Positions 1 through 64,000 of a stretch of DNA of 64,000 nt are shown here, in pieces. Source of the stretch: Siphonodentalium dalli (Eukaryota; Mollusca; Scaphopoda; Gadilida; Siphonodentaliidae). Both the position numbers and the translations under genes were made by a program. The notes under the pieces are model-generated. The model made no database searches, was not told the origin of the DNA, and saw only the letters and a list, made by a program, of their open reading frames with translations. How positions within the stretch are numbered: position 1 is the stretch's first letter; every line of letters starts with the position of its first letter. The stretch lies in contig CP136064.1 of the NCBI GenBank assembly GCA_032622095.1, forward strand, positions 109,852,004-109,916,003, given 5' to 3'.

Positions 1-2297
1 TACCACCCAGTTGATGTATGTATTTAAACAGTGGTGACAAACACCTCATCGATCAAGGAAGCGCCATGGTTTACGGAGCGCGTGCAACAACTGGAACCGG
101 TGCATTCATCTATATGTTTTGTGTAAAAATGTTCCTATAAAATTGATATGGTATGGTCTACCAGCCCGTACCGGTGCTTACTTCCAATCGAACATCGTTG
201 TTTTCAAACTTGCCCAGTGTGATAAGGCACTGACGTCACGAGTCTCACATCAAAAGCAAACGCATTGACAAGTTATCACTCAGATCAATTGCGTCATGCC
301 GAAATAGACACGGGACGCGATAGGCGCCGATTCTTTGAAGTTGATTATCAAAGATGGCCGTCTTTGATAATCAACTTCAAAGAATAATCGTCTCAACACT
401 AAACGTAACGCGATGAGAAGTAATTTGGGGAAAACCTGTACACTTCCAGGAAATTACAATTTAACGAGATTACGAAAGACTCAGTATGTCAATATGACTC
501 TTAAGTGTATGTGAATACAGACTGGTTGATTTATACTCGTATCATACAAACTGGGCCGTAAAGAACCAGTTTAAGAGTTTCAAAATTAAGAAATTACTCC
601 CTCCTACTCATTTATTAGGGACAAGTGAACTATCCTCAGGAAGAAGTCATAACGGCTGAAAGTCAACTAACATCTCAGCATTAGTCGTCTAAGATCTAAA
701 AGTGACATTCAACAAAATGCTTTTACGATTAATATTCACGCTTCAACCATTTTGTTCACGCTCATTCAAGTTGTTCCTTTGGACATTTGAAAATTGAAAT
801 AACTTACTTTGAAAAATGGACAGCATGTTTGATCAACAACTCAGCCTTGTGAAATTCTCGTTTGACAACACATGCCTAGAATAAAAATTCAACATGATAC
901 ATGACTGAAATATGTAAGAACTACATGTAATGCACCAAATTATTAGGCCTAGTGACACATTTCAAATTGTGCATGCAACACTTTTTCTCAAAATGAAATT
1001 TTAATAGATAAAATTTTAGGAACAGTGTCTGAGAACCTATACTTCAACGTGCAAAAATATAAACATCTGTAAAAACACCACCGCTAAGAAAAACATGGAG
1101 AAATAGATAAACCTTGTTCTTAAATTCATTATTGATAGTCCTCCAATAACAAAAATTTTGCATGTTGAAACCATTGTTATGTGAACAAAACAGTTACAAT
1201 TTATTTGTCAACAAACATCGTTAATCATGTAGTAAGTTAAAATATTTTAGTCTGTATATGATTTTCGGAATATTTTTCAATGCTTTGACCTTTTCCAATG
1301 TTTGCCATCAAGTTTTGATTAAACATTGATATTTTATTGGATTAAATGGACTTTGATCGGTAATGCCACTGTAACGAACCGATTTCGAAGATTATTAGTC
1401 CTTTCAAGGGTGTGTATATTTATTTATTAGAAGTAGAAATTCTGCTGAAATACAGAAACTTGACTTTTGACACTGCTCAATGAAATATGTTCATGCGTGA
1501 ACTAACATGTTACATTTACTCAGTTTTCAGGCCAAGCTTCATAACAGCACTTTCCAACATTTAAGTGTGTAAGTCCAAATGTTGGCATTATTTACATTGA
1601 AAATATTTATCACTGATTGATTATAAAATTTATTTTGTTACTATTGAGAATATGGTTTAGGCCAAAAAAAAAAAAGGGTTTTGTTTCACGGGCACCGGCG
1701 CGTCGACTTTTAACCCCCGCGTTGGTGCTTTTTATTGGTATTTTGACCCCAGAAAATATAAAATAGACCAGGTGATAATTGGTTATTGGGTTGGCTTTTG
1801 AGACAAATATTAAATTGTATTGTGCAACAAAGATGCACTTTTGCACAGAAAATGTATTAAATAGGAAGAAATAATTTGCTGTGGAACAAACTGCATCTGT
1901 GCTGCACAATTTGACAAAGCCAGCAATTCATAAAACCTTTCTTAATTACCCCCAACAGTCAATAGGTAGCCTGTTTGTTAGTTTTGTAAGTTTTCTAGTA
2001 TGAGGTATATGGCTTGTGGAAAATTACAAATAAAAATAAAACCCTCCCTCCCTGATCGTTTTGAAAAATAATTGCCGTGAAACAAAACTCTTTTTGTTTT
2101 GGCCTTAGTCCAACCATTTATTATTTTCTCAATAAACGTGTCCTGTATTTTGTACTATCAAAGAATGTGGGAGGACTAATCATGGGAGAGAAAAGAAATG
2201 CTACTGAAAAGTTGAAACGTAATAATCAACACTGAAACGCCAATTACTGACATTGAATCTTTGGTATGCATCCAAAAAAAGCCCAATAAATACTAAC
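1..2297 (-). other. APPBP2 intron 7 (incomplete)
   Basis: Intronic sequence running off the left edge. It holds the hairpin at 331-384 and an inverted-repeat element at about 1645-2130, whose ends share GGCCAAAA... and GTTTTGTTTCACGG in opposite orientation. A fragment of the same family lies near 45720-45830. I see no conserved exon here. Confidence 0.6.
331..384. repeat. Perfect 24-bp inverted repeat
   Basis: Arms 331-354 and 361-384 are exact reverse complements, separated by TGGCCG. It lies in the last APPBP2 intron visible here. No flanking target duplication was recognised. Confidence 0.8.
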
Positions 2298-2330
2298 CTT
2301 TGAGCACTGTCTCAATACATCAACGACGGC
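2298..2330 (-). CDS. APPBP2: APPBP2 coding exon 7 (33-nt microexon)
   Basis: 33 nt, 11 codons AVVDVLRQCSK, phase 0 on both sides, acceptor tttacag|GCC, donor TCAAAG|gttagt. It matches the VVDVLRQ.SK block of APPBP2 almost exactly. I found no candidate for the next exon in 1-2297, so it should lie beyond the left edge. Confidence 0.88.
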
Positions 2331-5300
2331 CTGTAAATAGAATGAGTTGTTTTCAATGAATCGAGTGTACTGTCTGGCATTTCGTAATACACAATTTAAC
2401 CCTCTTATTACTATGGATTCTCCCATTCAGTTACAAGGGGAGGGGCTTTCAGAAAAAATAAGCCGATGACAGATAATAAAGAGCAGAAGGAATCCTATTA
2501 ACCATTTCATGATGGGAGCTGTGCTGGTGCAGCATTGAAGACCATGTGCCAGTGCATTTTCTTATATATGTAACTCTCCCATAGGGAGCCTCACATATAT
2601 AAGAGAATTATCTGGCTTACAAGGTCAAGGTAAATATTGTAAGGCCAATGCACTTCAAGAAACTCCAGTCATGAAAGGGTTAATTGGTGAGTATTGTTCA
2701 GATCATAAGTTCAACAAACAATGGTCATTTGTTGAACTTATTATCATTAACTACTCGTCAATGAGTATATTTAGTAAGAAAGGGTTTTATAATTGGAACA
2801 AATCTTTATCAACTGTTCCCAGGAACACCAGTTTGCATTTATAATCATCTGATTATTGTGTAATCGGCAGACAATCAGAATCCGCAAATAATCTGTAAAT
2901 TGTCGATAGTATTCTGCAGATTAATACAATGAAATATGTTTTTATTTAATTTGCCTGATCCAAGATTGCAAGAAATGAGCCCTCAGGATATCAAAGTTTA
3001 ACAGTTATTTGGGCGGCACTGCTCAATTTCAAAGGAAGATAATTCAAAAATCAATATCAGGTTACAGATTTTAAGCTGAATTAAATGAAAGTGTCAATGA
3101 CACTGTAGCTCAACTTGGAAAGGGAATAATTTAATGTATTACAGTCAATGGAGCGATTAGGAATGTGGAAAGTTGAATATCTAATACTAGTTTATAGACA
3201 TGAAGAGAAAAGTAAAATCCAAGATGGCTGCTGGTGGCCATGTTTTCGGCCGAATGACCCCAAAATGAGTCGACCCATCTACATGTCATCGTTAACATCC
3301 ATGACAAATATTATGACGATCAGACTAAAGGTAAGACCATCTTTTTTGGCCAAATGACCCCAAAATGACTCGTTCCCATCTACATGTCATTATTAACATC
3401 CATGACAAATTTTATGATGATCAGACTAAAGGTACAACCTGTAGCCCGTGCTAAAGGATTTAGTCATACAAAGAGTAAAATCCAAGATGGCAGCTGGCGA
3501 CCATGTTTTTTGGTCGATTGACCCCAAAATTACTCGTTCCCATCTACATGTCATTGTTAACATCCATGACAAATTTTATGATGATCAGACTAAAGGTACG
3601 ACCTGTAGCCCGTGCTAAAGAATTTAGTCATACAAAGGGTAAAATCCAAGATGGCTGTTGGCGGCATGTTTTTTGGCCAAATAACCCAAAATTACTCGTT
3701 CCCATCTACATGTCAATATTAACATCCATGACAAATTTCATGATGATCAGACGAACAGTACGAACTGTGGCCCGTGCTAATGGATTAAATTTTGAAATGC
3801 AAGATGGCTGCTGGCGGCCATGTTTTTTGTCCGAATGACCCCCAAAATGACTCGTTCCCATCTACATTCCAATTTCAACAGTCATGACAAATTTTATGAT
3901 GATCAGACTAAATGTACGACCTGTAGCCCGTGCTAAAGGATTTAGTCATACAAAGAGTAAAATACAAGATGGCTGCTGGCAGCCATCTTTTGGGGCCGAA
4001 TGACCCCAAAATGACTTGTTCCCATCTACATGTCATTATTAACATTCATGACAAATTTTATGATGATCAGACTAAAGGTACGACATGTAGCCCGTGCTAA
4101 AGGATTTAGTCATACAAAGAGTAAAATCAAAAATGGCTGCTGGCGACCATGTTTTTTGGCCGAATGACCCCAAAATTACTCGTTCCCATCTACATGTCAT
4201 TGTTAACATCCATGACAAATTTTATGATGATCAGACTAAAGGTACGACCTGCAGCCCGTGCTAAAGAATTTAGTCATACAAAGAGTAAAATCCAAGATGG
4301 CTGCTGGCGGCCATGTTTTTTGGCCGAATGACGCCAAAATTACTCGTTGCCATCTACATGTCAATATTATCATCCATGACAAATTTCATGATGATCAGAC
4401 AAACAGTACAACCTGTGGCCCGTGCTAATGGATTAAATTTTGAAATCCAAGATGGCCGCTGGCGGCCATGTTTTTTGTCCGAATGACCCCAAAATGACTC
4501 GTTCCCATCTATATGTGATTATTAACATTCATGACAAATTTTATGATGATCAGACTAAAAGTAGGACCTGTAGCCCGTGCTAAAGGATTTAGTCATACAA
4601 AGAGTAAAATCCAAGATGGTAGCTGGCGACCATGTTTTTTGGCCGAATAACCCCAAAATTACTCGTTCCCATCTACATGTCATTGTTAATATCCATGACA
4701 AATTTTATGATGATCAGACTAAAGGTACGACCTGCAGCCCGTGTTAAATAATTTAGTCATACAAAGAGTAAAATCCAAGATGGCTGCTGGCGGCCATGTT
4801 TTTGGGCCGAATGACCCCAAAATTACTCGTTCCCATCTACATGTCAATATTAACATCCATGACAAATTTCATGATGATCAGACGAACAGTACGACCTGTG
4901 GCCCGTGCTAATGGATTGAATTTTGAAATCCAAGATGGCCACTGGCGGCCATGTTTTTGTTCCGAATGACCCCAAAATCACTCGTTCCCATCTACATTCC
5001 AATTTCAACAGCCATGACAAATTTTATGATGATCGGACTAAAGGTACGACCTGTAGACTGCATTGTTGACGCCTTACGTACACACGCACACACAGACGAC
5101 GGACGACAAAGCCATGGCAATAGCTCAAACTTTACAAAGTAAAGTTGAGCTAAAAATGAAATTAATTATCCCTTCCATGTCTGGAGCTTCCTGAAATTTT
5201 GAGAAAAACCCTGTGCCAATGCATTCTCTTATATATATGCGAGTCTCCCAAAGGGAGCCTTGCATATATAAGAGAATACATTGGCCTTACAATATTTACC

Positions 5301-8300
5301 TGACCTTGTACACCAGTGCATTCTGTTGTATATGCGAGGCTTCCTATGGGAGACTCACATATAAAAGAGAATGCACTGGTATGCAAGATCTTTAATGCTG
5401 CACCAGCGAAGCTCCTTTCATGAAAGGTTTAAATTTAAATGTCCACATTGCTCGAACAGTATCTTTTCCAAGAAAATTACCAATTCCTGCAGTAGCTAAG
5501 AGCTCCATCTTTTCATTGAATCCACAAGTTAAAAGATGTAGCTCAGCTTTTTCATATCTGGAAAACTTACTTTTAGAAAAATATGCTGTGACAATCAATG
5601 CTGAAATAAGTTATATGTTACACTGATAGCTGCTAATCAGCAAGAAATGTTTATGTAACACTGACCTTGGGAGGTAACGAGGAGGAGAGTTCTCTGACAG
5701 CCATTCTACAGTGCTTGAACGCCTAAAATAGAGATTTCAGAAAATTTAGCACTAGATATTTACCATACTACGTCTTAGAACCAAAATAGATTTTCCATAA
5801 GATAGATACAAAATTATCATTAAACTATTATCAAGGCTATTTAACCTAAACCTAAATTTGCTCATGTATTTAAGATTCAGAAGTCAATTTGGCCCTCAGC
5901 TATAGCAAAATATCTGGTCAACTAAAGTTTTGCCTATTATTCTCACCTTGATTTATGATATGATTTTTTTGGGACCTACCATCCCGGGAAGGAAAGTTTT
6001 AATAAGGCGACATTTCGGACACCCACCCCTTCAGCGCAATTTTTTTGCAAGGGCAATTGGGGACCCACCTCCCAATGTTTCATGAACAACAATGACAATA
6101 GCAGCATAAGGCAAACAAAGGGGTGTGAAATGTTTAATGCTGCGGGTGAATTGCTAAATGAAAAGCAACAGAACTCTCATAAAATCACTCAACACACTCT
6201 AATTAAACTTATCAAAAAAGGTTCAGTATCCACACCCACATCACAAGTATATATATGACAAAGATGTCTATGTACAACAGGGCATTCTCTAAGGCCATGT
6301 TCATACACTAATTTACCTGTCATTTTTTGAAGGCATTTCGATACAGAAATATATAATGTGCTAGAAAACGAATGCAAAAATGTGTATACAATGCATCTGA
6401 TGTGCTCACAGCTAATTATATGAGAAATAAAAACTCTGTCGTTCCACCTGTAGCGAAGCTATCAAAATTTGCCTATAAATAGCAGGCAATTATTTTGTAA
6501 GAATCAATCATACAGGTATGAGAAATTTTACTTCTCATCTTGTTAGATTTGGTAAAAATGCATTTTATACCATATGGTATTCTGCAATGAAATGCAATCA
6601 AACTTGCCAGTGTGTGAAGGTACACTAGCGTGGAAACTAGCCACAACTGGATGACCAAATGGTTGCCCAGTCTCTGTTTTAATCATATTTTTTTCAATCC
6701 GATGGGACTAATGATGGCACTTGAAAAATACTGCAAACAAAATTGCCCAATCGGCCTCTGTGTTTTAAATAAATTGACTGGAAAATGTAGGAATGCAAGC
6801 TCAAACAAACAAAAAAAGTCTGATAGACCTCATGATATCTGTGCCAAGTTCTAAAAAATATTATCGAAAAATGTAAGCATAAAAGCTCGGACAAAATTAT
6901 GTCCACAGACGGACGGACGAAAACCCGAAAGATGGACAAGATGATTCCAGTATACCCCCCCCAGTATAATAACCAAATACCAATAAGTAGAATTTTGAAG
7001 AACACACCAAAAAAATACATGTGTTCTTTGCAATGGCAGAAACAGGGAGCCCAAAATAAATTTTTAAGTGTTATACAAAGATGAGTATTTGATGAAGGTT
7101 AAATACAATGAAATTCTTTGAGAACTGGTGGAGTTGCTTCCTATTCAGGGCACCCCCCCCCCCCCCCCCCCCCATCAGACCCACCCAATGATAAAATGTT
7201 ATAAAAGAACTAAGAACTAAGAAACTGGGAGCCTCCTTCTCTTCATTAATGATCTATTTTGGTCCAGTTTTTAAGCCTGAACATTTATATTCATTTAAGT
7301 ACCGTAGTCATAATTAATTTTGACTTTAAACATGGATTTGGAAAAAATTTCCATGACATTGGAAAACTCAAATGTATAAAAAAAACGGGTTTGTATATTT
7401 CAATGGAAATTCAGAAAATGAAGCAACATGAATAAATATTGTACATTGGGAATAAGCTACAAAAAGTATGTGGTCTGTTTAGTTTTCTCATAACAGCCTC
7501 GTATGCATGACACTAAAGTAAACAACAAACCTCATCATACTGGCTTTCGGCGAATAGTAGAGAGCAGCATTCTGTGAGGAGAGTAGCTTTGTTTATATGA
7601 GCACCTTTAGCAATCAGATCGCATACAATACTGTTGGCGAGTGAATATGTTATCTTTGCTTCCTGATATTTACAGTTGGCGTTCTGAACATGCAATAATC
7701 TGAGAAAAAAGAAGAAGCAACTTTCATTGACATCTGAAGAAGTGAAACACAATATTTCACCCATTTCATCATTATTTAATAACATAATTCACACCATTTT
7801 CTGTAATGATATTTAAATGTCTCTACATAAGGTATATATAATAACTCCATGACATCTGGCCAGAAACTAATAGTGTAGTGTAACACAGGGCGTTTTGTCT
7901 TTGCGCTAACTTTGGGGAGTTGGCGTAATGCCAATTTCTCGCCTTCCCGGTTGTCTAGATACCTCGTGTTTCCACTTGCTGGGATCAGGGCCGACCATGA
8001 CACATTGATATGAGAGGCATAGACCAATAAAAAAACCATTGCATGTCACCTTTAACTTTCTGTATTAAAGTATGATTTTGGCGAGAAAAACCATGTGGCC
8101 AACAGGTGACTGGAAAACTGTGTCATGTTTGCAGACAGGATTGAACTTGAATTCAAGATATTTTTTTTAGCTATCGTCTGGTATGTACTGTACAATAAAT
8201 CGATCATCTGTTAATCCATCCATATATTAAAGTTGGAAAATTAGGCTAATCAGGATTAAATTGATCTGATAATACCATGACATCTATATTGGTGACCAGG

Positions 8301-11300
8301 GTTGTCTATGTGAATGGCTTTGATTTCGTCGGTTACTTATAAAAAAGGCCATTTCGTGGGGACTTGAATTCGTGGATCGAGGTATCATATCTATCCACAT
8401 AAATATGTAAAAAAAATAGCAGGTTCATGAGATCTTTGAATAGTCACCATTGAAAAATTGGACAACCAGGTATTTCGGTGCCGAAAGGGAATTACCCAAT
8501 CAGTGCACTGATATTATTTCACAAGCTGATACTTGTTACCTGCACATGGTGAAACCATTAGCCTTTATCAAGAGACCATTCATTGGCCATTGTTTATACA
8601 AACTATTATAGAAAGTATCAGACAATGTAGTATATAAGAAAGAGTGAATAGACCAATGACAAATTTGATCATCATCGACACAAAAAGGGTGTAGGAAACT
8701 GCACATAGCAGTCCGACCATCCTGTGCGGCCTTTGCTGGGAAACAACTCAACTGCCACTGACAGTTGACTGATATGTTTTTATAAATTGATTACGTTTCA
8801 TCATATTTTCCGTATTTTCCCCAATCATTTTACAACATGCCAAACACAGACTTACCGCAGCATACAATGTCTGATCATTTTCATCTCGTATAGTGTATAT
8901 TGATATTTACTCTGCAACAAGATTATTTCATAGGATGTTGGGCAAAAACCATGAAATCAACAAATAATAGACCCCCCACGAATTGAAAGAGATTTTACAG
9001 TATACTACAATCTCTTGTCTTTGGGTGATGTCATATCAGACCTGTTTACTTTCCCGATTTTGGTGGGAGTCATTTCTCCTGTGGTTCCAATCGGGAAACG
9101 AAATCTCCCGATTCAAAAGATAAAATCAAAATTAGCCGATGGCAGTAGCAAGCAATAAACTATGCACTCTATAGCATTACAAATCAATTAGGAATATGTA
9201 TATCGCCTACGAGTCAAACAGTGACGAAATGTTAACACAATGTTGACTCTTTTGTTTAAAAGCATTGAGTAAGTAAATGCCGTCTTCAATGTCCAGTAAA
9301 GGATTATAATATATCAAACAAGCAGCCTTCCTTTTTGGCAACACTTAATAAAGTATAGGTTTCTGCTCATCCCGACCGACTGCTTTTAAAACCGCCGACT
9401 AAAATTATTATATTGCCGATTAAACTTTTTGTTTGTTTAAAAATTACGCTTCATCACAGCAGTCCGCTTAAGCGGGCAATTATGTCAAACACAGGCATCC
9501 TGTGTTTAAATTGCTTTTGAATCACAAACATATGGCAATTAAAGTTTATCTTATGTGGGGGTATTCTGGAGCATAGACAGGAAATATATAAACTTGGTTT
9601 TATCTCAAAAATGTTACAGAAACTAGTTTTTTTCCTTTCCAAACAGGCATAGACCAAGCAAACTAAATTAACGAGAGGCCGATCACGATCGGCAGATGTT
9701 TAACCCATACCTTGGCGATAGCGACTAGTCATAATTGATAATTTGTCAAAGATATGATCACAGGAATTAATCCATATATCAGTACCCAACTTGAAATCAA
9801 AAGCTCAAATAATTTGTCTTAAGGAAGGGTTAAAGTATTTGGGGTGGGGAGGAGTAGTTTTAAATCTCATAACTCTGTCCCTATTCACCCAAGGACCTCT
9901 CACTGTGAGATCCAATGGTTTAGTGATTTCGGAGGACATGTTTAGGAGTTTAAGTTAACTCATTGGAAGCAAAAGTGATAAATCCCTATCTTTAACACTT
10001 TTGACATGCCAGATATTCAAAATTTATTCACTTCTAAACAGAAATTATAATTTGTTGACAAGCCAGACTGCTTAGAATGACATACATGTAGGGGATTCCA
10101 TCTCATATTTAAATGGTACATTAATTACCCTCCCCCCTTCCCCCATTCTCCCCAGTTATTTCTTTATCAAACATGGACAGATATAAGATCTGACCTGTGT
10201 ATTAAATAAGATTAAGTGTTTCATAACAGGGGTGTATGCATGGTTTTCAAAAATATATGTAGTTTATACAATTCAAAAGTATTATCTATATAATGTTATA
10301 CAGACATAATATGATGAGGATGCTTGCCCCTATGACCACTAAATTGTTCATATAAAAGAAAGTAAGTTAGCCCTCAATTAAATGGTTTCACACATTACAA
10401 TGTTTTACAAGTAGCTTGGACACTAAAAGCCACAACCTTCAATGTTAATCTTCTAAGTGCTCTGTGGCCCCTAAAATTCAATCAACCATGAAAATATGAA
10501 CAAATGGGAAAATAAGGTTCCTGGAAACACTAACATCTACCATATTGATTTTCAAAACAAGTCATCACTTACAATAGTCATTGTATATTTATCTGCCTGA
10601 TTCCCATTGCATAGATAAATCATATTGGCCATCAGCTGTTATTTTAATTTCAAATTGAAAGCACATGTCTGAAGGGTTAATATATTTTTCAACAAGAGCA
10701 TCGCTAGGGCGTGGCAAAATACGCCCTTTAGCCATTTCGAATTGTACTATCGCAAAATAAGATAATACTTTGAGCTTACATTTAAAGAAAATCTGATATA
10801 CCCCTAATTTCAATGCCAAAATGTGGTCAAATTCTAAGTCGAAAAATGGCCATTACTCATGTAAAAATAATTAGACAGAACCTATATTCAAACTTGGCGT
10901 GTAGTTTTAGCTGGGAAATACACATACCAGCTTTGGTTCAGCTCAAATAATAAAAACAGGAGTTATCGGTCGGAAACCAAAATGTTATGAAATTGGTCAA
11001 ATTCTAAGTTGAAAAAGGGCTGTAACTCATGTAAAAATAATTGGACGGAACCCATATTCGAACTTGGCCTGTATCTTTAGCTGGGAAATACACATACCAA
11101 CTTTGGTTCAGATAAAATAATCCAAACTGGAGTTATTGGTCGGAAACCAAAAATATTAACAGACGGTCAAATTCTAAGTCGAAAAAGGGCCGTAACTCAT
11201 GTAAAAATAATTGGACGAAACCCATATTCGAACTTGGCCTGTATCTATAGCTGGGAAATACACATACCAACTTTGGTTCAGATCAAATAATTCAAACTGG

Positions 11301-11533
11301 AGTTATCGGTCGGAAACCAAAAATGTTAACAGACGGTCAAATTCTAAGTCGAAAAAGGGCCGTAACTCATGTAAAAATAATTGGACATAACCCATATTCG
11401 AACTTGGCCTGTATCTTTAGCTGGGAAAAACACATAACAACTTTGGTTCAGATCAAATAATCCAAACTGGAGTTATCAATCGGAAACCAAAAATGTTAAC
11501 GGACGGACGGACAGACGGACAGACAGACGGATG

Positions 11534-11565
<32 letters not shown>

Positions 11566-14500
11566 GACAGACTGATAACATAATACGACCTTTTTTCAAA
11601 AAGGGCGTATAAAAATCAATTAATCAGTCAAAACCAAAATTTATATAAGTGAATAGTGTGCAAAGATACCCAACAGATATTAAGAGATATGAAGAAGAGT
11701 CCATGTACATTATAGCATGTGTCTATGGAAACCTTGGAAAGGGTTAATTATTTTTGAAGCAAATTAATGGAATTTAGAAGACACTAAGTCTTATATAGGT
11801 GAGTGGGGGCTCTTATCTCACCCTGTAATGCAATTTCAAGAATAGGATAAACAACAGTCTTATGCTGCCATAAATCAATTTGACAGTTAGAATAAACAAA
11901 CAGCCAGCCACCAGTGTTGTTTATCTTGACCACCAGAGCTCTGTATAATATGTCATCACTCATTTCATAACAGATTTCACTTGGAATGACAACATCTATA
12001 AAATGTCCTCTCATATACTCTGGATGTTCACATGGTAATTTATTGATATCATTATATTACATGAAACTATTGCAATAAAATCTTCATATTTTCAAAACAG
12101 GATATCACACCTAATTAATCGTATAAAACTAAAATAAATGAAAGTGTCAATATTTTTTATTATTAAACTTTTTTTTTTATTGTTATTAAAGTTCAAACAA
12201 AATTTAATATTTGTATCTGTTTGTATATGCTAAATTTAGCAAGGAGCTAAATCTAAAAAAATCCATTTTTTTTTAAAAATGTTTTTTCTCGAAAAAGGGT
12301 CATAACTCCTTTAAAATTAATGTTTGAGTTATGGCAGAATGCGTGAATTCTAAGTTGAAAAAGGGCCATAACTCTGTAACAAAATCTGGGATCAAACCCA
12401 AATTCGAACTCGATCTGTATTTTGGGCTGAGAAACCCATATACAAAATTTGGTTTTCGATCGGATAGAAAATGTTTGAGTTATCGCATTACTCGTAAAGT
12501 GTCTACGGACAGACAGACAGACAGACAGACGGACGAACGACGAGTGGTCAATCCGGGCAACGACACTATGTTTACCATACTATGGTATGGGTAAACATAA
12601 AAACATATCCGGTGATAGTGATGGTGACGAGTTTTCTGAGGATGAATTCTTTGAGAATTTTAATGTTTGTGTATTTGATATATTGTGTGCAGTTAGTAAA
12701 TATCCAGAAAACAGCTTGTCTCTGACGATAAAGATCATAGTGGAGACTAAATTGATTACTCTAACTCTAACTCTAGTGATAATGAACTGTCTGACCTGGA
12801 TTCAGAGCATGGAAGTAAAATAAGTAATTACTCTATAGTGGAGAATGTGACAGTGATTACAAGGATATGTGGAACATAATTGAAAACACAACTTGTTCAT
12901 ATATAAAGACCTATTTCTTGAGTTTATATACGTTTCCCCAGTTGATAAGGAATACCTTCATTGATAATGCTACATTGGATAATTGTGTTATACACCACAC
13001 CTGTAAAGGTATATGTATTTGTAATTATAGATGATAATTTGTCTGACCAATTGATTATGTGGAGGAATATCATCTGTGATTTTTTTATTGTTGATATCCA
13101 ACCTAATCTTGAAAAAATGTGTGGTATATATATATACCAATGACTTTTGTCACATGTGTCCATCTTACCTGCAATAACAACATTGTCCAATGTATTTTCC
13201 AAGCACATGTACATGCATAATATAAAAGGTTATTGTAGGTCCCTAATGAACCTGAAAATGCAATAAAACATTTGAAATTATATTGCTTTTCAAACAGATT
13301 GAGCCAATATTTGTGAACATTGAAATGCACACATGTATATTTTACCTGTTGTTATGGCACAGTATATCACAGGTAAATGGACTATATAGATTCCCGGAGG
13401 TTTAGTAGAACATGAACGTAAAACTATAATAGAGATGTAGTATTCATATTGCACCACCAATAACAGAAAACAAGATGTAAAAAGCGATGTTACATAAATG
13501 TTACCTGTTCTCAACCTGTTTTATACCTGTAATTACTTAATGAGACGAATTGACAGTCACACAAACATACTCTTTTGATACTTCAATATCTCCCGAACAC
13601 GACAATACATAGATTGCCATAGGTATCAATTACTATTATTATATTATAGTGCATAGTACACATAACATGCACATACTATATTCTTAATATTATTGCCAGA
13701 TAATCAGGGTTGTGGGATATATGTAACTATGATATTCAGTGATGAAAAAGTTAAATTCACCGATGTTACCTGATGTTACTGAATATATTTGGCGATCAAA
13801 TTATCCAAGAGCACAATTTTATACAAATATAGTTGTAATCGTTGTATTGCCTTGTTTGAAATAAAAATGATCGTAACCGGAAAATCGTAATCGATTCCCA
13901 ATGGTTCAGTGAGACACTCGGTGTCAACAGGTCAAGGCCGTTAAATAGCAGACGCAAACCCAATGCAACAAACAGTCCACATGACATTTAAATGAAAAAT
14001 ATGAAGATTTTCCCATGATACTGACATTGAAAAAAATCTCCCTATTTTTAACTAAATCTCCCTATTTCTGACGACAAATCTCCCTATTTCCAATTTTGAA
14101 AGTAAACAGGTCTGGTCATAATGACAATACCAACTTATTTTACAATACTGACCTTACATAACACTCGAGCAGGCGACAGTACCCGTTAGGACTCGTATCC
14201 AGCTTACACAGCTCTAGACAGGTATGATAGATCCTATCACAGTCATAAAACCAACCAGCATCACAGAGGAATCCACCTGTAACAGTTTCAAATCTAATTT
14301 GAAGATTTGAACATAGTTTATACTATTCTCAGAAAAGAATACCCTTATGTTTATTATATTTGTAAAAAGCAAACCAAACCCCTATTGTGCTTGTTTGGAC
14401 CCCAGATTATATCAATTTTAGAGGCCAAAATTCATATAGGGAGCCTCGCATATATAAGAGAATGCACTGGCTTACAATAACAAGGTAAATATTGTTAGGC

Positions 14501-17500
14501 CAATGTATTCTCTTAAATATGAGAGGTTCCCTATGACAGACTCATATTTAAGAGAATGGATTAGCACAGGGTTTTTGCAAAAATTCAGGAAGCTTGTCAT
14601 GGAAGGGTTAAATCATGCAATAAATAACAATCTAGAGGTGTGACTGTCCCAATCGGACTAAGGATACCCACCCCTCCCCCGTGTTTTTAAAACACTAAGA
14701 TGTTTTAACATTTAGTTAATTAAAATAATAAAATCACAGATTCCCATTGCAGGTGCACAACCCTAACCCCTAACACTAATCCTTAACCTATTGACTGAAA
14801 AATGTAGGAATAAAAGCTAAAACAAAAATTATGTATGTTGCAAAAAATGTTCCAAATCCAAAAAGGAGGAAAACTCCACACAAAAAAAGTCTGACAGACA
14901 TCATAATCACAGGTGCACAGGTTCCCATGGTTCTAAATATTTGTGCCAAGTTAAAAAAATATTGACCTAAAAATGTATGAATAAAAGCTCGGACAAAATT
15001 ATACATGTTGTGAAAAATTTCTATATTTTCTAAACTTCGTTGTGGGGGGTATAAATATATAATTAAATGTAGATAATGAGTTTCATTCTCAATGCATGAC
15101 TCTTCTTTGATAAGGCAGCAGCATTCTCTCGGAAATAATGTAGCTCTATGTAGCCAATCAGAGTGTAAGAAATTCATGTGAGATATAATATTATATAGAT
15201 AATGCATGGCTTGGAGTTGACTATGCCAAAATAGTGGTCCAGAGGAGGAATAGTCCACAAGCAGCAGGCATAGTCAACGATAAGACCTGCATTATATTAT
15301 ATTGAACACTGGTGTAAATTCTCACACAATTTCTGTGTCTGTTTTTGTCGCATTTTTATTTTTTGTCGTGAATTTCAACTGTGAAGTTTTTAATTTTTTT
15401 TACAATTTACAGCAATCATTTGGCGGTGGCAGGAAAGTATAACTCTGTTATTAGTAACAACTGACATCATATCTTCATGTATTTATTTCTATAAAAGCTT
15501 CATTAATAAAGACATTTTTGCAAAATGTGAGAAGCTAAATTGTTTACCTTGGATGATAATGAAAAAGTCATTCATATAGCTCACTCAAAAATTAGGCTTG
15601 TCCATTTGCCAAACTGAACAGACAAACCATTTAAGTACATTGGATATCAATGATCAGACACTTGAAAGATAAAACAAATCAATAAGTCTAATGATATGCC
15701 GATATTGCAACAAGTAACATACAGTGTATATTTTCAGATTGGCTGTGTCTTCAGGTGTCAATCGATCCTACTATGTTAGGAAACTAAAAGGTGCAGCCAA
15801 TCAGAAAATGAGAATTTCATGTGAGATATAAATATAATATTTACCCAACGAGAAACCAAGCTGAATGGCCCTATCTCTGGATGGAGCATCTCGGCATGAT
15901 TCATTGGTGAATTGGTTCCCAAATGACTCTGCTAATATCTCAGACACCTTAACACCGTGATCCATCAACGCTTGCAAACAGTGATGAAGGAGATGGCTGA
16001 AATAATAGATAATATTATATATGTGTTATATTGAATATATCTCAGTATCTCCACAGTGTAATATTTAAGCTTCCATTATTTATACGTATGAGTATCAGTA
16101 TGTATAATATGGGCTATACTACTGATGGTAGTCACTTCGAATTGGCAAGGAAATTTCATGAGCATCGCAAGTTTCATTTCTTCTGACAAGAAACATCAAA
16201 TTGTTTGTGACTCTTTCCATTGATATATACAATACTCAGATCTTAAAAATTTCTATAGGCAAACATTTGTTGGGACTTTGAGTATGTTAACATGAGGTTG
16301 TATATTGTTGAGATGTTAAGTATATTATGAGTCTTGATTCTCCAATGTCATTCAATTCCACACATGTGTGGAAAGCTTAAAAATTATAGAACAGACTGAG
16401 ACATAGGATTGAGGTGCTTTTTAATGACAGGCTAATAATATGTTAGGACTATGCAGTATATCGATTATCTTCAACACCATCTTACACTGCCCAAAATAAA
16501 TTTCTCCCGGTATATTGTTAACTCAAATTATTGCGATGTGGTCACCTATGAGGCTATGATGCTCAAAATCTTCGTCTGGACATTTTTTCACAATTTAAAT
16601 ACAGTTTGTTGAATTAATCCAACTACATGGATAGATCTGCACATGAAAACACAAACTACCGGTACATGGTACAGACTACAGTCTGTCTGCCATTGCCCCG
16701 CTGGTCTGAGAATATTGGTTCAAATAGCGCTATCTTGTAGAACTTTAAATCTTTTTCAAATTACGCCAATTTAAAGATCACGCAAAGTCTTAAAAATTTG
16801 GGCAGTTCTGGAACATTCCATTGGAACAGGGGCTTTCGGTTCAACACATTTACCGGAACTGATATCTAGATGGCATTTCACTCTTCATGCCTACTCTCGT
16901 GTCTGGAATAAACGTGCATGCACGTTTATTAAATTTCGGAAGATTTTCCACCCTGCACGAAGCTTATTCCAGTCTGCACGTTTATTTAATTTTGTGTATT
17001 GTGTCTATTGTGATTTTGTAGGACAGGTCTTGACAGGCGATTTTGTTTACCCCCACAACCAATCTTGATCGAGTGTTGTTTATAAAATCTCTGCACGGTA
17101 GTAAGTGTCAACAGAATAGTAATATTGTTGACAGGGAGCCGATTGAATGAGTCAAAGTTCCGCGGGACTCCCGAAACACCGGTGCCGGCGGGGACATGGA
17201 TTTAAAACATGCAGAGCGCAATGCTCTCGATTACAAATACATTTGCAGTATTTTTGAAGATAAATAACGCAGCAATTCAGAGCTTGCTATGAATTACCAC
17301 GGGGATTAAATTCCGATCCTAATCGGTATATTTAATCCGCAGCCATGCCCATGTGCCGTGTGAAGGACCAAAACAAATCAATATGCAGGAACCGGGATTC
17401 CGCTATAAATTAACCAATGGAAGTATGCATTTGTACCACGCGCGCATACGTCATACAGAAAAATCGATAACATCGTGACACTACGTCATTATGTAGATAC

Positions 17501-20500
17501 GACTTTAGCAATGCAATCCAGGGGGGTAATCCAAATTGTGCTATTAAATCTGCTAATACCGACCGGCTATCGGTGTATTGCTAATGAACATATGATTGTT
17601 GTTCACAGATTTTGTATTGCATATTGCGATGTGAAACCGGCCAATTTGCTAATTAAATTATATTAACACAATTTAGAAACACAATTTTGATATGCTGTAT
17701 TTCCATAAAAAATTTTCACCCTGCACTTATATTAATTCTGGTCGGTTTTTCCACCCTGCACTTATATTCCAGACTGCACTTTTATTCCAGACACGAGAGT
17801 ACTTGTTTGACAAGAATATAAGAATATACCGCAATATTCATTTAATATAGTTAGAGGCCTACAAGTCAGAGAACATGATTCGTTATTACCTGTAAATTAA
17901 CAGCATGTTCTCATGAGTAAAACTCTTATAAATTATAATCAATATTTCGGAATATTGCAGTGCCAGTTTTGAAACATCGCGATATTTGAAAATGGTAAAA
18001 TCATACAACTCTATATTACATCCTTTCTCTTAACTCTATAGGATTGTGGGCATTATATATATGTACTGTAAATATATATATAACAGATTGACACTTTCAA
18101 TTCTTCATGCCTACTTTTTTTACTGGAATATACCGCAATATTCATTATAGTTAGAGGCCTACAAGTCAGACAACATGATTTGTTAACCATGTCCAAATTC
18201 CTGTTGAGAATGGAATGCACACAATCATGCAGGTGTTTGACCCCATGAGTAAATCTCTTACAAATTATAATCAATATTTCGGAATATTGCAGTGACAGTT
18301 TTGAAACATGGCGATATATATAATAGACAGACACTTTCAATTCTTGATGTTATAAAATTTCAATGCAGGGTTTTGAAATATTGCTTATTAATGCATATAC
18401 AATGTAGTTCAATATCACTCACCGCTTGTCATTCACCCTAAGAACTTTAGAGAAGACATCTAGATCTGAGAACTCCATTCCGAGCTGGCATAGTCTCCCC
18501 TTGTCATATAACTGAAATATATATCGAAAATGAGATCCCAGCACAACTGTTGAAGTTACGACATGAACAGACACCAGACGGACCAAAAAGCCAACATTTC
18601 CAGATGAACAAAGATGAATAACTCTAGAATGGTAAATCGGAACAAAACGATGGAACCCTCTTTTTAATGTCCTCATAGTAGTGAACATCCATACCAAATC
18701 CCATTGAGATCCCAGTACAACTGTCGAAGTTACGACATGAACAGACACCAGACGAACCAAAAAGACAACATTTCCAGAGGAACAAAGATGTATAACTCTA
18801 GAATGGAAAATCCGAACAAAACGATGGAACCCTCTATTGAACGCCCTCATAGTAGTGAACATACATACAAAATTTCATTGAGATCCGAGCACTACTGTTC
18901 AGGTTATGACATGAACAGACACCAGATGGACCAAAAATCCAACATTTCAAGATAAACAAAGATGAATAACTCTAGAATGGAAAATCCGAACAAAACGATG
19001 GAACCCTCTTTTTAATGTCCTCATAGTTGTGAACATCCACTCCAAATTTGGTTGAGATCCCAGCACAACTGTTGAAGTTACGACATGAACAGACACCAGA
19101 CGGACCAAAAAGCCACTATTTCCAGATAAATAAAGAAAAGATAAATAACTCTAGAATGGAAAATCCAAACAAAACGATGGTACCCTCTATTTAATGTCCT
19201 CATAATAGTGAACATCCATACCTAATTTCATTGAGATCCGAGCACTACTGTTCAAGTTATAAATGACACAAACAGACACCGGACGGACGTACGGACTCAC
19301 GGACGCACGCACACACGGACGGACAGGTGCAGTATACCCCCTTTTTTTTTAAAAAGGGGCCCCCATTAAAAAAAAAAAAAGGGGGTATAATAAATACTAT
19401 ATTACAAACTAGAGCTGACAAGGTGGACATTACAATTATTACACTGGGCAACAAGAGCATCGCTAGGGCGTGGAAAAATACGCCCTTTAGCCATTTCGAA
19501 TTGTACTATCACAAAATAAGATAATACTTTGAGCTTACATTTAAAGAAAATCTGATATACCCCTAATTTCAATGCCAAAATGTGGTCAAATTCTAAGTCG
19601 AAAAATGGCCATAACTCATGTAAAAATAATTAGACAGAACCTATATTCAAACTTGGCGTGTAGTTTTAGCTGGGAAATACACATACCAGATTTGGTTCAG
19701 CTCAAATAATAAAAACTGGAGTTATCGGTCGGAAACCAAAATGTTATGAAATTGGTCAAATTCTAAGTTGAAAAAGGGCCGTAACTCATGTAAAAATAAT
19801 TGGACGGAACCCATATTCGAACTTGGCCTGTATCTTTAGCTGGGAAATACACATACCAACTTTGGTTCAGATCAAATAATCCAAACTGGAGTTATCGGTC
19901 GGAAACCAAAAATGTTAACAGACGGTCAAATTCTAAGTCGAAAAAGGGCCGTAACTCATGTAAAAATAATTGGACATAACCCATATTCGAACTTGGCCTG
20001 TATCTTTAGCTGGGAAATACACATAACAACTTTGGTTCAGATCAAATAATCCAAACTGGAGTTATCGATCGGAAACAAAAAATGTTAACGGACGGACAGA
20101 CAGACAGACGGACGGACAGACTGATAACATAATACGACCTTTTTTCAAAAAGGGCGTATAAAAATGGACAATGAGTTTTGTCATGGGAGATAAAAAGAAT
20201 TATTGGTCATCATATTAAGTTAACTCTCTGCCTCTGGACACAGTTATTCCGACAACAAGATATATGATCACCCGGTGTCATGACTGTTTCCATCTACATT
20301 TGTTTTGCACATACGCTTACCGTAGTGTGTACTAGGACATGTGTATAAGTTATGTTATCATATTCTACTAGATTTGTATGTTCGTGTTAACTTACATGTA
20401 CGGTATATATCCATATCTTCATTTAGGGAGGAATTAAAGATATATATAAATTGAATTAATAGGATTGACATTAATTTAACTCTCTGGACGCCGTTATTCC

Positions 20501-23500
20501 AACATGGTCACCTGACTTTGACCACAATCAATAAGATATCATATCTCATCACCTTTTATATGTTTTCCCCTTTATTCCTAAACTGCCTTTTGTTCTATTC
20601 ATTTTGAGAAATATTAACAATCCATCAGCAATATTCAGTACATTCTAATTTTTATTGGAACATAATCAATTATTCTAGCAGGAATTGCGACAGAAATCCT
20701 GGTAAAAAACTAAATGTCATTTCAAAACATGTGTACCTTCAGCACATTTTAACAAATGCTGTGTAGCCTTCACTGGCTTCAGCACATTTTCAAAACATGT
20801 GTACCCTCTTGTACTTTTTTTTTAGATGAGAGTGACCCCTTCTATGCTTCAGCATTAGTTAGGCAGCAATTCTTAATCTGCAAGTGACACTTTTACATAT
20901 GCAACACAAGGTGTGTTTCCAAATCTAGTTTGCAAGATACGACAGATTACATGACAATATTATATATGAGTCATATTAAATTAAACTTTTTTCATGAAAA
21001 TACCTGGACACAGTGCTATTGTAGGTAACAATTTGGTGGACTATTAAGACAAAAAGGCAGCTCGTTCTACAAAAGACTCTGATGTCTATTCTTAGTTAGT
21101 TAGTGGCCTTACTATTCAGACTATTAAACCCAAGTTGTGTGTACTACAGCACATAAATATCATTGTACTAAAATGTAGCCACATAAATGGTGCTGTTGAG
21201 AGCAGAGAGATGCAAGATAGTATACCTCCCCTTTTTTTTAAAAGGTGATGCTTTGCAATGTATCATATGTCATGCAGGCTATAAAAATAAAGGTTGCAGT
21301 CTTGACATGTGAAGCGATGATTCTCAATGAAATCATGCTATTCTTCCACCTCTGAAATCCTGAGTAGATGACTGAATCTGGGACTCATCATGTGTGACTC
21401 AAGCCTCAAGATTCGACGAGAATCACCGAATCGATTCTCGTAATGATTCTCGAAAAACTTTTCAATTTTCAGTGCATTATGACTAACTTGATTCAGCATT
21501 TGATTCTCACAAAATCAAATGTATTTTTAGCCCTGGTGACTTCTTTAATTCTTTAGAACAGCCGGACTACATTGACTATCCAGTGCTCGCATTAAAATGA
21601 TTGACTATCTTTTATTGTGTACCATATTGTGTATAATAGTCTGACAGATAATGGAGCACATTTCAGTTTCTTGTAGTTTTAATATTTCTATCACACATCA
21701 GCAGAGCAACTTTAGGAACTTTCGGACAGCAGCTATTAACTCCAATCACAATTGGAGGGGCGGCGAAAAGACAACATCGGAATTTACTTATACTGAACTG
21801 AACTGTAATCCACATGAGTTCCGATGTCAACTAGCACAGTCACAGTTGTAGGAAATTCTTTTCAAAATCCGTTGATCAATACACATAGCCCTACTTTAAA
21901 GATATATTGTGGACTTATTTCATTGACTAAAACCAATCTGTTAGAATCCAAACATTATCCCCATTGGAAGAATTTAGCAATGAACTAAAATTTCGAAAAT
22001 TCCAACCACATCAACTGTGCCATTTCAGAGATCACAATGGTTGACCTACGCACAAATGTAAATATTTACTAATTTATTTGGGATGCATTATTGGACATAA
22101 ACATTACGGAAATGATTGCGCCAATAAGTGTAATTTAGTTTATAACATTGATGCTGTTTTCTGACTATTTGGATATCAAATTTAGAAAAATAACTTATTT
22201 TGGCATAATTATTTGTTTTTCCGTTCAAAACACCTGATCGTAGGGTTTCACATCATTTTAATAATAATATGGACAAGTATGGAAAGCTGGCCAATTCAGA
22301 GTCAACTGGACTCCTGCTACCAAAACTTGTGTCAAGCCATATTTCAGCATTCAAAATATACCAACTGTAAATATATTTCTTCCTCTCAATCAATCAGATA
22401 TCTCTCTGAAACATACCACTGAAAATCCTAAATTATTTACTGTTTTTCAGACTTTTATACTTTGAATTCCCAGCAACACTGAATTTGAAAACATGACGAG
22501 TAACGGCTGTAATTAGTCACGCAATCTAGACCCCGAAGCCACGACAACTAGTTTTCACGGCTGGCTCAACCAATTTTCGTGGCTGGTTATCTAGCTAAGC
22601 CGGCTCAGTCGCGACGTTCATGGCGGCTCAGCATTGACCTGCTTATTATGTTATCCTGATAATATTCATTCATGTGACAGTGCAGTGAGTGCACCCAACT
22701 GATTTTCAATATTCTGTGCTCTTACTGTTACACATCACAGCTTTAAATGAGATTATTACATATACATCACAGTTATGGTATAATCTACATGTATAGAAAC
22801 CAATTTTACTTATGTTAAACAGTAATAAACACAGTTTATATACCCATAAAGTTATACTATTTTCGGTAACACTGCACTGTCAACATGTATACATATGAAT
22901 GCTATCAAAATAAAATGTAATCTAACACCTGTAGCGATCAGCTGTTTTGACCAGGTACTCGGCGAACTAGTAAAACTGATAACGGCAATCAGCAATGACA
23001 ACAATTGATTCACCTACCACAAAACAAACAAGTGAAATATATTGTTAATATTCAATTAATATAGCTTTTGATTCTTAAAAAGCGTCAGGCTTCAGGATTT
23101 CAAAAGGGGAAGAGACAACTATTCAGTGAATTATCCCCCTTCGGCTTGACATACTAATTGTCTATTTATTTTATAGCCACTATAATTTTTGTTAAACCAG
23201 TACTCTAACCATGGATTTTTCCGTGTAGGCGGTGAGAGCGCGGCAGATATATTTTTTTTCTGTCTAAAATATTAGTTTTTATTCATGTGAAGTTCTGATT
23301 GGACCAATTACAGTGTCCGCCTAATTTCAAAAAAATTCTTTTATCAGGTTCTAATTGATCGCGGTGGTTTATTTGAGCACTAAATGATAGCTTATTTATT
23401 CGGCTTTCGTTTTAGCGTGAAATCCAAAAAGATCTAGAAGATCGATTGTCATGTAATTCAATTGAATGCAACACACCGCTACAAGTCCATGGTCGGGTTG

Positions 23501-24833
23501 CCTTTTTAAGAATACCGGAAGTCAGCTTACGAGCGACATTGCTGCAATGATATTAATTTTTAATTATGAATGATTGTGACCACTGACCTACAGGCCCTTT
23601 TAGACACAAGAAAATGTGCTCAAAAGTACTTGTCAACAATCTCGATCTCGCTGCAGTTTGACAAACGTCACACTACCCTTAAAATTGAGAAAAAAATGAC
23701 ATCGAAAAAAACACCAGCACCTCCCATAAATTATTCGCCAATTTGACAGCCGTAACTGTTCACCATGTGGCTATATTTGATGTTTCTCGTCGGGAAACAC
23801 GTTTGTGCCTGTGGCAAAATTGTGCATTTTTTCGTGCAAATTTCATCCATGTATCATTGACCATTCAGCTGCCAAAATTTTTTTTATGCTGATCCTAGCT
23901 TGGGGGTCCCAGGGGAAATCACTCTACTAATTTGTATTTGGTGTATTGTAACCCTCAGTACCGCTAATGGGGTCGTTGTCGTAACGTTTTATAAATAAAT
24001 GCACACCGTGTGCATTTATGTACATAAATGCACACCAGTCTCAGTCGGCGTGAGATTGAAACGTTACCGTAAATAATTGCCGTCTGCTTCAATTCATAAC
24101 TATTTTTCTTCCGAAGTTCTGATAAAGGCATTCTTTTATCACAATTATCGAAATTGCAATAAGATTGGTCATCGGTCCCATATTTTTCTTAGTATTAAAC
24201 AGGGACGGAAAGAACTGCATGGTTATTGTTTGGTCGATGAACGGAAGAAAATAAACTTACAAAAAATATCAAAACGTGTGCATTTATGTAGAAAACACTA
24301 CGACAATGACACCTGTCACTATGCGAGACTGGTGTGCATTTATGTATACATAAATGCACACGGTGTACATCTATGTTTAAAACATTACGACAACGACCTT
24401 ATTAGCCTCAGTACCTGGATTTTTTTGCTCAAGAAATCGGAAACAGACATGTTTTTTTTTTGGCCTAAGGCAAGGGCTGGGCTAGTAATAATTAATATAT
24501 CACACTTTATAAATAAAATATAGTCTTTATTTCATGTGAAACGAAAAAATGAGCACATTTTGAATTTATGTTAAACAAATTCAACATCGACGAGTAATTT
24601 TAGTGACATCATCACCTCGATAATTCACCTATTATCGCGCAACCGTGGAAATGTAAACATTGGCGACGGGGAGGGGCGTCTAGTTTTTGTTACAATACCT
24701 TATAATACACGTCAAAAAGAATATTATCCGGTAGATTTCTCAATTCTTTTCTGTGGCGAGCGTAAGACGCTACTATTGCAGAAACAGCGGTGTTTCGCAA
24801 GGAATCAGGAACCCACTCCAGCGACAGGGCCAT
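2298..24833 (-). CDS. APPBP2: APPBP2 (PAT1) orthologue, 5' part, seven coding exons
   Basis: Spliced gene, coding exons 24833-24699, 18511-18423, 15996-15845, 14276-14153, 7699-7531, 5722-5666 and 2330-2298 (759 nt, 253 codons), all with GT-AG borders and matching phases. The product is collinear with the N-terminal part of vertebrate APPBP2 (about 585 residues), so the rest lies beyond the left edge. Family knowledge: APPBP2 is a TPR-rich protein that binds the basolateral sorting signal of the amyloid precursor protein and microtubules, and is a substrate receptor of the cullin-2/elongin ubiquitin ligase for C-terminal degrons. Seen here: an N-terminal helix resembling a BC-box followed by a CUL2-box-like L-P-x-x-I-x-x-x-V, then the conserved GRLCQLG, LLHHC.QALMDHGVKV, LLHV.N.NCKY and VVDVLRQ segments. 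The identification rests on this collinearity and is strong; the 5'UTR and transcription start are not defined. Confidence 0.93.
2498..2683. mobile_element. Palindromic MITE, family B copy 1
   Basis: Ends are the inverted pair TTAACC.TTTCATGA / TCATGAAAGGGTTAA. Inside is a hairpin TGCATTTTCTTATATATG...CATATATAAGAGAA and the family phrase GGTCAAGGTAAATATTG. The same family recurs at 5168, 14436, 46353, 54290, 56553 and 63550. Confidence 0.75.
2696..2751. repeat. Short palindrome, GTTCAA/TTGAAC family
   Basis: AAGTTCAACAAA...TTTGTTGAACTT hairpin. Related palindromes bounded by GGAAATG/CATTTCC occur at 35836-35869, 44608-44658, 50837-50892 and 57555-57626, making a small dispersed palindrome family. 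Confidence 0.65.
3106..5152 (+). mobile_element. Pearl/Helentron-like element with higher-order tandem array
   Basis: Left end TAGCTCAACTT (3106) is inverted at the right end AAGTTGAGCTA (5142-5152), which is also the distal arm of a 3' hairpin at 5121-5152. The interior is about eleven monomers of 153-165 bp, each starting near AAGATGGC(T)GCTGGCGGCC. Monomer starts at 3486, 3650, 3803, 3968, 4133, 4296, 4451, 4616, 4779 and 4934 show a three-monomer higher-order unit of about 483 bp with one extra monomer. After the array comes ACACACAGACGACGGACGAC. Tandem core, microsatellite and 3' hairpin fit bivalve pearl-type non-autonomous elements. Open frames here are repeat artefacts. Confidence 0.8.
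5168..5432. mobile_element. Palindromic MITE, family B copy 2
   Basis: Two hairpins of the CATTCTCTTATATATGCGAG/CTCGCATATATAAGAGAATG type between outer ends CCCTTCCATG and CATGAAAGGTTT. It lies directly next to the array element ending at 5152. Confidence 0.75.
5666..5722 (-). CDS. APPBP2: APPBP2 coding exon 6
   Basis: 57 nt, 19 codons, phase 0 on both sides, acceptor ttttag|GCG, donor CCCAAG|gtcagt. Encodes AFKHCRMAVRELSSSLPPK, aligned with the segment that follows SHYDE in the vertebrate protein. Too short to be found as an open frame alone; accepted on position, phase and similarity. Confidence 0.88.
5723..7530 (-). other. APPBP2 intron 5
   Basis: Mostly unremarkable AT-rich intron. At about 6770-7060 it has a dispersed repeat with a GACGGACGGAC tract, related to 14790-15010. 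A run of 21 C lies at 7153-7173. No gene seen. Confidence 0.5.
7153..7173. repeat. Poly(C) run of 21
   Basis: Homopolymer in APPBP2 intron 5. Similar tracts on this strand are 12 G at 29202-29213 and 17 G at 38133-38149. Lengths in such runs may be affected by assembly. Confidence 0.9.
7531..7699 (-). CDS. APPBP2: APPBP2 coding exon 5
   Basis: 169 nt, acceptor tctcag|A, donor GATGAG|gtttgt, phases 2 to 0, 57 codons with the split Arg. Encodes RLLHVQNANCKYQEAKITYS and, at the end, TECCSLLFAESQYDE, a TPR-like helical pair that matches APPBP2. Confidence 0.94.
10690..11616 (+). mobile_element. Pearl/Helentron-like element, family C copy 1
   Basis: 5' end CAACAAGAGCATCGCTAGGG. Sub-terminal ATACGCCCTTT (10719-10729) is exactly inverted as AAAGGGCGTAT (11600-11610). 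Core of four monomers with GTCAAATTCTAAG at 10825, 10996, 11166 and 11336 (period 170-171). A GACGGACAGACA microsatellite follows (about 11503-11570), then a hairpin CTTTTTTCAAAAAGGGCG. Confidence 0.82.
12280..12596 (+). mobile_element. Pearl-like element fragment with 3' hairpin
   Basis: Two partial monomers with AAAAAGGG(T/C)CATAACTC, a GACAGACAGACGGACGAACG tract (about 12508-12542), then a terminal palindrome GTTTACCATAC/GGTATGGGTAAAC at 12570-12596. It is a different family from 10690-11616 with the same layout. Confidence 0.65.
12587..12830 (+). pseudogene. Degenerate acidic/Ser-rich coding fragment (uncertain)
   Basis: Two frames together give acidic, Ser-rich peptide (SGDSDGDEFSEDEFFENF, then after a frame change DYSNSNSSDNELSDLDSEHG) broken by a stop. 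This composition is unusual for AT-rich intron and resembles the acidic N-terminus of some transposases. I do not recognise the family; it could be chance. Confidence 0.25.
14153..14276 (-). CDS. APPBP2: APPBP2 coding exon 4
   Basis: 124 nt, acceptor ttacag|GTGGA, donor GTAAG|gtcagt, phases 1 to 2. Encodes GGFLCDAGWFYDCDRIYHTC and ends in RLLECYVR. A TIR-like transposon end at 14114 lies 38 bp beyond the donor. Confidence 0.92.
14436..14611. mobile_element. Palindromic MITE, family B copy 3 (truncated left)
   Basis: Has the GAGCCTCGCATATATAAGAG half-hairpin, the AAGGTAAATATTG phrase, a second hairpin and the right end CATGGAAGGGTTAA. The left terminus is missing. Confidence 0.65.
14790..15010. 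repeat. Dispersed repeat shared with 6770-7060
   Basis: Both stretches contain TTGACTG(G)AAAA(T)TGTAGGAAT, AAAAAAAGTCTGA(T/C)AGAC and AAAAGCTCGGACAAAATTAT in the same order. The 6770 copy adds a GACGGACGGACG tail. Confidence 0.6.
15845..15996 (-). CDS. APPBP2: APPBP2 coding exon 3
   Basis: 152 nt, acceptor tttcag|C, donor TTGG|gtaaat, phases 2 to 1. Encodes HLLHHCLQALMDHGVKVSEI and, near its end, RDRAIQLGFSLG. This is the best conserved block of the gene. Confidence 0.94.
16894..17799. mobile_element. Mariner-like MITE with TA target duplication
   Basis: Ends CTCTCGTGTCTGGAATAAA and TTTATTCCAGACACGAGAG are inverted and flanked by TA on both sides (16892-16893, 17800-17801). The interior repeats CCACCCTGCAC near each end. 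The direct duplicate of the flank near 18105-18150 lacks the element and reads straight through the TA, so it is an empty site. No transposase seen. Confidence 0.78.
17812..18330. repeat. Direct duplication beside the MITE
   Basis: TACCGCAATATTCATT, AGTTAGAGGCCTACAAGTCA, ATAATCAATATTTCGGAATA and TTGCAGTG(C/A)CAGTTTTGAAAC occur in the same order in 17825-17990 and 18125-18310. It is a local tandem duplication in APPBP2 intron 2. Confidence 0.75.
18423..18511 (-). CDS. APPBP2: APPBP2 coding exon 2
   Basis: 89 nt, acceptor tttcag|TTATAT, donor CG|gtgagt, entering in phase 0 and leaving in phase 2. Encodes LYDKGRLCQLGMEF followed by SDLDVFSKVLRVNDKR, collinear with APPBP2. A 174-bp tandem array starts about 20 nt upstream of the acceptor. 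Confidence 0.93.
18530..19390 (+). mobile_element. Pearl-like element with 174-bp array next to APPBP2 exon 2
   Basis: Five GAGATCC landmarks at 18532, 18706, 18880, 19054 and 19233 give periods of 174, 174, 174 and 179. Each monomer has GAACAGACACCAGACGGACC and ATAACTCTAGAATGG. The array ends in CGGACGGACG.ACGGAC.. sequence (about 19273-19326) and a palindrome GTATACCCCCTTTTTT / AAAAAAGGGGGTATA (about 19332-19388). It starts about 20 nt from the exon 2 acceptor. Confidence 0.8.
19449..20164 (+). mobile_element. Pearl/Helentron-like element, family C copy 2
   Basis: Same 5' and 3' ends as 10690-11616 and nearly identical sequence, but one monomer fewer and a shorter GACGGACAGACA tract. It starts about 60 bp after the A/T-C/G palindrome that ends the neighbouring 174-bp array. 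Confidence 0.82.
20165..23970 (-). other. APPBP2 intron 1, central part
   Basis: Single-copy-looking AT-rich intron. Two short related stretches (near 20215 and 20470) share TTAACTCTCTG..., and 21300-21480 is rich in GATTCTCG and its complement. I see no exon, RNA gene or clear transposon. Confidence 0.45.
23971..24398. mobile_element. MITE with nested palindromes in APPBP2 intron 1
   Basis: GGTCGTTGTCGTAACG at 23971 is inverted as a CGACAACGACC end at 24398. Each side carries an AAATGCACACCGTGTGCATTTATGTA-type hairpin. The open frame across it is composed of these repeats. It ends 300 bp from exon 1. Confidence 0.7.
24699..24833 (-). CDS. APPBP2: APPBP2 coding exon 1 (start codon)
   Basis: Forty-five codons from ATG (24833-24831) to donor AAG|gtattg, phase 0. 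The peptide starts MALSLEWVPDSLRNTAVSAI and ends LPDNILFDVYYK, matching the APPBP2 N-terminus. An in-frame ATG lies 81 nt upstream, but the residues between do not resemble the family, so the internal ATG is preferred. S-L-x-x-x-A-x-x-x-I resembles an elongin BC-box with Ala in place of Cys, and L-P-x-x-I-x-x-x-V fits the cullin-2 box pattern. Confidence 0.93.
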
Positions 24834-24851
24834 ATTTGTGAATCTAATTTG

Positions 24852-24859
24852 TGACGTCA
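24852..24859. promoter_or_regulatory. CRE palindrome upstream of APPBP2 start codon
   Basis: TGACGTCA, the full palindromic CREB/ATF site, lies 18 nt upstream of the APPBP2 ATG in a stretch without recognised repeats. It could be promoter or 5'UTR; activity is inferred from the motif only. Confidence 0.4.
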
Positions 24860-25296
24860 CGTCTCGAGAAATCAACAACAAATAGAGTTGCTTCCCCTTT
24901 AACGATAAGCGCATGTCGGAAGTTTACTTTTCCCACGCTGAATGTATTTTTTTATGCACAAAAATCGACAAAAAACGGACTATTTTGGTGGCATATGAAT
25001 TTTAAAAACACATGGGAATGTTCTCAGGAAAAGCAGTACAGTTCTATCCAATTCATAATCTGTCTATATTTCCGCTGCCGAATCCAATTCTGACATGAAG
25101 GCATTGTTACTATTAATGATTGTGTGATTCACTGATTGTTGCTGACCTACATGGTTATATTGTACCACCTCAGTACCTGGGCCTGGGCTAGCCATGCTAA
25201 ATAGATAATGCTATCTTATCTATAAATTGTAATAATACTTTATCTGTAAGCTGCATCTGGACTACATGTATAGTGTATATGTTTCAGTGCTAACAT

Positions 25297-26499
25297 CAGG
25301 TCTGGCAAATGTGAGAATACAGCTACAATAGCTGTATTCGGCTAACCTAGCTGTATTCAGCTATATATTAATACTCTCAAAACGGCTGTTTTTCGATAAT
25401 AAACTAGAAGCGCTAATTTGCGCATCAAAATTAGGCTACCATATTCTCCGGTCACCCTCAACCAAATCAAAATCGTCGCTTGTGTTCTGACAAAGTGTTG
25501 CCTTTTGTCGACACGGCAATTCTGATTTTGTGTGAAAACTTACTACGGTGGTCGATGTCAGTAAATATTCTGGGGACTATTTTCTGCAAATGCATTCATT
25601 AACTAACTTATAAAATAAAGATCAAATTCATCCCAAACACTCGTTTACTTCTTCCCGATGCTAAACCGGTAGGGGCCCCCCCGGGCGTTAGAATGGTGTA
25701 CCTATATCAAGCATTTAGAATTACATACCACTAGCGGTTTGTGAGCGATACTGGTAACTTTTCATAACTGTATATACAGATATTGTGCGGCATATTGCAA
25801 ATGTATGGCACAACATAGGGACAACTGAAATGAAAATGCGACTTATATAATTTCTGAAGTATTTCAAACATGAAGTCCTGGTCGTTAACGAGTCAGAACT
25901 ATTCAATCTGTTTTGGCGGGAAAATATATAATGTGTGAAAACTTACTAAACATAACATTGGTATTTGTATTTTCGCGATTCGACATACCAGTATGCGTTT
26001 CCGTATTTTTGGAGAGAATCAGCTCAAGCAGTGAGTGGAACTTGCTCGGTTAAACTCTGGCTAGAGATGTTCCCCTTTTTACCTGTTTTAACTCACCAAC
26101 CATACTGCGTTTTAGCAGCATCATATTGATACTTCCGGGAATGATTAAGATGTTCCATCTTCGGTGATAAATATTGTATTTAATGTATTTTTCAAGGTAT
26201 TCCGCATTGCATAAGAGAGTTATTAACTGTTATGACCGACATCGACCGCCGTAGTAAGTTTTCACACATAATCACCATCGCCGTGCCGACAAAAGGCAAC
26301 ACTTTGTCAGAACACAAGCGACGATTTTGATTTGGTTGAGGGTGGCCGGAGAATAGGGTAGCCTAATTTTGATGCGCAAATTAGCGCTTCTAGTTTATTA
26401 TCGAAAAACAGCCGGTTTGAGAGTATAATATATAGCTGAATACAGCTAGGTTAGCTGAATACAGCTATTGTAGCTGTATTCTCACATTTGCCAGACCTG
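25297..26499. mobile_element. 1.2-kb long-TIR element with AACAT target duplication
   Basis: About 265-bp terminal inverted repeats: CAGGTCTGGCAAATGTGAGA at 25297 is exactly inverted at 26499, and similarity continues to 25560 / 26232 with few changes. AACAT flanks both ends (25292-25296, 26500-26504). No transposase in the 670-bp middle. A decayed relative of the terminus lies at about 30102-30140. Confidence 0.8.
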
Positions 26500-26629
26500 A
26501 ACATGGCTGAGTAACGTTATAACCTAGTCCACAGTCGTAGGAATCACTATTCACTGTCCATGTAATATTAAATTTGATATAAATATAACAAATAGATATA
26601 TTACCTCTACTATTATAGATATAACTATA

Positions 26630-26960
26630 TAATATAACAATAACATGATTTTTTAGGGCATTATGGTTTATTAACGGCCCTCTGGAATGATTAACAGCCC
26701 AAGACTTCGTCTCGGGCCGCTAATATTAATAATAGGCCCGAGGGCTGTTAATCATTCCAGAGGGCCGTTAATATACCAATAACTTGATTTTGGAGGGCGT
26801 TATGGTTTATTAACGGCCCTCCAGAAATGATTAACAGCCCGAGGGGTTCATTAAAGGCCCGAGACGAAGTCGAGGGCCTTTAATGGCCCGAGGGCTGTTA
26901 ATCATTTCTGGAGGGCCGTTAATAAACCATAACGCCCGACAAAATCAAGTTATTACTATT
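26630..26960. repeat. Tandem pair of large palindromes (GGGCGTTATGG family)
   Basis: Two near-palindromes in a row. Each has GTTATGGTTTATTAACGGCC(CTC) then ATGATTAACAGCCC, mirrored on the other side through GGCTGTTAATCATT and GGGCCGTTAAT. The centres contain CGAGACGAAGTCGAGGG or its relatives. Confidence 0.75.
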
Positions 26961-27343
26961 ATTACCACTTTCTGAAATGAAACCCAACTAGAACATAGAT
27001 GAGTGAGTAAGCAACAATATGTCAAATGAAATACATGTAATAACTCTTCAAAACGATCACAATTCAAACCATGTGTCGTCTGTTTGTTGTCAAATAAATT
27101 GTCACGTGACTAATTATATTATTTACCACGAAAATAGGGACATATCTAACGAAAATTCAGTCAGAAATCTAATTTATTCCAGTTGTTAGGTAACACTTAC
27201 TTGTTGTTGGTCTGTTATTACATCATTTACATCTACTACCGTAAAATTTCAGTTTTATTCGTAATAATATACTATAAACTTGTTTTAACAGAAATCCGAA
27301 ATCCGAAATAAGGTTGCGTTCGATTGGATTTCTAGCAAATCGC

Positions 27344-27390
27344 AAACCGGATGCGGGCCGTTAATATCGTTAACGGCCCGCATCCGGTTT
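27344..27390. repeat. Perfect 21-bp-arm hairpin
   Basis: Arms AAACCGGATGCGGGCCGTTAA and its exact complement flank TATCG. It lies within the same GGGCCGTTAA palindrome cluster. Confidence 0.8.
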
Positions 27391-27468
27391 GATGCCGGGC
27401 GTTATGGCTTTTTACCGTTCGGGTAAAATACTGTTAATCTACTAGAGAACGCCCTCTAAAGTGGTAAT

Positions 27469-28603
27469 AATAAACCATAATGCCCGATGAAATCATGTTA
27501 TTACTATTATTACCACAGTTTTGGAAATTTGACCCATTTGAGGATTTAGTGGAATAATGAAGTAGATTAAGAGAGAAATATTTTCAAGAACATTTAAATT
27601 TGATATCATTTTACTTGTCAGCTGACACGGACGGACGGAGTCTCGAAAATAGGACAGGGGAAAAACCAGCATTGGAGACGAGTAACAACCAATGAGAGGT
27701 TGACAGCTAAAATTATCAATGCATACTTACGCTTGATACAATAATTCAATCATATAGCGTGAATTCCAATCATAAAACCACTATAGTGTCGAGGAAATCG
27801 GATACATCTTCCCATTATTTTCTTGAAATAAACACGCCAGATCGGAAGTTGAAGGGACGTAACTCTCGCGATAATAAACGAGATCTATAGTTTCTGGGCG
27901 GCGGGCTGATATTGAACTAGGCTTCTCATTATCGGCCCTTGTTTTGGTAACAATATAACAATAACATGATTTTTGAGGGCGTTATGGTTTATTAACAGCC
28001 CGGCTGGAATGATTAACAGCCCAAGGGCCTATTAGCGGCCCGAGACGAAGTCGAGGGACGCTAATAGGCCCGAGGGCTGTTAATCATTCCAGAGGGCCGT
28101 TAATAAACCATAATGCCCGATGAAATCATGTTATTACTATTATTACCACAGTTTTGGACATTTGACCCATTTGAGGATTTAGTGGAATAATGAAGTAGAT
28201 TAAGAGAGAAATATTTTCAAGAACATTTAAATTTGATACCATTTGACTTGTCAGCTGACAGTGACACGGACTGACGGAGTCTCGAAAATAGGACAGGAGA
28301 AAACCCAGCATTGGAGACGAGTAACAACCAATGAGAGGTTGACAGCTAAAATTATCAATGCATACTTACACTTGATACAATAATTCAATCATATAGCGTG
28401 AATTCCAATCATAAAACCACTATAGTGTCGAGGAAATCGGATACATCTTCCCATTATTTTCTTGAAATAAACACGCCACATCGGAAGTTGAAGGGACGTA
28501 ACTCTCGCGATAATAAACGAGATCTATAGGTTTCCGGGCGGCGGGCCGATATTGAACTAGGCTTCTCATTATCGGCCCGCGGCCCGCTGTTTTGGTAACA
28601 ATA
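27469..28603. repeat. 633-bp tandem segmental duplication
   Basis: 27469-27954 and 28102-28603 are nearly identical direct copies (for example ATGAAATCATGTTATTACTA..., GTCAGCTGACA, CACTATAGTGTCGAGGAAAT, ATCTCGTTTATTATCGCGAG in complement), offset by 633 bp. The palindrome 27961-28136 lies between. Confidence 0.85.
27961..28136. mobile_element. 176-bp palindromic element
   Basis: ATAACATGATTTTTGAGGGC at the left is mirrored by GCCCGATGAAATCATGTTAT at the right, with nearly continuous pairing through the GACGAAGTCG centre. Same family as 26630-26960. Confidence 0.75.
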
Positions 28604-28738
28604 CGCTATTTGGAACGCCCCGAAAAACATTATCAATGGCCTAGAGAACGCCCTATAAAGTGGTAATAATACGCTATTTGGAACGCCCCGAAAAACATTA
28701 TCAATGGCCTGGAGAACGCCCTATAAAGTGGTAATAAT
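28603..28738. repeat. Two 68-bp tandem repeats
   Basis: ACGCTATTTGGAACGCCCCG... begins at 28603 and again at 28671, each unit ending in AAAGTGGTAATAAT; one base differs (TAG/TGG). Confidence 0.9.
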
Positions 28739-28814
28739 ATAATATAATATATTGATTTAATATTATTAAATAATATTTTATTCAACTATCAGTGATTCCT
28801 AGGGACTGTGCCTA

Positions 28815-28954
28815 GTCCAACAAATTAGACGATTCTGATTAAGGTATATTATTTGGACATTTATGTTACCTTACTCCTCATAGAAGGGTTAAGATAATCG
28901 TAAATGTCCAAATATTAAAATATATCTTAACCCGAATAGTCTAATTTGTTGGAC
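28815..28954. mobile_element. 140-bp hairpin MITE with TA target duplication
   Basis: GTCCAACAAATTAGAC / GTCTAATTTGTTGGAC ends, flanked by TA. The arms continue through TTAAG.TATATT and CC.AATA. Mariner-type by target site. Confidence 0.75.
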
Positions 28955-29560
28955 TAGTTATAACCTAGTTCAGTAATGAACATAGTGCATACCCTTCTGG
29001 AAGCAGCAATCTGCGAAAGCAGTCATATTGACCTACTTTACTTTTAGTAAATTAGTCTTTATATTATAACCCTGTGGTGACTCTAGTAGCATTCTTTAAC
29101 GTACACACACTGAGGCATGTACACGGGTCAGCCATTAATGTCCGCTCCCGATCGGACTTTGTACTGCACCCACGACAACATACCTGAACAAATGTTGTAA
29201 TGGGGGGGGGGGGCAGGGAAGTCGGCATTTTTCATTCGGATCTTTATTCAGTTTAATATATCCATTTCCCAAAACATTATCTACAAGACGGGAAATGGTT
29301 ATATCCGTTTCCCACTTCATGCACTTGTTATCTTTTATAATTAAATGTTTTGCCACTTTTGCGCATAGTAACATGTACCGGTATTCAATATACTAGTAGG
29401 CCGATCACTCAGTTTAGGGTCCAGGAAGATGTAGGCTATCCTATTTTTGGCGTCACGTGCCGTGATTCGTGATGTCATTGTTCCAAAGGAACAAGAAGTG
29501 GGGGCAAACATATCATATAGCGAAATTACAGCCCCCAAACACATAAATTTGCGAAAATAG

Positions 29561-29574
29561 GTTGCTATGGCAAC
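29561..29574. promoter_or_regulatory. X-box (RFX-type) palindrome in the divergent intergenic region
   Basis: GTTGCTATGGCAAC is a near-perfect inverted repeat fitting the RFX X-box consensus. A CACGTG E-box lies about 100 bp upstream (near 29455). It is about 970 bp upstream of the TTC14 ATG, in one of the few non-repetitive parts of the intergenic space. A promoter role is inference. Confidence 0.4.
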
Positions 29575-29865
29575 CGGCCGCAATTTGGTGGTATCTACCC
29601 AAAATTTCTAGAAGATTTATAGACTACGGATGATCACCCATATAGTATGAGTTGTCACATGGAGAATTCTGCCATGGCAAATGGTCTGACCCATTATTGA
29701 ATAAATGCATAAATTGCTATTTATAAAAATTTTATAAAGTAAGCATTTCTGCAAACAATCACGTCTGTGAGTAATGTTTTCTTAAAAGAATCACGTTCCA
29801 AACGAGTTAAGCCTGACAAACTTGGTACATGTATCTGACTCGGTTCTGATTTTTGTCAGAATACC

Positions 29866-29940
29866 CTGACCAGGTTGCAATCCCCAGTCTGCCAGCACAA
29901 GAGACCAGTACTCTACCTCTCGGCTAACGACCTCCATATG
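29866..29940 (-). mobile_element. tRNA-derived SINE head or tRNA pseudogene
   Basis: On the minus strand: A-box-like TAGCCGAGAGG (29926-29916) and B-box-like GGATTGCAACC (29883-29873), 32 nt apart, in the order TTAGCC...GGTAGAGTACTGGTCTC...CAACCTGGTCAGG. It does not close into a good cloverleaf by eye, so a SINE head is more likely than a functional tRNA. Confidence 0.55.
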
Positions 29941-30547
29941 CTAGTAGTACTAGTAGTTATACTCAGTCATTAGTAGTACGTTACATGACATACTACATGT
30001 ACATCTAGTAGTATTCAAATAATTGATACAGTGTACTCAAATTTGTCATTTATTCACTCAATCACAAGTAGTCCACAAGTAACAAGTAAGCCTACTACCA
30101 CGTCTGGGAAATGTGAAAATTCAGCTACAATAGGTGAATGGTTGGGCATTTGGCAGCCATTATGGATGGAGAGCTCCAATTTTTCACTAAAAAATGGAAT
30201 TATATTTTAGCTTCACATAGATATATACATTTGTATACATTTTACAATATTATTAAAATATAAATTTGTTTGACAGCTCTTTAATAAAGCAAATTTTTTA
30301 CTAAGTAATAATTATACCTTATTTAATTATCACTTAGTCTATGCATGCACATTGAGATAGCTAGTATTTTACAAAAACTATTTATTTTTCTGTCTTTAGA
30401 ATGTGTAAACATAAGTTTTTCTGTGTGTCAGAATATTTATTTCATTATCGTTTATTTCTGCTGTATACTGTTTCAGAAGGTGTTTTGGCCAGATATTGAT
30501 AAATACGAACAACACCACTACTGGATACTGTAAAAGTTGTAAAGGAA

Positions 30548-30696
30548 ATGGACCCCAGGCTTCTGGGAATAGCTGCCGGGTATCATGGTCCAGAATTAAT
30601 AAAGCATTTCGAGGGGGAGCAGCAGCAACAACATATTCTCTCTCAAATTTATAAACAGCCACTTCAACAACCAAGCAGTGGGGGTATGGAGATGCA
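30548..30696 (+). CDS. TTC14: TTC14 coding exon 1 (start codon)
   Basis: Begins [20 protein letters not shown], similar to the TTC14 N-terminus. It is the first ATG after an in-frame TAA at 30500-30502, which supports this start. Donor ATGCA|gtgagt, phase 2; using the later GT would include an in-frame TGA. A pyrimidine-AG acceptor (tgtttcag, ending near 30478) suggests an upstream non-coding exon. Confidence 0.9.
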
Positions 30697-33600
30697 GTGA
30701 GTACATCGATTTTATCATATTTCTCAGGGCAAAATTTTGTTTAAAAGCATGTGAGTGTGTATTGATAGTTTTGGTAGTTTTTTTCTTAAAAAAAAAAGAC
30801 TTGCTCAACAATGTCTTGATCGAGTTTGTAAACCAACCAGGTCTGCTTACTTTGGGCAGAGTTACAACCCTTAATTAGTTCATTTTTATGAATTTTGAAC
30901 TTGGAAAATATCAACTTATTTTATTGATATTGAATCTATGAGACTTGCTCAACAATGTCTTGATCGAGGTCTGCCTATTTCAGTGATCAGGTAAGTTCAC
31001 AAATTTTGTAGGTCTCAGTTAGGTCCTTCTGTAAGCCTGGAAATAGTGTATCTGTCATTTGCAGAATGAGGTCCAAAGAGGGTGAATTTAGTGATATATA
31101 TAGCGGGCTAGCATCACCAAATTTTAGTTACTTTTTCCCTTCTGGGAAGTTTCTATATCACCTAATTTGTAGAGATGGGCGGTTAACCGTGGAATCAGTT
31201 CGGTTTCGGTTGTCGGGAAAAACCGGAAATGACAACCGTGGTAAGTTGGGAAAACCCGTAGTTTCGGTTGTCACAACTTCCTGTAATCATGGCAGAACAC
31301 GACGAACAAACGAGTCCTGTGTGGAAATATTTTTCAAAGAAAGATAAGAAATCTAAGTGTGCCGCCTGTAATATATGCAGAAATGAGTTCACATGGTGAA
31401 ATCTCGCGACGAATTAATTACGTTGCTTCCGTGTACACCTATTTTCGCCGTAGTAAACACAACACAAGTCAGTTTATTTCTCATGTTATTTTAATCATTA
31501 AGGCCGTACAAATACTCTGAAAGGTGAATTTGATAACGAGGATACGATATGAAAAGGTATCAATGATTGTTACCCGCATTCCCTATTAGTTTTTATCACT
31601 GTTTGGATGTTAAATCGTCAAATATATTTGTGCGCCGTTGATTAAAAATGTTATGCCGGAATCGGAGCCGGAATGAATTATACCGTTTGTCGGTAAACTG
31701 TTGAGAAATAGCACTCATTCAGGTGACTTGTATTGGATGCATGTATACTGTATAGTGTGTACAATATTATGTTCCCTAAATATGGTAATAGGCATATAGC
31801 CAGATAATGTGATTGAGAGATTCTAGTCATGTTTTATTTTCATTTTGTTGTTTATTTCAAATTTTATTTTTCAAATCATAACTATACACATATATCTAGT
31901 CACACACATTAGTTTTATGCCAATATAAATGATCATTATATTATTTCACACTTATGATCATATGATGCTGAATTGCAGTCATACACAATACACAGACTCA
32001 CTTGCATTCTAGCACTGCCACTCGACATGGACATTAACAATATACATGTAATAGTAACAATATGATACATAATTGTACCTCACAAGTTATGGTGATACAA
32101 TTGGTGTGTTTTCTTTGTAATATGATGAAGCATAATTAGATTTTGTTCACATTAGTAATTTTTATTAATAAAAACCGAAACCGAGACTCAACTCTTTTTC
32201 CACAACCGAAACCGAAACCGAGGCAAAATTTCACAACCGCCCATCTCTACTAATTTGCAGAAGATAAAATGCATAATCGAGGTGACTAATGGGTGAAGTT
32301 ACTGAACATCACCAATTTCAACTGGGGAACTTCAATCTGATCATAGGTCTCCGTTATCAGTTGAGGCCTAAGCAGAACGAGGTTCCCAGTGCGGAATAGC
32401 ATCACTAAATTCACCCTCTTGGGACATCATTCTGCAAAGGACAGACACACTATTTACCGGCTTGTGCTTCTGGCTCCTTCAGATATTGGAAGGGATATTT
32501 GGTTACAACAGAAACATAGTTTTTTTTATTGTCATAACATATTCACACTGTAGTACATGTACCGGTAAATGAATATTGTTCTTAAATGTTTGTCTTTATA
32601 TTTATTTCCACAGAGACTCTGACTTTCAGAATACACTTCGGAAATTTGTTGCACGCAAAGCAGACATCTTGTTCAAACATATTGATGCAACGACAGAGAA
32701 GGACCATGAATTAGAGAAAGGTGACGGTATGTATGATTTTTATATACCCCATATCTTTTTCATGGAAAACTTTATAATGAAGAAAGTTATTCACTTGAAG
32801 CTAAAGTTTGAATACAGTTGCAGTCCCTTAGTTTGGCAGATTTATTTATAGTTAGCTGTTTTTGATTTAAACTCTTCGCTGCTATGATGTCTGTACCGGT
32901 AACTATTACAGACCTAAAAGTGCATGTTGTGTACTATATGGTTCATAGTACCTTTGGACCTACTTCAGCACACTAGCACTAGGCCATTGTTCATAACTGG
33001 AACTAGAGATTGCTGCATCGGAATAACTGTATCTCAAAGTTTCAACGATAATAGCCTTTCAACTGAATCAGTATTTTAATGGTTCTTTTGATATTCCCGT
33101 TACAGTTTTCCACTGGAAATAGCAATAATGTCAACAGCCCAGCACATGACGTCATAACGTCTTTTAGCAGCGAAGAGGTTAAAGATGCATAATCCGAATT
33201 AACGCTCCCAAATGACTATTTCTTTGGCTTCGGGGGGGGTGAAAAATATTTGATTAGAGTTGAGGAACCCACCCATCAAAGCTCAGAGTGATCAGATATC
33301 GATTTTCGAAATTTGTTATTTCTCAAAATGTATAATTATTTGTGACCCAGAAACGAGTCACCAAACCGACTGTTTCGGACAAAATTACGGATGAAGTGGT
33401 AATACGGCGAAATGTTGTGATACGCAAGTGATAATATGGCCATATTTCGTTGAATAACATGTTGATAAATAACACGTAATGGGAAATTTTATACCTTAGT
33501 TGACAGCAGTTAGCTTTATTTTGTTGTAATTAATCGATTCTGATAACAAAAGCATATTTTGAAGAAATGTTGTTGCTGTAACTTGATGATATGGGGACCA

Positions 33601-36600
33601 TCTGATTGGATTGAGTACCTTTAATTGTGCATTTGGTATTGCCTGAGTATTAACCCAGCCCTTGAAATTGGCATTTTTCTCCTACAGCGTTGCTCAGGAA
33701 TTGCATGAAATTCTATATTGGCTTCTACAGCTTTCCCTATGACATTGCATTTTGCCATTGCTAATGTGAAGCCTGTTAACCTCAGTTTAATTGAACTGTT
33801 GGCCACCTCATTTGTAGACCAAGTGTATATGCCGAGATATTCTTAGTCCCATTGTGACAGCCGCACCTCTGGTTTGATCTCAATAGGATAGGATAATTTT
33901 ATTCACAATATACTATTGAACAGAAAATAACATTATAAATTAGTGCTGGGCGATATGACAATATATCAGGTATAGCCGGTTTTAATTTTGATATCGTCAA
34001 TAATATCGTCTGAAATAAAAATATCGTAATACCGTCCCAAGTTGTAATATTCTCCATGTAGGTTGAAACCCATAAAATGGTCCCAACAAACAGGGAAGTT
34101 AGGGTAAGTATAATAGTCCCAAACTTCTTGGAAACACACAGTCGAAAGAGTTTTAAAACATCGGAGCACGTGCTTGTCAAGTTGGATATGCTTCATCGGA
34201 AACATCAAAGCGCTAGCATCAGTTGGCTACATTGTGAGATGATTGGTATGTCACACTCATCCGACTGGCTCAATGACCTCCTTTCAAATTGGTGCAGCTA
34301 ACTGCTTACTCTGTCAACCGTAACCGGTTGCTTGGAGACGATTACCATGTCAGATTTTATATTGACCCCACCAGCTGATTGTGTCAATGTGTGCAAATTG
34401 TGAGTAAAATGATTTTGTGGACATGTTAGCTAGGTCTTCAACAAACGCCAATTTCACAAACTATTTCAACATGTCAATATATTTTTTCCTCGGCTAAAAA
34501 AATGCCCACGCAAATTCATTTCACGTTGGCTTTTGCCTCGGCACTGCCCATTGCCGACGCTAATTCCCATGGCTGCTGTATATGATATGTACAATGAAGT
34601 CTCACGGTGCTACCAACTACCAATTTCCACTAATAGATAGTCTCACAAACAACCAATTCCTCACTAATAGTCTAATACATGGCGATTTGTGCTTAATGTG
34701 TAGTGTTAAGCTCTATGGTCGAATGGATATGACTCTAATAATTTATGCGATCTGAAAACACACGTGGGCCTTGTTATATGATTATATCCTTTTGTTTCAA
34801 CCCATATGCGGATATTTTAACTCTCAATCACTGGTTCATGTTACATGTCAGTAATACCGGTAGGTCCGTGCTGTATACATGTAGGTAGGTGAGAACTACG
34901 CATTCCCCTATTAAAGGATCAAATAAGCCGACATGTGTTTATAAACACGCAGCTCATCCGCCTGACATCTCACACATGGCAACAATAACACATGCATGAG
35001 TATGCGTGATTGTTTGAACAGTATTTATTATCAGTTATCACTGTCCACTAATTTTGACAATGTGTCATCGAAACAGTGCTTTGAACACTGGTTAGTGCTT
35101 ACAGTTTATATTATTCCTGACCAAATTAGAAAGGCGTTGAAAGTTGTTGTGTTCGCCATCGGAAAACTGTCCATTATTGCAGACGAGTGGTCATTATACT
35201 GTGATGTTACTGACGTACAATCAATGTTCAATACACATTTACTCAACCTCACATGGCCCACAAATCGTAAATAAAACGTGGGGATGGATTGTGCAAACTT
35301 TATTCATGAAATATTGCATATATTATACATTGTACTTACCAATTGTTATATGCCAAAATAATATCGCGATATTGTCACCATAATATCGAAATAATATTTT
35401 GGGCCAATATCGCCGAGCCCTATTATAAATATTAAACAATTGGAACCCTGTATATTGTCTCAATGAATTTGGTATGGAACTTACCCATTAGGATATTGTC
35501 CAAGGATATAATTTTAGAGTTACATGTATTCCTTTGTGTTCATTTTGAAATACTGATTTCTTGACTTAATAAATCAGCAATAGTAAGTATGGAATTTTTG
35601 AATTTATTTTATCCCCACTGTTGTAAGATTGTAATGTGAGGGAATGGATTAATACAGTACCAATACAGTATGCAAATTCTTGTAAAATTTGGCATAGTCC
35701 TTGAAATTTACAATTAAAAATAGTTTTGAGTATTCCGCATATTGTGACGTCAACTGTGGTGTGCATTAGAATTTATTTTGAGTAACCCTTTGGCCTTTCT
35801 ATATTAAAGCATCATTGATGAGTTGTTATCCAATAGGAAATGTTTGTTGAACTTATTTAAACATTTCCCTCAATAAATACGACCCCTTCTGTACTTTATT
35901 TATCTGTCGTCTGCTTTTATCACCTTAACATCCCTCCATATGAATAATAGATCATTCAGTTGTACACTTTTTAGCTCACCTGAGACAAAGTCTCTGGTGG
36001 AGCTATAGTCATCACTCCTCGTCCATCGTACCGTCCGTCGTGCCGTCCATCCGTCGAGCTGTCCGGCCCGACATCTGACGTTTATGTTGCCAATTTTAAG
36101 AAAAATGGATAGTTGGGTGGCTGATTTCCGTTACGTGGCTAGCCACATAACGGAGTTGAGATCAATTTAAAATGATCTATTTGGCCATATCAGCATATTT
36201 AATTTTTTGGTCACTTAATAGTTGGAAACAAAAAGTCCATAGATTTGGACCTCCATGAGGTCATTAGGAGCCATTAGGAGGTGTTCGGACAGTTATGTGG
36301 CTAGCTACCCATTCACGGACATGTCAGTTTCTCCTATTCAACTGTCGTAGTTGCTGTTTACAGGTTTTTGGGTTTCAATGAACTACTTCTGCTATAATTC
36401 CTACATGTTCTGACTCCACAATCAGAAATTGTATTACTTTTAACTACTTGATAGCCACATAAAAGTTTGTCAACTACTTGATAGCCACATAGATTTTAGC
36501 CACATTAAATATTTTAGCCACATAATTCAATAGCCACCTATCTCCCCAAATGTTGGTAGTTCCGTCCATAAATCTATTCCTCCATAGTAATTCTTACAAC

Positions 36601-39600
36601 GACTTTTTGTCCAGAACCATTGGGCCGATTTAGCTAATATTTGGTATGGAGGGTCCTTGGGTGACTGTTGTTCATATTTGATCAAATGAGGTCACCCGGT
36701 CAATTAGTTGAGAAACCGGGGCCATAACTCATAGTAATTCTTAGAATGACTTCTTCTAAAAAAATATTGGGCCGATTTAGCTTATATTTGGTACGGAGGG
36801 ACCTTGGGTGACTGGGGTTCAGATTTGTTCAAATGGGGTCACTGGGTCAAATAGGGGCAGAGCCAGGGACATAACTCTAAACAAAAAATTACGTTTTTGC
36901 ATTTTGACCTTTGATTTGTTTTTTTTTAGACACATCACAGCTACTCCAGCCCACCCTCCCCACCCCACCTCCCGTCCCTGCCACACCACGCTGTACCATA
37001 CCATATTATCTCTGCCTAGTTCACCCCATTAAAATCCTTGTTTTGATCACAGCTGTAGGAGTATCACAAAGCTGTTTGTGCAGTCCTTAAAACCTAATTA
37101 TCTAAATGTCAACACCTCTCCTCAAGACATACTGGTAGCTGATGGTTTCATGAATGGAATGCACTGGCTTTCAAGGTCATGGGAATTTTGTTAAGCTAAT
37201 GTAGTCAGGCATTCAAATAAATCATGTATGTCATATTCTCGCAGGGATGTCCCCACAGTGTTGGGTTGAAAATGTTCTTGTAGTTTGATTTTCAAACAAT
37301 TTATTGGGGGGAATTAATTGTTTTTGGACCAATATTTGCATATTTTCCTATTTATTTTCAAAATTTTGTCTGAAATGGTCATCAGTTTGAAATTTTCCAA
37401 CCTTAGGGGTGTGACAGGTTGGAAATTTCCAACACTTGGAAAGCTTGTGTCCTGGTCCCTCCCCCGTGTCCAGTCAAAAACTGCTAGTTAATTTAAGAAA
37501 ACAATATTGTCATACATTTGGTCAATATTGTCATTGGAATTGTCATCAGTTGGAAATTTTCCAACCTAAGTGGGGGTGTCAGGTTTGAAATTTCCAACTC
37601 TAGGAAGGCTTGAGGCTAGTCTAGATGCTAGGATTTTGCGATTTTCTTGTTCAGATTTCAAAATTTTCGCACACTGGGCCGAACCATGGTCGGCCCGGTG
37701 TGTCTTTGTCCCTCCCCCATGGCCAATACAAAAGTGCTAATTAGTTTAACAAAACAATATTTTACTACATTTGGTCTAACTTGTGGACTGAAATGGTCAT
37801 CAGTTGGAGAAATATCCAACCTGAGGAGGAGTATGAGGTTTGAAATTTCCAACACTATAGGAAAGCTTCAGTTGAGGCCAGTCTAGATGCTAGGATTTGC
37901 GATTTTCTTGTCTAGTTTTCAAAATTTTCTCAGACCGGACCGAACAACCATGGTCAGCCCAGTGTGTCCTGGTCTCTTGCCCGTAGCTGTGTGCATTTGT
38001 CTAGAGTTAGACCACTAGATATTATGATTTATGCAATTTTTCAGGTTAAAATATCTGAATGTTCTCATACTGGGAATATAGAACCATGGTTTATGAATAT
38101 ATAGGATATTAGGCCTGAGCACCGATGTGCAAGGGGGGGGGGGGGGGGGTGCAAATGGAATTATACAAAACTTGTGTTTGGTCTGAATTCTGATTCAAGG
38201 GGGGAGGGCTGCAGTTGGAATTTTCTAAGGTGGACACTTCTAGCCACGTCCCTGTGTAGTTCAGATTTGTTCAGATGGGGTCACCAGGTTAAATAGGGTG
38301 GGACCAGGGACATAACTGTATGTCTCTATAGTAATATTTAAAATGTCTTCTCTAGAGAGGTTGGACTATTTAGCTTACATATATAGTATGGAGGATCCTT
38401 TAGTGACTGAGATTCAGATTTGTTAACATGAGGTCAACCCGTTAAGAAATGACGGGGCTATGGGGACTTAAGACTTTTGTGTCTAATTAAATCATTAAAA
38501 TACAAAATTCATTAAAACATCTACCTTGGAACTACCTGACTGATTAATCTGACATACATATAGTGTTTTTGGGTCCATGGATAATTGGGCTTTAAACATG
38601 TCTAAATGGTTTTATAAAAAGGCGCTTGTGAGATTGGAAATTTCCAACAATTGAGAAAGTTTGAGGTTGTGAAATTCCAACCTAGGACTTGGGAGTCTGG
38701 AGCCCGGTCGGGAGGGGACATGTTGAGCTGGAGGAGAGTTGGGGGTTGTGTGGGGGTGATCAGTAGTGTACAGTTGGTAATTTAAAGGTAGATATTCACT
38801 GATCTACATACATGAAGCCTCTCTAGCCACATATCCTGTTTAGATCTAATTCTTTTAAAGTGATTATGAAAAGTTCTGACTGTTGTGGTATCCAGAGTCC
38901 CAGTCTTTGCAGTCTGGTGAGCGACCCCACAGTCTTTGACTGTCTTGTTTAACTGAATGGGAGATTCCATTTAGTATGAAAAGGATTAACCTGAGCTGAC
39001 TGTTCTACAGCATTTCAGCAGCTCCATACTATTTATATTGTTTTCAGATAAATATGCTATAATGCCACCCTTGGAATACTTTATGGGCGTCCCACAAGAT
39101 ATATCCAGGAAACATTTCTATTTTGTGAGTATTACTGATAAACTAGTAGTAGAATGAAGTGAAATTTAAGTGAGAAGATACTGGCTGCAACAATGGGAGT
39201 ACCAGTGTTCGCGCTGGACCGAAAATCTTATGGCCAAAAGTTTAGCCAAATGAAAATTTTATTAGCCAAATGAACAAAACTTTGGCCAAATTAAATCCTC
39301 ATTTTCTCAGCCTTCACAATTAATGACTAAAATATTTGTTTTAAACTTTATTTGTTACTCAGGATAAAAACAGAACTACTAGTAAAACAACACAAAAACA
39401 ACTTTAAAAACAATATTATACGAACATAGGTATGCGTTATATCGCACAGACAGATCAATTCATGTAAAGCATTAATACAAAATACGGCGGGATTTCACAT
39501 CAGACCATATGCAAAAAGCCCGGTGAAAATAAATTTTTCATCGCGGAGACGATGGACTGCTCTGCTTTGGCTATGTTACTTGTATTTCATTCATGTTTTT

Positions 39601-42600
39601 ACTCCCCTTCAACATTTATTCAGATGCACTATGGGAGTTGTCACCTGAAATGAAATTCGCAAACATGAAACTAACATTCTTTATAATTATAATCACATAA
39701 ATCCGCTAAACCAATTGTAATAACTCTTATGTTGCCGACACCATGACGGTCACTATTTATTGCTTATTATAGTAAGGTGATAACTGTTGAATATCTATTG
39801 TATTCAAACCTTTTATGATGTGAAGCCAGGTTGTTATTATGACACGTTATGTAACCATTGAGTTATGAACTGCTCGCCTTTACTTCCAATTAAGGAACAA
39901 TGCATTTAGGTATTTTATCTTACAGACTACCAAATCAACAAAAATTACATAACCAGTGTACAGATTAAGCGTTTTGACGATAAGACTGGTTAAAAGTTAA
40001 GCTTACCTGATGCTGTCTCGTGAAGTTTGATTATGTGCAGTGAATGTGAATGATGGATACTATTCAGTTCCGCCAATTTATTATACACCCTTTTTGAAAA
40101 AAGGTTGTATTATGTTATCAGTCTGTCCGTCCGTCTGTCTGTCCTTCTGTCCGTCCGTCCGTCTATTAACATTTTTGGTTTCCGACCGATAACTCCAGTT
40201 TGGATTATTTTATCTGAACCAAAGTTGGTATGTGTATTTCCCAGCTAAAGATACACGCCAATTTCGAATATGGGTTCCGTCCAGTTATTTTTACATGAGT
40301 TATGGCCATTTTTCAACTTAGAATTTGACCACATTTTGGCATTGAAATTAGGGGTATATCAGATTTTCTTCAAATGTAAGCTCAAAGTATTATCTTATTT
40401 TGCGATAGTACAATTCAAAATGGCTAAAGGGCGTATTTTGCCACGTCCTAGCGATGCTCTTGTTGGACATTACAAAAACACTCCATAAAACAACAGCGTC
40501 ATCACTAGGTATTCACCTATTCATTGTGCTCACTGATAACAACTCTCTTCAAAGCATATATGTTTGCATAGTCGGTGTCATCGACCGCCTATAACAAAAA
40601 ATCTGTATATTTATTGGACCGTTACGATACAATTTTTCCGAAGTACGAAATACTTTCATCCCGTAACTTCGTCTGGACTGTCAAACTATTCAGCGCTTTT
40701 TAATTAGCTTTCTAGCTCCGTACATTCCATCTCCATTTGGGGTAAAACAAAAATTTGGCCAAATTCGAAAAATATTGGCCATTGGCCTTGGCCACCGACC
40801 GCACGAACATTGGGGAGTACTATTATCTTATTTGTATTAGTCTTATTGGTATATATGAGAGATTATGCTTTTATGATAGTATGTTTACAATATAATAGCT
40901 GTTCCAATTTCTGGTATAGGTCAAGGAACTTTTTAACACAATAGATATGTTTGTCTTAAATTTCTACCATTGCTACCTTCAAACCATGCAACTGAGTGAG
41001 TTGTGTAAAATGTCTTTATCGATCATGGCATGTAACTCAATGATTCAACGAGGTTTTTGATGTTGATATCTTTCAGTTTTAGCCAGATATAATATCCCAA
41101 ATTTGAAAAAGGATAAATATACTATGGACTCTATCTTGAGTTTTTATGTGTACCCATACCATGTATTGTACACATGATGCCAATGCCAAGATCAACCAAC
41201 TGCTGTTTGTCCATCTATCTGACTGTGGCGGTTGATCAGATTAGAAAATATTGACCCTTCCAATCCATTCTACAGACGTGCTATATGATGCAATAACTGA
41301 AACATTTTCCCTAAGATTTTGTTGAAATTTCATTACAGGATTTCAGAATAGAATTTGGTATCTTTCCATGATCTGCTTAAAAAAATTTAACCCTTCCCAC
41401 TCATTCCATAGGCATATTATATCCGATGAAATAACTCAAATAGTTTTCATCTGATTATCATTTTCCTCATGTTTCTTATCGAGATTATCTTGGCACACTC
41501 TTCACCTGTATCAATTGGATAATTAACCCTTATAATTTTAAACCAGGCTTATTAATGAACACTCTATAAAACACGTATTTAATAGTTTTATCCCATTCGA
41601 AGTGATGTCCTGTTTGAAAATATGAAAATTTTATTCCCATAGTTGAATGTGTTAATAATGATGGCAATAAATTAATGATGAGCATCCAATATCCAAAGTG
41701 TTTAGAGTACATCTGTTATTACTTCTAAGCCACTTTATAAGGCTTCAACAATTACTTTAGTAAGTCTGAACTGAGTGGAATGAAATTTGGTATGTGAGTT
41801 TACTAACCCAAAATACAGGTCAAGTTCGAATTTGGGTTTGGCCTCCAATTTTCACCACAATTATGGACCTTTGTTGAAATTACCGCAGACGTACATGTAT
41901 TTTGCCGCACCTTAGCGATGCTCTTGTTTTCAATATCAAGGTTGAGGAAAGGCAAAGTAATACAAATCAGACAAGCTCGATCCAATTTGACCCATATATG
42001 TACTCTTAATTGTGTGCATGTAATTGTGCAGTATTTACCAGATTTTTGCGTCACGTCTCTATTGAGCTACATAAACACATGCTATCTAAATCAATACTTG
42101 ATTTAGTCATTCTCATGTTACATATACAAGTTAATGATGATTCTAATTCACTTATTCAGCCTCCAAGCAGTTAAATACAATTTTGGCGATGCTGATTGGT
42201 CAGTTGCCATGATGAATAATGTTATCTTATGTATTGTGGTATTAATCAGTTTGGTAAGTATTGACCCATTCAACCAATCTCATGTGTACGTTGTACATTG
42301 ATGTTTTGCACCAGTGGATGGATTCTGGTGCTATGCCTTGTAATATATCTTCCCAATCATCTCCACATTTTGTATACATGCGTATATTCAGTTCTGGATC
42401 AATCGTTTCCAGTCGGTATGTTTTTAGGGTATGGGTTACCAATCGACCTCTCGTTGATATAAGGTAAGTCAGTTTCTGTTTTAATTGGACATATGTGGTT
42501 ATTTCTGGGCAAATTTTTATGTTGCAGAGTCTGGAGAAAGGAGATTTTGTTCTTGGAGTTGTCACAACAGTGCATGATCATGGCCTGATGCTAGCCCTTC

Positions 42601-45600
42601 TCTGTCAGGATTACGGGAAAGCAAGAGAAATTGATCACCTGCATGTAACAGTAAGATATATTTATGTTATGTGTTGAAACCTTACACTAAAGATGCCATG
42701 TATGATTGAACACCCCTTACTATATCATTTGGATCGATCTGAAAAAATATTGGATTTGAGTCAATGAATCCACCAGAGCTGTTAAGTTTCACGGATTGTC
42801 CGTGAGACTCACGGATTGTCATAGATAAAACAAAACCTCCAAAATACAGAAGACCAGCGGTAATGGTAAAGTCAACTCAGTAATTTAATAGCGTGTAATA
42901 AACCCTCCCTGGCATACGGCTCCTATTCGGAGAGACAATAGAACACATCCGACATCTCGTTAGCTAGACTTGCAAACAAGACTTGCCTATAATACTTCCT
43001 TGTTACCACCGATAATATTTTAAAAATAAAATGTCTTTATTACCTGAATACCCCCAAACAATGAGATTATATGGAGGTTGTTGGAGCGCAGGGTTTAAGG
43101 CATAAAATTGGGAGACTCACGGACTAAACGGGAGATTATACAGGTCTCGTGTTTTCCTTTTGAACGTTCTGATTCTGAAACAAAAAGTTGGATACTCAAA
43201 ACTGCGATGCCACACGGCCAATTTTTTTTGGAACATGAGCATATATGGGCTGCCTCCCGCAAAAATCTCCCGGATTGCCATTTTGAAAACTTAACAGGTC
43301 TGGAATCCACCCTTCAAAGCTCAGAGCTATTAGATATCGATTTTTGAGATCTTTTTATTTTTTCTCTGCTTCGATTCCATATATGTTGATGTCTGGTTCA
43401 AACTGGAATTCCCCAGCATAAGTCATCACAAATGACAATACAATCATTTGTATATCTCCCTAGAAATATTTTGTTACTCCCGAAATTGGGCTCTGCCTGC
43501 AAAAGCGGACTGCCGGGATGAGCGTTAATTACGTTGTACCCGCTTTAGTGGGCTGCCGGGTGAAATAGTTAAGGAAAATGGGAATTATAGAGACGTAAAC
43601 CTGATAAGGTTATCATCAGCTTTTTAAAGAGAGTGGATTCAAAGCTGATGCCCAAACGATGTTGACAATAGATTCATGGATCAGATGGATTCTTAAATGA
43701 TCGAAACCACATAAATGTTCATGCATTCAATTAAAGCGATGTTTGGTTTGTCTACGTATGTTCGGGGATCATTGACGAAAGGATAATTCTTCATTTACAT
43801 TGAGTGTACAAATTTTACCTTTAATTTACTTTTCAGGTATTTTGCCCAGTTAGAGAGTTGCCGAAGATATATTCTGATCAAAGTTCTACTGATGTTTTTC
43901 AAAAGAAGGACCTTGTCAGAGGTAAGATCTTAATTGATATGCCTATTTAAATAATTATATATAATGAAAACTATCTATAATTTGAATATAGACCGATTTT
44001 CAATCTTGATTGATACATTGCTATTTCAATGAGAAATGAGAATTTGTTCACGTACATTGATGCAATGAACATTCATACTGAGTCAGTGCCTCTATAAATA
44101 TGATATATCTATATGCCAGTATAGTACCACAAATCTGATAGTCACAAATACAATTTTTGGAGGAAGTGCTTTGTGCTGTTCCAATATAATGGTAGATCTT
44201 CTTTGCATCAACCTTTGAACCCATGTGCAGACTGATAAACAGCTCAACTCTTGGTAAAATGGCTTCCTTTTTAGGGATGTCCCTGTATCTGAGGTGGTTA
44301 GTCCGCATATACGGACATCGCAGTATGGGCTAGACAAGGTTTGGGTTCAAACCCCAACATGGGTGAAAATCGAGACCAATTTTCAACCTTGATCTGAATT
44401 GTGGGACATCTCAATGTGCCTTTGCTATCGATAGAGAGAAGTTATTCACACACAATGAAGCAATAAGCATTCATACTGAGTCAGTGCCTCCATAAATCTG
44501 ATATATTATGGCAAGCAATTGTACTGTTCCTAATGCAAAGATGAAAAAATCAAGTTTTAATACTTACCCTTTCTATAATAAATACTCATTAATGACTCTT
44601 TGCCTTGGGAAATGATCAGACCATAGATTGTTTTTTGAACTTATTATCTAAACATTTCCCACCAATGAATATGAATACTTCTGTGCTTGTATTATATTTT
44701 TGTCTGGCTGTCGTCTACTCATATATCCTTAACATAAATAACAATAATATAATAACATAATTGTTCTCGACTGTAAGTCACTATGACTTTTGGCCAGTTA
44801 TTGAGCAATCACTCTTCAAATTGGGATCTGATATCCCAAAGCTGTGCATCTAATATCTCTTTAAACATCTTGATGTCCTCAGCATGAACTACAAACTCTG
44901 GCAAGTCATTTCACTGGTTGATAACACATTCTGTAAAGAAATATAACCTAACGTCTTTGTTACATCTATTAATCTGGATCTTATATGTGTGCCCTCTCCT
45001 CCTGGTATCAGTCTTTATTTCAAACGACTCACCTACATCGATATTATAGTATCTCCGAATAATTTTGTATGTTTCTATTAGGTCCCCTCTGAATCTTAAC
45101 ATTCCTCCAAATGAATAATAGACCATTCCAAAGAATTCTTTTATAACTGAGTGTGAAAAACCGTTTAGTGTAGAAAGTGTTAAATGGAAAGAATGTGTTT
45201 TATCTGCTTCAGCAGACAGTCAGTTTACAGACAGGTTGCGTATAGGTGTCTGTGACTCTGCAAATAAGTACTTTACATGAAGATATCAATTGAAAGACTA
45301 CTCTGAAAATTTCGAACATGTAATCAAATGTTGAATCATGTGAAATTTGATTCTCAATTGGCATCATTTTTAGGAAGACAGTATGAACAAAATTGTATAT
45401 CATCCATTGCGAAGTGAATCAAGACTTTCTATGATATTTTGGAAGATCACTTTATCTTTTCGTTTCGACTGTATTTACTTTCCTTATTTTTATATGAATC
45501 AGATATGTAGTTCTGCCTGTTGTTAGAAATGATAGTACTGATGTTAAAATCATATCAATATATCACTCTAGGTAAATCCCTATGTCATGTTCGGGTAGTA

Positions 45601-48600
45601 CAAAGTCATAATTTGTTATTCGTTATATCAGATTAAATTAGTTTATATCTATTACAAAGTTCTCCCTACATTTTCATGGACCTGGGAAGGTATAACAACC
45701 CATACTTACTATGCCAGTCTATGGTAAAAAAAAAATAAAAATAAAAACCTCGCTCCCTCATTGATTTTCAAAAAAATTGCTGAGAACAAATATATTTTTT
45801 TGTTTGGCCTTACTATTGAAAGGTTAACAACAATTTATATTTTGACCAAGAAATAAAAAGTGACACGTTCTCAGGCCTGGCCTTTTGAGGTAGGTGATTG
45901 TTCACATATGCCACGGAATCGAGATAAGGCATACAGATTTCACCCTCCCAACATCAGTTATTACAGTTAATGAAAGATGTAAGGATCATATGGAAAAATC
46001 CTGTTAACCTACCTTTGCGTATGACAACAATTTCTCATAACACATTTAGTACACAGTTTATTATATATGGCTATAGGGAGACAGAGGTGGATTAAGTGGT
46101 AACTCATTACATTTTGCGAATCATTTCAGGAATTATTCTTAGTGTGAATCCAGAAATTGAGAAGATAATTGTTTCTTTGGTTGATAGATCACCTCCTTCG
46201 GATTCACCACGGCCATCCACGGTATGTAGAGATAATCAATATCTGACAGGGACTTTACAGATCCTGGCCATTGTTTGCTTAGAATAAGCTTCAATCACCT
46301 CACAATAATTATAACCCATTGATAAGTGTGCCTGATCTGATACATTTGAATCTTAACCCTTCCATGACTGGAGCTTCCTGAAATTTTGCAAATGTCAGAG
46401 AAAGCACTGGCACAGTATCTTTAATGCTGCACCAGCGCAACTCCCGTCATGAAAGGGTTAAACATGGGGGTGCACCCACAATATGACTATATATATAACT
46501 ATACTGATTGTTGTTCAAACTTGACACCTGTTCTGCTTTCGCTGCGAAGGACACATAAGATCCCCTGCTGGTCACCCATTCTAGTACTAACTGCTTTCCT
46601 TTCATTTAAAGGCCCACTTAATTTTTGAACCCCCAGATAACATTATATAAAATATATGCCATATTATATACCATTTGAAAGAGGAAGCTTCAAAACATTG
46701 TATTATCAACTTATTCGATGTAATAAACTGTGAACATGTTGTATTTGTTGAGATACTGACGTCTGCTCTGTGCTCATGTTTGTGCACAAAGTCTATTATT
46801 TTCAATGGAAGGGCAATAACTATATATTTAGAAAGAGTTATTCTCTTCCATTGAAAATAAACTAGTTTGAATTCTGTTGCATTCTGGGAGCCATAACGGG
46901 GGAAATGATTTAATGAGTTCAGCTATGTTCTATTACTCTATGGGCACCTTCTGAAATGCAGACATTCCAAATGGTGATGAATTATAGTATTCTAATCATA
47001 TTTTATGGCATAGATTGTTATTAAAACCATATATCAAGTCACTATAAAAATAAATAATCAGTGACTTGAAAATTAAGTGGGCCTTTAAAGTTATTTAAAG
47101 TAAATATGTACATTAGATTAAACATATTTTATTGAAATAATTATATCACAAAGGGATCAGAGCACAAGTGATGGCACAGTCATTGCTCTCCCACAGTAAC
47201 ACTTAATCATTGAAGTATATACATCAATTACATTTTGCAAACATGTAATTTAATCATAAATGATCAATAAAGTTAATGTCTAATGAAATATATACATATC
47301 AGGGAGTTGTCATATTGTGAGCTGTCATTGAGATAGAGTTTTATTATATAGTTTCTTAATCAATATAAAACGATTTATATCACAGATGAATGTTCCCGTC
47401 AAAGATATGTTTACACACTGAACTACATGGTGTATTCCTTTCTTTTCACACAGGGGTGATCTATGAGACTCTTAAGAAATTTTATTATTTCGGTACAAAA
47501 TAGCAAAAGTACATCTTTTTAAAGTTACACTTAACTAAAAGGTCGCTGCGAGGTAACTGATTATGTGTTGATAGCTATATAAGCCATGACTGCGAAGATT
47601 TGATTTATGAAGTGTTCACATTATTTGGTACGTATATGCTATTGGACTGAAAAAAAATTCTGTTTATATTACAGGGACTTATCACAGAAGATGACTTTCC
47701 AGTTCACTACAGGTACTCTGAGAGGGGATAAAATAATCTTAAAATATATATTTAAATGTGGTGAATATCGTGTCTGTTTCTGTCACTCTCTGATTGCATG
47801 TTTGTTAATAATGTACTCCCATCATTCATCAAACAACCATCACCAAAATCACCATTTTGACAAATGCTGACACAATTTGAATGGGACATGGGCTGGGTTT
47901 TGATTTTGCCTTCACAGGTTTACAATGGAATGTGTCTTTTTGGAAAGAGAGACTTTTTAAATTCACGAATTGAGTTCCATAATGTTCTAAGTTAATGGCT
48001 TATTCCAGAATTTCTTTCAACTTTAAAATTTGTAGAAAAAAACCTGTAAATGGGATGAAAAATTATATCTTTCTCTTTTCAGACGTAAGTTACAGATGAG
48101 AGGCCTGACATATGAAGAACTGATGAACACAATTCTTGGATTCAACAACTCTGGAAATGTGTCATGCTTGTCGCACTTGTTGAACTTAAAGGAAACATCG
48201 TCTGTAACTCGATACCTTCACAAGTGAGTATATCAGATGGAGGCATTTGATGTCATTCCCCAAGATTTGATAGCAGATAACTGAATATATATGTAAATTA
48301 CATTGTCTAGCCCTGTGGTGAAAATAGTTTGACTGAAAGACTCATTTAGGCTCAACTTAACAAAATTCATGTTTCAGCTATTGTCATGGGTTGGCATCCG
48401 TCGTGCGTTCCTGATCCATAAACAATTTCATTTGGCACACCCTACAGGCCACACCACCCCTCATCCGATTGTCACAAAACTTGATATGGATCTTCAGGGT
48501 GACCACTAGATAGGAGCCATAAAATATTTCTGAATTTCGTTAAAAAATTTGGCCACCAGCAGCCATCTTGGATTTTAGTCTTTGCATGACTAAATCCTTT

Positions 48601-51600
48601 GGCACACCCTACAGGCCACACCCCTCATCAGATTGTCACCAAACTTCATATGGATCTTCAGGGTACCACTACATGGGAGCCATCTATTTTTTCTGAATTT
48701 CGTTAAACATGTGCACCAGCGGCCATCTTGGATTTTATTCTTTGCATGAATGCCCTGCAGCCAACATGTTTTTGATCCAATTAAGCCCAAACTTCATATG
48801 GCTGTTCGGATTGACCTCTGGTATTAATTAAACATTTCAACTTTCCACATTCCTTATTGCTCTATTAAATGTAATTTATAACATTATCCCCTTTTCAAGT
48901 TGAGCTACAGTCATTTTCATAACATCATCTTTACAATACTGATGCATTATTTAGTCAATGATATCTCAATCTTATGAGAATCATATTTGTTTAATTTTTA
49001 TTCTTACCTGAGACTTTTGTGTCATGCAAGCTAAAACTGAGATAAAATGTTAACAATTCTATAAATCTTTTGTCAGACGAAAAGTAGAAATAACTATTAT
49101 GTGTCAGATATGTTCTCTATATATCAGTATATCTGAGTCTTTTTTTTCTTTTTCCAGCCTCGATGTGCCAGACGAAGAGTTTGCAGATAGGCTTAGAAAG
49201 ATACAGACACAGAAGTGGGCTCATAAAAGGTCCTGCCCAATACCAGTCTAAGTTAACTACCGACCCACATGTAGATAGAGGGTCTGATTACTTGTCAAAG
49301 CACTCTAAAATACATCTAATATTGTTCGCTTTTTTCCTGGTATTGAAGTAAGTCGCTAAATACTTGAAGTACCTTTCGACAAGCATTTTATGTCCCAGCA
49401 AATACTGCGCCATTTGTATTGAGTGAAATTATGTAATCGGAAACGGAATAACATGAGACTGTCCGGAAAGTGTATATTGCTTTATCTTAGCATGAAACTT
49501 TTTTAACGCACTGTTTATGTTTCGTTTTAATCATAAAAATTATGTAGTATTTAAACGATTCAGAGCAACAACAGCTCTAGAGATTTTCTTCCCATTATCA
49601 ACAGGTGCAATTTTTATGCGACTGTCGATTTAAAAATTTGAACTGGTATAAACGAAACGATCTCAAATTTCTCGAAAAATATAAGAACAAAACAGGCGCT
49701 ATTGAGATAACTCTTACCAATTTATGAATACATAATGTGAGATTCTAATGAGCCATGTCTGTTTAAGATCTAATCCATGCATCACTATGTCTCTCTGTTA
49801 GCTTTTGCTGAACCCAATAATATTAATTATGTCTACTGATCGACAGTAAAATAAATACCAAATGTAAACAAAGATTTGTTTTCTCTGATTTCTAGTGTTG
49901 CTCAAGGAATATCATTCTTGAAAGCTGGGAAACACATGGAAGCTATGCAGTATTTAAATAAGGCTTTGCAGATAGACACAGAAAATGTGGAAGCTTTGGT
50001 AGCCAGGGGAGCTTTGTAAGTACAAATTGTTTATTTGATATACAGTAAATGCCCATTATAATATCAGCAAACATCAAATTCATAAATACTGATTGGGAGT
50101 CATATTGATTTTGCAGATTGCATATGCACAAACTAAACAGGTCAGGCGCATCCTGATTTCACATATTATAGTTATATTTTATAACTATAATAGTTGAATA
50201 TGGGTATTGACGTTTTGTGAATTCGATAAAAGAGAGATAATCCAAAATCAAATTTCACAAAAAATATTAAAAATCAGCGCCCAACTAATCCGTACCATGT
50301 TTGATTTTGTGATGAAATAACAATGTATCGATCCATGCAACCTATTAGTCTTGATGGCACAAACATGATCGTCCAGTCAATTAACATTCAGTTCTAAATA
50401 TTGTAACGAAGAAGCGATTGAGTCGCATGTCAAAAGCATTTAGAAAGGCACACTTTTGGCATTATTAAAGGAAATAGCTGGCGCAAAATGTTACCCAACA
50501 AATGTTATCTGGAGATTGTTCATTTGCTGCAATATTACTAAGACTGCAACTGTTCACTGGGATGCGCGATCCCCAAGATTCCTCTAAAACAGGAAATTGT
50601 GGATTTAGCACTGTCATATTCAATTATAACTATAGTAGTTGAATTCAGGATGTGCCTTTTTTTTCAAAAGTTCCAAAAATAATTATTGATTAATCCTTTC
50701 TGTGCTGAATGGATTTTCCCATTTACTTATAAAAGTATACATTGGAATGGCCCTATTATTCATTTGGAAGGAGGTTCATGTAATAAAAGATGACAAACAG
50801 ACTGAAAGATAATTCAAGTGCTGGTGTTAATTGGTGGGAAATGTTCAGATAATAAGTTCAACAATTGTTGAGCTTATTGTCTGAACATTTCCTAAACGAA
50901 CTACTTGTCACTGAATTTTTATTTATTACTAAATTAAAGTGTTAATTTATCATCTGTCAGACAAGGTGCAATTTTGATTCACTTAAACAACATACGTGAA
51001 CATGTCCCGTCTTAGTGAAACCAGATATTTTGTCATTAAATTTATGTTCACTCTGGCATGCGGCTACTCACCTTATCATTAGTTATAAGATATGTTGTTC
51101 ACCTATTACAGATTATATTTCCTAAGTTTCATTGCATTCGGATTTCCACATTTGAAGATATCCTTGAAAATATCTGGGCAACTGACTTTTTTTTAGGTGT
51201 TTATAAGGATGTATTGAGGTGCTACATTTTAGTTATCTTTATCCTTGTGACAAACCTCATTCAAAATGGCAATTATCAGCTCTCAACTCGGGTTTCATGC
51301 ATCAGTCAAATAAGGCAGCGAGATATAATGTTTATAATTGTTTGTTTTTTCAGATATGCTAATAATGAAAGTTACGCAAAAGCTATAGAAGATTTCGAGA
51401 AAGCCACAGAGCTGAAACAGGATCACAAAAATGCAAAGAAATATATGTATGAAACTCTGATTGCTTATGCCAAAGTGTAAGTAAATTGCAGGTTTGAGCA
51501 TTGTCATCATCACTATACATATTGATAATGTAATAAACTAAGTCACTCAATGAAAAATCATCTGGCTGTATGGGGGTCATCAGCATTTTATATGCCCTTT

Positions 51601-54600
51601 TTTTTTAAATGGGACGTATTATGTTATTGGTATGTCGATACAATGGGGCGTTCATTTGTTTTATTCATTTCAATAAAGATCTTTAGTAAGTCTAAACTGA
51701 ATGGAATGAAATTTGGTATGTGAGTTTACTAGCGCAAAATACAGGTCAAGTTAAAATTTGGGTTCCACCCACCAATTTTCACCAGAGCTATGGTCCTTTG
51801 TTGGAATTACCACGTGCGTATTTTGCCATGCTGTAGCTCCGCAATCGGAAGAATCTGCACATAGGTGCTGTTTGCAAACGTTCAAGTGTTCATTTATCAA
51901 TAGCAAAAATATCCAGATCTTCTTATGCTTATTATCATCATAATCATCATGTTTTGAAGAATAATAAAATCATATTGGGGAAATGCGATGTCATGGCTGC
52001 ATAATGCCAAGTACACACATTGGCTCCTAAGTAGGAGACAGGTATTCTGCAAAATGCAAATTGTGTCAAATTAACCCAAACTGTCAATGTTGTCTCAAAT
52101 TTTTAACTTCAATCACTGTCATAAAAGGGGTAAGGTGCCGATTGACTCTCTTGTGATTTCATATAAATATATTATGAAAAGAAAGGCCCAGAGAAATTTT
52201 AACATTTATGACATTTGAAGCCACTTGACAATAAAACTCCCATAATGGTTTTGTGAGACCCAGAGATGAAGGTAAACTAAAGAGATGCCCAATCGACACT
52301 TGAGTACATGGTATGCCATAATTCCTGTACAAGTTCTAATGTTGCAAATTAATGTTTGCGATGGTCCGATGAATGGAAACAAGCCATATTTCCGACTAAA
52401 TTACCCATAATTCTGCTGTGGTTAAGGAGTCGATTATTTAGGGCATTACTGTATATGAAATGTTTCCAACTGGGTGATCAATTGTCATTACATTTTGTTC
52501 CTGATGTTGTGTCATTTTGTATGAAATTTTATTTTAGAGTTTTCCCAATAAACCAAGTGATAAATATATTAATGAGTCGCAGCTTGTGAGATGCTGCTCA
52601 AGGAATGATAAGCCTCGCAATGGATAATGGAGGTACCTCATCAATAAAGTTGTTATTCTACAGCTGCCAAGAAGAAGTTTTCTTCTGATGAAGTATAGAG
52701 TAAGTGTCAATTTATCATAACATTTTCCAGTTAGCCAGTTTTGTTTTCTCAATACTTAATTTCTCTGTCTTTTTCATCATATTTTCCTAAATTGATGTCT
52801 TTCAGTTCATGTTTTGCTTGCTTGCTATATGTTTTAACTAACTAGTTTTCTTGTATATTTTCAGGTTAAACTGGTAAGACGACCACTTAAAGATTTTTTG
52901 TGTGCGGCATCCTCCAAAAAAACTTGACCATTGGCCTGATTGCATCTCCATTTTACTGACTTCAGACATGCTAATATGTATTTTCAGAGAATCGCCATAA
53001 TTCCTCGTAGGAGAATTGAAACATGGCAATGTGAATTGGAAAAGTTTTGTCTGATTTACTGATATTAATGATGAGTTGATGGTGGAAATATTGTATACAT
53101 ATCTCATCATACATACATCTTTGGTACACTTGTTGCTTATGTTTAGCATTTATGTCATTCTTATGTTTTTGATTTTGGAAGGATCTTAACTTTGTGTTAT
53201 GTATGTATTTATTATCCATCCCTTTACTAACACTATTTCTGATTGGGCAAAAGCCGTCACATGATAATCCAGGAAAAAGTCATACTGGACTCCCGAAAGT
53301 GTCAAGAATATACTAACTGACATGACAGAAGTCCCGAAAGTCATATTGGACTCGAATCAAGTCATACTGGGCTCGAATCGAGTCCAATATGACTTTTATA
53401 AAAGTTATCGGTACTCCGGGTGACGTCATTGATAAACATACAGATGGATAATAAAAAATGTCATTATACAATGTTGTGTACAGTATGTGTTTCATTGTAC
53501 TCACCAGGTTGTGGTGAAAAGTCATATTGGACTTTTCACCACAACCGGGGCTCGTACAAGAGAAAAAACATACTGTGTGCAACATTGTATAATAACTTTA
53601 TAATATTTTATGACATTTTGTTCACTTTATATATGTATTGGCATATTGCATGACATTTTAATATTATATAGGATGCATCAAAAGTGATCATGGATATTAC
53701 AGAAATCAAGTTGAATGCCGAAGAAAACATTTGCTTCCTACCTATGAACATCTTTTTGGCTGCAAATTTGCGACAGGTGCTTCAGGAACCAGTCATGATA
53801 TTCTGTCGTAGGTGGAAGTTGTGCAGTTTGACATGTAATCCATCAATTAATGTCTAGAATGCAGACACTAATTATTTTGCCATTCCGCGAGTTGACTGTA
53901 TCTTGCGATCTTAGCTGTTTTAACAAGTTCACTGAGAAATTGTTCAAGTATGCAGCCGTGAATAAGTCAATACCTGGAACATTGTTTCATCATTTTGATA
54001 TACTTACTCATTAAAATCTTATATTATAACATATTTCCAATTCACTGGTTTTTCACAATGTTTAGCAAAATCTTGATGCTATATGCATTTCATAAAATAA
54101 TTATATTGTTGAGGTGTTGTCTGGGAAAGTAGATGCTATCTGTACAAGAACTATTGAAAGCCACATCGTGGATTGCACTCCAAAACACACATAATGATAT
54201 TTGCTTTTGAATTTTTCCCGGTATCAAAATAGGTCGATAAATACCCGAACTACCTTTTTACAACCATTATATGTCCCAGAAAGATGCATTTAACACTCTC
54301 TTTACTGGAGCTTCCTGAAATTTTGAGAAAACCATATGCCAGTGCATTCTCTTAAATATTAGAGAATACATTGGCCTAACAATATTTACCTCGACCTTGT
54401 AAGCCAGTACATTCTCTTATATATGTGAGGCTCCCTTTGTGAGACAAGCATATATAAGAGAATGCACTTGCACAGGATCTTTAATGCTGCACCAGCACTG
54501 CTCCCACCATGAAAGTGTTAAGTCATAAAAAATACCACTTCGAAATGCAAAAATAGACCCCAAGCAAATCCCGCGTGTTTTGTTTTCATTGAATTTCTGG

Positions 54601-57600
54601 AAACAGAATAACGCATTACTGTCTGGAAAAGGAATATTGCGTTATATTAACATGAAACTAAAAAAAAGGATCTTCATTCAAATAAGCAAAATAATGTAAT
54701 ACCATAAACATGTCAGAGCGACGACAGCTCTATATTTTCTTTCCATGGACTACCAGTGCGATAAATCCACAAAACCACTCGTTGTGTAAATTTGATTCAC
54801 CCGGACACAATGGGGATATTCTATATGTATATCATTCTTAGTTGGACTTGCTGATTTTAAAAAAATGACCTGTCACATACAAAATAGTCTCCAATTTACA
54901 AAAAAATATAAGAAACAAAAGACATATTTTCAACTCTGTCAACAAATTTGTTCTGAAATTTTCGATTTATGAATGTTTTGAGATATCTCTTACCAACTTA
55001 TGTTTTTTAATTTTGTGGTTTCAACGAGCCATGGGTCTGTTTAAATTGAGCTATAAAATTAACTAGTGCTGTCAGAGAATTAGAAACTTTATCATAGTAT
55101 TGAAAATTAAATTTCAATAGCTAAAATAAAATAATCCACCAGAATCTTGTAGCAATCTTGTAAACATTTTAAATGTGTAAATTTGTGTTTGTGTTTGATT
55201 ATGGGTGCTATTCTGATTCGGTGCCCTTCTATTTGGAGGTAGTTGAAATGAAATTAATGCATGTTACACATATAGTGGCAAATGAAGAGTATTTCTTATT
55301 TTTCAGTTTAGAAGATGGGAGGAAGTATGAAGACGCAGAATTACAGTACAAGAAGGCTTGGCTGGTTGACCCTCAATCCAAGGAGGTCATGGATGGACTT
55401 GAAAAGATTCAAAAGAAGATGGTATACAAGTTTTGATTCTCATTTTCTGTGTTTGTAGCTTTTGGGAATGGCTTCATTTTGTTGGTACCAATTTTCATTC
55501 TTCGTTCATAAAACTGTCAATTCGTGAGTTGAAGATATTTTATCGACATCAACATGTCAACAGTCAACCAGGTATAGTGACAGCTTTGAGCAACCATTCA
55601 TTGAGAATTTGGCTACACAGGTAATACGCAACGAAATTTGGAGAGCTTGAAGTACCAGTTGTAAAATTCCAACCTAAAAGTGAATTTTGTGAACTTAGGA
55701 CTGTGGTCTGGTTGTCTTGTTCAAAAAGGGTAGGGGATTGGAGATTTGTCAGTAGTGTGCATTTAGAAATTTTAAGGTGAAGTCCCCTGCTCAACAGAGA
55801 ACCTCCAGCTATGTCTCTGTTTAGAACTACTTGTATTAAAGGGGGACTGTACACTAAATCCGGCCATTTACGGGACCATCTTTCATTATAATTACCATGT
55901 GTTTGCATCATTTATAGAGCACATGAGTGTATTTTGCACTCATCCATGGCTCAAATTCATTCATTTGTTGCATATATTCTGTTGAGTATAAATGGAGATG
56001 GTCCCATAAATGGCCAGATTTAGTGTACAGTACCCCTTTAAGAAATTACTGACTGACTGTTGTGGTCTTCAGTGATTCAGATTTGAATGATCTTTATGCT
56101 GTTGAACCACTCCGGGGGAAACAATATTTATGTTCACCAGGTTTCGTCCATTCATTTTTTTTTCAATGATGGGACTTGGTGTGAAAAATGAAAATTCATC
56201 TATGCCAACTTTGGATCTCTGTATCACAGTCATTGTTGGTCATGTTTACATGTAAATGATCTTTAGTATGCTCATGTAGGGAACAATATTCACTGTAACA
56301 GATTTTGTGTATTCAGTTATTTCTGTTGTATGGTCCTTTGAATGTAACATATTCCCATCACTACCTCCATCATCTTAGATGGGGTGTGGATGATCTTTTG
56401 CACATTAACAATGGGATGAAGGCTATCTACATGCTACATGTTTTGTACAGTCACAGACCAGATTAAGACATCTTTTGAATTAAGCCACTTCAGAAAATGA
56501 ATAAACCTCATAGGAAAGCCACCTTTGCAGGGGATACTGTGTGGTGCACTTGTTAACCGTTTCATGACAGGAGCTGCGCTGGTGCAGCATTAGAGACTCC
56601 GTGCCAGTGTATTCTGAGACTATTCTCTTATATATGCGAGTCTCCCACAAGGAGCCTCGTATATATAAGAGAATGCACTGGCTTACAAGATCAAGGTAAA
56701 TATTGCTAGGCCAATGTAATCTCTTATATATGTGATCGCACTTCTTGTTCTTTCTATTTTAAGATGAAGAAAAAACAAAAGGCTGCCCCCGGTAATGATG
56801 GGAATACTTTGATAGTACTGGTCGGCAATGACAATATGGCACCATCAATCAGGCAAGTATAATATTCCTCTCAATATATCACCAATCAGTATATATTCAA
56901 TGAAGCAAGCCTGCAAATAGCGAATCTGTCATTTGCAGAATGAGGTCCCCAGAGGATGAATTTAGTGATGCTATCCCGCACAGCGGGCTAGCATCACCAA
57001 ATTCACCCTCAGGGGACCTCATTCTGCTTAGGCCCTCAACTGCTATGGGAGACCTAGGATCAGATTGAAGTTCCCCCAGTTGAAAATAGTGATATTCACC
57101 CATTGGGCACCTCGATTATGCATTTTATCTTCTGCAAATTAGGGAATATAGAAACTTCCAAAGAGGGAAAACGTAACTAAAAATAATGTTAATTTGAGAC
57201 TCTTAGATACTTCCCATAATATGAGGCCTAAGCAGAATGAGGTCTCCAGAGGGTAAATTTGGTGATGCTAGCCCGCTAAAAGGGATAGCATCACTAAATT
57301 CACCCTCTGGGGACCTCATTCTGCAAATGACAGATACGCTATTTGCAGGCTTGCAATGAAGGGACCCAGTGATCTAACTTCCAGTTAGTCGGTATATCTC
57401 TCTAGTGTTCAAAATTAGGACTTAATCTTTTCTTGACTAAATGGGTTCTCCGATTCAATTATAGAAATATGCATTCATGGAATTGTCTATTGTTCATCTG
57501 GCGATAGTAGACAGATGGATGATACAATTCCTGAAGGATTCCCTTTCAGTGTTGGGGAAATGTTGAGATAAAAAGTTCAACAAACGGTCATAGTATGTTC

Positions 57601-60600
57601 GTTGAACTTGTTATCATGAAATTTCCTTATGGAACTACTCTTCAATAAGTGTTTAGTAGAGAAAGGGTAAAATAATTGTTAACATATCAGCTAATATTTT
57701 CATGAAGTCTGTTGGGCTTCTGGAGGTCTGCCTAACTTTTGGTAGCTTTATAGCTCTTGGTTTGTGATTTTTCAACTTGTAAATGTAATAACTCAAATAA
57801 ATGGTTCATACATATGGCCGTTGTTTGGAATATGATTATTCCTATAAGATGGTCTATTTCGTCCTATAACAAGTTTTTATATAGTTTCCTCGGTATAAAT
57901 AATAAATATGAATTGAAGACCCCTGTCCGGGAATGCTTCCATCAATTAATATTGATTTTATTTCAAATTATCTCGTATAATATACATACAATCAATTTGG
58001 GACATTTTAAGGCTCGCTTACGTTCGAAGCATATCATGCGGGATACTCTATCTAAAAATTAAAAAAATAGTAACAAAAAATTATCCCAATTGATTATCGC
58101 ATTATATAAGAAAATATTTATAAAATCGATATTAATTGAAGGAAGCATTTCCGGACAGGTGTCTGACTCATATCTATTATCTTATACCCTGGACATGATA
58201 TAAAACGTATTTAAGAAGAGATAGATCATCTCTAATAATATTATCTCCAAAATTTCATAGACATATTAATCTTTCCAGGTCTTCATCATCATCTTCAAGA
58301 TCTTCGAGATCAAGCTCCTGGTCATCATCTAGTCGTTTGTATTCCTCAAGCTCCAGTTACAGTTCTGGATACCGCCGGAGATCCAGATCTCCTGGACAAA
58401 GGAAAGTCAAGCGTATAGATAACCGCCGCATCTCCAGAGGTTCATATTCTCCTGATAGTAAGGGCAGAAGAAAATCAGGGAGTTACACTAAAAGGAGGTC
58501 ATATTCTGGTTCTCCCAGAGATCGGCGACCAAAGAAACTACGATCATATTCGCCAGGCTCTCCAACAGAAAGAAGAAAGTATAGATCTCGCTCTCAATCA
58601 CCAAAGCAGAAGCCAAAGTTGAAAGAAAAGAAGAAAAAAGTTCTGGAAAAGTCTAATAAAGATGCAAAGAAGAAAACTATATTATCTAAAAAGAAAGAAA
58701 CGGAAAAAGACAAGGGGAAAGATAAGGTTAAGAAGAAAACAAAGAAACAAACAGATGAGAAAAGTGAGAAAAAATCCACAAATGAGAAGAAAGCCGATTC
58801 AAAAAGAGAGAAAGACATGTCATCCAAGGAATGGCCAGGAGTAGAATCGATGCAGCCTCGATCTGTCAAGGTCTCAGATGATAAAGGGAAAGTTGCAGAT
58901 AAAAGTAGATTGGCAACAGGCTCGATATTGCCAAAGGAGAACGACGATCATACAGAGAAGATGAGATCACATTATGCAGACAATGGCGGTGATAAAAATA
59001 ATGGGAAAAATCAGGAAAGCGCTGACGTTGAAGAAATGCTCAAAGCCATAAATGCTGATGTACAAAGAGCTACTGATAAAGAATTCAAAATGTCCAGCGA
59101 AAAAGACTCAAGGTCAGCTGTAGAAAGAGCTCCATCAAATGATAGAGATCATCAGATCAAGTGTTCTGGTGAATTGGAGCCTCGTCTTTCTAGCAAAAAT
59201 GAAGACAGACACATGCGTGAAAATGAACTTGACCATTCATTTAAGAGAGGACGTCTTAATGAGGATGAAAAAGAGTCACAGCATGTGATTGAAAGGGTAC
59301 CTGCAAGTGCCACTGAAAAGCAGCCAAGACGTATTGATATTGAGGAGTTCCGGCGAATCCAAGAGAAGAAGAAACACTTGGATGAAAAAGTTCCTGTGCA
59401 TGCTAGTAGAGAACTGTCGCAGATAGAATATGATGAGCGTCATAGACCTGATGTAGGAAAGCCAAAAAGAACATTGGACGATGACTTGTATGGCGAGGAA
59501 CCATCATCATCTCTTGAGAAATTGTCCTCTGTTAAAACATCTCCAAAATCTGATTCTCCCTGGGGTGATACCTTCTCATACATTCCTGGCTTCTCTCCAG
59601 AACGACATGTTGAAGTAGAGAAAGTACCACAAGCAAAACATGTAGAAGAGGAAAAATTACAGAGGAGAGAGGAGATGGTTGCAGTGCGTGGGAGGCCGAC
59701 ATTATCATTACGTTCTGATGCTGAAGTTATTGATGATAAACATGCAGAAAGCTTTCCAGATCCTCACGACTGGAGTGGAAGATACAGGAGTCATGCCCTT
59801 AGTTACGAACAGGCAATGCATTCTCAGAGAGCTGCAGAGTTGAGTAGTTACAATGAGCCTGTTCGTGAAGGTGATCGATATGTGAATCAACATAATGAAC
59901 CTGCGTATCAATATTCGGATCCAAAGAATGCTGCAGAAGAACGTCATCCAATGTATGATAGAGGAGATTATGCTAAAGAGGAGGTGATTGCATGTCATCC
60001 ATTACCAAAGAGTATTCTGAAGACTCGAACTAAATCAAATGTGCAGGAGAAGGGAAGAACAATGCTGACCGAAAGGCCAACTCATATGTCAAGAGATGCT
60101 AGGTCTATGGAGGACGCTGATAGAGCCACTCGTCCATCAAGAGATGGCCGGTCTATGGAAGATGCTGAAAGAACCACTCTTCCGTCTAGAGATTCTAGGT
60201 CTATGGAGGATGTTGATCTGTACGAAGATGCTCTAGAAATGTTCTCAAGTTCACAAAAAGTGGAAAGAAAGGTGGAATCTCCCAGAGAACATTCGATGCA
60301 GAAAGGAATTCTCAAGCAGATGACCAGGTCAGACTACGGAATAAGTTCAGCTGACCCTGCCAAGGATAATAGTCATGCATTATATGAGAAAGCTGACAGA
60401 CGAGCTATTCCTAAAGAACGTAGCCAAGAATCAGACAGTTTTGGTCTGATGGATGACCTCTATGAGGACGCGCTTCAGATTTATTCTAAAAGATCACCAA
60501 TTCCATCAAAGCAACCGGGAATACCAATGGGTGAACATGTTTATATGGCGAGCCAATCAGATGACGTCTCTCAGCACAGTAACACTTCTGGTGGAAGACA

Positions 60601-63090
60601 GATCCATGCACCGCAGTCAGCATTTCCTGTACATGAAGAAAGAATGGTACGCATTAGCGAAAAATCACCAAGTCGAGACCCATCTAATCAAAGACAAGAT
60701 GAAGGATTTTGGGTTAATCGGCAACAGAAAGTTTTTCCTTCAAAATCAGAGGGTGGGTTCGGTGATGCCGATCCTTTTGGAATGAGCCAGATTGTTCAAG
60801 ATGAGAACTACAGACAGAAACAACATTCTAAAGAACAAGAGAACAAGAGAAGGTCGCCCAGCAAGTCCCCTGAGGATTTATATGGTGGAAACACTGGAGG
60901 GATTCCTTTTCTTGAGACTGGGTCAATGTCAAAGAGCTCAAGGTCACAAAGTATTTCACCTGATAGGAGGGACAAACGGTCTGTAGTGAGTGAAGATCGA
61001 GTCGTATTAATGACTTGTAAATCGAGGAGCAAGTCGCCAGTACAGCGGGTATATAAGGATGATCATGTTTCAACGAAGCAGTATCCTCAAGATGGACGAA
61101 GGTCACCAGAGCAGCGAATATATAGAGATGAAAAGTATCCAGCAAAACTCTCTTCACCAGGAAAAAAGTATTACAGAGATGAAGAAGGTAGAGCTATAGT
61201 TGTACGCTCTGAAGATTTATTGCATGCTGAAGGTAGAGTTGCAGCCCCTCGTGTAAGAGATGATATGTCTTATCAGAAGCAGAAAGATGTTGTTAAATAT
61301 CAGGATGATGTTGGTGACCGAAGGAGTCTATCGGCACAAGATAAATATCAGAGGGAGTTTGATGAAAGGGAAATGTCTCACGACGAGAAGTTTTACCCAC
61401 TGGCAAAGGTCCCAAGGAGTAAATCTTCAGAGGAAATATACTACAAAGATGAGAGCGGTCAAATCCGAAGGCTGTCTCCGGAGAGAAGATCGGCAAAGGC
61501 TGCCAGAAGTAAATCTCCAGAGGAAATATATTATAAAGATGACAATGGTCGAATCCGAAAGCTGTCTCCGGAGAGAAGATCGTCAAAGGTCGCCAAGACT
61601 AAATCTGAAGAGGAAATATATTACAAAGATGAGAGCGGTCGAATCCGAAGGCTTTCTCCAGAGAGTAGATACTATAAAGAAGAAATTAGATGTCAAAGCC
61701 CACCAAGAGAAAATTATGTTAAAGAAGAAACTGTGACTAAGGGCATCTTTCCCATTGACAAATTGTATTATCGAGGTGAAGAAAAATTATCTCATCCTGA
61801 GAATTCTGGAGTACTCGATGAGAGATACAGACAGGTCGAAAGAGCCGGATCACATGAAAAATACTATGTCATCGAAAGGGGTGGAAAATCTAGTCGCTCA
61901 CCAGAAAGTGAGTATTATAGAGATGAAGGTCGAATGCGAATTATCTCATCAGAGAAAGAATATTATGCTGACAGAGGAAATAATCAATATATCAAGCCTG
62001 AAAATATACACTTCAAAGATGAGAAAGATATTGACAGAATTCGACCAGAGATCAAAGGCCATGTAAAAGGTAAAGGAGAACTCAGAATGATTTCTCCCAA
62101 TGAGACTTATGGAAAGGAGAAATATGCCTATCAGGATCCTTCAGTGGAGAGAATTAAATACAAGGATGAGTATGATAAGCAAAGGTCATTCAAATATGAA
62201 CAAGAAGATAACTCAAGGTCAACGTCACTCAAGTATGACCAAGGTGATAGAGAAAGAAAAAGTCCAACACTTGAATCAAGGTACTATATAAAGCAAGAGA
62301 AAGGAGGCTTTAAGAGCAGGTCACCTGAAAGGATCTCCGAGAAAGTTTGTATGAGGAGTATTTCCCCTGAACGAGTTTACTACAGAGATAAGCAAGGTCA
62401 TCTTAGGATGGAATCACCAGAAAAAGAAAGTAAGCAGACAACAGAAAAGTGGGTTGAAGAGAAATCATATACGGATCAAAAGGAAAGAAAGAAGAGTTTG
62501 TCACCAGACCGGAAGATTAAACGAGAGAAAAATAGTATTCCAACTCCAGTTCATAGTTCAAAAGCAGTGAAGAAATCAAAGAAAAAGAAAGAAAAGTCAG
62601 ATAAGGATGATAAAGGCAAGAGTAAATCTGCGATGTCAGAAGGCGGGAGAAGTCTCACTGCAGATGATAAACGGCATCCAGGAAGCAAAGGTGAAGGTCC
62701 CAGTCCAACAGCAAACGAGAGTAAGAGTACAAAATGGAAGACAATTGGGTCAGAGAATGTCACTGTTACCATAACAGCAGGCAAAGATACTGCACGAGAA
62801 ATAACTGGTCAGTATTTTTTATTATTTTACGTAGCAGGTCAATACTTCTCTTAGCTCAGAATTGGACAAGAAAATTTATAACCGACCGATTATGCACTTG
62901 TCAAATCAATGTCAAATAAATAAAAGTACTTTTTTCTCCAGTGCCTCGTTCAAAACTTAATCTCAAGTTATCCACAATTATAAATATTGAAGATCAAAGA
63001 TTATCATCAAGTTTGTCACCTGAAAGGATATATTGTAAAAATCATTTAAAAAGTTCTTGGAAAATTGAAGAATTTTATTCCACAAAGTAA
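30548..63090 (+). CDS. TTC14: TTC14 orthologue, complete, 15 coding exons, 2,004 residues
   Basis: Coding exons: 30548-30696, 32614-32726, 39048-39124, 42528-42650, 43837-43921, 46130-46221, 47675-47712, 48083-48223, 49158-49229, 49896-50015, 51354-51476, 55307-55421, 56764-56852, 58279-62807 and 62942-63090. They sum to 6,015 nt with every junction phase consistent. Domains in order: conserved N-terminus (1-50); S1-type OB fold (about 117-200) starting in the [10 protein letters not shown] segment; family linker; three TPRs (about 298-331, 337-370, 378-411); Lys patch; RS/Ser-rich tract (about 446-550); Lys-rich tract (about 556-625); and a long charged tail with repeats. Human TTC14 is about 770 residues, so the tail is greatly expanded. 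Family knowledge: TTC14 is a poorly characterised protein with S1 and TPR domains; an RNA-related nuclear role is likely but not shown here. Identification of the N-terminal 445 residues is very strong. Confidence 0.94.
31170..32249 (+). mobile_element. hAT transposon derivative (1,080 bp) with 8-bp TSD
   Basis: TIR TAGAGATGGGCGGTT, exact at both ends, and target duplication CTAATTTG (31162-31169 and 32250-32257). The paralogous sequence near 57120-57165 has one CTAATTTG and no insert. The element keeps a short BED-finger reading frame (31289-31399) but no transposase catalytic region. Confidence 0.9.
31289..31399 (+). pseudogene. BED zinc-finger remnant of a hAT transposase
   Basis: Thirty-six codons then TGA, encoding S-P-V-W-K-Y-F followed by K-C-A-A-C-N-I-C. 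The S-x-V-W-x-x-F ... C-x-x-C pattern is the first half of a BED finger; the His pair is lost. It lies in the correct position near the 5' end of 31170-32249. It is a truncated transposase start, not a host gene. Confidence 0.7.
32614..32726 (+). CDS. TTC14: TTC14 coding exon 2
   Basis: 113 nt, acceptor tccacag|A, donor GACG|gtatgt, phases 2 to 1. Encodes [20 protein letters not shown] and on to ELEKGD, aligning with the family's K-F-x-x-x-K-A-D-x-L-F segment. Confidence 0.92.
33941..35422. mobile_element. hAT-like non-autonomous element, 1,482 bp
   Basis: Ends TAGTGCTGGGCGATAT and, inverted, TAGGGCTCGGCGATAT, with perfect 8-bp duplication TTATAAAT (33933-33940, 35423-35430). Sub-terminal ATATCG repeats on both sides. 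Open frames inside do not resemble transposase. Confidence 0.85.
35970..37030. mobile_element. Pearl-like element with CCGTCCGTC tract and 148-bp units
   Basis: Starts TTTTTAGCTCACCTGAGACA, then a CCGTCCGTCGTGCCGTCCAT tract. GGGCCGATTTAGCT recurs 148 bp apart (about 36621 and 36769), with GGGGCCATAACTC in each unit. A further diverged unit lies at 38255-38465, beyond a block of other repeats. Reversed compared with 10690-11616. Confidence 0.6.
37330..38060. repeat. Irregular tandem repeat (TTTCCAAC units)
   Basis: Three to four units with GTCATCAGTT(G/T)GAAATTTTCC, GGAAATTTCCAAC(A/T)CT, GTCC(T/C)(T)GGTCCCTCCCCC and GAACCATGGTC. Similar TTTCCAAC text reappears at 38635 and 55645. It is in TTC14 intron 2. 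Confidence 0.6.
39048..39124 (+). CDS. TTC14: TTC14 coding exon 3
   Basis: 77 nt, acceptor ttttcag|AT, donor TATTTT|gtgagt, phases 1 to 0. Encodes [20 protein letters not shown], a highly conserved TTC14 block ([10 protein letters not shown]). Confidence 0.94.
39203..40812. mobile_element. hAT-like element, 1,610 bp, with nested family C insert
   Basis: Ends CAGTGTTCGCGC and, inverted, CAATGTTCGTGC, with perfect 8-bp duplication GGGAGTAC (39195-39202, 40813-40820). Sub-terminal TTTGGCCAAA/TTGGCCA repeats. The family C element 40080-40465 is nested. It begins only 78 bp after TTC14 exon 3. No transposase seen. Confidence 0.87.
40080..40465 (-). mobile_element. Pearl/Helentron-like element, family C copy 3, one monomer
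   Basis: Reverse-orientation copy with a single core monomer and a CCGTCCGTCTGTC tract. It sits inside the hAT-like element 39203-40812, so it inserted later. Confidence 0.8.
41750..41932 (-). repeat. Fragment of a family C relative
   Basis: Ends in the reverse complement of the family C 5' end (GCGATGCTCTTG). It shares the monomer phrase AATGAAATTTGGTATGTGAG with 51670-51850. No microsatellite tail here. Confidence 0.6.
42528..42650 (+). CDS. TTC14: TTC14 coding exon 4 (S1 domain, first half)
   Basis: 123 nt, 41 codons, phase 0 on both sides, acceptor gttgcag|AGT, donor GTAACA|gtaaga. Encodes [20 protein letters not shown] and on to [11 protein letters not shown]-x-V-x-G-x-V with the following G is the S1 OB-fold signature. 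Confidence 0.94.
42774..43302. mobile_element. hAT-like MITE, 529 bp
   Basis: Ends CAGAGCTGTTAAGTTTC and, inverted, CAGACCTGTTAAGTTTTC, with perfect 8-bp duplication GAATCCAC (42766-42773, 43303-43310). Its ends match those of 9037 and 14114. Confidence 0.85.
43837..43921 (+). CDS. TTC14: TTC14 coding exon 5
   Basis: 85 nt, acceptor ttttcag|GTA, donor GTCAGAG|gtaaga, phases 0 to 1. Encodes [20 protein letters not shown] followed by FQKKDLVR, collinear with the S1 middle of TTC14. Confidence 0.92.
43988..44105 (+). repeat. Truncated SINE body
   Basis: Shares GACCGATTTTCAATCTTGAT, AATGAACATTCATACTGAGT and CAGTGCCTC(T/C)ATAAAT with the SINE at 44281-44510, but has no tRNA-like head. 5' truncation is usual for such copies. 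Confidence 0.65.
44281..44510 (+). mobile_element. tRNA-derived SINE
   Basis: Head with A-box-like TGGTTAGTCCG and a very good B-box GGTTCAAACCC (about 44344-44354), 45-50 nt apart. The body holds GAGACCAATTTTCAACCTTG and CATTCATACTGAGTCAGTGC. A second body without head lies at 43988-44105. Confidence 0.7.
44809..45126 (-). pseudogene. LINE reverse-transcriptase ORF, 3' end fragment
   Basis: In one minus-strand frame: [42 protein letters not shown], then after an in-frame [16 protein letters not shown]. The R-G-D-L-I-E-x-Y-K, R-G-H, R-x-x-x-x-x-x-F-F and W-N-x-L-P run is the C-terminal signature of non-LTR retrotransposon ORF2; the TGA replaces the Trp codon of W-N-x-L-P. A dead 5'-truncated copy in TTC14 intron 5. 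Confidence 0.75.
45127..46129 (+). other. TTC14 intron 5, right part
   Basis: AT-rich intron. It holds a fragment of the GGCCAAAA/AACAAA family at about 45720-45830, also seen at 1645-2130. Otherwise I see nothing. Confidence 0.45.
46130..46221 (+). CDS. TTC14: TTC14 coding exon 6 (S1 domain, end)
   Basis: 92 nt, acceptor tttcag|GA, donor TCCACG|gtatgt, phases 1 to 0. Encodes [20 protein letters not shown], the last strands of the S1 fold, then a Ser/Pro linker. Confidence 0.92.
46353..46461. mobile_element. Palindromic MITE, family B copy 4 (short)
   Basis: TTAACCCTTCCATGACTGGA at the left and CTCCCGTCATGAAAGGGTTA at the right, with the central hairpins lost. It shows the true outer ends of the family clearly. 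Confidence 0.75.
46610..47084. mobile_element. TTAA-flanked MITE, 475 bp
   Basis: AGGCCCACTTAATTTTTGAA at the left, inverted as TTGAAAATTAAGTGGGCCT at the right, flanked by TTAA on both sides. It contains an internal hairpin CAATGGAAG...CTTCCATTG near 46800-46855. The TTAA target suggests the piggyBac group. Confidence 0.78.
47675..47712 (+). CDS. TTC14: TTC14 coding exon 7 (38-nt microexon)
   Basis: 38 nt, acceptor attacag|GGA, donor TACAG|gtactc, phases 0 to 2. Encodes [13 protein letters not shown], aligning with the family's G-x-I-x-x-x-x-x-P-x-Y-Y-R-R. Skipping it would shift the frame. Confidence 0.88.
48083..48223 (+). CDS. TTC14: TTC14 coding exon 8
   Basis: 141 nt, acceptor tttcag|A, donor CACAA|gtgagt, phases 2 to 2. 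Encodes [20 protein letters not shown] followed by [17 protein letters not shown]; corresponds to the helical linker (S.E.....LGF.N......LL) between S1 and TPRs. Confidence 0.92.
48347..48907 (-). mobile_element. Second copy of the 3106-5152 family, opposite orientation
   Basis: Read on the minus strand it begins TAGCTCAACTTGAAAAGGGG, matching the left end at 3106, and ends AAGTTGAGCCTA. It contains two monomers (about 168 bp apart) with the same phrases, for example ATTTAGTCATGCAAAGA and CCAAGATGGC. It lies in TTC14 intron 8. Confidence 0.75.
49158..49229 (+). CDS. TTC14: TTC14 coding exon 9
   Basis: 72 nt, acceptor tttccag|C, donor AAAAG|gtcctg (weak match after GT), phases 2 to 2. Encodes [20 protein letters not shown] and AHK, matching the family's D-x-F-A-x-x-L-R-K-x-Q-x-x-x-W-A segment. 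Confidence 0.9.
49330..49760. repeat. Dispersed repeat shared with 54210-55040
   Basis: Shares CGCTAAATAC..GAA(G/C)TACCTTT, TATGTCCCAG, GGAAACGGAATAA, TTAGCATGAAACT, CAGAGCAACAACAGCTCTA and GAGCCATG..TCTGTTTAA in order. The 54210 copy is split by a family B MITE. Confidence 0.65.
49896..50015 (+). CDS. TTC14: TTC14 coding exon 10 (TPR 1)
   Basis: 120 nt, acceptor tttctag|T, donor GCTTT|gtaagt-like (gtaagta), phases 2 to 2. Encodes a complete TPR ([20 protein letters not shown]) followed by [12 protein letters not shown], almost the same as the vertebrate TTC14 sequence there. Confidence 0.95.
50142..50660. mobile_element. Inverted-repeat element in TTC14 intron 10
   Basis: CAGGCGCATCCTGATTTCA with ATTATAGTTATA...TAACTATAATAGTTGAAT at the left is mirrored by ATAACTATAGTAGTTGAATTCAGGATGTGCCTTTT at the right. 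No clear target duplication. Confidence 0.55.
51354..51476 (+). CDS. TTC14: TTC14 coding exon 11 (TPR 2)
   Basis: 123 nt, acceptor ttttcag|A, donor AAAGT|gtaagt, phases 2 to 2. Encodes [20 protein letters not shown] followed by [15 protein letters not shown], the second TPR and the conserved NA.KY...TL. Confidence 0.95.
51477..53320 (+). other. TTC14 intron 11, left part
   Basis: Apart from the repeat fragment at 51596-51850 I see nothing: AT-rich intron without conserved frames or clear repeats. Confidence 0.45.
51596..51850. repeat. Fragment of a family C relative
   Basis: Begins with GCCC then a T run and GGGACGTATTATGTTAT, the reverse of a family C 3' end. It contains the same monomer as 41750-41932. 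It lies in TTC14 intron 11. Confidence 0.55.
53330..53600. repeat. Two foldback sequences side by side
   Basis: First: AAAGTCATATTGGACTCGAAT ... ATCGAGTCCAATATGACTTT (about 53336-53398). Second, about 53449-53594: CATTATACAATGTTGTG..ACAGTATGT mirrored by ACATACTGTGTGCAACATTG, closing on GTTGTGGTGAAAAGTCATAT. Both contain GTCATATTGGACT. Confidence 0.7.
54210..55040. repeat. Dispersed repeat copy interrupted by a family B MITE
   Basis: Copy of the 49330-49760 repeat, interrupted at 54290-54521 by a palindromic family B element. Confidence 0.6.
54290..54521. mobile_element. Palindromic MITE, family B copy 5
   Basis: TTAACAC..CTTTACTGGAGCTTCC at the left and GCTCCCACCATGAAAGTGTTAA at the right, with two internal CATTCTCTTA(T/A)ATAT hairpins. 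Confidence 0.75.
55307..55421 (+). CDS. TTC14: TTC14 coding exon 12 (TPR 3)
   Basis: 115 nt, acceptor ttttcag|T, donor AAGATG|gtatac, phases 2 to 0. Encodes [20 protein letters not shown] followed by [18 protein letters not shown], the third TPR. Confidence 0.94.
55840..56037. mobile_element. TTAA-flanked MITE, 198 bp
   Basis: AGGGGGACTGTACACTAAAT and inverted AGGGGTACTGTACACTAAAT, flanked by TTAA on both sides (55836-55839, 56038-56041). Arms continue through GGCCATTTA.GGGACCATCT. Confidence 0.82.
56553..56735. mobile_element. Palindromic MITE, family B copy 6 (truncated right)
   Basis: TTAACCGTTTCATGACAGGA at the left, GTGCCAGTG..ATTC hairpin, GGTCAA-type phrase, and a cut second hairpin. 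It ends about 30 nt before the TTC14 exon 13 acceptor. Confidence 0.7.
56764..56852 (+). CDS. TTC14: TTC14 coding exon 13 (non-canonical GC donor)
   Basis: 89 nt, acceptor ttttaag|ATG, donor ATCAG|gcaagt, phases 0 to 2. Encodes [12 protein letters not shown] and on to DNMAPSI. No in-phase GT donor gives a good continuation, while AG|GCAAGT is the consensus of GC-AG introns and joins in frame to the Ser-rich start of exon 14. Confidence 0.82.
56906..57353. mobile_element. hAT-type MITE, 448 bp, intact relative of 31032-32464
   Basis: CAAGCCTGCAAATAGCG at the left and its inverted copy at the right, with perfect 8-bp duplication CAATGAAG (56898-56905, 57354-57361). Sub-terminal hairpins TTTAGTGATGCTA...TAGCATCA(C/C)(C/T)AAAT on both sides. 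It starts 53 bp after the GC donor of exon 13. Confidence 0.87.
57848..58230. repeat. 383-bp imperfect foldback just before TTC14 exon 14
   Basis: The left arm (57848-57965) and right arm (58124-58230) are complementary over most of their length; best part GACCCCTGTCCGGGAATGCT versus the complement of AGCATTTCCGGACAGGTGTC. It ends 48 bp before the exon 14 acceptor. Confidence 0.7.
58279..62807 (+). CDS. TTC14: TTC14 coding exon 14 (4.5-kb RS/low-complexity exon)
   Basis: 4,529 nt open without interruption, acceptor ctttccag|G, donor ATAACTG|gtcagt, phases 2 to 1, residues about 446-1956. It opens with Ser/Arg-rich sequence ([14 protein letters not shown] then SRSP and SYSP dipeptide blocks), as in TTC14 after its TPRs. 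Next come a Lys/Glu tract, three 16-residue R-D-x-R-S-M-E-D repeats (60079-60225), two D-L-Y-E-D-A-L motifs (residues 1092 and 1172), and many S-P-E-x-x-Y-Y-x-D-E units (61150-62450), three of which are exact 90-nt tandem repeats. The open frame can be read on to a TAG/TAA-type stop at 62852-62854 if the donor is not used. Predicted disordered, highly charged, likely phosphorylated; no enzyme domain seen. Confidence 0.9.
60079..60225 (+). repeat. Three 48-bp coding tandem repeats in TTC14
   Basis: GTCTATGG recurs at 60103, 60151 and 60199. The encoded 16-residue unit is (S)R-D-x-R-S-M-E-D-x-(D/E)-R-x-T-x-P-S. Confidence 0.9.
61415..61680 (+). repeat. Three 90-bp coding tandem repeats in TTC14
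   Basis: AAATCT.(C)AGAGGAAATATA starts at 61421, 61511 and 61601. The encoded 30-residue unit contains K-S-x-E-E-I-Y-Y-K-D-(E/D)-x-G-(R/Q)-I-R-(R/K)-L-S-P-E (Lys at residues 1494, 1524 and 1554). Confidence 0.93.
62915..62924 (+). terminator. Overlapping AATAAA poly(A) signals inside the last intron
   Basis: Two overlapping AATAAA hexamers lie 60-70 nt after the stop codon reached if the last intron is retained (62852-62854). They could end an alternative, shorter TTC14 transcript. Use is not shown. Confidence 0.35.
62942..63090 (+). CDS. TTC14: TTC14 coding exon 15 (terminal, stop TAA)
   Basis: 149 nt, acceptor tttttctccag|TG with a strong pyrimidine tract, entering in phase 1 and ending at TAA 63088-63090 with the frame kept. 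It encodes [20 protein letters not shown], then [26 protein letters not shown]. The S-P-E-R-x-Y motif continues the repeat style of exon 14, which supports it as coding rather than intronic. Confidence 0.7.
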
Positions 63091-63457
63091 TCCAGACATC
63101 CAATATTTTCTAGAATTCTTTAAAAAATGAAATTAATACTCTCCATATTATTTGTTGTATGCTATAATTGTCTCCCAAAAAATAACTTTTCAAGGGAACT
63201 ATAGAAATAACCAACATCCGTCCGTCCATCTGTCCACCACACATATTGGGTACATTCATTGTGTAATCAACTCCTCCCACAGTTTCCAATGTAGAGAATT
63301 TAAACTCCAGGATATAGTTACCAATATAATGCTGATCAATGTGTCATATGTATATAATTTAATAATAAGCTGTCAATCTACGAAATACTGTAAAACAGTT
63401 GGCTGCCACATACTTTGCTATTAACCCTTTACCCAACAAAACGGCCAAAAACGCCCA

Positions 63458-63463
63458 AATAAA
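63458..63463 (+). terminator. TTC14: Candidate TTC14 poly(A) signal
   Basis: AATAAA 368 nt after the spliced stop codon, before the double hairpin at 63557-63776. It is the clearest canonical hexamer I noticed downstream; the region is AT-rich, so this is a modest call. Confidence 0.35.
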
Positions 63464-63556
63464 GCTTCAACAGCCTAAAATAAACAGCCATACAAATATG
63501 GATATCATTGGAACCGGTTCATTGACCACATTGTGATGGTTACAGTTATGCCCTGT

Positions 63557-63776
63557 GCCAATGCATTCTCTTATATATGCGAGTCGACCATAGGTCGCCT
63601 CGCATATATAAGAGAATGCATTGGCCTAAAAAAAAAAAAAATTCTTACATTTTTTATAATATTTTTATACATTCTTTGACAATTTTATCATTTTTAATAT
63701 GTGTTAAGCCAATGCATTCTCTTATATATGCGAGGCGACCTATGGTCGACTCGCATATATAAGAGAATGCATTGGC
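63557..63776. mobile_element. Family B copy 7: pair of 69-bp hairpins
   Basis: Two near-perfect hairpins, 63557-63625 and 63708-63776, each GCCAATGCATTCTCTTATAT ... ATATAAGAGAATGCATTGGC. The loops (TCGACCATAGGTCGC and GCGACCTATGGTCGAC) are themselves reverse complements, so the pair also forms one larger inverted repeat. Confidence 0.85.
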
Positions 63777-64000
63777 ACAGGGCTGATGCCAGTTGATCAA
63801 TCAATAAGTAGATGTTTTGAGTCATAGTTGTCTCTTTCAACTTCACGTGTATTTTCCTCAGAAATAATCTGACAGTTGTATGCTCGTTAAACTTCTATCT
63901 TCCAGTTATGGTGGTTCTCCTGTGAAATGACAGATTAAATTGAAAGTGATAACTCTTGCTTCGATTAATGTTATGAGTTATAACCGAAAAGTTATTGGAA

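Follow-up and report, generated by a model that had tools for sequence, protein, structure and literature searches.

With moderate confidence, we argue that the 64-kb window (the whole stretch of DNA analysed here) contains an animal TTC14 gene with a disordered C-terminal tail that has grown to about 1,560 residues. The growth would have taken place within a single large exon, in part through tandem duplications of short units that keep the frame. We see in it a known kind of tail made longer and not a new system. The exon, its composition, its repeats and the synonymous bias between the repeat copies can all be seen directly. The putative gene runs from 30548 to 63090, about 32.5 kb.

The tail exon and its composition

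An ORF scan of the 64-kb window finds a single stop-free frame of 1,551 codons on the + strand, from 58199 to 62851. The runner-up stop-free run in the same window is 161 codons. In 60 first-order random windows of 64 kb the longest run had a mean of 143 and a maximum of 197 codons. Splice sites were scored with a simple matrix of the general splice-site consensus. This matrix gives 7.2 to the acceptor at 58279 and 7.4 to the donor at 62807 (CTG/GTCAGT). The exons that make up the tail, and the two blocks at its start, are:

58279..62807, + strand: tail exon, 4,529 nt (ORF, splice sites, selection on repeats)
62942..63090, + strand: last exon, 149 nt including the TAA, acceptor 9.1, with the twelfth copy of the motif described below at 63016-63057
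58279..58606, + strand: RS/Ser-rich tail start, residues 1-110, with 25 R, 9 K, 35% Ser and 15 RS/SR dipeptides
58607..58876, + strand: Lys-rich block, residues 111-200, with 33 K, 2 R and 16 D+E

Spliced together, the tail exon and the last exon encode 1,559 residues. The exon at 58279-62807 is genuine, and its coordinates and structure are correct as far as the sequence tells. The initial annotation had proposed one uninterrupted 4.5-kb exon plus a small last exon, encoding an extension of about 1,500 residues, and both the exon structure and the length stand. The earliest ATG of the tail ORF is at residue 181 of the tail or later; the RS start therefore requires an upstream exon and cannot begin a protein by itself. 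The last intron (62808-62941, 134 nt) holds two AATAAA signals, at 62915 and 62919, and an in-frame stop at 62852. These signals make an alternative, shorter transcript end possible.

It is worth considering the composition of the tail piece by piece. The first 200 residues carry net positive charge. Residues 201-1400 are mixed-charge (123 R, 108 K, 231 D+E) and near-neutral in net charge over most of their length, and residues 1401-1510 are Lys-rich again (24 K, 6 R). In total the tail has 180 K and 159 R. RS dipeptides run through most of the tail in SR or SRRM2-type proteins; here 15 of the 59 RS/SR dipeptides fall in residues 1-110 and 44 in the other 1,449. The R-MCD speckle domain uses R rather than K, together with D; here R/(R+K) is 0.47 and E exceeds D (10.1% against 7.2%). 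The claim that the tail is SR-like overall is therefore not borne out, as RS/SR dipeptides thin out after the start and K and E match R and D in frequency. RS-type character holds at the base alone.

By the charge-hydropathy rule 1,479 of 1,510 windows of the tail are disordered, but so are 57 of 93 windows of the TPR control, and the rule therefore discriminates poorly and carries little weight. The hydrophobic fraction, 20% in the tail against 37% in the TPR control, separates the two better. The tail exon has no match in Pfam, NCBIfam, PHROGs or PDB sequences. Six pattern stretches resemble it in viral contigs and none was confirmed, a result that is uninformative on animal orthologues.

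Repeats and a recurring motif

Three features of the tail bear on how it was lengthened and whether the protein sequence matters:

60089..60217, + strand: 48-bp tandem repeat, 2.7 copies (SRD.RSMED), TRF score 174, rough pN/pS 0.27
61402..61670, + strand: 90-bp tandem repeat, 3 copies of a 30-residue unit, TRF score 385, rough pN/pS 0.40, predicted hairpin
61103..62404, + strand: region with 11 of the 12 motif copies scoring 5 or more in the matrix scan

A distant copy of the 90-bp unit at residue 1363 gives a pN/pS of 0.38 against the tandem units, with synonymous sites near-saturated. All of these ratios are rough, since the same copies enter several pairs and the number of compared sites is small. 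When the 90-bp units are read in frame +1 the relation is reversed (pS 0.11, pN 0.18); this control value comes from frame +1 only, frame +2 containing stop codons. Taken from the sequence, the ratios point to protein-level constraint on the tail repeats.

The 30-residue units contain the motif SPExxYY[KR]DExG. A 14-mer matrix of this motif, built from four copies, finds 12 peaks scoring at least 5, all at tail residue 943 or later. Four of the 12 trained the matrix and eight did not. The same scan of 500 local shuffles gave 0.65 peaks on average and 5 at the most. The copy in the last exon is rare by this measure: outside the tail exon, just one other of the 54,715 six-frame positions scores as high. 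With the motif of the tail present in the last exon too, the 62807/62942 splice in that frame gains support. The one other position is at 29264 on the + strand (ISQNIIYKTGNGYI). It belongs to a different open frame, which lies upstream of the gene, and its score of 10.2 is above that of the last-exon copy; it is probably a chance match among so many positions. An HMM of the three tandem units finds one more strong copy at 17.2 bits, the next scoring 3.2. On the last exon it gives 5.0 bits, which four other ORFs equal or beat and which is not decisive, and for this copy we rely on the 14-mer matrix and not on the HMM.

One could suppose instead that the tail is a nearly neutral disordered region that lengthens freely by repeat slippage, with no function beyond its RS base, and that its length is meaningless. 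Low-complexity composition is what such a region would have, and the 48- and 90-bp arrays display the lengthening process itself. Against this stand pN/pS values of roughly 0.27-0.40 between repeat copies, holding out to the distant copy, and a motif that recurs in the last exon. We regard this neutral account as a minority possibility and prefer a TTC14 tail that was lengthened partly by duplication and is constrained in its repeats.

The heptapeptide DLYEDAL also occurs twice in the tail, at 60215-60235 (residue 647) and 60455-60475 (residue 727), each time about 50-70 residues after an ILK motif. In 1,000 local shuffles there were 0.145 repeated 7-mers on average. The pair may be a duplicated short module, which is only suggestive.

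TTC14-like exons upstream

The nearest coding exons found upstream on the + strand are TTC14-like TPR exons. They come from a tblastn search whose query, a provisional sequence for part of human TTC14, served only as a lead. The search gave 40 rows in the window, from which nine were picked for their order and strand (+). Only four of these nine have E < 0.01 and the other five are above 0.01. The corresponding exons are:

30548..30696, + strand: candidate first coding exon (MDPRLL), tblastn 38% over query residues 1-26, E 6.9 (weak alone), donor 6.7
32614..32726, + strand: candidate TTC14 exon (KADILF, row at 32636), tblastn 33%, E 2.4 (weak alone), collinear, acceptor 6.7, donor 7.8
39048..39124, + strand: TTC14 exon (YAIMPPLE, row at 39047), tblastn 52%, E 7e-4, acceptor 7.6, donor 4.5
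42528..42650, + strand: TTC14-like exon with the putative first S1 half (row at 42516), tblastn 30%, E 1e-5
48083..48223, + strand: candidate TTC14 exon (row at 48078), tblastn 30%, E 0.36, acceptor 11.1, donor 9.1
49158..49229, + strand: candidate TTC14 exon (row at 49162), tblastn 41%, E 3.1 (weak alone), acceptor 13.7, phases compatible
49896..50015, + strand: TTC14 TPR exon 1 (row at 49906), tblastn 62%, E 2e-10, Pfam TPR_1
51354..51476, + strand: TTC14 TPR exon 2 (row at 51307), tblastn 38%, E 4e-5, acceptor 10.2, donor 6.4
55307..55421, + strand: TTC14 TPR exon 3 (row at 55308), tblastn 42%, E 0.06, weak phase-0 donor ATG/GTATAC scoring 2.2

Pfam places TPR_1 in the TPR block at 4.1e-13, and over 37 residues the block is 62% identical to the provisional human TTC14; on these two counts it is like that of TTC14. 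The S1 region of the provisional human sequence matches upstream of the TPRs over half a domain only (tblastn E 1e-5), and Pfam has no S1 match in the 49-residue piece 42504-42650, which is half a domain only. A pattern scan between 42650 and 48083 did not find the second half of S1 or the exon(s) that would carry it. The three N-terminal pieces lie in order on one strand, with E values of 6.9, 2.4 and 7e-4 against the provisional query. A stretch at 43099 (GIKLG) was also considered as a TTC14 exon and was dropped, there being no tblastn row at that place.

It had been claimed that the N-terminal part follows vertebrate TTC14 closely. That is true of the first TPR exon (62%) but not of the other eight pieces, which are 30-52% identical to the provisional human sequence. 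The proposed total of 2,004 residues fares better: 1,779 residues from 48083 on and about 154 upstream fit a protein of about 2,000, but the middle exon(s) of that sum were not found. Relatives of the TPR block are absent from viral contigs, and 18 pattern stretches in prokaryotic contigs were none of them confirmed; this too is uninformative on animal orthologues.

A probable joint from TPR exon 3 to the tail

TPR exon 3 ends in phase 0 and the tail exon needs two upstream bases. A linker was sought among single exons of 24-400 nt that lead from phase 0 to 2 and have both splice scores > 2. Eight single-exon candidates fit the phase. The one with the top summed splice score is:

56764..56852, + strand: candidate linker exon, 89 nt, phase 0 to 2, GC-AG donor, starting with ATG (splice score; frame open when joined)

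Its donor, CAG/GCAAGT, has GC in an otherwise consensus context. This exon keeps the frame open all the way from 48083 to the stop codon at 63090, and the phases are compatible. The tail had been annotated as the C-terminus of TTC14. It is in the right place, on the right strand and, given the candidate linker, in the right phase, and it has the RS/Ser-rich start that TTC14 would lead one to look for; what does not carry over is an SR-like character overall.

Human TTC14 gives a standard for this joint. PMC7279152 gives its order as S1, TPRs and a Ser-rich disordered C-terminus, with the Ser-rich stretch after the TPRs at residues 475-525, an order that the gene here would share. The same paper has human isoform 3 diverging after residue 430 with a peptide that starts with V. 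We infer that isoform 3 could arise when a phase-0 GT donor near the matching position of the gene here is read through, in which case the human gene, too, would have an exon boundary directly behind its third TPR exon. Read-through of the TPR exon 3 donor in the window gives an early stop, after VYKF. The human linker was not found in the gene here. The K/E-rich linker of the provisional human sequence gives no tblastn row between 55422 and 58278, and likeness to it is absent in all eight single-exon candidates (single-exon solutions only). The Ser-rich region of that sequence likewise gives no tblastn row on the RS start of the tail.

Since the candidate linker starts with an ATG and is unlike the human linker, the joint is likely only, and another explanation stays real. 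The tail exon could belong to an independent gene that follows a TTC14 with a short tail and begins with the ATG at 56764 or in an unseen first exon. That ATG has an A at -3, but a fair acceptor (6.7) stands directly before it. A short-tailed TTC14 would suit the early stop on read-through, much like human isoform 3, as well as the weak donor at 55421 (2.2) and the lack of likeness to the provisional human linker. On the other hand, the tail opens Ser/RS-rich just where human TTC14 is Ser-rich, and the tail exon matches no other family in the four databases named above. We consider a separate gene unlikely. The more likely reading is that the TPR exons and the tail belong to one TTC14 gene.

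Comparison with known proteins and possible function

Human TTC14 (Q96N46) has 770 residues, of which 389-770 are disordered (382 residues), and the tail here, at 1,559, is about four times as long. The tail here also has the SPExxYY motif, which we set as a difference from the human protein. PMC10048706 describes human TTC14 as a spliceosomal component that was identified biochemically and whose function is unknown. Our literature search found no paper that combines TTC14 with the nuclear speckle, and among the literature matches listed none reports, in its title or the start of its abstract, an invertebrate TTC14 with a long tail.

The nearest precedent in length is SRRM2 and SON. According to PMC7671692, both were lengthened mostly in disordered regions through metazoan evolution, and their lengths vary widely. 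Like the gene here they are splicing-linked proteins with a very long low-complexity extension. The likeness is one of length and low complexity, and the RS dipeptides of the tail here are densest in its first 110 or so residues only. If the joint is true, this gene would join SRRM2 and SON as an example of a disordered tail that has been greatly lengthened in a protein linked to splicing.

Another comparison is with the R/D-type mixed-charge domains treated in PMC9324279. According to that paper, the combination of R and D drives incorporation into nuclear speckles, the effect of E and K is limited, and net positive charge enhances incorporation. The tail resembles these domains in being mixed-charge, of low complexity and near-neutral over most of residues 201-1400, but it differs in having K and E as common as R and D. 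The initial annotation had suggested a stronger role in RNA-processing condensates for so long a tail, which the example of SRRM2 and SON makes plausible. However, R and D favour speckles, E and K do so to a limited degree, and the tail is largely K/E-rich, so its greater length need not mean a stronger condensate role. The net positive charge of the first 200 residues would fit such a role for the base of the tail. A true SRRM2-like SR-type scaffold, with the whole tail driving speckle condensation, would have the RS-rich start and the metazoan lengthening of SRRM2 and SON (PMC7671692) in its favour, but RS/SR density drops too far after residue 110, and K outnumbers R and E exceeds D where R and D are reported to matter (PMC9324279), which makes it improbable.

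The reading we prefer, a lengthened TTC14 tail, suggests a simple division of labour. The S1 and TPR parts would dock TTC14 on spliceosomal partners. The short RS base would be the phosphorylatable, speckle-directing part, resembling the Ser-rich stretch of vertebrates. The long mixed-charge remainder could then act as a flexible multivalent tether, adding reach and many weak contacts. The repeated SPExxYY[KR]DExG units might provide many weak contacts that are possibly controlled by phosphorylation, and they would be the best candidates for specific contacts. They replace "an RS tail" with concrete motifs that can be tested.

Predicted structure of the motif units

Eight of the 12 motif copies were aligned as 30-residue units (alignment A2), those at residues 1127, 1224, 1240 and 1536 being left out. 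With this eight-sequence alignment AlphaFold2 predicts strand-turn-strand-helix for the unit, at pLDDT of about 80 over residues 1-20. A single-sequence model of 334 residues gives the three tandem copies pLDDT of 71-78 (10-residue means), the copy at residue 960 about 55-62 and the surroundings of the copy at 1208 only 31-44. Later copies are below 50, as are 248 of the 334 residues. The three tandem copies are thus predicted to form beta-hairpins, and the models are not confident of a hairpin outside them. In most copies an SP site precedes the hairpin.

We take the YY-x-D-x-x-G turn of the tandem units to recall the beta-hairpin repeats of choline-binding or YD type. As in those repeats, the turn lies between two short predicted strands. 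Unlike choline-binding repeats, the units score 12.6 bits with Choline_bind_1 against a Pfam cutoff of 20.5 and match no PDB sequence. At loose E-values the tandem units collect 11 Pfam rows, all below cutoff, and Pfam has nothing for two other pieces of the tail. The likeness is likely to be convergence.

One can go further and picture the tail as a CTD-like array. About a dozen SPExxYY[KR]DExGx[IL]R units would sit on a disordered chain, the best of them as small beta-hairpins behind an SP site. Phosphorylation at Ser-Pro or Tyr would switch each unit as a docking site, and together the units would make TTC14 a multivalent spliceosome platform in this lineage. We offer this as a speculation and think it rather doubtful.

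Inverted-repeat elements in the window

No tRNA and no Rfam match was found within the 64-kb window. It does hold a short inverted-repeat element (GCCAATGCATTCTCTTATATATGCGAG...). There are 12 matches of CTCTTATATATGYGA in the window with one mismatch allowed, against 0.01 expected. The sites are:

63550-63783: inverted-repeat element, match to CTCTTATATATGYGA
56622-56731: inverted-repeat element, match to CTCTTATATATGYGA
further single sites: match to CTCTTATATATGYGA

The site at 63550-63783 consists of two 33-nt hairpins within a larger inverted repeat of 103 nt. Our guess is that the element is a family of MITE type. The candidate linker exon at 56764-56852 sits about 30 nt downstream of one such hairpin element, and the linker may have been altered by its insertion.
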